Origin: Streptacidiphilus carbonis
GTDB lineage: Bacteria > Actinomycetota > Actinomycetes > Streptomycetales > Streptomycetaceae
NCBI RefSeq assembly: GCF_000787775.1
Contig: NZ_BBPM01000060.1
Location: 11,916 to 46,551, forward strand
Length of the DNA: 34,636 nucleotides
Direction of reading: 5' to 3'
Below, piece after piece: positions 1 to 34,636 of this stretch. Within the stretch, counting starts at the first letter, position 1; each line of letters starts with the position of its first letter. Under the pieces are notes generated by a model. The model ran no database searches and had not been told where the DNA came from. It worked only from the letters and a program-made list of their open reading frames with translations. A program made the position numbers and the translations under genes.

Positions 1-259
1 GCCCCCGCCCCCCCTCCTGCCGGCCCCGCCGCAGCAGCTCGGCCGGTGGCGTGCCGTCGAGTCCGAGCAGTCCGTGCACGCCCTCAGCAGGTGCGTTGCG
101 CGGCGAACCGCCGTCGATCACCACCACCGTCCGCCGGGACCGCGCGAGCATCAACGCGCCGTTCAGCCCGGCAGCGCCGCCGCCGATCACCACGGCGTCG
201 ACGGTGCCGCCGGGCAGTTCGTCGTAGTCGGTGCCATGCACATCCGTTGTCGCAGCCAT
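1..259 (-). CDS. NAD(P)/FAD-dependent oxidoreductase, thioredoxin-reductase-like (5' part, runs off left edge)
   Basis: The reading frame starts with ATG at 259 on the minus strand and is open to the window edge, so only about the first 86 residues are visible. After a short N-terminal tail, a dinucleotide-binding strand-loop-helix is clear: VVIGGGAAGLNGALMLARS around residues 24-42, followed about 10 residues later by VIDGGSPRNAP, the typical FAD-binding beta2 region of small pyridine-nucleotide disulfide oxidoreductases. A GAGGAG ribosome binding site lies 9 bases before the ATG. Known members are thioredoxin reductases and FAD proteins without a redox disulfide; the CxxC and NADPH domains lie outside the window, so the exact reaction cannot be assigned. 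Confidence 0.8.
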   Translation of the reverse strand, partial: MAATTDVHGTDYDELPGGTVDAVVIGGGAAGLNGALMLARSRRTVVVIDGGSPRNAPAEGVHGLLGLDGTPPAELLRRGRQEGGRG

Positions 260-419
260 GTCGTCGCGCTCCTCTGTTCCGCTCACACGGGCCCGGCCGG
301 TCCGGGGTCCGCCCACGACCTGACGCTAGGCTCGGATTGCCCAGAGAGCATGAGGGGTTGCCTATAACGCAAGGCATCGGCGATCCAGGAAGCCCGGCAC
401 GCAACACGCAGGATCGGCG

Positions 420-1673
420 TCAGCTGACGGTCCCGCGCGGCTGTTGTCCGGACCCGGCCCGCTGGGCCGGGTCCGGCATCGTGCGCTCCAGCAGCCGCAT
501 GGAGAGGGCGGCCAGCAGGTTCACCGCGCCCAGGACGATCCACGGCACCGCTCGGCCGAGCGCGAACAGGGTCGTGAAGAAGGCGGGCCCGAGCAGGCTC
601 GCGAAGGTGAACGAGTACTGGAACACCGCGAGGTAGCGGCCGCGGGCCGGCGCCGGTGACAGCGCGGTGGCCAGCGCCATCGACACCGGGGCGTGGATGA
701 CCTCGGCGGCGACGAACAGCGCCGCACCCCCGACCAGCACCGGGACCAGCACTGCCGGGCGGCCGGGGACCAGCGTCGCGTACAGGAAGCACCAGGCCGC
801 CCACAGCCCGGCGGCGGCCATCACCACCCGTGACCGCCGGAACGGCGTGAGGCGTCCGACCACGGGTGCGGCCAGCAGCGCGACCAGCCCGGTGTTGGCC
901 ACCAGGATCGCGGGGGCCAGGAAGCGCGGACCGTGCAGGCCCGTCAGCACGAACACCGGCAGTCCCAGGGCCAGCATCATGCTGGTCATCGCGAACGCCG
1001 TGTTGACCGCCGTGAAGCCCAGGAAGGTCCGGTCCCGCAGCATGCCCCGGTACCCGGCGCCCGACTCCCCCCGTGGGTGCGCCTGCCGGGGTGCGCGCAC
1101 GAAAACAGCGATGGCGACCGCGGCGAGCAGATAGGCCGCCGCCGACCCAAGGGCGACCGCGCGGTAGCCGGCGTCGCTCCCCCGGGCGATGGCGATCCCG
1201 GCCACCACTCCGCCCGCGCTGAGCCCCGCGGTCCTGGTCGTATTGGTCCAGGCGAACCAGGTGTCCTTGCTCCTGGTCGACGGACTCGCGTCGGCGAAGT
1301 CCGCGACCGCGGTGAACACGCTCGACCAGAAGAACCGAACCCCGATCGCGACCAGGCCCGAGGTGACCAGGATGCCGACCGGTCCATGCACCAGGTCGTA
1401 ACCGACGTACCCGACGCCCTGCAGCAGCTGGGCCCCGACCACCAGCGGCAGCGCCCCGAAACGGTCCGCCAGCGCGCCCGCCCACACCGGCACCGGCAGG
1501 GTCACCGCATTGGCCACGCTGATCAGCACGCCCAGCAGGCCCAGCGACACATGCGTCAGCTGGCCGAAGAAGACCAGCGGCAGCGGCAGGAACAGCCCGT
1601 TGCCGATCGAGTCGACCACCAGCGCACCCATCAGGACGGCCCCGCCCCGACTTCCCCTCGCCGGTGTGGACAT
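420..1673 (-). CDS. MFS transporter, about 417 aa
   Basis: This is an integral membrane protein with about 12 hydrophobic segments, of the usual length for a 12-helix major facilitator. The loop after helix 2 reads GALADRFGALPLVVG, the conserved MFS G-x-x-x-D-R-x-G motif. The frame is open further upstream, but the start was put at ATG 1673 (MSTPARGSRGG) because an AGGGGGGA ribosome binding site precedes it and the upstream extension is non-conserved, proline-rich and not membrane-like. It is transcribed divergently from the small membrane gene at 1815. The closest functional guess is a drug or metabolite exporter; the substrate cannot be read from sequence. Confidence 0.85.
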   Translation of the reverse strand: MSTPARGSRGGAVLMGALVVDSIGNGLFLPLPLVFFGQLTHVSLGLLGVLISVANAVTLPVPVWAGALADRFGALPLVVGAQLLQGVGYVGYDLVHGPVGILVTSGLVAIGVRFFWSSVFTAVADFADASPSTRSKDTWFAWTNTTRTAGLSAGGVVAGIAIARGSDAGYRAVALGSAAAYLLAAVAIAVFVRAPRQAHPRGESGAGYRGMLRDRTFLGFTAVNTAFAMTSMMLALGLPVFVLTGLHGPRFLAPAILVANTGLVALLAAPVVGRLTPFRRSRVVMAAAGLWAAWCFLYATLVPGRPAVLVPVLVGGAALFVAAEVIHAPVSMALATALSPAPARGRYLAVFQYSFTFASLLGPAFFTTLFALGRAVPWIVLGAVNLLAALSMRLLERTMPDPAQRAGSGQQPRGTVS

Positions 1674-1814
1674 CGTCCCCCCTGATCGACACGGCGCGCA
1701 GAGCCTCTCCCCGACGGGGCCGGGTGTCAACCGAAATCCGGTGCCGTTCGGGCCCGCGGTGTTCGCACCGGTGGGGGCCGGGTAGGGGTCGAAGGAGAGG
1801 CCCGGGAGGTTCCC

Positions 1815-2141
1815 ATGCGACACATCGGAGGCCACTTCGCCCACGGCACCCACCTGACCAGGGGGGAGATGCGGCGGTTCGCCAACGACGGCTCGGAACC
1901 GGTCACCGCCCGCAGCGACCTGCCCGCGCGGCGGCTGCTGGCGCAGGCCTTCGGCGCCCTGTTCCTGGCCGGGACGGTGTTCTTCTGCCTGCTGGCCGCG
2001 GGCGCCAGGCCGGGCAGCAGCCCCGGGCGGCTCTTCTTCACGGTGTACGCGGTGATCTGCGCGTTCTTTGTGCTCGTCGCGGTGGTGGACCTCGCCGTGG
2101 TGCGCCGGCGCGCCGAGGAGCAGCGCCGCTGGGGCCGCTGA
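1815..2141 (+). CDS. small two-helix membrane protein, DUF6343-like
   Basis: The protein has 108 residues. A polar N-terminus ends in GSEPVTARSDLPARRLL, followed by two hydrophobic helices (about residues 43-62 and 74-95) and a basic tail (VVRRRAEEQRRWGR). The SEP-TARS-L-R pattern before the first helix and the final AVVDLAVVRRR helix resemble the small actinobacterial DUF6343 proteins. A GGGAGG ribosome binding site lies five bases before the ATG. Function is unknown. It diverges from the MFS gene with 141 bp between the starts, and it converges on the E1 beta gene, leaving only 30 bp. Confidence 0.75.
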   Translation: MRHIGGHFAHGTHLTRGEMRRFANDGSEPVTARSDLPARRLLAQAFGALFLAGTVFFCLLAAGARPGSSPGRLFFTVYAVICAFFVLVAVVDLAVVRRRAEEQRRWGR

Positions 2142-2171
2142 CCCGGGCCGCCCCTCCGAGCCCCCCGGGGC

Positions 2172-3146
2172 CTACCCCAGCGCCTTGAGCACCGTGTCCG
2201 TGATCCGGGAGACCGAGGGCCGGGCCAGGTCCTCCAGGGTGTCGGCGGACGGGAGCGGGATGTGCGGGGTGGTGATCCGGACGATCGGTCCGCGCAGCGC
2301 CGGGAAGGCCTCCTCGGCGACGATCGAGGCGATCTCCGCGCCCCAGCCGCACAGCCGGGGGTTCTCCTCCACGGTGAACAGCCGGCCGGTGCCGGCCACG
2401 GCGTCCAGCAGGGTGCGGACGTCCAGCGGGACCAGTGAGCGCAGGTCCACCACGGTGCAGCCGACTCCCTGCTCGGCCATCCGCTCGGCCGCCGTGACGG
2501 CGCGCGGGACCATCGCGCCCACCGCGACCAGGGTGGCGTCGCCGCCGGTGCGCAGCACCCGCGCCCTGCCGAGGGTGTCCAGCAGCTCACCGTCCGGGAC
2601 CTCGCCGCGGACCGGGTAGAGCGCCTTGGGTTCGAGGACCAGCACCGGGTCCGGATCGCGCACCGCGGCCGCCAGCAGTCCGATCAGGTCCGCCGGGGTG
2701 GCCGGGAGCACCACCTTCAGCCCCGGGACCGCCATCGCCCAGTTCTCCACGCTCTGCGAGTGCTGCCCGCCGAAGCGCAGCCCGCCGCCGTTGGCGGTGC
2801 GGATCACCAGCGGCAGCGACACCTGACCGTCCGTCATATAGCGGGTCTTGGCGATCTCGTTGGCGACCATGTCCCAGCAGACCGCGAGGAAGTCGCTGAA
2901 CATGATCTCCGCGATGGGCCGCAGCCCGGTCATCGCCGCGCCCATGGCCGCCCCGAGGATGGCCTGTTCGCTGATCGGGGCGTCCAGCACCCGGCGCGGC
3001 CCGAACTCCTCCAGCAGTCCGGGCGTGGTCTTGAACACCCCGCCGGCCGCGGCGACGTCCTCGCCGATCAGCACCACCCGCTCGTCGCGGCGCATCTCCT
3101 GGGCGATGCCCCGGCGGACGGCGTCACGGTAGGTCAGTTGCGCCAT
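2172..3146 (-). CDS. 2-oxoacid (pyruvate/acetoin-type) dehydrogenase E1 component, beta subunit
   Basis: The 324-residue protein has the usual length of E1 beta from pyruvate, branched-chain 2-oxoacid or acetoin dehydrogenases. The N-terminal pyrimidine-binding domain shows GEDVAAAGGVFKTT and DAPISEQAI, where Glu60 matches the residue that activates thiamine diphosphate. The C-terminal transketolase-like domain ends with the typical TVEEN segment and HIPLPSADTLED. The ATG at 3146 overlaps the end of the alpha-subunit gene by 13 bp, so the two are translationally coupled and should form the usual alpha2-beta2 heterotetramer. It is the last gene of the liv operon. No E2 or E3 gene follows. Substrate is undetermined: pyruvate, acetoin and branched 2-oxoacids are all possible. 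Confidence 0.92.
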   Translation of the reverse strand: MAQLTYRDAVRRGIAQEMRRDERVVLIGEDVAAAGGVFKTTPGLLEEFGPRRVLDAPISEQAILGAAMGAAMTGLRPIAEIMFSDFLAVCWDMVANEIAKTRYMTDGQVSLPLVIRTANGGGLRFGGQHSQSVENWAMAVPGLKVVLPATPADLIGLLAAAVRDPDPVLVLEPKALYPVRGEVPDGELLDTLGRARVLRTGGDATLVAVGAMVPRAVTAAERMAEQGVGCTVVDLRSLVPLDVRTLLDAVAGTGRLFTVEENPRLCGWGAEIASIVAEEAFPALRGPIVRITTPHIPLPSADTLEDLARPSVSRITDTVLKALG

Positions 3147-4123
3147 GAGGAGCCTCCGTCGGTCCAGACCTGGCTGAGCAGTCGTTCCGGTGCCGGCGGC
3201 GGCGCGGCCTCGGCCGCGTCGGTGGCCGCGTCGACGGCCGCCCGCACCTCGGTGTCGATGTCGTCGAGGATCTTCGCCGGGATGCCTCGGCGCAGCAACC
3301 GTTCGCGGTAGCCGGACACCGGGTCGCGGGCCAGCCACTCCTCGACCTCCCGGGCCGGACGGTACTTGCCGGGATCGGCCCTGGAGTGCCCGCCGTGACG
3401 GTACGTCAACGCCTCGACCAGGCTGGGGCCTCCGCCCGTGCGGGCCCGCTCCAGCGCGGCCCGGGCCACCCCGTACACGGCCTCGACGTCGTTGCCGTCC
3501 ACCACCAGGGGATCCAGCCCGTAGCCGGCCGCCCGGTCGGCGGCCGGGCGGGGCACGGCGGTGACCGAGGCGATCGGGGTGTACTCCATGTAGAGGTTGT
3601 TCTCGCAGACGAAGACCACCGGCAGCCGCCACACCGCGGCGAGGTTGAGCGCCTCGTGGAAGGCGCCGATGTTGGTGGCGCCGTCGCCGAAGAAGCAGAC
3701 CGCCGCCTGCCCGCTGCCCCGGTACTGCGCGCTCCAGGCCGCGCCCACCGCGATCGGCAGATGGGCGCCGACGATGGCGTAGGAGCCCATGACGCCGTGC
3801 TCGACGCTGGTGAGGTGCATGGAGCCGCCCTTGCCTCCCATCAGTCCGCTGTCCCGGCCCAGGAGTTCGGCCATCACCGCGGCCATCGGAGCGCCCCGCA
3901 CCAGGGTGTGCGCATGGCCCCGGTAGGTGGCGAAGGTGTAGTCGTCGCGGCGCATGGCGGTGCCGAAGCCGGCCGCGATCGCCTCCTGGCCGAGGGAGAG
4001 GTGGCTGGTGCCCTTCACCAGGTTCCGCAGGAAGAGGTCGTAGGCGCGCTTCTCGAAGACCCGGACTTCGACCTGGCGGCGGTAGAGCTCCAACTGGACG
4101 TCGGGACAGGGGTTGTCGTTCAC
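3134..4123 (-). CDS. 2-oxoacid (pyruvate/acetoin-type) dehydrogenase E1 component, alpha subunit
   Basis: The 329-residue protein carries the thiamine-diphosphate motif as GDG at 146-148 through ENN at 174-176. It also has the HLSLGQEAIAAG entry segment, the GGKGGSMHL segment and the YRHGGHSRADPG loop (about 241-252), which corresponds to the phosphorylation loop of E1 alpha. The start is GTG 4123, chosen because AGGAGG lies seven bases upstream. It sits 21 bp after the M24 gene and overlaps the beta gene. The length and the GGKGGSMH segment fit the acetoin/pyruvate E1 group rather than the homodimeric pyruvate E1. Established role: decarboxylation of a 2-oxoacid and transfer of the acyl unit to a lipoyl E2, which must come from elsewhere in the genome. 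Confidence 0.92.
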   Translation of the reverse strand: MNDNPCPDVQLELYRRQVEVRVFEKRAYDLFLRNLVKGTSHLSLGQEAIAAGFGTAMRRDDYTFATYRGHAHTLVRGAPMAAVMAELLGRDSGLMGGKGGSMHLTSVEHGVMGSYAIVGAHLPIAVGAAWSAQYRGSGQAAVCFFGDGATNIGAFHEALNLAAVWRLPVVFVCENNLYMEYTPIASVTAVPRPAADRAAGYGLDPLVVDGNDVEAVYGVARAALERARTGGGPSLVEALTYRHGGHSRADPGKYRPAREVEEWLARDPVSGYRERLLRRGIPAKILDDIDTEVRAAVDAATDAAEAAPPPAPERLLSQVWTDGGSSWRN

Positions 4124-4144
4124 GGAGCGCCTCCTGACGCAGGC

Positions 4145-5392
4145 TCAGTACGCATGGGTGACGAAGAGGTCCTGGGCCGGGAACCGGGTGAGCACCCGCG
4201 GTCCATCGGCGGCGACCAGGATCTCCTCCTCGATCCGGGCCGCCGAGTAGCCGTCGGCGGCGGGGCAGTAGGTCTCCAGGGCGAAGACCATCCCCTCGGT
4301 GATCTCCACCGGGTGGGTCAGCGAGTTGAGCCTGCTGATGATCGGCCGCTCGTGCAGCCCGAGACCCAGGCCGTGGCCGAACTGCAGGCCGAAGGCGGCC
4401 ATCTCGTCGGCGAAGCCGAACTCGGTGGCGGCCGGCCACACCCGGGCGATCCGGTCGGTGCCGACGCCCGGCTTCACGAGCTCGATGGCTGCGTCGATCC
4501 ACTCCCGCGCCCTGGTGTAGGCGTCGCGCTGGGCCGGCGTGGCGCTGCCGACCGCGAACGTCCGGTAGTAGCAGGTGCGGTAGCCGTTGAAGGACTGGAT
4601 GACGTCGAAGAAGGCCTGGTCGCCGGGGCGGATCAAACGGTCGGAGAAGTTGTGCGGATGCGGGTTGCAGCGTTCGCCGGACACCGCGTTGATCGCCTCC
4701 ACATCGTCCGAACCCATCTCGTAGAGCCGCTTGTTGGCGAGGGCGACGATCTCGTTCTCGCGGACGCCGGGGCGCAGCGCCTCGGCGATGTCCTGGTAGA
4801 CGCCGTCCACCATCGCCGCGGCGGTGGACAGCAGCAGGATCTCGTCCTGGGACTTGAGCTGTCTGGCGTCCAGCATCACCTGCTGGGCGTCGGCCAGCAG
4901 CACGCCCTGCGCCGCGAGTTCGAACACCAGCGGCAGTTCGGCGACGTCCACCCCGACCGGCATCCCGGCCACGCCCTCGGCCGCCAGCAGCTCGGTGATC
5001 TCATGGACGGCGGAGCGGAACAGTCCGGCGTCCGACGCGATGGCGCCGCGCAGTCCGAGCAGCCCGGCCCGGCTGTGGCCGGGGGCCAGCCAGGGCGCGT
5101 ACAGCTCGTGGTGGCGCGCGGCGGAGCCGAAGTCCCACACGTGCGGCTCACCGGTGCGGGTGAGCAGGCAGTAGCGGGTGAACTTGTCGCGGGCCCACTC
5201 GCCGATCACGGTGGAGCTGAGGTAGCGGATGTTGTTGGTGTCGAAGACCAGCAGCGCGCCCAGCTCGGACGCCTCCAGCGCGGCGCGGGCGCGGGCCAGC
5301 CGGTAGTCGCGCAGCCGGGGGAAGTCGACCCGTTCCTCGAAGTCCACCGCGGTGCGGCCCGGCGCCGGGGTGAGCCGGCTGTTCGGCGGCAT
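4145..5392 (-). CDS. M24-family (pita-bread fold) hydrolase with a substituted metal ligand
   Basis: The 415-residue protein has a creatinase-like N-terminal domain (to about residue 180) and a C-terminal M24 domain. By motif spacing the metal positions are Asp263 (FFDVIQ), Cys274 in GYRTCYYRTF where the family normally has GYxSDxTRTF, His340 (FGHGLGLGLHERP), Glu373 (ALETY) and Glu388 (ARIEEE). Four of five ligands are kept and the second Asp is Cys. M24 members include Xaa-Pro aminopeptidases, creatinase, ectoine hydrolase DoeA and the DMSP lyase DddP, so peptide cleavage should not be assumed. It starts 2 bp after the dehydrogenase stop with a GGAGGAG site and sits between that gene and E1 alpha. 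It probably acts on the imported compound. Confidence 0.88.
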   Translation of the reverse strand: MPPNSRLTPAPGRTAVDFEERVDFPRLRDYRLARARAALEASELGALLVFDTNNIRYLSSTVIGEWARDKFTRYCLLTRTGEPHVWDFGSAARHHELYAPWLAPGHSRAGLLGLRGAIASDAGLFRSAVHEITELLAAEGVAGMPVGVDVAELPLVFELAAQGVLLADAQQVMLDARQLKSQDEILLLSTAAAMVDGVYQDIAEALRPGVRENEIVALANKRLYEMGSDDVEAINAVSGERCNPHPHNFSDRLIRPGDQAFFDVIQSFNGYRTCYYRTFAVGSATPAQRDAYTRAREWIDAAIELVKPGVGTDRIARVWPAATEFGFADEMAAFGLQFGHGLGLGLHERPIISRLNSLTHPVEITEGMVFALETYCPAADGYSAARIEEEILVAADGPRVLTRFPAQDLFVTHAY

Positions 5393-5394
5393 GC

Positions 5395-6411
5395 TCAGCT
5401 CCTCCCGGTCGGGTCCGCCGCGCGCCCGAGCCCCGAGTCGACCTCGGTGCTCTCCGCGACGAGGGTGAGCGCGGCCGCCCTGGCCTGCTCCAGCAGCAGT
5501 GCGGCGAAGTCCCGTTCACCGTGGCCGGCCCCGACCGCCGCCTGCACCAACTGGTGCACGGCGGCGGCGATCGGCACCGGGACCTCGGCACCGCGCGCGG
5601 CGGCCAGGCCGAGGTCCAGGTCCTTGCGCAGCAGCGCGGTGGTGAAGGTCGGGGTGAAGTCCAGATGGACCAGCGCCGGGGCCTTGTAGCGGGTGAAGGC
5701 CGAGGCCAGCACCGAGGAGTTGAGGAACTCCAGGAAGGCCGCCCGGGGCACCCCGTGCTTCTCGGCAAGGACGGTGACCTCGGCCAGGGACTGGGCGATG
5801 ACGCCGAGCAGCATGTTGTGGCAGAGCTTGACCAGCCTGGCCTGCTCCCCGTCGCCGACATAGGTGACGGCCTCGCCGAGTACCGCCAGCAGCGGCCCGA
5901 CCTCGCGGTAGGCGTGCTCGGGACCGGAGACGGCGAACCCGGCCCGGCCGGCTGCGACGACCCCGGGGTTGCCGCTGACCGGGGCGGCCAGCAGCGCCGT
6001 CCCGGAGCGGGCCGCCACCGCCCTGACCCGGGCCGACACCTCCGCGTCCACGGTGGAGAAGTCGACCAGGACGCGGGGGGCGCCGCCCCCGCTGAACAGG
6101 CCCTGCTCGCCCACGGTGACCTCGGCGAAGTCGGCGGAACCGGCCACCACGGTGAAGACGGTCCCGCAGCCGGCCAGGTCGCCGATCCGGTCCGCGATCA
6201 CCGCGCCGCGGGCGGCCAGCGGTTCGGCCTTGGCCCGGGTCCGGTTGTGGACCAGCAGCGGGTGCCCGGCGTCGAGCAGCCGCCCGGCGAGGGCGAGGCC
6301 CATCCGGCCGGTGCCGATCCAGCCGGTGCCGGGCCGATCCGTGCCGGGCCGATCCGTGCCGGGCCGATCCGTGCCGGTCGCTCCGGTGCCGAACGGCTGG
6401 TTGGCGTTCAA
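5395..6411 (-). CDS. NAD(P)-dependent beta-hydroxyacid dehydrogenase (3-hydroxyisobutyrate dehydrogenase family)
   Basis: The 338-residue protein begins its Rossmann fold with GTGRMG at 33-38. It shows the family marks DFST (117-120), PVSGNPG (144-150, where most members read DAPVSGG) and the catalytic Lys195 and Asn199 in VKLCHNMLL. The C-terminal all-helical domain follows. Known members oxidise 3-hydroxyisobutyrate, tartronate semialdehyde and related beta-hydroxyacids, and some are imine reductases. The N-terminus before the Rossmann fold contains three TDRPG units from a 15-bp tandem repeat. The ATG at 6411 overlaps the LivF stop (ATGA, 4 bp). Operon context suggests it oxidises an intermediate of the imported substrate; the exact substrate is unknown. 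Confidence 0.87.
   Translation of the reverse strand: MNANQPFGTGATGTDRPGTDRPGTDRPGTGWIGTGRMGLALAGRLLDAGHPLLVHNRTRAKAEPLAARGAVIADRIGDLAGCGTVFTVVAGSADFAEVTVGEQGLFSGGGAPRVLVDFSTVDAEVSARVRAVAARSGTALLAAPVSGNPGVVAAGRAGFAVSGPEHAYREVGPLLAVLGEAVTYVGDGEQARLVKLCHNMLLGVIAQSLAEVTVLAEKHGVPRAAFLEFLNSSVLASAFTRYKAPALVHLDFTPTFTTALLRKDLDLGLAAARGAEVPVPIAAAVHQLVQAAVGAGHGERDFAALLLEQARAAALTLVAESTEVDSGLGRAADPTGRS
6326..6370. repeat. three perfect 15-bp tandem repeats inside the dehydrogenase gene
   Basis: The unit GTGCCGGGCCGATCC (plus strand) occurs at 6326-6340, 6341-6355 and 6356-6370, followed by a partial copy at 6371-6377. A degenerate neighbour lies at 6311-6320. Because the unit is 15 bp, each copy adds five residues (TDRPG) to the N-terminal tail without shifting frame. 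The repeats lie between the start codon and the Rossmann motif, in a region that is normally absent in the family. Confidence 0.95.
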
Positions 6412-7172
6412 CGGCTCACCTCTCTCTGCTGTGCGGGCGGGTCCCCGCCCGCACCCAGGTAGAGCCGGGCCACCCGGGGGTCGGCCAGCAGCTCGGCGCC
6501 GCTGCCGGTCAGCCGGACCCGGCCGCTCTCCAGTACGGCCCCGCGGTCGGCGGCCGCCAGCCCGGAGCGGGCGTTCTGCTCCACCAGGAGGATGGTCCGG
6601 CCGTCGGCGGCGAGCGCGGCGACGGTGTCGAAGACCGCCCTGCGGGCCCGCGGTTCCAGGCCGATGGACGGCTCGTCCAGCAGCAGCAGGACCGGTTCCA
6701 GCAGCAGCGCGCGGGCCAGCTCCACCTGCTTCTGCTCGCCGCCGGACAGCGACCCCGCGCTGGCCCGGCGCCGCCGTGCCAGCAGCGGGAACCGCTCGGC
6801 CAGCGCGTCCGCGCGCCGCCGGACCTCGCGGCGGCCGGCGCGGGTGCCGTCCAGCAGGTAACCGCCCATCAGCAGGTTGTCCCAGACCGTCATCGCCGGG
6901 AAGAGACTGCGCTCCTGCGGCACCTGGACGATGCCGCGCAGCAGCCGCTCGCGCGGCGACCGCCGGTCGAGCGGCTCACCGTGCAGCAGCACCTTTCCCC
7001 GGCCGGTCCGCAGCAGTCCGCTGACGACCCTGAGCACCGTCGACTTCCCGGCGCCGTTGGGCCCGATCAGGCACACCACCTCGCCCTGGTCCACCGTCAG
7101 GTCGACGCCGCGCAGCACCTCGCCGGCGCCGTACCCGGCGCCGACCCCCCGCAGTTCGAGCAGGACCGACAC
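6408..7172 (-). CDS. livF: branched-chain/amide-type ABC transporter ATP-binding protein LivF
   Basis: The 254-residue ATPase has Walker A GPNGAGKST (37-45), signature LSGGE (142-146), Walker B LLLLDEP (162-168) and IGLEPRARR right after it. The LivF hallmarks are the VPQERSLFPAMTVWDNL segment and the LVEQNA switch region. It should pair with LivG on the cytoplasmic face of the LivH-LivM permease. It begins 4 bp after the LivG stop and overlaps the downstream dehydrogenase by 4 bp, so all are on one transcript. LivFGH systems import branched-chain amino acids, but the same family also imports urea, amides and other small polar compounds. Confidence 0.93.
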   Translation of the reverse strand: MSVLLELRGVGAGYGAGEVLRGVDLTVDQGEVVCLIGPNGAGKSTVLRVVSGLLRTGRGKVLLHGEPLDRRSPRERLLRGIVQVPQERSLFPAMTVWDNLLMGGYLLDGTRAGRREVRRRADALAERFPLLARRRRASAGSLSGGEQKQVELARALLLEPVLLLLDEPSIGLEPRARRAVFDTVAALAADGRTILLVEQNARSGLAAADRGAVLESGRVRLTGSGAELLADPRVARLYLGAGGDPPAQQREVSR

Positions 7173-7176
7173 GGCC

Positions 7177-7911
7177 TCAGCCCCCCAGGTAGGCGTCGAG
7201 GACCAGCGGGTCCGCCTGCACGTCGCCGGGCGGCCCCTGGGCGATGACCCGGCCGCCGGCCATCACCACCACCGGGTCGCACAGCCGCATCACCAGGTTC
7301 ATGTCGTGCTCGACCACCAGGAAGGCGGTCCCCGCGGCGTGCCGGGCCCGGATGTGGCGTTCCATGGTGCGGACCATGGTCGGGTTGACCCCGGCAGTGG
7401 GCTCGTCCAGCAGCACCAGGGACGGCGAGCTCATCAGCAGCGCGGCGAACTCCAGCAGCTTGCGCTGGCCGTAGGAGAGCTCCTCGGCCGGGTCGTCGGC
7501 CAGGCCGGCCAGCGAGAACTCCGCCAGCAGCGCCTCGGCCCGGTCCCGGTCGTCGGCCCGGACCCGGGGTCCGGCCAGGGCGGCCCGGCGGCGGCCGGAG
7601 GCGATCAGCAGGTTCTCCAGCACGCTGAGGTCGGCGAAGACCCTCGGCTGCTGGAAGGTCCGGCACAGGCCGCGCCGGTACAGCCGGGCCGGGTCGGGCC
7701 GGGCGACCCTGCGGCCCTCCAGCAGGATCTGTCCGGCGTCGGCCCGGAGGTAACCGGTGACCACGTTGAACAGGGTGGTCTTGCCCGAGCCGTTGGGACC
7801 GATCAGCCCGGTGACGGTGGACCGCCGCACCGTCAGCGAGCAGTCGTCGAGGGCGGCGACCCCGCCGAAGCGCCTGGCCAGCCCGCGGACCTCCAGCAGC
7901 GGCGCGCTCAC
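7177..7911 (-). CDS. livG: branched-chain/amide-type ABC transporter ATP-binding protein LivG
   Basis: The 244-residue ATPase has Walker A GPNGSGKTT (38-46), the Q-loop segment RTFQQPRVF, signature LSYGQRK and Walker B LVLLDEPTAGVNP, ending with VVEHDMNLVM, all typical of LivG. The start is GTG 7911. It overlaps the LivM stop by 4 bp (GTGA), which fixes the start and indicates translational coupling. LivG forms the ATPase heterodimer with LivF. Confidence 0.93.
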   Translation of the reverse strand: MSAPLLEVRGLARRFGGVAALDDCSLTVRRSTVTGLIGPNGSGKTTLFNVVTGYLRADAGQILLEGRRVARPDPARLYRRGLCRTFQQPRVFADLSVLENLLIASGRRRAALAGPRVRADDRDRAEALLAEFSLAGLADDPAEELSYGQRKLLEFAALLMSSPSLVLLDEPTAGVNPTMVRTMERHIRARHAAGTAFLVVEHDMNLVMRLCDPVVVMAGGRVIAQGPPGDVQADPLVLDAYLGG

Positions 7912-8945
7912 GGCTGCTCCCCCGCCACGTCCGCAGCGATGTCCCCACCGGTGTCCGCGCTGACGCCCGTGCCGACGTCCGCCCGCAGCGTGCGCGCCCG
8001 GCGCTGCCTGCTCCGGTACCGGTCGCCGAGGGTCGGCAGGACGCCGCGCGGCAGCACCAGCATGACCAGCACCAGCAGCGCCGCGTAGCCGAGCAGGTAG
8101 AGCTGGCTCGCCCCGTACTGGTAGGCCAGGTACTGCTGGGCCGGGGCGACGATGAACGCCCCCAGCACCGGTCCCCACAGGGTGCCGCGCCCGCCCAGGA
8201 AGACCATCAGCACCATGGCCACGGTCACCAGCGGGTCCACCGCGAACTGCGGGTAGATGAAGGACAGGTAGTACGCCCACACTCCCCCGGCCATGCCGGT
8301 GATGCCCACCGACAGCGCGAACGCGCCGAGCTTGGCCGTGCCCACCGGCACACCCACCCCGCGGGCCTTGTCCTCGTCCGCTCGGATCGCCAGCAGCGCC
8401 AGCCCGAGCCTGCTGCGCAGCACCGCGTGGGAGAGCAGCAGCGCGAGCACCAGCAGCGCCAGCATCGCGTAGTAGAAGGGCCGTTCGAACGTGGCGGGGG
8501 CGAAGTCGGGGACCGGCATGGCCACCCCCTGCGCGCCGTGGGTGATCCCGCGCAGGTTGTAGGCGAGGGTCTGCGCGACGAACAGCAGGGTGATGGTGAC
8601 GATGGCGAACACGTCGGCGCGGGTGCGCATGGCGATCCAGGCCACCGGCAGGCCCGCCGCGGCGACCGCCAGGCCGACCAGCGGCAGCACCGCGAAGGGG
8701 GTGAGGCCGGCGCCGATGCCGTGGTGGTTGAACCAGAGCGCCTCCGTGTAGGCGCCCAGGCCGAAGAAGGCGGCGTGGCCCAGCGAGGGGTAGCCGGCGT
8801 AGCCGCCGACCAGGTTCCAGGCACTGGCCAGCGCCGCGTACATCAGGGTGAACAGGGCGATGGTCATCACCCAGGGCGCGGTGGCCAGGAAGGGGAACAC
8901 CGCCAGCAGGGCCGAGAGCGCGGCGATCGCCGCCGCCGTCCTCAC
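7908..8945 (-). CDS. livM: branched-chain/amide-type ABC transporter permease LivM
   Basis: The 345-residue integral membrane protein has about nine hydrophobic helices. It contains SAWNLVGGYAGYPSLGHAAFFGLGAYTEA, the strongly conserved LivM segment, here split in this description as SAWNLVGGYAGYPSLGH then AAFFGLGAYTEA. The coupling helix region RADEDKARGVGV is also present. The start is GTG 8945, overlapping the LivH stop by 4 bp (GTGA). The frame is open much further upstream, but that part is the antisense of nothing conserved and overlaps LivH in another frame, so it was rejected. The polar C-terminal tail after the last helix (about 35 residues) is not conserved. Confidence 0.92.
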   Translation of the reverse strand: MRTAAAIAALSALLAVFPFLATAPWVMTIALFTLMYAALASAWNLVGGYAGYPSLGHAAFFGLGAYTEALWFNHHGIGAGLTPFAVLPLVGLAVAAAGLPVAWIAMRTRADVFAIVTITLLFVAQTLAYNLRGITHGAQGVAMPVPDFAPATFERPFYYAMLALLVLALLLSHAVLRSRLGLALLAIRADEDKARGVGVPVGTAKLGAFALSVGITGMAGGVWAYYLSFIYPQFAVDPLVTVAMVLMVFLGGRGTLWGPVLGAFIVAPAQQYLAYQYGASQLYLLGYAALLVLVMLVLPRGVLPTLGDRYRSRQRRARTLRADVGTGVSADTGGDIAADVAGEQP

Positions 8946-9820
8946 AGCGCCCCCCGCAGCCGCGCGCCGAACAGCCCGCCGGGCCGCACCAGCAGCACCG
9001 CGAGCAGCACCACGAAGAAACTGAAGTCCGACCACACCGGCGAGACCAGCGCGCCCACCAGCGCCGAGACCACGCCCATGGCCAGCGCCGCGATCACGGT
9101 GCCGCCCAGGCTGCCCAGGCCGCCGAGGACGACGATGGACAGCAGCCGGGAGATCAGGTCGTAGTGGCTGCCGGGGTTGAAGGAGTACACCATCCCGTAG
9201 ACCGCGCCGGCCGCGGCGGCGGTCGCCGCGCCCAGGCCGAAGCCCAGCGCGGCCACCCGGCCGCTCTCGACGCCCAGCAGCCTGGCCGCGGTCGGGTTCT
9301 GCACGGTGGCGCGGACCGCGCGGCCGAAGCGGGTGCGGCCCAGCAGCAGCGCCAGCGCGCCCAGGGTCGCCAGTGACAGCAGGCAGGCGGCCAGCCGCAC
9401 CTCGCCGACCTGGTAGCCGGCCACGGTCCAGGAGCGGTTCACATAACCGGGCTGGATGGAGCGGTAGTCGGACTTGTACACCAGGGTGAGCACACCCTCG
9501 ATCCCCAGCGCGACGGCGAAGGTGACCAGCAGCGACAGCTGCGGGGCGTCCGAGCGGTGCAGCGGCCGCAGCAGGCACCACTGCACGGCCGTCCCGAGCA
9601 GGAACATCGCCGGGGCCACCAGCAGCACGGTCAGGAAGGGGTCGATGCCGAACGCGTCGAACAGGGAGGAGCTGAGGTAGGCCGCCAGGATCACCAGCGC
9701 GCCCTGGGCCAGGTTGACCACCTTGAGCACGCCGAAGATCAGCGTCTGGCCGCTCGCCATCAGCGCGTAGACGCCGCCGGTGAGCAGCCCGAGGATGACC
9801 GCCTGGATGGTCTCGTGCAC
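8942..9820 (-). CDS. livH: branched-chain/amide-type ABC transporter permease LivH
   Basis: The 292-residue permease starts with GTG 9820, 7 bp after the binding-protein stop. The early segment GGVYALMASGQTLIFGV and KVVNLAQGALVIL is the characteristic LivH start. RATVQNPTAARLLGV is the cytoplasmic loop that contacts the ATPases, and GGLGSLGGTVIAAL follows. About eight hydrophobic helices are visible. It should form the membrane channel with LivM. Confidence 0.93.
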   Translation of the reverse strand: MHETIQAVILGLLTGGVYALMASGQTLIFGVLKVVNLAQGALVILAAYLSSSLFDAFGIDPFLTVLLVAPAMFLLGTAVQWCLLRPLHRSDAPQLSLLVTFAVALGIEGVLTLVYKSDYRSIQPGYVNRSWTVAGYQVGEVRLAACLLSLATLGALALLLGRTRFGRAVRATVQNPTAARLLGVESGRVAALGFGLGAATAAAAGAVYGMVYSFNPGSHYDLISRLLSIVVLGGLGSLGGTVIAALAMGVVSALVGALVSPVWSDFSFFVVLLAVLLVRPGGLFGARLRGAL

Positions 9821-9827
9821 GCCGCGC

Positions 9828-11111
9828 TCACCCGCTCCAGGGCAGCTTGCCCAGCACCGGCGCGGTCTGCGCGCGGTCGGCCGGGAAGACCGGCAGCAGC
9901 TTGCCGCCGATCCATTGCACCAGCACGTACGAGGCGTTGGCCGCGCCGTCGTCGTTCCAGCTGAGGTTGCCCTCCAGGGTGGGCCAGCTGCCCGAGTGCA
10001 GGGTGCTGATCAGCGTGGCGTTGTCGACCTTGCCCATCTTGGCGGCGACCTCCTGGACCAGCTGGCCGCAGGAGTACGCCTCGGCGGAGGTGCTGTCGAT
10101 GCTCGCCCCCGTCCCCCCGTAGGCCGCGGTGTAGGCGGCGACGAAGGCGGTGTTGCCGCTGGTGGTGGCCGTGGGGAACCAGTCCCCGGAGGAGAAGACG
10201 CCGTCGACCTCGCCCGCGCCGACGTTCTTGGGGAAGTTCAGCGGGTCGTTGGCGCCGTTGGACAGGTAGAGCAGCTTCGGCGCCCACTTGAGCTGCACCA
10301 TGGCCTTGACCAGGGCGTACGCGTCCGCCGACTGGGTCCCGGCGACCACCAGGTCCGGCTTCTTCGCGGCCATGGCGCTGACCACCGGGGACAGGTCGGT
10401 CGCCTCGGCGGGGTAGATCTGCTGGTACACCGTGCGGATTCCGGCCGCCTGGAGCCGGGAGCGCACCTCGGCCGCGATCGGCGAGGCGAAGGGGTCGTCC
10501 AGCGCGGGATAGGCGGCGGTGGTGGGGCGCTGGGAGGACGGCAGTGACAGGATGTAGTCGGCGAAGACGTCGCCCTGCTGGACCACCGGCGCCGGCTGCA
10601 CGAAGAAGAGGTTGTGCAGGTGCTGGCTGAACACCGCCGGGCCGCCGCCGGCCGGCTCCAGGAACGCGTAGCCGTAGCGCTTGGCGACCTGCGAGGCGGG
10701 GACCGTCAGCAGGCTGGAGAAGGGGCCGAAGACCAGGTCCACATGGTTCTTGGTTATCAGGTTCTGATAGTTCGTCACCACCTGGGTGGGACTCGACGTG
10801 TCGTCGACGACGTCCAGCACCACCTTGCGGCCCAGCACTCCGCCCGCGGCGTTCACGGTCCTGGCCCAGAGCTGGTAGCCGCGCTGGGCGGACTTGCCGG
10901 AGTCGGAGAAGTCGCCGGTCAGGGAGAGGGAGATGCCGATGGTCAGCGGCGGGCGTGCGTCGGATGAGGCGGAGACGGGATGGGCCGGCGAACTGCTGCA
11001 GCCCGCGAGGGCCAGCCCGGCCGCCGCCAGCGCCGCGGCGACGGCCCGCAGCCGCCCGCCGTCGGCCGTCCCGCCCCTGCCGCCCCTGGTGCCGTTGCTG
11101 CGATTGCTCAT
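9828..11111 (-). CDS. LivJ/LivK-type ABC transporter substrate-binding lipoprotein
   Basis: The 427-residue precursor has a basic N-terminus, a hydrophobic core and a lipobox LALAGC, so it is an exported lipoprotein. The mature part has the type I periplasmic-binding fold of branched-chain amino acid receptors: LTIGISLSLTGDFSDSGKSAQRG near the start, VDLVFGPFSS, and a late SAEAYSCGQLVQEVA. The start at ATG 11111 was chosen over an upstream in-frame start because GGAAGGA lies in front of it and the signal peptide begins soon after. It is the first gene of the nine-gene operon. Ligand is unknown; the family binds amino acids, amides, aromatic acids and others. Confidence 0.9.
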   Translation of the reverse strand: MSNRSNGTRGGRGGTADGGRLRAVAAALAAAGLALAGCSSSPAHPVSASSDARPPLTIGISLSLTGDFSDSGKSAQRGYQLWARTVNAAGGVLGRKVVLDVVDDTSSPTQVVTNYQNLITKNHVDLVFGPFSSLLTVPASQVAKRYGYAFLEPAGGGPAVFSQHLHNLFFVQPAPVVQQGDVFADYILSLPSSQRPTTAAYPALDDPFASPIAAEVRSRLQAAGIRTVYQQIYPAEATDLSPVVSAMAAKKPDLVVAGTQSADAYALVKAMVQLKWAPKLLYLSNGANDPLNFPKNVGAGEVDGVFSSGDWFPTATTSGNTAFVAAYTAAYGGTGASIDSTSAEAYSCGQLVQEVAAKMGKVDNATLISTLHSGSWPTLEGNLSWNDDGAANASYVLVQWIGGKLLPVFPADRAQTAPVLGKLPWSG

Positions 11112-11145
11112 GGTCCGCCGTCCTTCCTGAACGCGGCCAGAACAC

Positions 11146-11159
11146 TGCGAACGATTGCG
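11146..11159. promoter_or_regulatory. LacI-type operator-like palindrome at the liv operon start
   Basis: The 14-mer TGCGAACGATTGCG has a CG centre and matches the general LacI-family pattern TGCAAnCGnTTGCA at all specified positions except the fourth and last. It begins four bases after the proposed -10 of the liv promoter, so a bound repressor would block initiation. The likely ligand-responsive protein is the divergent LacI gene. Confidence 0.55.
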
Positions 11160-11163
11160 GTGG

Positions 11164-11192
11164 AGTCTCCTGCTGGTCTGACGGACTGTCAA
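11164..11192 (-). promoter_or_regulatory. putative promoter of the nine-gene liv operon
   Basis: On the minus strand, TTGACA (11187-11192) is followed after 17 bp by GAGACT (11164-11169). The -35 is a perfect consensus; the -10 is weak. Transcription would start near 11157, giving a short leader of about 45 bases before the binding-protein ATG. Confidence 0.45.
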
Positions 11193-11212
11193 TGACTGTC
11201 GCCCATAAGCGG

Positions 11213-11226
11213 TGCAATGGATTGCG
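11213..11226. promoter_or_regulatory. second LacI-type operator-like palindrome, near the lacI start
   Basis: TGCAATGGATTGCG resembles the site at 11146-11159, with 10 of 14 bases identical, and its centre lies 67 bp away. It is placed 31 bp before the divergent lacI ATG, suggesting autoregulation or looping between two sites. Confidence 0.5.
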
Positions 11227-11256
11227 GTGATCGGCGTCCGCGCCTACGGTGACACC

Positions 11257-12273
11257 ATGGCCGGCCGACGCCCCACCCTCGACGACGTGGCCCGCGCCGC
11301 CGGCGTGCACAAGGCGACGGCGTCCCGCGCGCTCAACCCGGAGACCAGGAACCAGGTCAAGTTCGAGACCGCGCACCGGATCACCGTCGCCGCCCGCCGC
11401 CTCGGCTATGTGCCCAACACCCTGGCACGCGGACTGCGCACCAGCCGGTCGACCGCGGTCGGGGTGCTGGTTCCGGACCTCACCAACCCGCTGTTCCCGC
11501 CGATCGTCCGCGGCATCCAGGACCGGCTGGACAGCCACGGCTACACCGCCCTGCTGGTGAACACCGACAACGACGAGGAGCGCGAGCGGGCCCAGTTCGC
11601 CGAGCTCGCCGCCCGCCGGGTGGACGGCTTCATCGTCGCCACCGCCCGCCGCGACCACCCGCTGCTGGCCGAGGCCGTCGGCCGAGGCACCGCCCTGGTG
11701 ACGGTCAACCGCACCGTCGAGCTGCCCGGCACCCCCGCGGTCGTCGGCGACGACGCCGACGGCGTCGCCCAGGCCGTGGCCCACCTGCGGGGGCTCGGCC
11801 ACACCCGGATCGCCCACCTGGCCGGCCCGCAGTCCGTCTCCACCGGCGCGGTACGGCTGCGTGCCTTCCGGCAGGCGGCCGGCCGCGCCCGCGACGCGGT
11901 GGTGGAGTGCGCCGCCTACACCGAGCAGGCCGGCCGCGCCGGGGCCCGGCGGCTGCTGCTGGCGCACCCGTCGACCACCGCCGTACTGGCCGGGAACGAC
12001 CTGATCGCCCTGGGGGCGCTGGCCGAACTCGCCGCCCAGGGCCGCTCCTGCCCCGACGACATCTCCGTGGTCGGCTTCAACGACATGCCTTTCGCCGACC
12101 GGTTCCGGCCGCCGCTGACGACCGTACGCGTCCCGCACCACGAGATGGGTGTGCAGGCTGCTGAGTTGCTGCTGGAGCTGCTGACCCGACCGCAGCCCGT
12201 CGCCCGTACGGTGGTGCTCCCGGCCCGTCTGGTCGTCCGCGGCTCCACCGCACCCCCGCCGGCGAGCCGGTGA
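11257..12273 (+). CDS. LacI-family transcriptional regulator of the liv operon
   Basis: The 338-residue protein has a DNA-binding domain at its N-terminus (RPTLDDVARAAGVHKATASRAL, with helix-turn-helix and hinge helix PNTLARGLR). A sugar-binding-protein-like core follows, with GVLVPDLTNPLFPPIVRGI, and the dimer-proximal end is VVGFNDMPFADRFRPPLTTV. The start at ATG 11257 gives the usual N-terminus; an in-frame ATG at 11212 would add 15 unrelated residues and overlap an operator. No good ribosome binding site is visible. It is divergent from the liv operon with two LacI-like palindromes between, so local repression relieved by the imported compound is the natural inference. A LacI protein controlling a Liv-type importer is less usual than for sugar importers. 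Confidence 0.92.
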   Translation: MAGRRPTLDDVARAAGVHKATASRALNPETRNQVKFETAHRITVAARRLGYVPNTLARGLRTSRSTAVGVLVPDLTNPLFPPIVRGIQDRLDSHGYTALLVNTDNDEERERAQFAELAARRVDGFIVATARRDHPLLAEAVGRGTALVTVNRTVELPGTPAVVGDDADGVAQAVAHLRGLGHTRIAHLAGPQSVSTGAVRLRAFRQAAGRARDAVVECAAYTEQAGRAGARRLLLAHPSTTAVLAGNDLIALGALAELAAQGRSCPDDISVVGFNDMPFADRFRPPLTTVRVPHHEMGVQAAELLLELLTRPQPVARTVVLPARLVVRGSTAPPPASR

Positions 12274-12982
12274 GCGACTGGGTCCCGGCGACCCAGCCGT
12301 CCCGGGCCGCTGCGTCGAGGCCGGCACCGTGGAGACCGGCATCGTCGAGGCCGGCACCGGCGAGGCCCGGTTCGTCCTGGACCACGGTGGGAACGGAGCG
12401 TCGGCGCAGCAGGGGCAGCACGAACACGACCACCAGCACCACGGCGGCGACCACCGCCGCGCCGACCGCCCCCACCGTGCGGATGAGCTGCTCGACGGAC
12501 GGGCCCAGGTAGTACCCGGCCGCGACGTTGCCGACGCCCCAGAGCACTGCCGCGACCGCGCTGTAGGGGAGGAAGCGGCGGTAGGGCAGCCCCGCGCCGC
12601 CGGCCGCGAAGGGCAGGAAGGAGCGCACGAAGCCGATGAAGCGGCCCGCGAAGACGGCCGGGCCGCCGCGGCGCTGCAGGAAGTCGCGGGCCCGGGCGGT
12701 CCGCTGCCGCATCCGGCCCCCGCCCGGGCGCCGCTCGTACCAGCGGCCCAGGGCATACCCTGCGCTGTCGCCGAGGATCGCGGCGCAGACCACCACGGCG
12801 GCCAGTGCCACCGGGTCGAGGTCGCCCCGGCCGGCCAGCGCCCCGGCGACCAGGATCAGCGACTCGCCGGGCATGAAGACCCCGAAGAACGCACTGGTCT
12901 CGGCCGCGGTCAGCAGGAACACGACGGCGTACGACCAGAAACCCGCTGCCTCGACGATCGCGGTGGGGTTCAAGGCGCTCAC
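12077..12982 (-). CDS. DedA/SNARE-associated family membrane protein with unusual C-terminal tail
   Basis: The 301-residue reading begins at GTG 12982, which overlaps the stop of the upstream small membrane gene by 4 bp (GTGA). The DedA domain occupies about residues 10-205: FFGVFMPGESLILVAGAL, GDSAGYALGRWYERR, then FAGRFIGFVRSFLPFAAGGAGL, with the conserved Gly, Arg and Pro residues of the family, and a final hydrophobic helix ending LPLLRRR. DedA proteins are membrane transporters or scramblases of lipid carriers in known bacteria. After residue 210 the frame continues for about 90 low-complexity residues and runs 197 bp antisense into the convergent lacI gene. No stop exists earlier in this frame, so the tail is real on the sequence given, but it looks non-conserved. 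Confidence 0.85.
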   Translation of the reverse strand: MSALNPTAIVEAAGFWSYAVVFLLTAAETSAFFGVFMPGESLILVAGALAGRGDLDPVALAAVVVCAAILGDSAGYALGRWYERRPGGGRMRQRTARARDFLQRRGGPAVFAGRFIGFVRSFLPFAAGGAGLPYRRFLPYSAVAAVLWGVGNVAAGYYLGPSVEQLIRTVGAVGAAVVAAVVLVVVFVLPLLRRRSVPTVVQDEPGLAGAGLDDAGLHGAGLDAAARDGWVAGTQSLTGSPAGVRWSRGRPDGPGAPPYGRRAAVGSAAPAATQQPAHPSRGAGRVRSSAAAGTGRRKACR

Positions 12983-13221
12983 CCCCGGGGTGAGGCGCCC
13001 GGCCTCCGGACCGCGGACCGCCGACCGGCGAACCGCTCCGAGGCGAACCAGGCCAGCAGCGCCAGCGAGACGCTGGCGAAGGCGACCGGCAGCCGATGGT
13101 TGGTGATCAGCAGGGTCGCCGCCGCGTCCCCCAGCAGGGCCACGGCTGCGGCCACGGCGCGGACCCAGGCGCCGGACGGCAGCGTGCGCTGACGTTGGGT
13201 GCCGTGCGTCATGGTGCTCAT
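12979..13221 (-). CDS. small membrane protein upstream of DedA
   Basis: The 80-residue protein has two hydrophobic helices (about residues 17-35 and 43-58) separated by a short TNHRLP turn, and a basic tail. ATG 13221 is preceded by CAGGAGG at seven bases, and a second ATG three codons later is less well placed. The stop overlaps the DedA GTG, so the two are probably co-translated. I do not recognise the family; a two-helix accessory membrane protein is all that can be said. Confidence 0.7.
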   Translation of the reverse strand: MSTMTHGTQRQRTLPSGAWVRAVAAAVALLGDAAATLLITNHRLPVAFASVSLALLAWFASERFAGRRSAVRRPGASPRG

Positions 13222-13501
13222 CGAATCGCCTCCTGGCCCTGCGCGCCGGACCGGGCTGCGCACTGGCACAGCCCGGCCGCAGCCTTGTCTCCGACAGCAA
13301 CCGGAGACTTCCTCCACCTATTCCCGGGAATCCCGATCAGCTGGGCGATTTTCGGCCGCAGTGGCGCGGACACTGGCTCCGACGGCCGGATCCGCACATG
13401 AAACGACGTCAGATGGTCGTCCCAGGACACAGAACAGCCCAACAGCGCGCCGTTTCCACCGTTAGCATGCACACCAGGAAGCAGGCCGACGGAAGAGGCG
13501 A

Positions 13502-14347
13502 ATGATGTCAGACAGGGACTCGATGTCGCAGGAACCGCAGAACGACAGCTCGCCCGGCGTCGACCTGCGTATGGACGTCCCGCACTCGGCCCGGGTCTAC
13601 GACTACCTCATCGGCGGGAAGACCAACTTCGAGGCCGACCGGGTGGCCGCCGAGGCCTCGGTGCGGGCCTGGCCGGCGCTGCCGGTCTCGATGCGCACCA
13701 CCCGCACCTTCATGCAGCGGGCCACCCGCCACCTCGCCGAGAAGCACGGCGTGCGCCAGTTCCTGGACATCGGCACCGGCATCCCCACCTCGCCCAATGT
13801 GCACGAGATAGCCCAGGGCGTCGCCCCCGAGTGCCGGGTCGCCTATGTGGACAACGACCCGATCGTGCTCACCCACGCCCGGGCCCTCATGTCGAGCACC
13901 GCCGAGGGAGCCACCTGCTACATCGACGCGGACCTGCGCGACGTCGACTCGATCATCGGATCCGCGCGGCTGCGCGAGGTGCTGGACCTGAAGCAGCCGG
14001 TGGCGCTGTCCCTGATCGCGATCGTGCACTTCATCCTGGACGAGGACGACCCGCAGGGCATCGTCCGGCGGCTCATGGACGAGCTGGCCCCGGGCAGCTT
14101 CCTGGCGCTGACCGTCTTCACCGGCGACACCGACCCGGTGGGCGTCGGCGGCGTCGGCCGGGAGTACAACGCGCGCGGCATCCCGCTGCAGATCCGGGAC
14201 CGGGCCGAGTCCCTGGCCTTCTTCGACGGCTACGACCTCCTCGACCCAGGCGTCACCCTGGTCCACCACTGGCTGCCGGACCCGGACGCCCCGCAGATCC
14301 GCGACCAGGACATCGCCATGTACGGAGGGGTAGCCGTCAAGCACTGA
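13502..14347 (+). CDS. SAM-dependent methyltransferase, DUF574 (Methyltransf_19) family
   Basis: The 281-residue protein shows the DUF574 pattern: VDLRMDVPHSARVYDYLIGGKTNFEADR (residues 20-47, quoted here in parts as VDLRMDVPHSARVYDYLIGG and KTNFEADR). The SAM-binding FLDIGTGIPTSPNVHEIAQ starts at about residue 87, followed by VAYVDNDPIVLTHARAL and IDADLRD. Members are abundant in Streptomyces; substrates are mostly unknown. Two adjacent ATGs (13502 and 13505) follow GGAAGAGG. It is very similar to the protein at 17510-18370, so the window has two copies. It converges on the DoxX gene with 24 bp between. Confidence 0.92.
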   Translation: MMSDRDSMSQEPQNDSSPGVDLRMDVPHSARVYDYLIGGKTNFEADRVAAEASVRAWPALPVSMRTTRTFMQRATRHLAEKHGVRQFLDIGTGIPTSPNVHEIAQGVAPECRVAYVDNDPIVLTHARALMSSTAEGATCYIDADLRDVDSIIGSARLREVLDLKQPVALSLIAIVHFILDEDDPQGIVRRLMDELAPGSFLALTVFTGDTDPVGVGGVGREYNARGIPLQIRDRAESLAFFDGYDLLDPGVTLVHHWLPDPDAPQIRDQDIAMYGGVAVKH

Positions 14348-14371
14348 CCGCCAGCGCCTTCCCGGCCCCCG

Positions 14372-14950
14372 TCACTCCCCTTCCGCTGCCACCGGCTCGG
14401 CGTCCGCGGGTCCGGCGTCCGCGAGCCACGGCTCGGGCTGCGGCTGCGGCTCGGGCCGGTAGCTCAGCGCCAGCAGCCCGGCCGCGGCGGCGGTGCCCAG
14501 GCCGGCGGCGGCCAGGGCCGGCAGCGGGCCCTCGCTGCGCCGCTTCAGCAGGCCGTCCACCGAGTAGCGGCCGTGGCCCAGCGCGGCCAGGGCGATCGCG
14601 GCGCCGGCGACCACCCCGGTGTACTCCCAGCCGCCCTTGAAGACGAAGTACCCCTTGCCCCGGTGGTCGGTCCTGGCCGCCACCGCCATCAGGCCCACGG
14701 CCGCCGCGGCGGGCAGTGGATTGGCCAACCCCACCGTGAGCGCGGCACCGGCCGCCATCTCGGTCCCGGCCGCCATCCGGGCGTGCACCGCGGCCGGCCT
14801 GAGCCCGAGCGCCTCGAACCAGCCGGTCGTGCCCTTGAGACCGCCGGGGCCGGAGACCTTGTTCCAGCCGTGCACGAAGAGCATCGGGCCGAGCGTCGCG
14901 CGCAACGCGAGCGCGGCGGTGTCCCTGGAGTGGTGACTGGTTCCGGTCAT
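14372..14950 (-). CDS. DoxX family membrane protein
   Basis: The 192-residue protein has four hydrophobic helices. It contains ALRATLGPMLFVHGWNKV, the DoxX start with the conserved His-Gly pair, then GTTGWFEALGL, a region AAGTEMAAGAALTVGL, and GGWEYTGVVAGAAIALAALG. ATG 14950 is preceded by GGAGGA at about five bases, and the in-frame open region upstream is rejected. The C-terminal tail PEPQPQPEPWLADAGPADAE is proline- and acid-rich. DoxX proteins are linked to quinone and thiol redox in other bacteria; the role here is unknown. Confidence 0.85.
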   Translation of the reverse strand: MTGTSHHSRDTAALALRATLGPMLFVHGWNKVSGPGGLKGTTGWFEALGLRPAAVHARMAAGTEMAAGAALTVGLANPLPAAAAVGLMAVAARTDHRGKGYFVFKGGWEYTGVVAGAAIALAALGHGRYSVDGLLKRRSEGPLPALAAAGLGTAAAAGLLALSYRPEPQPQPEPWLADAGPADAEPVAAEGE

Positions 14951-15144
14951 GGGTCCTCCGAGCGGGAGCGGCGCTGACGGTCGGTCAGCGGACGGGCGGC
15001 GCAAGGTGCTGCAGGACAGGCTCGCGCCTCCCGCCTCCGTCCGCCACACGTCGGAGCCGTGATCCGCGCCTCAGCCGAACACCGCGCGCCGGGCTTGCGC
15101 GCCGCGCACTTGCACCCCGCCTCGCGCGCCCCGATGCTTGGCGG

Positions 15145-15576
15145 GTGTCCGCAACCCCGCCCCCCGCGACCCCGCTGACCCGCAAACTCGGCATCAAGCC
15201 CGAGGCCAGGGTCGCCGCGCTCGCCGCTCCGTCCGGCTTCGAGGCGCTGCTGTCTCCGCTGCCCGGCGGCGTCGTCCTCCGCACCGGGCTGGAGGGCGCG
15301 ACCGAACCCTTCGACGTGGTCATCGCCTTCGCCGTGCTCCGCGCCGAAGTGGTCGACGCCGTCGCCCGGGCGCGTCCGCTGCTGGCTCCGGCCGGCGGGC
15401 TGTGGATCGCCTGGCCCAAGCGCGGCTCGGGCCGGGCCACCGAGGTCTCCGACGACCTGGTCCGCGAGATCGCGCTGCCGACCGGCCTGGTCGACAACAA
15501 GGTCTGCGCCGTCGACGCGACCTGGACCGCGCTGCGCCTGGTGATCCGCCGCGAACTCCGCCGGCCCGCCGGCTGA
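15145..15576 (+). CDS. DUF3052 family protein
   Basis: The 143-residue protein shows the DUF3052 pattern: TRKLGIKPEARVAALAAP near the start, PFDVVIAFAVLRAEV in the middle and LWIAWPKRGSGRATEVSDD followed by GLVDNKVCAVDATWTALRLVIRR. It has the length usual for the family. The start is GTG 15145, with no clear ribosome binding site; a short or leaderless message is possible. Function is unknown. It converges on the DUF3887 gene with about 33 bp between the stops. Confidence 0.85.
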   Translation: MSATPPPATPLTRKLGIKPEARVAALAAPSGFEALLSPLPGGVVLRTGLEGATEPFDVVIAFAVLRAEVVDAVARARPLLAPAGGLWIAWPKRGSGRATEVSDDLVREIALPTGLVDNKVCAVDATWTALRLVIRRELRRPAG

Positions 15577-15609
15577 CCCAGACTTACCGCACTACGGGGC
15601 TTACCGGGC

Positions 15610-16248
15610 TCACGGGGTATCCGGGGCCAGCACGAAGAGCCCGGCGACCTTCTCCTCCGTGTCGAAGGCGACCCGGGCCTTCATCTCGCCGGCCTCGTAG
15701 CGCAGCGGGATGTCGACGACCGTGTGGTCGCCGATGCGGCGGACGAAGGGCTCGCCGTCCCCGAAACCCTCGAACGCACCGACCAGGCCGGCGACCGTGG
15801 CCATGGCGTCGCCCCGGACCTCGTCGGTGAAGGCCTCCAGGACCTTCGCGTCGAAGGAGGGCCTGGCTTCGTCCATCCGTCCGTCGAGGACGGCCGTGAC
15901 GATCGTGATCGCGCGTTCGGCGGCATCGGCCATGCGCACGGTCTTGTCCATGGGTTCTCCCGTTCGGGGATCGATGGGCTTGCCGAACCGCTGGAACGCG
16001 GCCTGGCGGGTGACTCCGAGCAGATCCCCGAGCTCCTGCCAGGTGTGGCCGGCGTCCCGGCTCTGCTGCACGCACAGCCTGAGCACCTGCTCCGCCGACG
16101 CGTCGAGGTCCCGGGCGCGCCGCACCAGGTCCAGGTAGTCGGGTGTCGCCAGCGGGCTGCCCAGCGCCCGGGCCAGGACCGAGCTCTGCTCGGCCAGCCG
16201 ACTGCTCAGGGCGGTGAGCGTCGTGAAGCCCTCGGGGGAACCGGTCAT
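15610..16248 (-). CDS. HTH plus DUF3887-like domain protein, putative regulator
   Basis: The 212-residue protein has two parts. Residues 1-100 are helical and contain SAEQVLRLCVQQSRDAGHTWQELGDLLGVTRQAAFQRFG, given here in pieces as HTWQELGDLLGV and TRQAAFQRFGKP, a classical helix-turn-helix. Residues 105-212 resemble DUF3887: FDAKVLEAFTDEV, then RIGDHTVVDIPLRYEAGEMKARVAFD and KVAGLFVLAPDTP. ATG 16248 has no ribosome binding site and the proposed transcription start lies at the ATG, so the mRNA may be leaderless. The direct repeats at 16251-16296 sit over its promoter and may be its own binding site. Confidence 0.8.
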   Translation of the reverse strand: MTGSPEGFTTLTALSSRLAEQSSVLARALGSPLATPDYLDLVRRARDLDASAEQVLRLCVQQSRDAGHTWQELGDLLGVTRQAAFQRFGKPIDPRTGEPMDKTVRMADAAERAITIVTAVLDGRMDEARPSFDAKVLEAFTDEVRGDAMATVAGLVGAFEGFGDGEPFVRRIGDHTVVDIPLRYEAGEMKARVAFDTEEKVAGLFVLAPDTP

Positions 16249-16250
16249 AC

Positions 16251-16296
16251 GTCAAGGTTGCCTTTACAACCCATCGATGTCAAGCGATCCTTTACA
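16251..16296. promoter_or_regulatory. promoter of the HTH-DUF3887 gene with two direct 18-bp repeats
   Basis: On the plus strand, GTCAAGGTTGCCTTTACA (16251-16268) and GTCAAGCGATCCTTTACA (16279-16296) are two copies of GTCAAGnnnnCCTTTACA, 28 bp apart. On the minus strand they contain TTGACA at 16278-16283, a 17-bp spacer and CAACCT at 16255-16260. Transcription would start near the ATG at 16248. The CCTTTACA/GTCAAG ends face each other and could bind a dimer at each copy. Confidence 0.65.
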
Positions 16297-16303
16297 GTTC
16301 CGC

Positions 16304-16316
16304 TGACGCAGCGTCA
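16304..16316. repeat. perfect 13-bp palindrome TGACGCAGCGTCA
   Basis: Arms TGACGC and GCGTCA with one central base. It overlaps the stop codon of the Rv1733c-like gene and lies just upstream of the HTH-DUF3887 promoter region. It could be an operator or a small stem; there is no T-run. A similar 13-mer is found at 31634-31646. Confidence 0.5.
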
Positions 16317-16931
16317 ACCGCGGCCGGTCCAGAGCGGTCCCACCTGCTGCCACTCCTGCCCCCAGGCCCGCAGGTCGGCCCGGTCCAGGCGGGCGCGGGC
16401 GAGGCCGGACGCGGCGAGGGCCGTGCTGTCCGCCGCCACCAGGACCAGCATTCCGATGAAGAGGGACTTGCCGAGCGAGTTGGCGGGGCCGGGCGGGGCC
16501 ATGGCGGGGCGGTCTGAGGAGTCGAGCCACAGCGTGACGCTGCTGCCGGCCGTCGCCGTTCCCGAGATCGACACCCGGGCCTGGTGGACGGTGCCCCAGG
16601 AGTCCGTCCAGCGCACGTCCGAGCGGAAGTCCGCACCCGCCGACGGGGTCGGCTGGGCGGCGTCGGTGAGGACCGTCGCCCGGACCTGGTGCAGGGCCGC
16701 GGCCTGCCGCTCCGCGACCGCGCGCTCGTGCTGGTAGATCCCCAGACTGAGCAGGGCCGAGAGCACGCCGGCGACGAGCAGGGCCAGGGTGAGCAGCACG
16801 CGCAGCCGGCCCCGTCGGACGTCGCTGCGGCGGCGCAGCGGATTGTGGCGCCGGGTCAGGGCCGTGGCCAGCCGGGAACCGCGCGGGCCGGGCTCGTGCT
16901 GCGGGGCGGGCGTGGCCGAGGGCGTCGTCAT
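16314..16931 (-). CDS. Rv1733c-like membrane protein
   Basis: The 205-residue protein has a short N-terminal cytoplasmic part with RRHNPLRRRSDVRRG, a first hydrophobic helix at about 44-66, an extracytoplasmic domain containing TDSWGTVHQARV and TLWLDSSDRPAM, a second helix at about 155-178, and a final AWGQEWQQVGPLWTGRG. This layout is that of the Rv1733c family: NPLRRRSD, the VRW-D-G and VWLD-RP blocks and the WxREWxxVGPxW ending. ATG 16931 has GGAGGAGGGG upstream. Function is unknown; in mycobacteria the namesake is a membrane antigen of the hypoxic state. Confidence 0.82.
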   Translation of the reverse strand: MTTPSATPAPQHEPGPRGSRLATALTRRHNPLRRRSDVRRGRLRVLLTLALLVAGVLSALLSLGIYQHERAVAERQAAALHQVRATVLTDAAQPTPSAGADFRSDVRWTDSWGTVHQARVSISGTATAGSSVTLWLDSSDRPAMAPPGPANSLGKSLFIGMLVLVAADSTALAASGLARARLDRADLRAWGQEWQQVGPLWTGRG

Positions 16932-17036
16932 CGCGTTCCCCCTCCTCCCGAGCCTGCCGGTCCCCCACCGGCGCTCCGGGTCCATGTTCACGGGCTTCGG
17001 GCTACCCGTCCATTCTGCACCCGGGCTGCCCCGGAG

Positions 17037-17513
17037 CTACCCGGTTCGTGCCTCAAGCATCGGCAGGACCCGGCCCGGAATGGACCCTGACGGGCCCTCA
17101 CCGATCCGCCGAGCGCCCATGGCCAGGTAGAAGGGCTCGGCATGCGGGTCGGCGTCGATCGTCAGCCGTTCGAAGCCGAGTTCGCGGGCGCGGTCGAGCA
17201 CATGGCGGTAGAGCAGCCGCCCCAGACCCCGGCCGATCGCGGCCGGCTCGACGAACAGCATGCCGAGCGTGCCCTGCGGCGCCTCGCCCTCCAGGGTGCT
17301 GAAGCCCAGCACGGCCCCGTCGGCCTCGGCGACGGTGACCCGACGGGACGCCATGGTGCCCGGCTCCATCCGCAGTTCGTCGGCGCACGCCGCCAGGAAC
17401 GCCTGGTCGTAGCCCCAGTGGCCCTTGGACCGCAGCGCCAGCGCGGTCAGCTCGCCCGCCTCGTCGTCCCGGGCGGCCCGGAGCCGTACGGCGGGCTGCG
17501 GGGCACCCGTCAT
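17037..17513 (-). CDS. GNAT family N-acetyltransferase
   Basis: The 158-residue protein starts at ATG 17513, overlapping the methyltransferase stop (ATGA, 4 bp). The GNAT core is visible: VAEADGAVLGFSTLE, TLGMLFVEPAAIGRGLGRLLYRH with the acetyl-CoA binding R-G-x-G pattern, then LTIDADPHAEPFYLAMGARRIGEG. The end PSGSIPGRVLPML is typical of a subfamily of unknown acceptor. Co-translation with a methyltransferase hints that both modify related targets, but this is inference. Confidence 0.88.
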   Translation of the reverse strand: MTGAPQPAVRLRAARDDEAGELTALALRSKGHWGYDQAFLAACADELRMEPGTMASRRVTVAEADGAVLGFSTLEGEAPQGTLGMLFVEPAAIGRGLGRLLYRHVLDRARELGFERLTIDADPHAEPFYLAMGARRIGEGPSGSIPGRVLPMLEARTG

Positions 17514-18370
17514 GCCGGGCCCGGCTTGCGGCCGATGCCGCCGTAGGAGGAGACCTCGGCGTCCGTCAGTGCGGCGAACGGGCTGTCGGCCGGCTCGGGC
17601 CACCAGCGCGAGATCAGGTCGACCCCGGGCTCGGGCAGCGACAGGCCGTCGAAGAACGCGGCGACCTCGGCATGGTTGCGGATCTTCGTGCGGATGCCCG
17701 CGGCGGCGTAGGTCGCCTCGACCTGGCCCCACTCGTCGGGCGCGAAGTCATGGGTGACCTGCGACAGCGCCAGGAAGCTCCCGGCCGGCAGCGCCTGCAG
17801 CAGCTCGCCGACCAGGCCGTAGGGGTTCTGGTCGTCGGGGATGAAGTGCATGATCGCGATCAGCATCAGCGCCACCGGCCGGTCGAGGTCCAGGGTGTCG
17901 AGGAGCTGCGGCGAGGACAGTATCGCGGCGGGGTCGCGCAGGTCGGCGTCGATGTAGGCGGTGCGGCCCGGCTTGGCGCTGGTGAGCAGGGCCCGCGCGT
18001 GGGCGAGCACCATCGGGTCGTTGTCGACGTAGACCACCCGCGCGGTCGGGTCGACGGCCTGGGCTATCTCGTGCGTGTTGGGGGAGGTCGGGATCCCGGT
18101 GCCGATGTCCAGGAACTGGCGGATCCCGTGCTCCGAGGCCAGCCGGTGCACGGCGCGGCGCAGGAAGCGCCGGTTGGCGCGGGCCGCGTGGGTGACGAAC
18201 GGGGCGTTCTGGATGACCTTGTCGCCCGCCTCGCGGTCGGCCGGGAAGTTGTCCTTGCCGCCGATGAAGTAGTCGTACATCCGGGCCGTGTGCGCCACGT
18301 CCGTACGCAGGTCGACCCGGGACGGCGGGTCCCCCGCCCCGGCCTTCATCCACTCCGTCGAACCCGCCAT
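17510..18370 (-). CDS. SAM-dependent methyltransferase, DUF574 family, second copy
   Basis: The 286-residue protein starts at ATG 18370 with GGGAG six bases before; an in-frame ATG at 18406 is rejected because it precedes the ribosome binding site. It has VDLRTDVAHTARMYDYFIGG, then FLDIGTGIPTSPNTHEIAQ and VVYVDNDPMVLAHARALL, the same motifs in the same order as the protein at 13502. The C-terminal end SRWWPEPADSPFAAL followed by YGGIGRKP is typical of the family. It is coupled to the GNAT gene. Confidence 0.92.
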   Translation of the reverse strand: MAGSTEWMKAGAGDPPSRVDLRTDVAHTARMYDYFIGGKDNFPADREAGDKVIQNAPFVTHAARANRRFLRRAVHRLASEHGIRQFLDIGTGIPTSPNTHEIAQAVDPTARVVYVDNDPMVLAHARALLTSAKPGRTAYIDADLRDPAAILSSPQLLDTLDLDRPVALMLIAIMHFIPDDQNPYGLVGELLQALPAGSFLALSQVTHDFAPDEWGQVEATYAAAGIRTKIRNHAEVAAFFDGLSLPEPGVDLISRWWPEPADSPFAALTDAEVSSYGGIGRKPGPA

Positions 18371-18478
18371 GTCCACTCCCGGAGTGTAGTTCTGATGAAT
18401 GATCAACGACCCTATCAGGCTCGTCCGTGCCCACCCCTTCCTCCCCGCACCCGGCCCCCGCCAATCGCACCGGCCCCG

Positions 18479-18811
18479 TCAGCCCTGCTCGGGGTCGGCG
18501 AGCGAGCGCCACACCTCCGCGCAGTCCAGGATCCGGTGCAGCGGCGGCCGGACCCGGACCAGGCGCAGCCGGACCCCGAAGTTGGCGGCCCGCTGCTGGA
18601 CCCGGAACAGCGCGGCCACGCCGCAGGCGTCGGCATACGCCAGCCCGGCCACGTCCACCTCGATCCGCAGCACCTGCGGATCGATCAGGATCCCGGCGAC
18701 GACCTCGGCCAGCGCACTGTCCGCGGTCGCGTCCAGGTCGCCCGCGAGCAGGATCTCCGCGGTCGGGCAGTCGTCCATCACCAGCACGGTCAACGCCGGT
18801 CGTACCGCCAT
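18479..18811 (-). CDS. STAS-domain protein, anti-sigma factor antagonist-like
   Basis: The 110-residue protein is a single STAS domain: VLVMDDCPTAEILLAGDLDATA at the start (quoted in part as EILLAGDLDATA), LRIEVDVAGLAYADACGVAAL in the middle and PPLHRILDCAEVWRSL near the end. In SpoIIAA-type antagonists the loop DSSG carries the phosphorylated serine; here it is DACG, so the residue is Cys and the protein may not be controlled by phosphorylation. ATG 18811 is preceded by GGGGG. It lies 108 bp upstream of the methyltransferase in the same direction. Confidence 0.82.
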   Translation of the reverse strand: MAVRPALTVLVMDDCPTAEILLAGDLDATADSALAEVVAGILIDPQVLRIEVDVAGLAYADACGVAALFRVQQRAANFGVRLRLVRVRPPLHRILDCAEVWRSLADPEQG

Positions 18812-18915
18812 CGAGAGACCCCCGTCGTCCCAACTGTGAGGGGCCTCAAGGTAGTTAAACGCAAGACCGGATGGACACAGTTTCTTCACGATTCACGGCA
18901 ACCGTGTCCTTGCCG

Positions 18916-19521
18916 TTACGACCCCCCGGCACCGCCCGCCTCCTGGGCCGTGTGCTCCAGCCGGCGGCGGTACTCCTCCCACCACACCGGGCCCCCCTCG
19001 CCGTACGCCAGGTTGTCGTTGCCCTCACGCAGCCCGGCGGCCCCGTCGATCAGCTCCCGGACGATGTCGGCGTGGCCGGCGTGCCGGTGGGTCTCGGCGA
19101 TCATGTGCACCAGGATCTGGTGCAGCGTCACCTCGCGGCGCTCCTCGGGCCACCACGGCACCTGGCCGGTCGCGCCGAGGTCCAGGGCGGCGAAGGTGGC
19201 GTCCGCGTGCTTCCACGCGCGGTGGTACAGGCCGACGATCTCCTCGCGCGACTCGTCGGCGGTGGCCCACAGGTCCGCGTTGGGTTCGGCGTCGTCCTCG
19301 AACCAGGGCTGCGGCTCCTCGGACGGCCGCCCGAAGGTGTCGCCGAAGTAGCCCAGCTCGGTGGCGGCGAGGTGCTTGACCAGGCCCAGCAGATTGGTCC
19401 CGGTCGGAGTCAGCGGCCGCCGGGCGTCGTACTCGGAGAGCCCCTCCAGCTTCCAGAGCACGGCATCGCGTGCGGACTGCAGATAGCGCACCAGGTCGGC
19501 CTTGGCCTTCGTCTCGTCCAT
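18916..19521 (-). CDS. DinB family protein (DUF664), mycothiol-transferase-like
   Basis: The 201-residue protein has a four-helix DinB-like fold. It has the family marks GTNLLGLVKHLAATELGYFG with His50, WWPEERREVTLHQILVHM and ETHRHAGHADIVRELIDG, which supply the histidines of the metal site. Actinobacterial DUF664 proteins include mycothiol-dependent enzymes. ATG 19521 has only a weak ribosome binding site. It sits alone between the STAS gene and the sugar-operon LacI. Confidence 0.85.
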   Translation of the reverse strand: MDETKAKADLVRYLQSARDAVLWKLEGLSEYDARRPLTPTGTNLLGLVKHLAATELGYFGDTFGRPSEEPQPWFEDDAEPNADLWATADESREEIVGLYHRAWKHADATFAALDLGATGQVPWWPEERREVTLHQILVHMIAETHRHAGHADIVRELIDGAAGLREGNDNLAYGEGGPVWWEEYRRRLEHTAQEAGGAGGS

Positions 19522-19574
19522 GGCGGCAGTCTGCCACCGACCACCGGCGGCTTCCGCCGACGCGCGTGGTCCGC

Positions 19575-20591
19575 TCAGGTCTCGCCGGAGCCGCGCGGGA
19601 TCAGCCTGGTGGGCAGCCGTACGCTCCTGGGCGGACCCGCGTCGCCGTCCAGGCGGCGGAAGAGCAGCTCGGCGGCGGTGCGGCCGAGCCCGGCCGGGTC
19701 CTGGGCCACCACGGTGAGTCCGGGGACCAGCAGCTCGGCCAGCTCCAGGTCGTCGAAGCCGACCAGCGCCGGGCGGTAGGGCAGGGCCGGCAGCCGCCGC
19801 AGCACCTCCAGGGTGATCCGGTTGTTGCCGGTCAGCAGCGCGGTCACCGGTCGGGGTCCGCCGGTCAGCCGGTCCAGGGCGGCCGCGACGGACGCCGGAT
19901 CGGTGGGACCCATCGACACCTGGCCGGGCGCCACCGGCAGGCCGGCCGCCGCCATCGCCTCCCGGAAGCCGCGCAGCCGCTCGGCCGCGGTGTGGATCTG
20001 CGGCAGGTCGCCGAGGAAGCCGATCCGGCGGTGGCCCTGCCGGACCAGGTGCCCGGTGCCCTCCCGGGCGCCGCCGGCGTTGTCGCTGAGCACCGAGTCG
20101 GCCCCGATCCGCTCGGCCGGCCGGTCGACGAAGACCACCGCCGTTCCGGCCGCCAGTTCCGGCAGCAGATAGCGGTGGTCGTCCCCGGCCGGGACGACCA
20201 CCAGGCCGTCCACCCGGCGGGCGCAGAAGGCCAGCGCCAGTTCCCGTTCGCGCTGCGGGTCCTCCGCGCTGGCACCGGTGAACAGCAGCGACCCGTTGGA
20301 CCTGGCGACCTCCTCGACCCCGCGGCTGAGCACGGAGTAGAAGGGGTCGCCGAGGTCCTCCAGCAGCAGTCCCACGCTGGCGGTACGGCCCTTGCGGAGC
20401 ATCCGGGCGCTGTCGTTGCGCCGGAAGCCCAGCTCGGTGATGGCGCTGCGGACCCGCTCGGCGGTCTCCGGGGTGACCCCCGGCTCGTCGTTGACGACCC
20501 TGGAGACGGTCTTCAGCCCGACCCTCGCCCTGGCCGCGACGTCCTTCATGGTGGGACGGATGCCGTACTGGGTGGTCATGCCAGGGAGCAT
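19575..20591 (-). CDS. LacI-family regulator, last gene of the sugar ABC operon
   Basis: The 338-residue protein has RPTMKDVAARARVGLKTVSRVV as the HTH (quoted in part: RPTMKDVAARARVGLKTVSR), hinge RRNDSARMLRKGRT, and the ligand-binding core GLLLEDLGDPFYSVLSRGV to LVGFDDLELAELL and RLIPRGSGE. It begins 18 bp after the binding-protein stop, so it is probably co-transcribed with it. ATG 20591 was kept because GGTGG precedes it, but ATG 20579 is equally possible. It is clearly paralogous to the divergent LacI at 23621. Together they bracket the operon. Confidence 0.9.
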   Translation of the reverse strand: MLPGMTTQYGIRPTMKDVAARARVGLKTVSRVVNDEPGVTPETAERVRSAITELGFRRNDSARMLRKGRTASVGLLLEDLGDPFYSVLSRGVEEVARSNGSLLFTGASAEDPQRERELALAFCARRVDGLVVVPAGDDHRYLLPELAAGTAVVFVDRPAERIGADSVLSDNAGGAREGTGHLVRQGHRRIGFLGDLPQIHTAAERLRGFREAMAAAGLPVAPGQVSMGPTDPASVAAALDRLTGGPRPVTALLTGNNRITLEVLRRLPALPYRPALVGFDDLELAELLVPGLTVVAQDPAGLGRTAAELLFRRLDGDAGPPRSVRLPTRLIPRGSGET

Positions 20592-20609
20592 ACGACCACC
20601 GTCAGCCGC

Positions 20610-21599
20610 TCAGCAGGCCGCCTTGTAGAAGTACTTGCTGATGGACGGGTCGTTCATGTTCTGCTGGGTGATGGGGACCATGGTGGTGCCGATCGAGGCG
20701 GTCACCGGCTTGCCGTCGAAGGAAGCGACCAGCTGGTCCACCGCCTGGGCGCCGATGGCCGCCGGGTCCTGGGCGACCAGCACCTGGATGGTGTTCGCCT
20801 TCAGCGCGGTGACCTCGTCCGGCTCGGCGTCGAAGGCGACCACCTTGACCGCGCCCTGCTTGCCGGCCTGCTTGAGCCCGGTGGCGATGCCCTGGGCGGT
20901 GTTGGTGTTGCCGGCGAAGACCCCCCCGAGGTCGGGGTGGGCGGCCAGGGTGGACTGGATCTGCGAGGCGGCGGTGGCCGGCAGGTCGTTGTCGTAGAGG
21001 GTGGGGATGACCTTGATGCCCGGGTACTTGGCCATGCCCTGGGTGAAGCCCTTGATCCGGTCGTCGGTGGTGGAGACGCCCGGCTTGACGCTGATCACGA
21101 TCACCGAGCCCTTCTCCCCCATCTGCTTGGCCAGGGCGTCCGCGGCGACCTGGCCGCCCTTGACGTTGTCCGAGGAGATCCGGGTGATGCCGATGGAGGG
21201 GTCGGTGACCGAGGTGTCCACCAGGCCGATCTTCGTCCCGGCGTTCTGGATCTGCTTCAGCGACGGGGTCAGCGCCGTGGTGTCGACCGGCGACACCAGC
21301 AGCCCGGCGGGCCTGGCGGCCGCCGCCGAGTCGATCAGCGGGCGCTGCACCGAGACGTCCCACTGCGCGGACCCGTCGGCGGTGAAGCCGACGCCCTTGG
21401 CCTTGGCCTCGGCCTGGGCGGCGCAGGTCATGGTGATGTAGAAGGGGTCGCTCTTCACCCCGGTGATCAGGGTGATGCTCTTGGCGCCGCCGCCCGAGCT
21501 GCCGGAGCCCGAGCTGCAGCTCGACAGGGTCAGGGCGAGTGCGGCCGCGGCGCCCAGCGCCAGCAGAGTTCTGGTGTTGTCCCGTGCCTTCGTTCCCAT
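20610..21599 (-). CDS. sugar ABC transporter substrate-binding lipoprotein, RbsB/XylF-like
   Basis: The 329-residue precursor has the signal TLLALGAAAALALTLSSCSS with lipobox LSSC. The mature protein has the type I sugar-binding fold: ITLITGVKSDPFYITMTC at the start, RPAGLLVSPVDTTALTP, GVFAGNTNTAQGIATGLK and KVVAFDAEPDEV. ATG 21599 is preceded by AAGGAG. The chain ends in KAAC, with a C-terminal cysteine. It follows the permease by 38 bp. Sugars of the ribose/xylose type are the likely ligands, but inositol or others cannot be excluded. Confidence 0.9.
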   Translation of the reverse strand: MGTKARDNTRTLLALGAAAALALTLSSCSSGSGSSGGGAKSITLITGVKSDPFYITMTCAAQAEAKAKGVGFTADGSAQWDVSVQRPLIDSAAAARPAGLLVSPVDTTALTPSLKQIQNAGTKIGLVDTSVTDPSIGITRISSDNVKGGQVAADALAKQMGEKGSVIVISVKPGVSTTDDRIKGFTQGMAKYPGIKVIPTLYDNDLPATAASQIQSTLAAHPDLGGVFAGNTNTAQGIATGLKQAGKQGAVKVVAFDAEPDEVTALKANTIQVLVAQDPAAIGAQAVDQLVASFDGKPVTASIGTTMVPITQQNMNDPSISKYFYKAAC

Positions 21600-21637
21600 C
21601 GCGTCCGTTCTCCTTCTGCTGAGGGGTTTGTCGCTGC

Positions 21638-22636
21638 TCAGATCCGTTCCCGGGTCTGCTTGCGCATCTGGTCCACGTAGACGGCGCCGACCAGCACCGT
21701 GCCCACCGCCACGTCCTGCCAGTACTGCTGGACCCCGACGACGATCAGGCCGGTGGTGAGCACCGCCGGGATGAACACGCCGATGACCGTGCCCAGCACC
21801 GATCCCCGGCCGCCGAAGAGGCTGGTGCCGCCCAGCACCACGGCCGTGATGACCTTGAGGTTGTCGGTGGAGTGCCCGGCGATGGAGGTCGTCCCGTAGG
21901 AGGCGAGCCACATCACCGCGCCGAGCCCGGAGAGCAGCCCCATCAGCGCGTACACCTTCACCAGGTGCCGGCCGACCGGGATGCCGGCCCGCCGGGCGGC
22001 GGCCGGGTTGGAGCCGATGGCGAAGGTGTGGGTGCCGAACCTGGTCCCGCCCAGCAGCAGTCCGAAGATGACGGTGACCACCGCGGCCAGCACCACCAGC
22101 CAGGGGATGCCCAGCACCTTCCCGTAGCCGAGGCTGTTCTGCAGATGGGCCGCGGCGGCACCGGCCGGGTCCTGGCCGCCGGTGGCGATCTCGGCGATGC
22201 CGAGGGCGGCGCCGAGGCCGCCGAGGGTGACGATCAGCGCCGGGATCTTGCCGGTGGCGACCAGCGCGCCCTGCAGCGCGCCCCATGCCGCCCCGACCGC
22301 GAGGGCGATCACGATGCTGACGGCGACGGTGCCCCAGCCGGCCCCGGCCCCGCCGTGGTGGATGGTGTACTCGCCGGCCGCCACCGCGGCCAGCACCAGC
22401 ATCGAGCCGATCGACAGGTCGATGCCGGCCGTGATGATCACGTAGGTCATGCCGACGCCGAGCACCAGGTAGATGGCGGCGTTGACGGCGATCTGGGTGA
22501 TGTCGTAGACGGTGAAGAACTTGCCGGGCGCGGAGATGGAGAAGTAGGCGACCAGGACCACCAGGATGGCGAAGGTCCAGGCCTCGTTGCGGCGCAGGGT
22601 CCTGCGGACCCACTCCGGGAGTTGACGATCGGTCAC
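21638..22636 (-). CDS. sugar ABC transporter permease, RbsC/XylH-like
   Basis: The 332-residue membrane protein has about ten hydrophobic helices. It shows YVIITAGIDLSIGSML, the conserved RbsC segment, GALQGALVATGKIPALIVTLGG (quoted in part as LVATGKIPALIVTLGG), FAIGSNPAAARRAGIPV (the ATPase-contact loop) and VLGGTSLFGGRGSVLGTVIG. The start is GTG 22636, overlapping the ATPase stop by 4 bp (GTGA). It is an unfused single permease expected to work as a dimer. Confidence 0.92.
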   Translation of the reverse strand: MTDRQLPEWVRRTLRRNEAWTFAILVVLVAYFSISAPGKFFTVYDITQIAVNAAIYLVLGVGMTYVIITAGIDLSIGSMLVLAAVAAGEYTIHHGGAGAGWGTVAVSIVIALAVGAAWGALQGALVATGKIPALIVTLGGLGAALGIAEIATGGQDPAGAAAAHLQNSLGYGKVLGIPWLVVLAAVVTVIFGLLLGGTRFGTHTFAIGSNPAAARRAGIPVGRHLVKVYALMGLLSGLGAVMWLASYGTTSIAGHSTDNLKVITAVVLGGTSLFGGRGSVLGTVIGVFIPAVLTTGLIVVGVQQYWQDVAVGTVLVGAVYVDQMRKQTRERI

Positions 22637-23481
22637 TTCTCGGTACCCCCGTTGCCGTTGCCGCCCCCGGTACTGCCGCCGTTGCCGTTGCCACCGCCGT
22701 TGCCGTTGCCACCGCCGTTGCCGCCGTCCGGTTCGTCCAGCGACCCCGTCATCGCGCCGACCAGCTCCTCGATGGAGCTGTCCGCCGCCCGGAACGAGGC
22801 CACCCGGCGGCCCAGCCGCAGTACTTCCACCCGGTCCGCCACCGACAGCACCTCCGGCATGTTGTGGCTGATCAGCACCACGCCCACACCCCGGTCCCGG
22901 ACCCGGCGGACGGTGTCCAGCACCCGGCCGCGCTGCACCACCCCCAGCGCGGCGGTGGGCTCGTCCATGAAGATGACCTTGCGGGCGAAGGCCACCGCTC
23001 GGGCGACCGCCACCGACTGCCGCTGCCCGCCCGACAGTTCACCCACCGGCGCGTTCACATCCAGCAGGGTGACCCCGAGTTCGGCGAAGGCCTGCACTGC
23101 GGCGCGCCGCATCGCCGGCCGGTCCAGCGCCTTGAAGGGGCGCAGGAACCCGCCGCGGAGGATCTCCCGCCCCAGGTAGAGGTTGGCGGCGGCGTCCAGG
23201 TGCGGGGCCAGCGAGAGGTCCTGGTAGACGGTCTCGACGCCGTGCCGCTGGGCGTCCATCGGACCGGCGAAGACCACCGGCTTCCCCTCGACGGTGATCT
23301 CCCCGCCGTCCGGCTGGGCGACCCCGGAGAGGATGTTCACCAGGGTCGACTTCCCGGCCCCGTTGTCGCCGATGAGCGCGACGACCTCGCCCGGGTAGGC
23401 GGTGAAGTCGGCGCCCTGCAGGGCCTGGACATGTCCGAACCGCTTCACCACGCCGCGTGCCGCAAGCAGGGGGTCGGGCAT
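22633..23481 (-). CDS. sugar ABC transporter ATP-binding protein, single domain, Asn-Gly tail
   Basis: The 282-residue protein has Walker A GDNGAGKST (38-46), a sugar-type Q-loop GVETVYQDLSLAPHLDAAAN, signature LSGGQRQSVAVARAVAF, Walker B VIFMDEPTAALG and switch LISHNMPEV. RbsA/XylG usually have two ABC domains (about 500 residues); this one has one, as in several actinobacterial systems. The start is ATG 23481, chosen over in-frame upstream ATGs because only this one has AGGAG at eight bases. The last about 30 residues are almost only Gly and Asn (repeat at 22646-22728). Confidence 0.9.
   Translation of the reverse strand: MPDPLLAARGVVKRFGHVQALQGADFTAYPGEVVALIGDNGAGKSTLVNILSGVAQPDGGEITVEGKPVVFAGPMDAQRHGVETVYQDLSLAPHLDAAANLYLGREILRGGFLRPFKALDRPAMRRAAVQAFAELGVTLLDVNAPVGELSGGQRQSVAVARAVAFARKVIFMDEPTAALGVVQRGRVLDTVRRVRDRGVGVVLISHNMPEVLSVADRVEVLRLGRRVASFRAADSSIEELVGAMTGSLDEPDGGNGGGNGNGGGNGNGGSTGGGNGNGGTEK
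22646..22728. repeat. Gly/Asn low-complexity coding repeat in the sugar ATPase tail
   Basis: Triplets gcc/ccg and gttgcc alternate. Two perfect 18-bp copies of GTTGCCGTTGCCACCGCC lie at 22681-22698 and 22699-22716, with partial units on both sides. On the coding strand they give GGN and NG repeats. This is a slippage-prone region at the 3' end of the gene. Confidence 0.9.
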
Positions 23482-23513
23482 CGTTGCCACTCCTGTCGAC
23501 ATCGTTGTCAGCT

Positions 23514-23527
23514 TGGTATCGTTAACA
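23514..23527. promoter_or_regulatory. LacI-type operator-like palindrome at the sugar operon start
   Basis: TGGTATCGTTAACA is a 14-mer with a CG centre; the half sites TGGTAT and TGTTAA match at four of six positions. It begins about nine bases after the proposed -10 at 23536-23541 and so lies at the start of the transcript of the sugar operon. Confidence 0.5.
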
Positions 23528-23535
23528 GCGCTCCG

Positions 23536-23565
23536 ATCCTCAACCTCGGTCTGATGCGACGTCAA
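23536..23565 (-). promoter_or_regulatory. putative promoter of the sugar ABC operon
   Basis: On the minus strand, TTGACG (23560-23565) is followed after 18 bp by GAGGAT (23536-23541). The -35 overlaps a 19-bp block that resembles the liv operon's (23548-23566 here, 11175-11193 there; 14 of 19 bases identical). The -10 is weak in both. Confidence 0.4.
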
Positions 23566-23579
23566 TAGCCCTGCAGCCG

Positions 23580-23593
23580 TCGTATCGTCACCG
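23580..23593. promoter_or_regulatory. possible second operator, in front of the divergent lacI
   Basis: TCGTATCGTCACCG matches the site at 23514-23527 in 10 of 14 bases and lies 66 bp from it (centre to centre). It is a weak palindrome and is close to the ribosome binding site of lacI. Confidence 0.3.
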
Positions 23594-23620
23594 TTCGATC
23601 TCGCCGGAGGGGGCCGGGTC

Positions 23621-24637
23621 TTGACGGTTCGACCCACGATGAAGGATGTCGCCCGGCAGGCCGGGGTGAGCCCGATGACGGTCTCCCGGGTGGTCAACCG
23701 TGAGCCCGGGGTGCTGCCCGGGACCGCGGCCCGGGTGCACCGCGCCATCCGCACGCTGGGCTACCAGCGGGACGACGTGGCACGGCAGTTGCGGCGCAAG
23801 GGGCAGCTCACCCAGACCGTCGGCATCCTGCTCGACAATGTCGCCGACCCGTTCATGGCCTCGCTGGCCTCCGCGGTCGAGGACGTCGCCCGGCAGCAGG
23901 GCAGCGTGGTGCTGATCGGCTCCTCCCGGGACGACCCGGTCCGCGAGCGCGAGGTGGTCTCGGCGTTCACCTCGCGCCGGATCGACGGACTGATCCTGAT
24001 CCCGGTGGCCGGCAGCCACCGCTTCCTCCGCAACGCCGTCGCCACCGGCACCCGGGTGGTCTGCGCGGACCGCTCCGCGTCCGGGCTGAAGACGGACGCG
24101 GTGGTGGTGGACAACCGCGGTTCGGCGAACCGGGCGATCGCCCACCTGGTCGCCCACGGCCACCGCCGGATCGCCTACCTGGGCGACCGGTTGGACATCC
24201 GGACCATCGAGGAGCGCTACGCCGGCTATCTCACCGCGCTGGAGGCCGCCGGGATCCCGGCCGATCCCGCGATCGTCCGGCACGGGCTGCGACAGGCCCC
24301 GGACGCGGCCGCCGCGGTGGCCGCGATGCTGGCCGGTCCGGATCCGCCGACGGCCGTGCTGGCCAGCAACGGCATCGTCGGCCTGGGCGTCCGGGCCGCG
24401 CTGCCCGGCGGAACCGCGCTGGTGAGCTTTGACGACTTCCTGCTCGCCGCGCAGCTGGACCCGCCGGTGACGGTGATCGCCCAGGACCCGGAGGCCATGG
24501 GCAGCACCGCCGCCCACCTCCTCTTCGCCCGCATCCACGGCGACGCCTCCCCGCCGCGGACCGTCGTCCTGCCCACCCGGCTGGTCGCCCGCGGCTCCGG
24601 CGAGATCCCCGGCCCCTACTGGGACGGAGCCCATTGA
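23621..24637 (+). CDS. LacI-family regulator divergent from the sugar ABC operon
   Basis: The 338-residue protein has the HTH RPTMKDVARQAGVSPMTVSR, the hinge QRDDVARQLRRKGQL, and core segments GILLDNVADPFMASLASAV, LVSFDDFLLAAQLDPPV and RLVARGSGE. The start is TTG 23621 because GGAGGGGG lies eight bases upstream; the first internal ATG would remove part of helix 1. It is divergent from the sugar operon, with 139 bp between starts. It is a clear paralogue of the LacI at 19575, sharing for example RPTMKDVA, AQDP and RGSGE. Confidence 0.92.
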   Translation: MTVRPTMKDVARQAGVSPMTVSRVVNREPGVLPGTAARVHRAIRTLGYQRDDVARQLRRKGQLTQTVGILLDNVADPFMASLASAVEDVARQQGSVVLIGSSRDDPVREREVVSAFTSRRIDGLILIPVAGSHRFLRNAVATGTRVVCADRSASGLKTDAVVVDNRGSANRAIAHLVAHGHRRIAYLGDRLDIRTIEERYAGYLTALEAAGIPADPAIVRHGLRQAPDAAAAVAAMLAGPDPPTAVLASNGIVGLGVRAALPGGTALVSFDDFLLAAQLDPPVTVIAQDPEAMGSTAAHLLFARIHGDASPPRTVVLPTRLVARGSGEIPGPYWDGAH

Positions 24638-24866
24638 GCCGGGGCCGCCGTCGGACCGGGGTCGGGGAGGTCGGCTGCCTCCGCGGTGTGCCAGTGGCGG
24701 GCGAAGACCTCGGCGCCGTCGATGTGGACCGTGCCGGCGGCCACCGCGGCGCCCTCACATACAGGTCCGCCGACAGGGACACCGGCGGATCGGCGGGGTC
24801 GTCGGCGGGGACCGGGATGCGTGCGTCGCGCACGATCCTCACCGCGTGGAGGCGCTCTGCGGACAT
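24616..24866 (-). pseudogene. remnant of a CocE/NonD-family hydrolase with a large internal deletion
   Basis: ATG 24866, with GAGG seven bases before, opens a frame MSAERLHAVRIVRDARIP...LSADLYVRAP, matching the first about 45 residues of the intact hydrolase at 31914 (AVEVVRDVRIP...LAADLYLP). Near 24745-24756 the similarity jumps, in another frame, to AAGTVHIDGAEVFARHWHT, which corresponds to the extreme C-terminus of the intact protein (ASGEVTVDGVTVFTRTWES). The middle of about 590 residues, including the catalytic core, is missing. The stop in the C-terminal frame is at 24616, 22 bp inside the end of the convergent lacI. It lies 69 bp downstream of the opp-operon LacI, in the same direction. 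Confidence 0.75.
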
Positions 24867-24881
24867 CGGCCTGCCTCGCTC

Positions 24882-24948
24882 TCGTCGGGTGCACTCGTGA
24901 GGTGGTGTCGTCGGCCGGTGTCGTCGGGTGCTGTCTCAGGTGGTGTCG
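24882..24948. repeat. imperfect direct repeat at the end of the opp lacI
   Basis: Two about 28-bp segments (24882-24910 and 24921-24948) share TCGTCGGGTG at one end and GGTGGTGTCG at the other, with changes in between. The second contains the stop and last codons of lacI; the first lies between it and the hydrolase remnant. Confidence 0.6.
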
Positions 24949-25934
24949 CGCACCACCAGTTCCAGTCCCAGGGTGATCCGTTGGACCGAGGTGGACGTTC
25001 CGGCGATCAGCTCCGCCAGCAGCCGCGCGCCGATGGTGCCGGACTCCTCCAGCGGCTGCCGGACCGTGGTCAGCCCGGCCGCTTCGGCGATGCTGTTGTC
25101 GTCGAAGCCGACGATGGCCAACTCCCCCGGCACGTCCACCCCGTTGCGGCGGCACTCCAGCAGCAGACCGGCGGCGAGCAGGTCGTGGTGGGCGAACACC
25201 GCTGTCGGACGCGGGTTCTGGGCCAGGATCTGCCGCAGCGCCTCATGTCCGCCGGAGATGTCGTTGCGCACCAGCACGGTCTGCACCCGGTCCTGGTCCA
25301 GACCGTGCTCGGACAGGACCCGCAGGAAGCCGGTGTTGCGCCGCTGCCCCTGCGAGACGAATGCGAAGGACTGCTGCGGTTCCTGGACGAAGGCGAACGA
25401 GGTGTGGCCGCGCCCCAGCAGGTAGCGGGCGACGATGGCACCGCCCTCCTCGTCGTCGACGTCCACGGTGCTGAACTCGGGGCGCCGGCTGTCGACCAGC
25501 ACCGTCGGCAGTCGACGGGTGGTCAGATGCCGTGCCAGCGCGTCGTCCAGCGGCAGCCCCATGATGAGCAGACCGTCCAGCCGCCCGGTGACCGGGAGGG
25601 TGCGCAGCAGCGGGGACATCGTGGCCGCCGCCGAGACCTGGTCGTAGACCACGATGTCGCGGGCGGTGCCGTCGGATTCGGACAGCACCCCCATCAGCCG
25701 CCGCCGGTAGGAGTCGTAGGAGGTGAACGGCGCGACCACGCCGATCCGCCCGACGCCCCGGCGGGCGTGGCTGACCGCCGTCGCCTTGGGGACGAAGCCG
25801 AGCTCCTCGATGGCGTCGAGCACCCGCTCCCGGGTCACCGCGTTGACCCGCTCCGGACGGTTGAGCGTCTGCGAGACGGTGGAGATGCTCACCCCGGCCC
25901 TGGTGGCGACGTCGTAGATGGTCACCGAACTCAA
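24936..25934 (-). CDS. LacI-family regulator of the oligopeptide ABC operon
   Basis: The 332-residue protein has HTH VTIYDVATRAGVSISTVSQTL, hinge PKATAVSHARRGVGRIGVV, and core FAHHDLLAAGLLLECRR, IVGFDDNSIAEAAGLTTVRQP. The start was placed at TTG 25934 because GAGGAGA lies at a good distance; GTG 25925 is too far from it. It begins 16 bp after the OppF stop, so it is the next gene of the operon. It belongs to a different subgroup from the two sugar-operon LacIs (fewer shared residues). It may sense a hydrolysis product of the imported compound. Confidence 0.88.
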   Translation of the reverse strand: MSSVTIYDVATRAGVSISTVSQTLNRPERVNAVTRERVLDAIEELGFVPKATAVSHARRGVGRIGVVAPFTSYDSYRRRLMGVLSESDGTARDIVVYDQVSAAATMSPLLRTLPVTGRLDGLLIMGLPLDDALARHLTTRRLPTVLVDSRRPEFSTVDVDDEEGGAIVARYLLGRGHTSFAFVQEPQQSFAFVSQGQRRNTGFLRVLSEHGLDQDRVQTVLVRNDISGGHEALRQILAQNPRPTAVFAHHDLLAAGLLLECRRNGVDVPGELAIVGFDDNSIAEAAGLTTVRQPLEESGTIGARLLAELIAGTSTSVQRITLGLELVVRDTT

Positions 25935-25950
25935 TCGGAATCTCCTCGGG

Positions 25951-27054
25951 TCAAGCGCCTTCCGGTCTGCGGGCAGCGTCGGGGTCGGCGTCGGGGGCGG
26001 CGCTGGGCTCCGCGATCTCCGGGTAACGCAAGCAGGCCAACTGCCCGCCGTCAACGTGTTCCAACGGCGGGAGGGTCTGCCGGCAGGGCTCGGCCGCATG
26101 CGGGCACCTCGGCGCGAAGGGGCAGCCGAGGGCGGTCCCGCCGGGGGTGGCGGCGGCGGTGCGGTCGGCGAGGCTGTTCCGCCTGCGGGCCTGCTCCTCG
26201 GGGTCCGGCACGGGGGCCGCGGCCAGCAGGGCCCGGGAGTAGGGGTGCCGGGGGTGGTCGCAGACCTGTTCGGTGGAGCCGGTCTCCATGATGTGTCCGC
26301 CGTAGAGCACCACCACCCGGTGTGCGACATGGCGGATGATCGCCAGGTCATGGGTGATGAACAGATAGCCCACGCCCAGGTCCCGCTGCAGTTCGTTGAG
26401 CAGGTTGATCACCTGGGCCTGGATGGACAGGTCCAGCGCGCTGGTCGGCTCGTCGCAGACGATCAGCCGGGGCCGGACGATCAGGGCCCTGGCGATGGCG
26501 ATGCGCTGCCGCTGGCCGCCCGAGAAGTGGGCGGGGTAGCGGTCCGCGGCGTCGGCGGGCAGGCCCACCCGCTCCAGCGCGGCGGCGACCTGCTCGCGCG
26601 GGCTGCCGGCGCCCCTACTGCCGCTGCTGCCGGCGCCGGTGCGGCGGTGCGCGAGCAGCGGTTCGACCAGGCTCTGTCCGATGGTGCGCACCGGGTTGAG
26701 CGAGCCGTACGGGTCCTGGAAGACCGCCTGGATCTCCGCCGTCAGCGCGCGGCGGCGGCGCGGGTCGGCCCGGGTGATGTCCTCGCCGTCGAACCGGATG
26801 CGGCCGGAGTCCACCGGAGTGAGTCCGAGCACTGCGTTGCCCACCGAGGACTTGCCCGAGCCGCTCTCGCCGACCAGCGCGACGGTCTCGCCCCGGCCGA
26901 CGGTGAGGCCGACGCCGTGCACGGCGGTGAACGGGCTGCGGCGGCGGCCGGTGCGGTAACGGACCGTCAGGCCCTCCGTCTCCAGCAGCGGGACCGGGCC
27001 GCCGCCGGGGCCGGGGCCGGGCACGGTCTCGCACCCGGGAAGGGTCTCGGTCAT
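25951..27054 (-). CDS. oligopeptide/dipeptide ABC transporter ATP-binding protein (OppF/DppF type)
   Basis: The 367-residue ATPase has Walker A GESGSGKS (62-69), [19 protein letters not shown], signature [15 protein letters not shown], Walker [13 protein letters not shown], and the C-terminal oligopeptide/dipeptide extension [12 protein letters not shown]...[11 protein letters not shown] with cysteines. ATG 27054 overlaps the preceding stop (ATGA, 4 bp). It pairs with the ATPase half of the fused OppC-OppD protein. Confidence 0.92.
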
Positions 27055-29027
27055 GGTGCCGCCAACCGGTCGAGGTGGATGCGGTCCAGGTGGATGCAGC
27101 GGGCGTCGTGCCCGCCCGTCACCGTCGTCAGCGGGACCGCTCCCGCGCCGCACTCCTCGGTGGCGTAGCGGCAGCGGGGCTGGAAGTGGCAGCCGGTGGG
27201 CCAGTCCGACGGCGGCGGCACTGTGCCGGGGATCGCCGGCAGCGCCTGTCCCACCGGGGCCAGGTGCGGATTGGCCGCCAGCAGCGCCAGCGTGTAGGGG
27301 TGCCGCGCGGAGTGGTAGAGCTCGCTCACCGGCGCCTGTTCCACCACCTCTCCCGCGTACATCACCACCGCCCGCTCGCACAGATCGGCCAGCACCCCCC
27401 AGTCGTGGGTGACCAGGACCACCGCCATCTCGGTCCTGGCGCGCAGGGTGCGCAGCAGGTTCAGGATCTCGGCCTGCACGGTCACGTCCAGGGCGGTGGT
27501 GGGCTCGTCCGCGATCAGCAGGTCGGGATCGCCGGCCAGGGCCAGCGCGATCGCCACCCGCTGAGCCATCCCGCCGGACAGCTCGTGCGGGTAGCGGCGG
27601 GCCACCGCAGCCGGATCGGACAGCTCCACCAGCTTGAACAACTCCTGTGCCCGCGCCACGGCCTGGCGACGCGTCAGCCGATGGTGCCGGCGGACCACCT
27701 CGGCCAGCTGGGAACCCACCCGGAACGAGGGGTCCAGGCCGCTCATCGGCTCCTGGGAGACCAGCCCGATCCTGGTGCCGCGGAGGCCTGCGACCTCACG
27801 GCCGCCCAGGTCCGCGAGGTCGCAGCCGTCGAAGGTCACCTTCCCCGCCACGACCCTTGCCCCGCCGGGGAGCAGGCCGACCAGGCTGCGGGCGGTGACG
27901 GTCTTGCCGCATCCCGACTCCCCCACGATCCCCACGCACTCACCCGGCGCGACGTCGAAGCCGACTCCTCGCACCACGGTGACCTCACCCTGCGGCGAGG
28001 GGAACGCGATGGTCAGACCACGGACCGAGAGCAGCGGGACGGCGATCCCCTCCACCGCCGTCGACGGCTCCTCATAGGAGGCCTCCGTGCCGCCCGCGGG
28101 CCGCGGCCGCCCCCGTCGTCCGGGCCGGTCCGGGTTCCCCCGGGCCCGCCCCACGGTCAGGTCGTGCACGGCGTCGCCCAGCAGCCCCAGCGCCAGCACG
28201 GTCACCACCAGCACGCCGCCGGTGGGTACCAGCAGCCACGGGTCCACACTGATCACGCTCGCCGCCTCGCCGACCATGTTGCCCCAACTCGGGCCCCGGG
28301 TCTCGGGCGTGGCCAGTCCCAGGAACGACAGCGCGGTATCCGCGAGCACCGCGCTCGCGGCGAACAGCGACACCTGGACGATGACCGGACCGGCCAGCCT
28401 GGGCAGGATGTGCCGGCGCAGGATGCCCGGACCGCTCAGGCCGGAGAGCCGGGCCGCCTTCACGTACAGCTCGTTGCGGACCGCCATGGTCACCGCCCGC
28501 ACCACCCGCAGCAGCGAGGGACAGCTGATCACCCCGAAGGCGGTCATCGCGGCCGCGTTGTCGTCCGGGAACACCGCAAGCACCATCAGCAGGGCGATGA
28601 TGCCCGGCACCGCCAGCACCAGATCCCCGAACCGGGCGATCCACCGGTCGGTCCGGCCGCCGACGAACCCGGCCACCATGCCGAGCGCCACCCCCAGCAC
28701 CACGAACACCAGCACCGCCTCGGCCACCCCGAGCAGGGTCGGCCGGCTGCCCACCATCAGCCGGCTGAACACGTCGCGTCCCAGCCGGTCGGTGCCCAGC
28801 CAGTGCACCCCGCTCGGTCCGGACAGGGTGCGGAGCAGGTCGTCCGCCTCCGGGTCACGCGGCGTCAGCAGCGTTCCGCCCGCTGCGACGACCACCAGCA
28901 GCAGCAGGTACGCCGCGGACAGCAGACCCAGCGGCTGCCGCAGCAGCCCGCGCCAGCCCCGGCGGGGGCCGGGGGGCGGCGCGGGGGTCTCCTGCACCGC
29001 CTCCGGAGAGGTGATGATCGCCGTCAT
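27051..29027 (-). CDS. fused oligopeptide ABC permease (OppC/DppC) and ATP-binding (OppD/DppD) protein
   Basis: The 658-residue single chain holds a permease (about 1-290, with HWLGTDRLGRDVFSRL near 75-90 and a coupling motif AARLSGLSGPGILRRHILP at 191-209). A basic, glycine/proline-rich linker (about 293-328) joins it to a full ATPase: Walker A GESGCGKT (369-376), SQEPMSGLDPSF, LSGGMAQRVAIALAL, LLIADEPTTALDVTVQ and the C-terminal oligopeptide extension HPYTLALL...CHFQPRC. ATG 29027 overlaps the OppB stop (ATGA). No internal stop or frame change separates the two parts, so this is a true fusion. The other ATPase (OppF) is separate. Confidence 0.92.
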   Translation of the reverse strand: MTAIITSPEAVQETPAPPPGPRRGWRGLLRQPLGLLSAAYLLLLVVVAAGGTLLTPRDPEADDLLRTLSGPSGVHWLGTDRLGRDVFSRLMVGSRPTLLGVAEAVLVFVVLGVALGMVAGFVGGRTDRWIARFGDLVLAVPGIIALLMVLAVFPDDNAAAMTAFGVISCPSLLRVVRAVTMAVRNELYVKAARLSGLSGPGILRRHILPRLAGPVIVQVSLFAASAVLADTALSFLGLATPETRGPSWGNMVGEAASVISVDPWLLVPTGGVLVVTVLALGLLGDAVHDLTVGRARGNPDRPGRRGRPRPAGGTEASYEEPSTAVEGIAVPLLSVRGLTIAFPSPQGEVTVVRGVGFDVAPGECVGIVGESGCGKTVTARSLVGLLPGGARVVAGKVTFDGCDLADLGGREVAGLRGTRIGLVSQEPMSGLDPSFRVGSQLAEVVRRHHRLTRRQAVARAQELFKLVELSDPAAVARRYPHELSGGMAQRVAIALALAGDPDLLIADEPTTALDVTVQAEILNLLRTLRARTEMAVVLVTHDWGVLADLCERAVVMYAGEVVEQAPVSELYHSARHPYTLALLAANPHLAPVGQALPAIPGTVPPPSDWPTGCHFQPRCRYATEECGAGAVPLTTVTGGHDARCIHLDRIHLDRLAAP

Positions 29028-29974
29028 GACGCACGCACCTTGGGGTTCAGCAGCCGGTAGGAGATGTCCACGAGCAGATTGGTGACCACCACGACCACCG
29101 TGAAAATGAAGGCCACCCCCTCGATCATCGGCAGGTCATGGCTGGCGCTGGCGGTCATCGCCTGCTGGCCGAGGCCGGGTATCGCGAACACGTCCTCGAC
29201 CACCACGGTCCCGCCGAGCAGGCTGACCAGCAGCAGCCCCAGCAGCGTCACCACCGGGATGGCGGCGTTGCGCAGCGCGTGCTTCAGCACCACCGAGCGG
29301 GTCGGCAGGCCGCGGGCGCGCAGCATGATGACGAACTCCTGGGAGAGCACGTCCGCCATCGCGTCCCTGGTCTGCTTGGCGATGAAGGCGACCGCCCCGG
29401 CCGACAGCGTCAGCACCGGCAGCACCAGCCCGCGAAGCCACTGCGCGGGGTCGGTCCCGAAGGTGGTGTAGCCGGTCGCCGGGAACGCGGCGAGCTTCAC
29501 CGCGAACAGTTCCACCAGCACTAGGGCCAGCCAGAAGTTGGGGACCGCCAGCCCTCCCAGTGAGACCAGGTCGACCAGCCGGCCCAGGACGCCGCCCCGC
29601 GCCGCACTGACGATGCCGAGGACCACCCCCACCACCCCGGACACGACCAGGGTGGCGATGATGATCGACAGGCTGGGCCCGATCCGGCTGCTGAGCGCCT
29701 GGGTCACCGGCTGGCCGTTGAACAGGTCGGTGCCCATGCTGCCGTGCAGCAGATGGTCCAGCCAGTGCCAGTACTGCACCGCCAGCGGCTGGTCCAGTCC
29801 CATCAGCCGGCGCATCTCCTGGTACTGCTGCGGGGTGTAGCCACCGCTTCGGGCGTTCAGGATCGCCTTGGCGGCGTCGCCCGGCGCCAGCGCGACCAGC
29901 ACGAAGGTGAGCACGGTGACCGTGAACAGCAGGACCAGTGAGGAGAGCAGCCAGCGGATCGCCTCTCGGACCAT
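29024..29974 (-). CDS. oligopeptide/dipeptide ABC transporter permease (OppB/DppB type)
   Basis: The 316-residue permease has about six helices, the N-terminal domain pattern TFVLVALAPGDAAKAIL, GLDQPLAVQYWHWLDHLLHGSMG-type segment (here GLDQPLAVQYWHWL) and the coupling motif LRARGLPTRSVVLKHALRN. The end NPKVRAS matches DppB-type permeases. GAGGAGGGAG lies ahead of ATG 29974. It overlaps the fused gene by 4 bp and follows the binding protein by 15 bp. Confidence 0.93.
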   Translation of the reverse strand: MVREAIRWLLSSLVLLFTVTVLTFVLVALAPGDAAKAILNARSGGYTPQQYQEMRRLMGLDQPLAVQYWHWLDHLLHGSMGTDLFNGQPVTQALSSRIGPSLSIIIATLVVSGVVGVVLGIVSAARGGVLGRLVDLVSLGGLAVPNFWLALVLVELFAVKLAAFPATGYTTFGTDPAQWLRGLVLPVLTLSAGAVAFIAKQTRDAMADVLSQEFVIMLRARGLPTRSVVLKHALRNAAIPVVTLLGLLLVSLLGGTVVVEDVFAIPGLGQQAMTASASHDLPMIEGVAFIFTVVVVVTNLLVDISYRLLNPKVRAS

Positions 29975-29989
29975 TGCCCCACTCCCTCC

Positions 29990-31576
29990 TCAGCCGGCCG
30001 GCTGCACCTCGTAGAGGTCGAGCAGCGGCTCGGTGGCCGAGGTGCTGATGCCGCCGACGGACTTGCGCGCGTAGTACGGCAGGCCGGTGGTCACCACCGG
30101 GACGAACCAGGCCTGGTGCACCAGATAGCCCTCGACCTGCTGGTCCAGCGCGGCCTGGGCGGCGCCGGAGGAGACCGCCTCCTGGTCGTAGAGCTTGGTC
30201 AGCGCGGCGTCCGCGGCGTGCAGCGGATTGAACGCGGCGGTGGGCATGAACAGCGAGGGACCCTCCATCCACACCGGTATCGCCCCGAAGGACGTCATGA
30301 AGGCCGGGAAACTGCCGCCGAACGCGGCCGCGGCGTACTTGTTGGCGTCCGAGTCGTCGGTGATCTGCAGGTCCACGCCGATCTTCTGCCACTGCTGCTT
30401 CAGTGCCTGGGCCAGGATGTTCAGCTGCTGGTAGTCCGGGGTGACGATCTTCAGCTGGAAGCCGCTGCCGTAACCGGCCGCGCCGAGCAGCTGCTTGGCC
30501 TTGTTCACGTCGTAGGGGTACGTCGAGTTCAGCTGGGCGTCGTAGCCGTACCCGTTCGGGACGGTCATCTGGTCGGTCGGCTCACCGAGCCCCTTGAACA
30601 GCGCGTCGGCGATCGAGGTGCGGTCGGTGCCGTAGTTCAGCGCCTGCCGGACCCGCACGTCGGCCAGCGGCTTGGCCAGTTTTCCGTCGCGGTCGGCCAG
30701 CACCACGCCGGACCACAGCAGCGGCGAGGACGCGACCGTCAACCCGGCCTGCTTGGCCGCGTTCTGGGTCTGCGGGTCGCCCTGGGCGACATCGGCCTGA
30801 CCGGTCTGCAGGGTGCTGAGCACCGACTGCACATCGGGGACGACCTTGATCACGACCTTGTGCCAGGAGACCGACGTGGCGTCGTAGTAGTCGGGGTTGG
30901 GCACATAGGTGTAGTGGTCGCCGGTGACGCTCTGGCCCGCGTCGAGCATGTAGGGCCCGGCGCCCGCCGTCCTGGTGCCCAGCCCCGTCGGCGCCGCCAG
31001 CCCGGCCTTGCTGATCATCCCGCCGACCACGTAGTCCTGGGTCAGCAGTTGCGGGAAGTTCGGGTCGGGCGCCGCGGCCTTGATGGTGACGGTGAGCGGA
31101 TCGGTGGCGGTGAAGGTGTCCCCGGCCAGGAAGGGCGCCATCTGGCCCTTGGAGGCCACCACGTACTTCAGGTCGTCGACGACGTTCTGGGCGGTGAGCG
31201 CGCTGCCGTCGGAGAACTTCACCCCGGAACGCAGGTGCAGCACAAAGGTGCTGTTGCCGGTCCCGGTGTAGGACCAGGACGAGGCCAGGCCCGGGACCAG
31301 GGTTCCGTCCGCGTGGCGGACTATCAGCGGCTCGTACGCCAGCTCGGTGAACCAGGCGTCGTTCTGCACGGCCTTCGCCGGGTCCAGCGTCTGCGGGGAG
31401 ACGTCGGTCACCACGGTCAGGGTGCCGCCGACCCGGCCGCCCGATCCGGTGCCGGTGCCGGTGGCGGACTGCGTCGGCGGCTTGGCGCTGCTGGAGCACG
31501 CGGCCAGGCCGAGCACCAGGGCAGTGGCCGCGCCGATCAGGGCCTGTCTACGGGTCGTCATGAGGGAACGCACCAT
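29990..31576 (-). CDS. oligopeptide/dipeptide ABC transporter substrate-binding lipoprotein (SBP_bac_5)
   Basis: The 528-residue precursor has MTTRRQALIGAATALVLGL ending in LAAC, a lipobox, with a twin-arginine pair that could direct it to the Tat pathway. The mature chain is a large cluster C binding protein: GGTLTVVTDVSPQTLDPAKA at the start, FVLHLRSGVKFSDGSALTA, VRQALNYGTDRTSIADAL, and NKAKQLLGAAGYGSGFQLKIV. ATG 31576 lies close to GAGGAGG; a GTG one codon later or ATG 31561 are also possible starts. It is the first gene of the opp operon. Ligand is not certain: this family binds peptides, sugars, nickel or others. Confidence 0.9.
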   Translation of the reverse strand: MVRSLMTTRRQALIGAATALVLGLAACSSSAKPPTQSATGTGTGSGGRVGGTLTVVTDVSPQTLDPAKAVQNDAWFTELAYEPLIVRHADGTLVPGLASSWSYTGTGNSTFVLHLRSGVKFSDGSALTAQNVVDDLKYVVASKGQMAPFLAGDTFTATDPLTVTIKAAAPDPNFPQLLTQDYVVGGMISKAGLAAPTGLGTRTAGAGPYMLDAGQSVTGDHYTYVPNPDYYDATSVSWHKVVIKVVPDVQSVLSTLQTGQADVAQGDPQTQNAAKQAGLTVASSPLLWSGVVLADRDGKLAKPLADVRVRQALNYGTDRTSIADALFKGLGEPTDQMTVPNGYGYDAQLNSTYPYDVNKAKQLLGAAGYGSGFQLKIVTPDYQQLNILAQALKQQWQKIGVDLQITDDSDANKYAAAAFGGSFPAFMTSFGAIPVWMEGPSLFMPTAAFNPLHAADAALTKLYDQEAVSSGAAQAALDQQVEGYLVHQAWFVPVVTTGLPYYARKSVGGISTSATEPLLDLYEVQPAG

Positions 31577-31633
31577 TGCCTCCTCAGTACTACGCCGACA
31601 GCTGCGGTGGCTGCCGGTCGGCCGTGCAGTCGC

Positions 31634-31646
31634 TGACGGAACGTCA
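31634..31646. repeat. 13-bp palindrome TGACGGAACGTCA upstream of the opp operon
   Basis: Perfect five-base arms with three bases between, 58 bp upstream of the binding-protein start codon. It shares TGACGnnnCGTCA with the palindrome at 16304-16316 and resembles TGACGGACTGTCA at 11179-11191, in the liv promoter. Confidence 0.45.
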
Positions 31647-31781
31647 CCACCCGGGAACGGACGTGGGATCGGGCGGCTCTTCGGGATCCGGGACCAGCGG
31701 CAGGGGCAGGGCTGAGAACGGGGCTTGCCTACGCGTTTCAATGAACTGCCGCGATCGCGCCTTCGTCAAGAGGTTCGCGCA

Positions 31782-31838
31782 AAGCACTTCTGAGGCCTCG
31801 CCGACTCCCCGTCAAAGGCCTTCATCCGAAGCACTTCT
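31782..31838. repeat. direct repeat AAGCACTTCT, two copies upstream of cocE
   Basis: The 10-mer occurs at 31782-31791 and 31829-31838, 47 bp apart, both upstream of the possible -10 of the hydrolase gene. Could be a regulator site; no protein is assigned. Confidence 0.4.
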
Positions 31839-31913
31839 CAGTCGTACACTGCTCCGCGTAGGAGGGTGGAGCGGTGCTCGCGCCTTCGTCCGAGCCCACG
31901 CGGGGAGGACCAG

Positions 31914-33929
31914 ATGACCCGTCTTCGGCCCACCGGCGCATCCCCCGGAGCGGCGGACACCCCGGCCGCATTCGCGGTGGAGGTGGTGCGCGACGTGCGG
32001 ATCCCGACCGCCGTGGCCGGGGAGACCCTGGCCGCCGACCTGTACCTGCCGGTGACCGGGCGCCCGGTGCCGCTGCTGCTCACCGTGCTCCCGTACCGCA
32101 AGGACTTCCACGCCGGGGTCGCCCATGAGGTCCCGGGCCGGTGGTTCGCCGAACGCGGCTACGCCGGCCTGCTGGTGGACCTGGCCGGCACCGGCTCCTC
32201 GGACGGGGTGCGGCGGCCCGAGTTCGACCCGGGCGACGGGACGGACGCCGTCGCGGCGATCGACTGGGGTGCCGGCCAGTCCTGGTGCGACGGTTCGGTC
32301 GGCATGTGGGGCCACTCCTACGGGGCGATCACCACCCTGCGCACGGCCGGCCTCGCACCGCCCCAGCTGCGGGCGGTCATCCCGCTGATGCACGGCCTCG
32401 ATCCGGGGATGGACACCGTCCATCCGGACGGGTCCCGCGGAGATCTGCACGCACTGGCCAACCGCGGCACCTCGATGCTGGTCCAGCAGTTGCTGCCGCC
32501 CCTGATCAACCACAAGTCCGAGGCGGAGCAGGAGCGTTGGCAGCGCCGGCTGTACCGGACCGAGCCGGTGCTGCTGGACTTCGCCCGGCACGGCCCCGGC
32601 GATCCGGTATGGCGCGAACGCGCGATCGACGGCGCGGCCATCACCGTCCCGACGCTCTGCATCGGCGGCTGGCGCGACGCCTTCCCCGACCCGCTGGTCC
32701 AGGCCTACGAGCGGATCAGCGGACCGAAGAAGCTGGTGATGGGGCCCTGGGGCCATGTCATGCCGCAGTACGCGGCCGTGGCACCGGTCGACTTCCTGTC
32801 CATGGCGCTGCGCTGGTGGGACCACTGGCTGCGGGGACGCGACACCGGAGTGATGGACGAGCCCCCGGTGACGCTGTACCAGGAGGGACCCCGGCCGCAC
32901 TGGCGGGCACACCCCTGCTGGCCGCCCTCGGACGGATCGCTCCGACTCGCGACCGCGGACGACACGGTGCTGCGTCCCCCGAACGCCGACCCACCGTCCG
33001 CCGACCGAGCGGTCGCCGACCACCTGTCCGCCGATGACCCGACCGCCGAGGACCCGACCCCCGTTCGGATCATCGCCGAGTACCGCCCCGACGCCACCGT
33101 GGGATCGCTCCGCGGCATCCCGGGCCTCGGCATCGGCGAGGCGTTCCTGACGCAGGATCAGCACGACGACGACATGCGGTCGGTGGTGCTGGAGAGCGAG
33201 CCGCTCCAATCCGGGACGATCATCGGCGGCCGTCCCGACGTCACGGTCACGCTCGCCCAGGCACCGGACGCCCCCGCCAAGCGGCTCGTCGTCCGGCTGA
33301 CCGAGGTCGACTCCGACGGACGCTCGACCCTGATCACCGTCGGCGTGCTCTGCCCCCGGGCACCCGCCGACCGCTACCGCGTCGAGCTGCGCCCCACCGT
33401 CCACCAGGTCCCGGCCGGGCGCCGGCTCAGGGTGACCCTGAGCGACTCCGACTTCCCCCGGCTCACCCCCCTCCCCGACCCGGTCGAACTGCACGTCAGC
33501 CGGCTGGAACTGACGGTCCCCACGCTCTCCCCGGACGCCGGCGTCCCGACCGAGCTGCCCCCGCCGCCGCGGGTTCCGGTTCCACCGGACTCCGGCCCTC
33601 CCGCCGAGCTCAGCTGGACCATCACCCGCGACCTCATCCACGACGGCATCGAGGTCGCCGTCAGCGCCGCCACCGGCGACACCGGCACCGACCAGGGCCA
33701 CCGCTACCGCTCCAGCAACAGCCTGCTGGCAAGCGTCCGCCGGGACGCCCCGGACTCCGCCGTCACCATGGGCACCAACCACGCCGCCGTCACCATGAGC
33801 ACCGGCGAGACGGTGACCACCACCGCGGTCGTCCGCTGCTCCCTGACCGCCCTCTGGGCCAGCGGCGAGGTCACCGTCGACGGTGTCACCGTCTTCACCC
33901 GGACCTGGGAGTCCCCACTGGGCTGGTGA
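31914..33929 (+). CDS. CocE/NonD family hydrolase
   Basis: The 671-residue protein starts at ATG 31914 (GGGGAGG at five bases). It has an alpha/beta-hydrolase domain with VRIPTAVAGETLAADLYLP, the nucleophile GHSYG with Ser135, GGWRDAF with Asp255 and GPWGH with His281, the three residues of the triad, and a C-terminal jelly-roll (about 390-671) of the X-Pro dipeptidyl-peptidase/CocE kind. About residues 353-383 is a DPPSAD/ADDPTAEDPTP low-complexity stretch absent from most members. Known members cleave esters (cocaine), beta-lactam-like acyl amino esters or X-Pro peptides. Divergent from an opp-type importer, it may process imported or exported substrate; no secretion signal is seen. Confidence 0.88.
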   Translation: MTRLRPTGASPGAADTPAAFAVEVVRDVRIPTAVAGETLAADLYLPVTGRPVPLLLTVLPYRKDFHAGVAHEVPGRWFAERGYAGLLVDLAGTGSSDGVRRPEFDPGDGTDAVAAIDWGAGQSWCDGSVGMWGHSYGAITTLRTAGLAPPQLRAVIPLMHGLDPGMDTVHPDGSRGDLHALANRGTSMLVQQLLPPLINHKSEAEQERWQRRLYRTEPVLLDFARHGPGDPVWRERAIDGAAITVPTLCIGGWRDAFPDPLVQAYERISGPKKLVMGPWGHVMPQYAAVAPVDFLSMALRWWDHWLRGRDTGVMDEPPVTLYQEGPRPHWRAHPCWPPSDGSLRLATADDTVLRPPNADPPSADRAVADHLSADDPTAEDPTPVRIIAEYRPDATVGSLRGIPGLGIGEAFLTQDQHDDDMRSVVLESEPLQSGTIIGGRPDVTVTLAQAPDAPAKRLVVRLTEVDSDGRSTLITVGVLCPRAPADRYRVELRPTVHQVPAGRRLRVTLSDSDFPRLTPLPDPVELHVSRLELTVPTLSPDAGVPTELPPPPRVPVPPDSGPPAELSWTITRDLIHDGIEVAVSAATGDTGTDQGHRYRSSNSLLASVRRDAPDSAVTMGTNHAAVTMSTGETVTTTAVVRCSLTALWASGEVTVDGVTVFTRTWESPLGW

Positions 33930-34636
33930 CCGGCCGGAGCAGCCCCGCGGCCACCACGGCCGCCGCCGCCAGGGCCAGTGCCGCGCCGCCGAACGCCGCG
34001 TCATATCCCAGTGCCAGTGCGGCGTTCCCGGTGGCGTGCACGGCGGCCGTACGGCCCGCGGCCAGGCCGGACAGCAGCGCCAGGCCGGCGCCGCCGCCGA
34101 GTTGGCCCGCGGTCTGGTAGACCGCCGAGGCCACCGCCTCATGTCCGGGAACGGCGGTGGCGACGACGCTGACCGGCACCGACTGGACGCCGAAGCCCAG
34201 CGCGAGCAGTCCGAGCCAGGGCAGCAGTTGGGGCAGCCCGGCCTGGGCCGGCAGCCGCGACAGCGGGGCCAGTCCGGCCACCGCGACGACCAGGCCGCCG
34301 CAGGCCGCGGCCCGCAGTCCGAAGCGGCGGATCAGCCCCGGCGCGAGACCTGCCCCCAGCAGGATCCCGCCGCTCAGCGGGAGGAAGGCCAGGCCCGCCC
34401 GGACCGGACCGCAGTGCAGGATGGTCTGCACCCACAGCGTGCTGGTGTAGCCGACCGCGACCAGCGCCGCCGAGGTCAGCGCCAGCACCGTGTCCGCCCC
34501 CACCAGCCGCGGCAGCGGGACGCCGGGAGCGGCCGCCGCCCGGCGCCGCCGCCCGCCGTCCGGCAGCAGCCGCCATCCGGCGACCGCCGCGCCCGCGCAG
34601 ACCGGGACCGGCACCAGGAACACCGCCGACCAGCCG
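33895..34636 (-). CDS. MFS exporter, DHA2 type (C-terminal part, runs off right edge)
   Basis: The frame enters at the window edge as WSAVFLVPVPV, which corresponds to the WRWVFLxNVPxG segment of 14-helix DHA2 exporters, and continues with six or so hydrophobic helices: STLWVQTILHCGPVRAGLAFLP, GAGLAPGLIRRFGLRAAACGG (both quoted in short here), QSVPVSVVATAVP and SAVYQTAGQLGGGAGLALL. That is the second half of a multidrug-type exporter. The stop at 33895 lies 35 bp inside the convergent cocE gene. The substrate is unknown. Confidence 0.82.
   Translation of the reverse strand, partial: GWSAVFLVPVPVCAGAAVAGWRLLPDGGRRRRAAAAPGVPLPRLVGADTVLALTSAALVAVGYTSTLWVQTILHCGPVRAGLAFLPLSGGILLGAGLAPGLIRRFGLRAAACGGLVVAVAGLAPLSRLPAQAGLPQLLPWLGLLALGFGVQSVPVSVVATAVPGHEAVASAVYQTAGQLGGGAGLALLSGLAAGRTAAVHATGNAALALGYDAAFGGAALALAAAAVVAAGLLRPVTSPVGTPRSG

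Follow-up and report, generated by a model that had tools for sequence, protein, structure and literature searches.

The nine genes at positions 2172-11111 of a 34,636-nt stretch of DNA from the soil actinomycete Streptacidiphilus carbonis (the window, to whose positions all coordinates refer) rather probably form a LacI-repressed catabolic operon for the import and breakdown of a small molecule. All nine open reading frames are present on the minus strand with the domains expected of each by Pfam, and are arranged in the transcription order SBP-LivH-LivM-LivG-LivF-HIBADH-M24-E1alpha-E1beta:

9828-11111, minus strand: substrate-binding protein (SBP; Peripla_BP_6, Pfam 176.5 bits)
8942-9820, minus strand: permease, LivH type (BPD_transp_2)
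7908-8945, minus strand: permease, LivM type (BPD_transp_2)
7177-7911, minus strand: ATPase, LivG type (ABC_tran and BCA_ABC_TP_C)
6408-7172, minus strand: ATPase, LivF type (ABC_tran)
5395-6411, minus strand: beta-hydroxyacid dehydrogenase of the HIBADH family (Pfam and motifs; TTG start, uncertain)
4145-5392, minus strand: M24-family enzyme with Cys274 replacing the second metal Asp (Pfam and alignments)
3134-4123, minus strand: E1 alpha, ThDP (Pfam E1_dh, 261 bits; GDG-X-NN motif)
2172-3146, minus strand: E1 beta, ThDP (Transket_pyr and Transketolase_C; QHS motif)

In transcription order the junctions measure +7, -4, -4, +4, -4, +2, +21 and -13 bp, so that all eight fall within 21 bp, in keeping with the overlaps of 4-13 bp or gaps below 25 bp given in the preliminary description of this DNA. 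Reading frames, Pfam matches and junction lengths agree with the tightly packed nine-gene unit proposed there, and its interpretation as a single unit of import and degradation is likewise supported. A consensus scan of positions 1700-12400 found no promoter and four terminator-like sites, the sole one on the operon strand (9040) lying inside LivH; the window gave no Rfam or tRNA matches.

The gene order was searched for in other genomes, as had been suggested, and exactly the same nine-gene order recurs, beyond chance, in 19 of 101 non-duplicate relative loci; these 19 are not independent, because similarity to M24 was the basis for picking the loci, short contigs are among them and many of the 19 come from Acidimicrobiia MAGs. 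Among 97 M24 loci, a HIBADH-family enzyme or SDR20 is found near M24 in 89, an aldehyde dehydrogenase (ALDH) in 42 and a ThDP enzyme in 66, with none of the last within 8 kb in 31. The ThDP enzyme comes as a separate E1alpha (at least 60% identity) in 39/97 loci and as a fused E1 in 18/97, never both together (0/97), and some relative clusters are served by other importer types. As judged from sequence, close versions of the operon, often sharing its control site and its unusual core enzyme, recur in other bacteria.

The control site lies between the operon and a divergent LacI-family gene, which is recognised from the ORF list, its translation and the LacI homologues that relatives carry next to the cluster. 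Both the gene and the two palindromes beside it had been overlooked in the first reading:

11145-11160, no strand: predicted operator palindrome 1, CTGCGAACGATTGCGG (PWM score 19.1; held-out score 19.1, 0/1000 shuffles)
11212-11227, no strand: predicted operator palindrome 2, GTGCAATGGATTGCGG (PWM score 19.5; 67 bp from palindrome 1)
11257-12273, plus strand: LacI-family regulator (the frame opens at 11212; the ATG at 11257 is the preferred start)

The putative operator, a palindrome of about YYGCAATCGATTGCRR, occurs in 20/20 held-out LacI regions, several of which are near relatives of one another, versus 0/109 control regions. The 101 relative loci hold 102 sites scoring above 17, and 94 of these precede, by at most 450 bp, one of the named cluster genes (HIBADH, SBP, LacI, NMT1-like, M24 and others). 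A conserved predicted operator between regulator and target marks a putative local LacI-type regulon, and operator placement in relatives supports joint control of importer and enzymes: where the two are split the operator precedes both, which speaks against the separate regulation that the preliminary description had named as its counter-case. Joint LacI control is not universal, since 53/101 loci are without an operator above 17, including L023 and L038, where the order is retained and LacI is absent. In the genome of S. carbonis itself, seven other places fit the pattern; judged by translations alone, none of them adjoins a recognisable cluster gene. A place on contig C132 scores nearly as high (18.5) and adjoins unrelated genes.

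The core enzyme belongs to the M24 fold, in which metallopeptidases such as prolidase and aminopeptidase P use five metal ligands, D, D, H, E and E. The window protein does not have this set: in the alignment D263, H340, E373 and E388 are retained and the second Asp is replaced by Cys274. The same Cys is found in 97/97 family members at 55% identity or more and in 37/39 of a wider set, whose two Asp-bearing rows are 26 and 28% identical. By its residues the protein is no canonical peptidase, and the Xaa-Pro peptidase label that plasmid records give to family members is probably wrong. A likeness to DoeA or DddP had been suggested and does not hold. DddP, the M24-family DMSP lyase, shares the fold and is the best NCBIfam match, but at 106.3 bits the protein falls far below the cut-off of 600, and DddP has Asp at the metal position where the window enzyme has Cys; DoeA (EutD), an M24 fold within a catabolic gene set, reaches 60.8 bits against 613. 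Readings as ectoine or DMSP degradation were rejected on these scores and residues.

The importer shares five-subunit composition and folds with the Liv/HAAT importers of branched-chain amino acids, but its proteins score far under the NCBIfam cut-offs, two of the five models being of subfamily type (SBP 67.8/477, LivH 92/379, LivM 102.4/366, LivG 204.3/362, LivF 186.5/441 bits). Asp or Glu is found in 0/26 binding proteins at aligned position 285, which we take to be the acidic residue holding the ligand amine in Liv-type proteins. These results tell against the amino-acid-like cargo first proposed, and the cargo is probably a small polar compound other than an alpha-amino acid.

The HIBADH-family protein carries the active-site Lys and an SGN motif (76/76 family sequences) where SGG is usual. 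Its cofactor loop is NRT in 75/76 sequences, a NADP(H)-type loop, which does not support the NAD-linked oxidation proposed earlier. The nearest solved structures are 3pef and 3pdu, presumably the Geobacter succinic-semialdehyde enzymes of Zhang 2014. These reductases and plant GLYR are its closest solved relatives, from which it differs in the SGN motif, and its activity is a prediction. The cut-offs of 3-hydroxyisobutyrate dehydrogenase (139 bits against 291.6) and tartronate semialdehyde reductase (141.4 against 340.75) are not reached.

In relatives the ThDP and active-site motifs GDG-X-NN (39/39), QHS (36/36) and ISE[QM] (34/36) are conserved, and by these motifs E1 alpha/beta classes as the ThDP E1 of 2-oxo acid dehydrogenases. 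It scores better as pyruvate than as branched-chain type (196 vs 141 bits); against the NCBIfam pyruvate dehydrogenase E1 models, alpha reaches 334 (cut-off 393.85) and beta 329.4 (cut-off 321, a subfamily model). No E2, E3 or ALDH gene adjoins the operon in the window, and in the same genome ALDHs reach 42% and E2s 56, 38 and 39%. The partners are found in relatives, as M24-E1a-E1b-ALDH-E2 in L042 (consecutive genes; the ALDH scores 574 bits to SSADH, below the cut-off of 646), as M24-E1a-E1b-lipoyl protein-ALDH-E2-E3 in L096 and L097, and as HIBADH-M24-E1a-E1b-ALDH-E2 in L117, from the same genus. Given that E1 in relatives is accompanied by E2, E3 and an ALDH of succinate-semialdehyde type, the enzyme most likely works in a lipoate-dependent complex that forms acyl-CoA. 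Acetoin dehydrogenase (aco) and other E1-E2-E3 operons share the pyruvate-type E1 alpha/beta and, in relatives, the E2, E3 and aldehyde dehydrogenase, with an acetoin-reductase-like SDR once (L153); they differ in that the window core consists of M24 enzyme, HIBADH and ABC importer and is without E2 and E3.

From the gene set and order, the operators, the catalytic motifs and the E2, E3 and ALDH partners of relatives, we infer repression, chemistry, step order and cargo as follows. LacI would sit on the two operators between its own gene and the SBP gene until the substrate or an intermediate frees it. The Liv-type importer would admit the small polar compound, of which the M24 enzyme, with Cys in its metal site, may cleave a C-N, C-O or C-C bond. 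The HIBADH-family enzyme and a succinate-semialdehyde-type ALDH, presumably encoded elsewhere in this genome and beside M24 in relatives, would oxidise a hydroxy acid via the semialdehyde. Finally, E1 alpha/beta with genome-encoded E2 and E3 would convert an alpha-oxo intermediate to acyl-CoA, the intermediate being a 2-oxo acid or, as in acetoin dehydrogenase, an alpha-hydroxyketone.

The hydroxyketone option leads to another reading, which has real if lesser weight, where E1 of the acetoin-dehydrogenase type frees an aldehyde for the ALDH and the substrate is polyol-like. It draws on the split transketolase adjoining M24 in L124 and L125, the LacI regulator and the RbsABC-type importers near Roseobacter clusters; the SDR after M24 in L153 is best as acetoin reductase (223.7 bits) but falls short of its cut-off, 304. 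E1 resembles plain pyruvate dehydrogenase just as closely, and the HIBADH step can account for the ALDH. We regard it as rather unlikely that the core supplies the lower steps of a ring or beta-dicarbonyl pathway, perhaps one for N-heterocycles, in which upper enzymes open the ring and the core degrades the fragment. Relatives do offer candidates next to M24. An alpha/beta hydrolase whose best match is 2,6-dihydroxypseudooxynicotine hydrolase (165 bits) occurs in 32/97 loci and three times has an operator to itself; a crotonase nearest to 6-oxocamphor hydrolase (137 bits) occurs in 4/97 and a molybdenum-hydroxylase large subunit in 8/97; an HsaA-like flavin monooxygenase, flavin reductase, LLM monooxygenase, RidA and ATZ/TRZ-type amidohydrolase are also seen there. 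All such genes are, however, absent from the window and many clusters do without them; a search of the S. carbonis genome matched neither the alpha/beta hydrolase nor the NMT1-like protein, an empty result that is uninformative.

It is improbable that the compound taken up is a 4-hydroxy-acid amide, pantothenate for example, split by M24 and oxidised at the 4-hydroxyl by HIBADH and ALDH via a succinate-semialdehyde-like aldehyde before E1 takes the 2-oxo acid. Prolidase-like M24 enzymes do cleave amides, and the HIBADH and ALDH proteins both belong to the succinate-semialdehyde type, but E1 is of pyruvate (196 bits) over branched-chain type (141 bits), the cluster includes no decarboxylating dehydrogenase, and a literature search on pantothenate gave nothing. 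An ordinary operon for branched-chain amino acids or Xaa-Pro peptides, which the usual domain annotations (Liv importer, prolidase, 3-hydroxyisobutyrate dehydrogenase, branched-chain 2-oxo acid dehydrogenase) would suggest, is hardly credible and was rejected on family scores far under their cut-offs, the missing metal Asp of M24 and amine-binding acid of the SBP, and the pyruvate-type E1.

Literature searches directed at the cluster or at candidate substrates gave no description of it, in line with the earlier statement that no described pathway has this gene set. Mycosporines and, prompted by Paenarthrobacter plasmids, sulfonamide by-products were also considered, and the literature matches listed, 8 of 8 and 12 of 99, hold nothing on this cluster; the word mycosporine occurs in none of the 12. 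Overall, the unit and its packing stand from the preliminary description, and the amino-acid cargo, the NAD link and the DoeA/DddP likeness are not supported. More broadly, and as a tentative proposal that we find nearly balanced, the cluster may represent an undescribed pathway that occurs in Actinomycetota, Dormibacterota and Eremiobacterota MAGs and on plasmids of alphaproteobacteria, with a haloarchaeal M24 relative, in which a Cys-liganded M24 enzyme would perform new non-peptidase chemistry and feed a ThDP enzyme that is exchanged between forms (a separate E1, a fused E1 or a split transketolase), cleaving an alpha-oxo or alpha-hydroxyketone compound, under one LacI-operator code in many actinomycetes. 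The compound handled is probably common in soil, because 48 of the 394 genomes sampled from the class, that of the window included, have the M24 family at E <= 1e-100. Operator and binding protein should make the substrate directly findable, and an M24 site with an invariant Cys would represent a new variation on a metalloenzyme fold that is well studied.

The preliminary description proposed an uptake-and-degradation operon of nine head-to-tail genes, and the sequence bears out this arrangement, as Pfam does the domains assigned. The features of the locus are as follows.

2172-11111 (-): operon in the order SBP (substrate-binding protein), LivH, LivM, LivG, LivF, HIBADH, M24, E1alpha, E1beta
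Divergent, upstream of the operon, preferred start ATG 11257 (from translation): LacI-family gene
11145-11160 and 11212-11227: predicted LacI operators
420-1853 (-), the operon's strand, downstream of it after 318 bp: MFS transporter (Pfam)

The operon junctions are, in order, +7, -4, -4, +4, -4, +2, +21 and -13 bp. The 5′ end of the HIBADH gene (5395-6411) carries a 15-base repeat three times, and because the encoded GTDRP repeats separate the TTG start from the nucleotide-binding motif, the start is uncertain.

Searching one genome per species with the M24 protein yielded at least 582 relatives; the 80 best were retained. The locus set, including plasmid and further genome loci, comprises 101 non-duplicate loci. 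The exact nine-gene order, counted with MFS homologues left out and the LivG and LivF ATPases not distinguished, occurs in 19 of the 101 (L015, L016, L023, L035, L038, L040, L043, L045, L058, L059, L060, L062, L071, L072, L074, L077, L081, L084 and L116), which are not independent because many are Acidimicrobiia MAGs. Genes within 8 kb of the M24 gene were tallied for the 97 loci whose M24 protein reaches ≥55% identity: HIBADH family or SDR20 type, 89 loci; ThDP enzyme, 66; Liv permeases, 46; ALDH, 42; LacI at ≥45% identity, 35. Of 61 relatives, 10 have a member of the M24 family at E ≤ 1e-40, as do 48 of 394 genomes of the class at E ≤ 1e-100; both counts include the own genome. The cluster is a conserved, real catabolic operon, under a predicted LacI operator in its own and many related genomes. 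A literature search on the cluster and candidate substrates, with most subscription papers beyond its reach, found no description, which speaks only weakly for novelty.

The 20 intergenic regions that separate SBP, HIBADH or M24 from a divergently transcribed LacI gene, several of them near relatives of one another, all contain a palindrome resembling YYGCAATCGATTGCRR. With a leave-one-out matrix, the held-out score was reached by none of 1000 shuffles in 17 regions and by 1, 1 and 5 of 1000 in the remaining three; 109 divergent control regions without cluster genes held no site above 14. Across the 101 loci (1.87 Mb) there are 102 sites above 17, of which 94 lie ≤450 bp upstream of a named cluster gene and eight do not, and two are entirely within a called gene. 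Counting divergent pairs twice, the targets are HIBADH (40), SBP (32), LacI (30), NMT1-like (21), M24 (8), ABC ATPase (4), alpha/beta hydrolase (3), VOC (2) and E1 (2); no E2 gene is among them. Where importer and enzyme genes have separate starts, both carry the operator (e.g., L032, L050, L055, L056, L068). The lack of an operator above 17 in 53 of the 101 loci counts against universal control; in L023 and L038, where the nine-gene order is intact, the stretch examined contains a TetR-like gene and lacks LacI. The two window operators, 67 bp apart, score 19.1 and 19.5, and a spacing of 67-68 bp recurs in L015, L016, L059, L091, L095 and L116. Nine places in the own genome match the one-mismatch operator pattern, two of them being the window operators and two more, on contig C68, adjoining another LacI-like gene; the place on contig C132 scores 18.5, near the window's values, yet adjoins unrelated-looking genes.

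Several other gene groups were observed. On contig C68 of the own genome (L141, 1211-6937), two related palindromes 119 bp apart lie upstream of a D-2-hydroxyacid-dehydrogenase-like gene, sugar-type ABC genes and a LacI-like gene (names from translations). A small protein encoded at L055:1715-2623 (-) and in relatives matches a phosphonate-binding family weakly (Pfam 25.7 bits, cut-off 27). Its gene is preceded by the operator in 21 cases, counting divergent pairs, and its role may be either binding or catalysis. In the window, judged from translations only, a second LacI-type gene adjoins a sugar-type-looking ABC importer of binding protein, permease and ATPase (19575-23481 (-)), and another adjoins oligopeptide-type-looking ABC importer genes (24936-31576 (-)). 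The proteins at 13523-14347 (+) and 17510-18406 (-) have a common DYLIGGKTNF / DYFIGGKDNF stretch and are perhaps paralogous methyltransferases.

Alignment of M24 to solved prolidases shows D263 (first metal Asp), His340, Glu373 and Glu388 kept and Cys274 at the second metal Asp position; in prolidases, all these positions bind metal. All 89 aligned M24 rows, some of them from duplicate contigs, have Cys at position 274, and so do all 97 non-duplicate loci. In a wider alignment, which extends to a haloarchaeal relative with 36% identity, 37 of 39 rows have it; the other two carry Asp and are 26 and 28% identical. At the sequence level, this metal-site Cys is an oddity. The solved relatives nearest to the binding protein are of the Liv and GABA/proline types, in which the aligned acid is presumably the residue holding the ligand amine; none of 26 family members has Asp or Glu there. 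In 76 HIBADH proteins at ≥50% identity, the window protein included, NRT is found in 75 (one gap), and SGN and the active-site Lys in all. The nearest solved proteins are 3pef and 3pdu, presumably the Geobacter enzymes described in Zhang 2014. PMC5399074 lists Zhang 2014 among its references.

We infer a sequence of steps in which the substrate would be imported, M24 would cleave a bond of the imported compound, a hydroxy acid would be oxidised via a semialdehyde, and an alpha-oxo intermediate would be converted to acyl-CoA by an E1-E2-E3 complex. Import, cleavage, oxidation and acyl-CoA formation fit all observations, and a LacI-controlled import-and-catabolism operon is the best explanation as a whole, one that we hold to be moderately probable. 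Partner genes in relatives include M24-E1a-E1b-ALDH-E2 in L042 (its ALDH scores 574 bits against the succinate-semialdehyde family, below the cut-off of 646), HIBADH-M24-E1a-E1b-ALDH-E2 in L117 of the same genus, and M24-E1a-E1b-lipoyl protein-ALDH-E2-E3 on Phaeobacter plasmids. A fused E1 occurs in 18 of 97 loci and a separate E1alpha at ≥60% identity in 39, never both together.

A 2-oxo acid and an alpha-hydroxyketone are about equally possible as the E1 substrate. The plain E1 signature points to the former. The ThDP motif is found in 39 of 39 relatives, QHS in 36 of 36 and ISE[QM] in 34 of 36, and pyruvate E1 is closer to the operon E1 than branched-chain E1 (196 vs 141 bits). An alpha-hydroxyketone is indicated by the split transketolase adjoining M24 in the 56% clade (L124, L125) and by the acetoin-reductase-like SDR of L153 (223.7 bits, cut-off 304).

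On a plasmid of Paenarthrobacter sp. R1 (L099, 11202-18470), an M24 relative is found with RidA, HIBADH-like, SDR and lpdA genes, about 2 kb from sulR, the flavin reductase gene of sulfonamide breakdown. The 60% clade (L146-L150) has the order M24-E1a-E1b-amidohydrolase-cupin-SDR; in three of its five members, L146, L147 and L148, a HIBADH gene follows directly. Accessory genes in relatives, namely C-C hydrolases, flavin monooxygenases, molybdenum hydroxylase, RidA and amidohydrolases, suggest that the core can also supply the lower steps of pathways that degrade rings.
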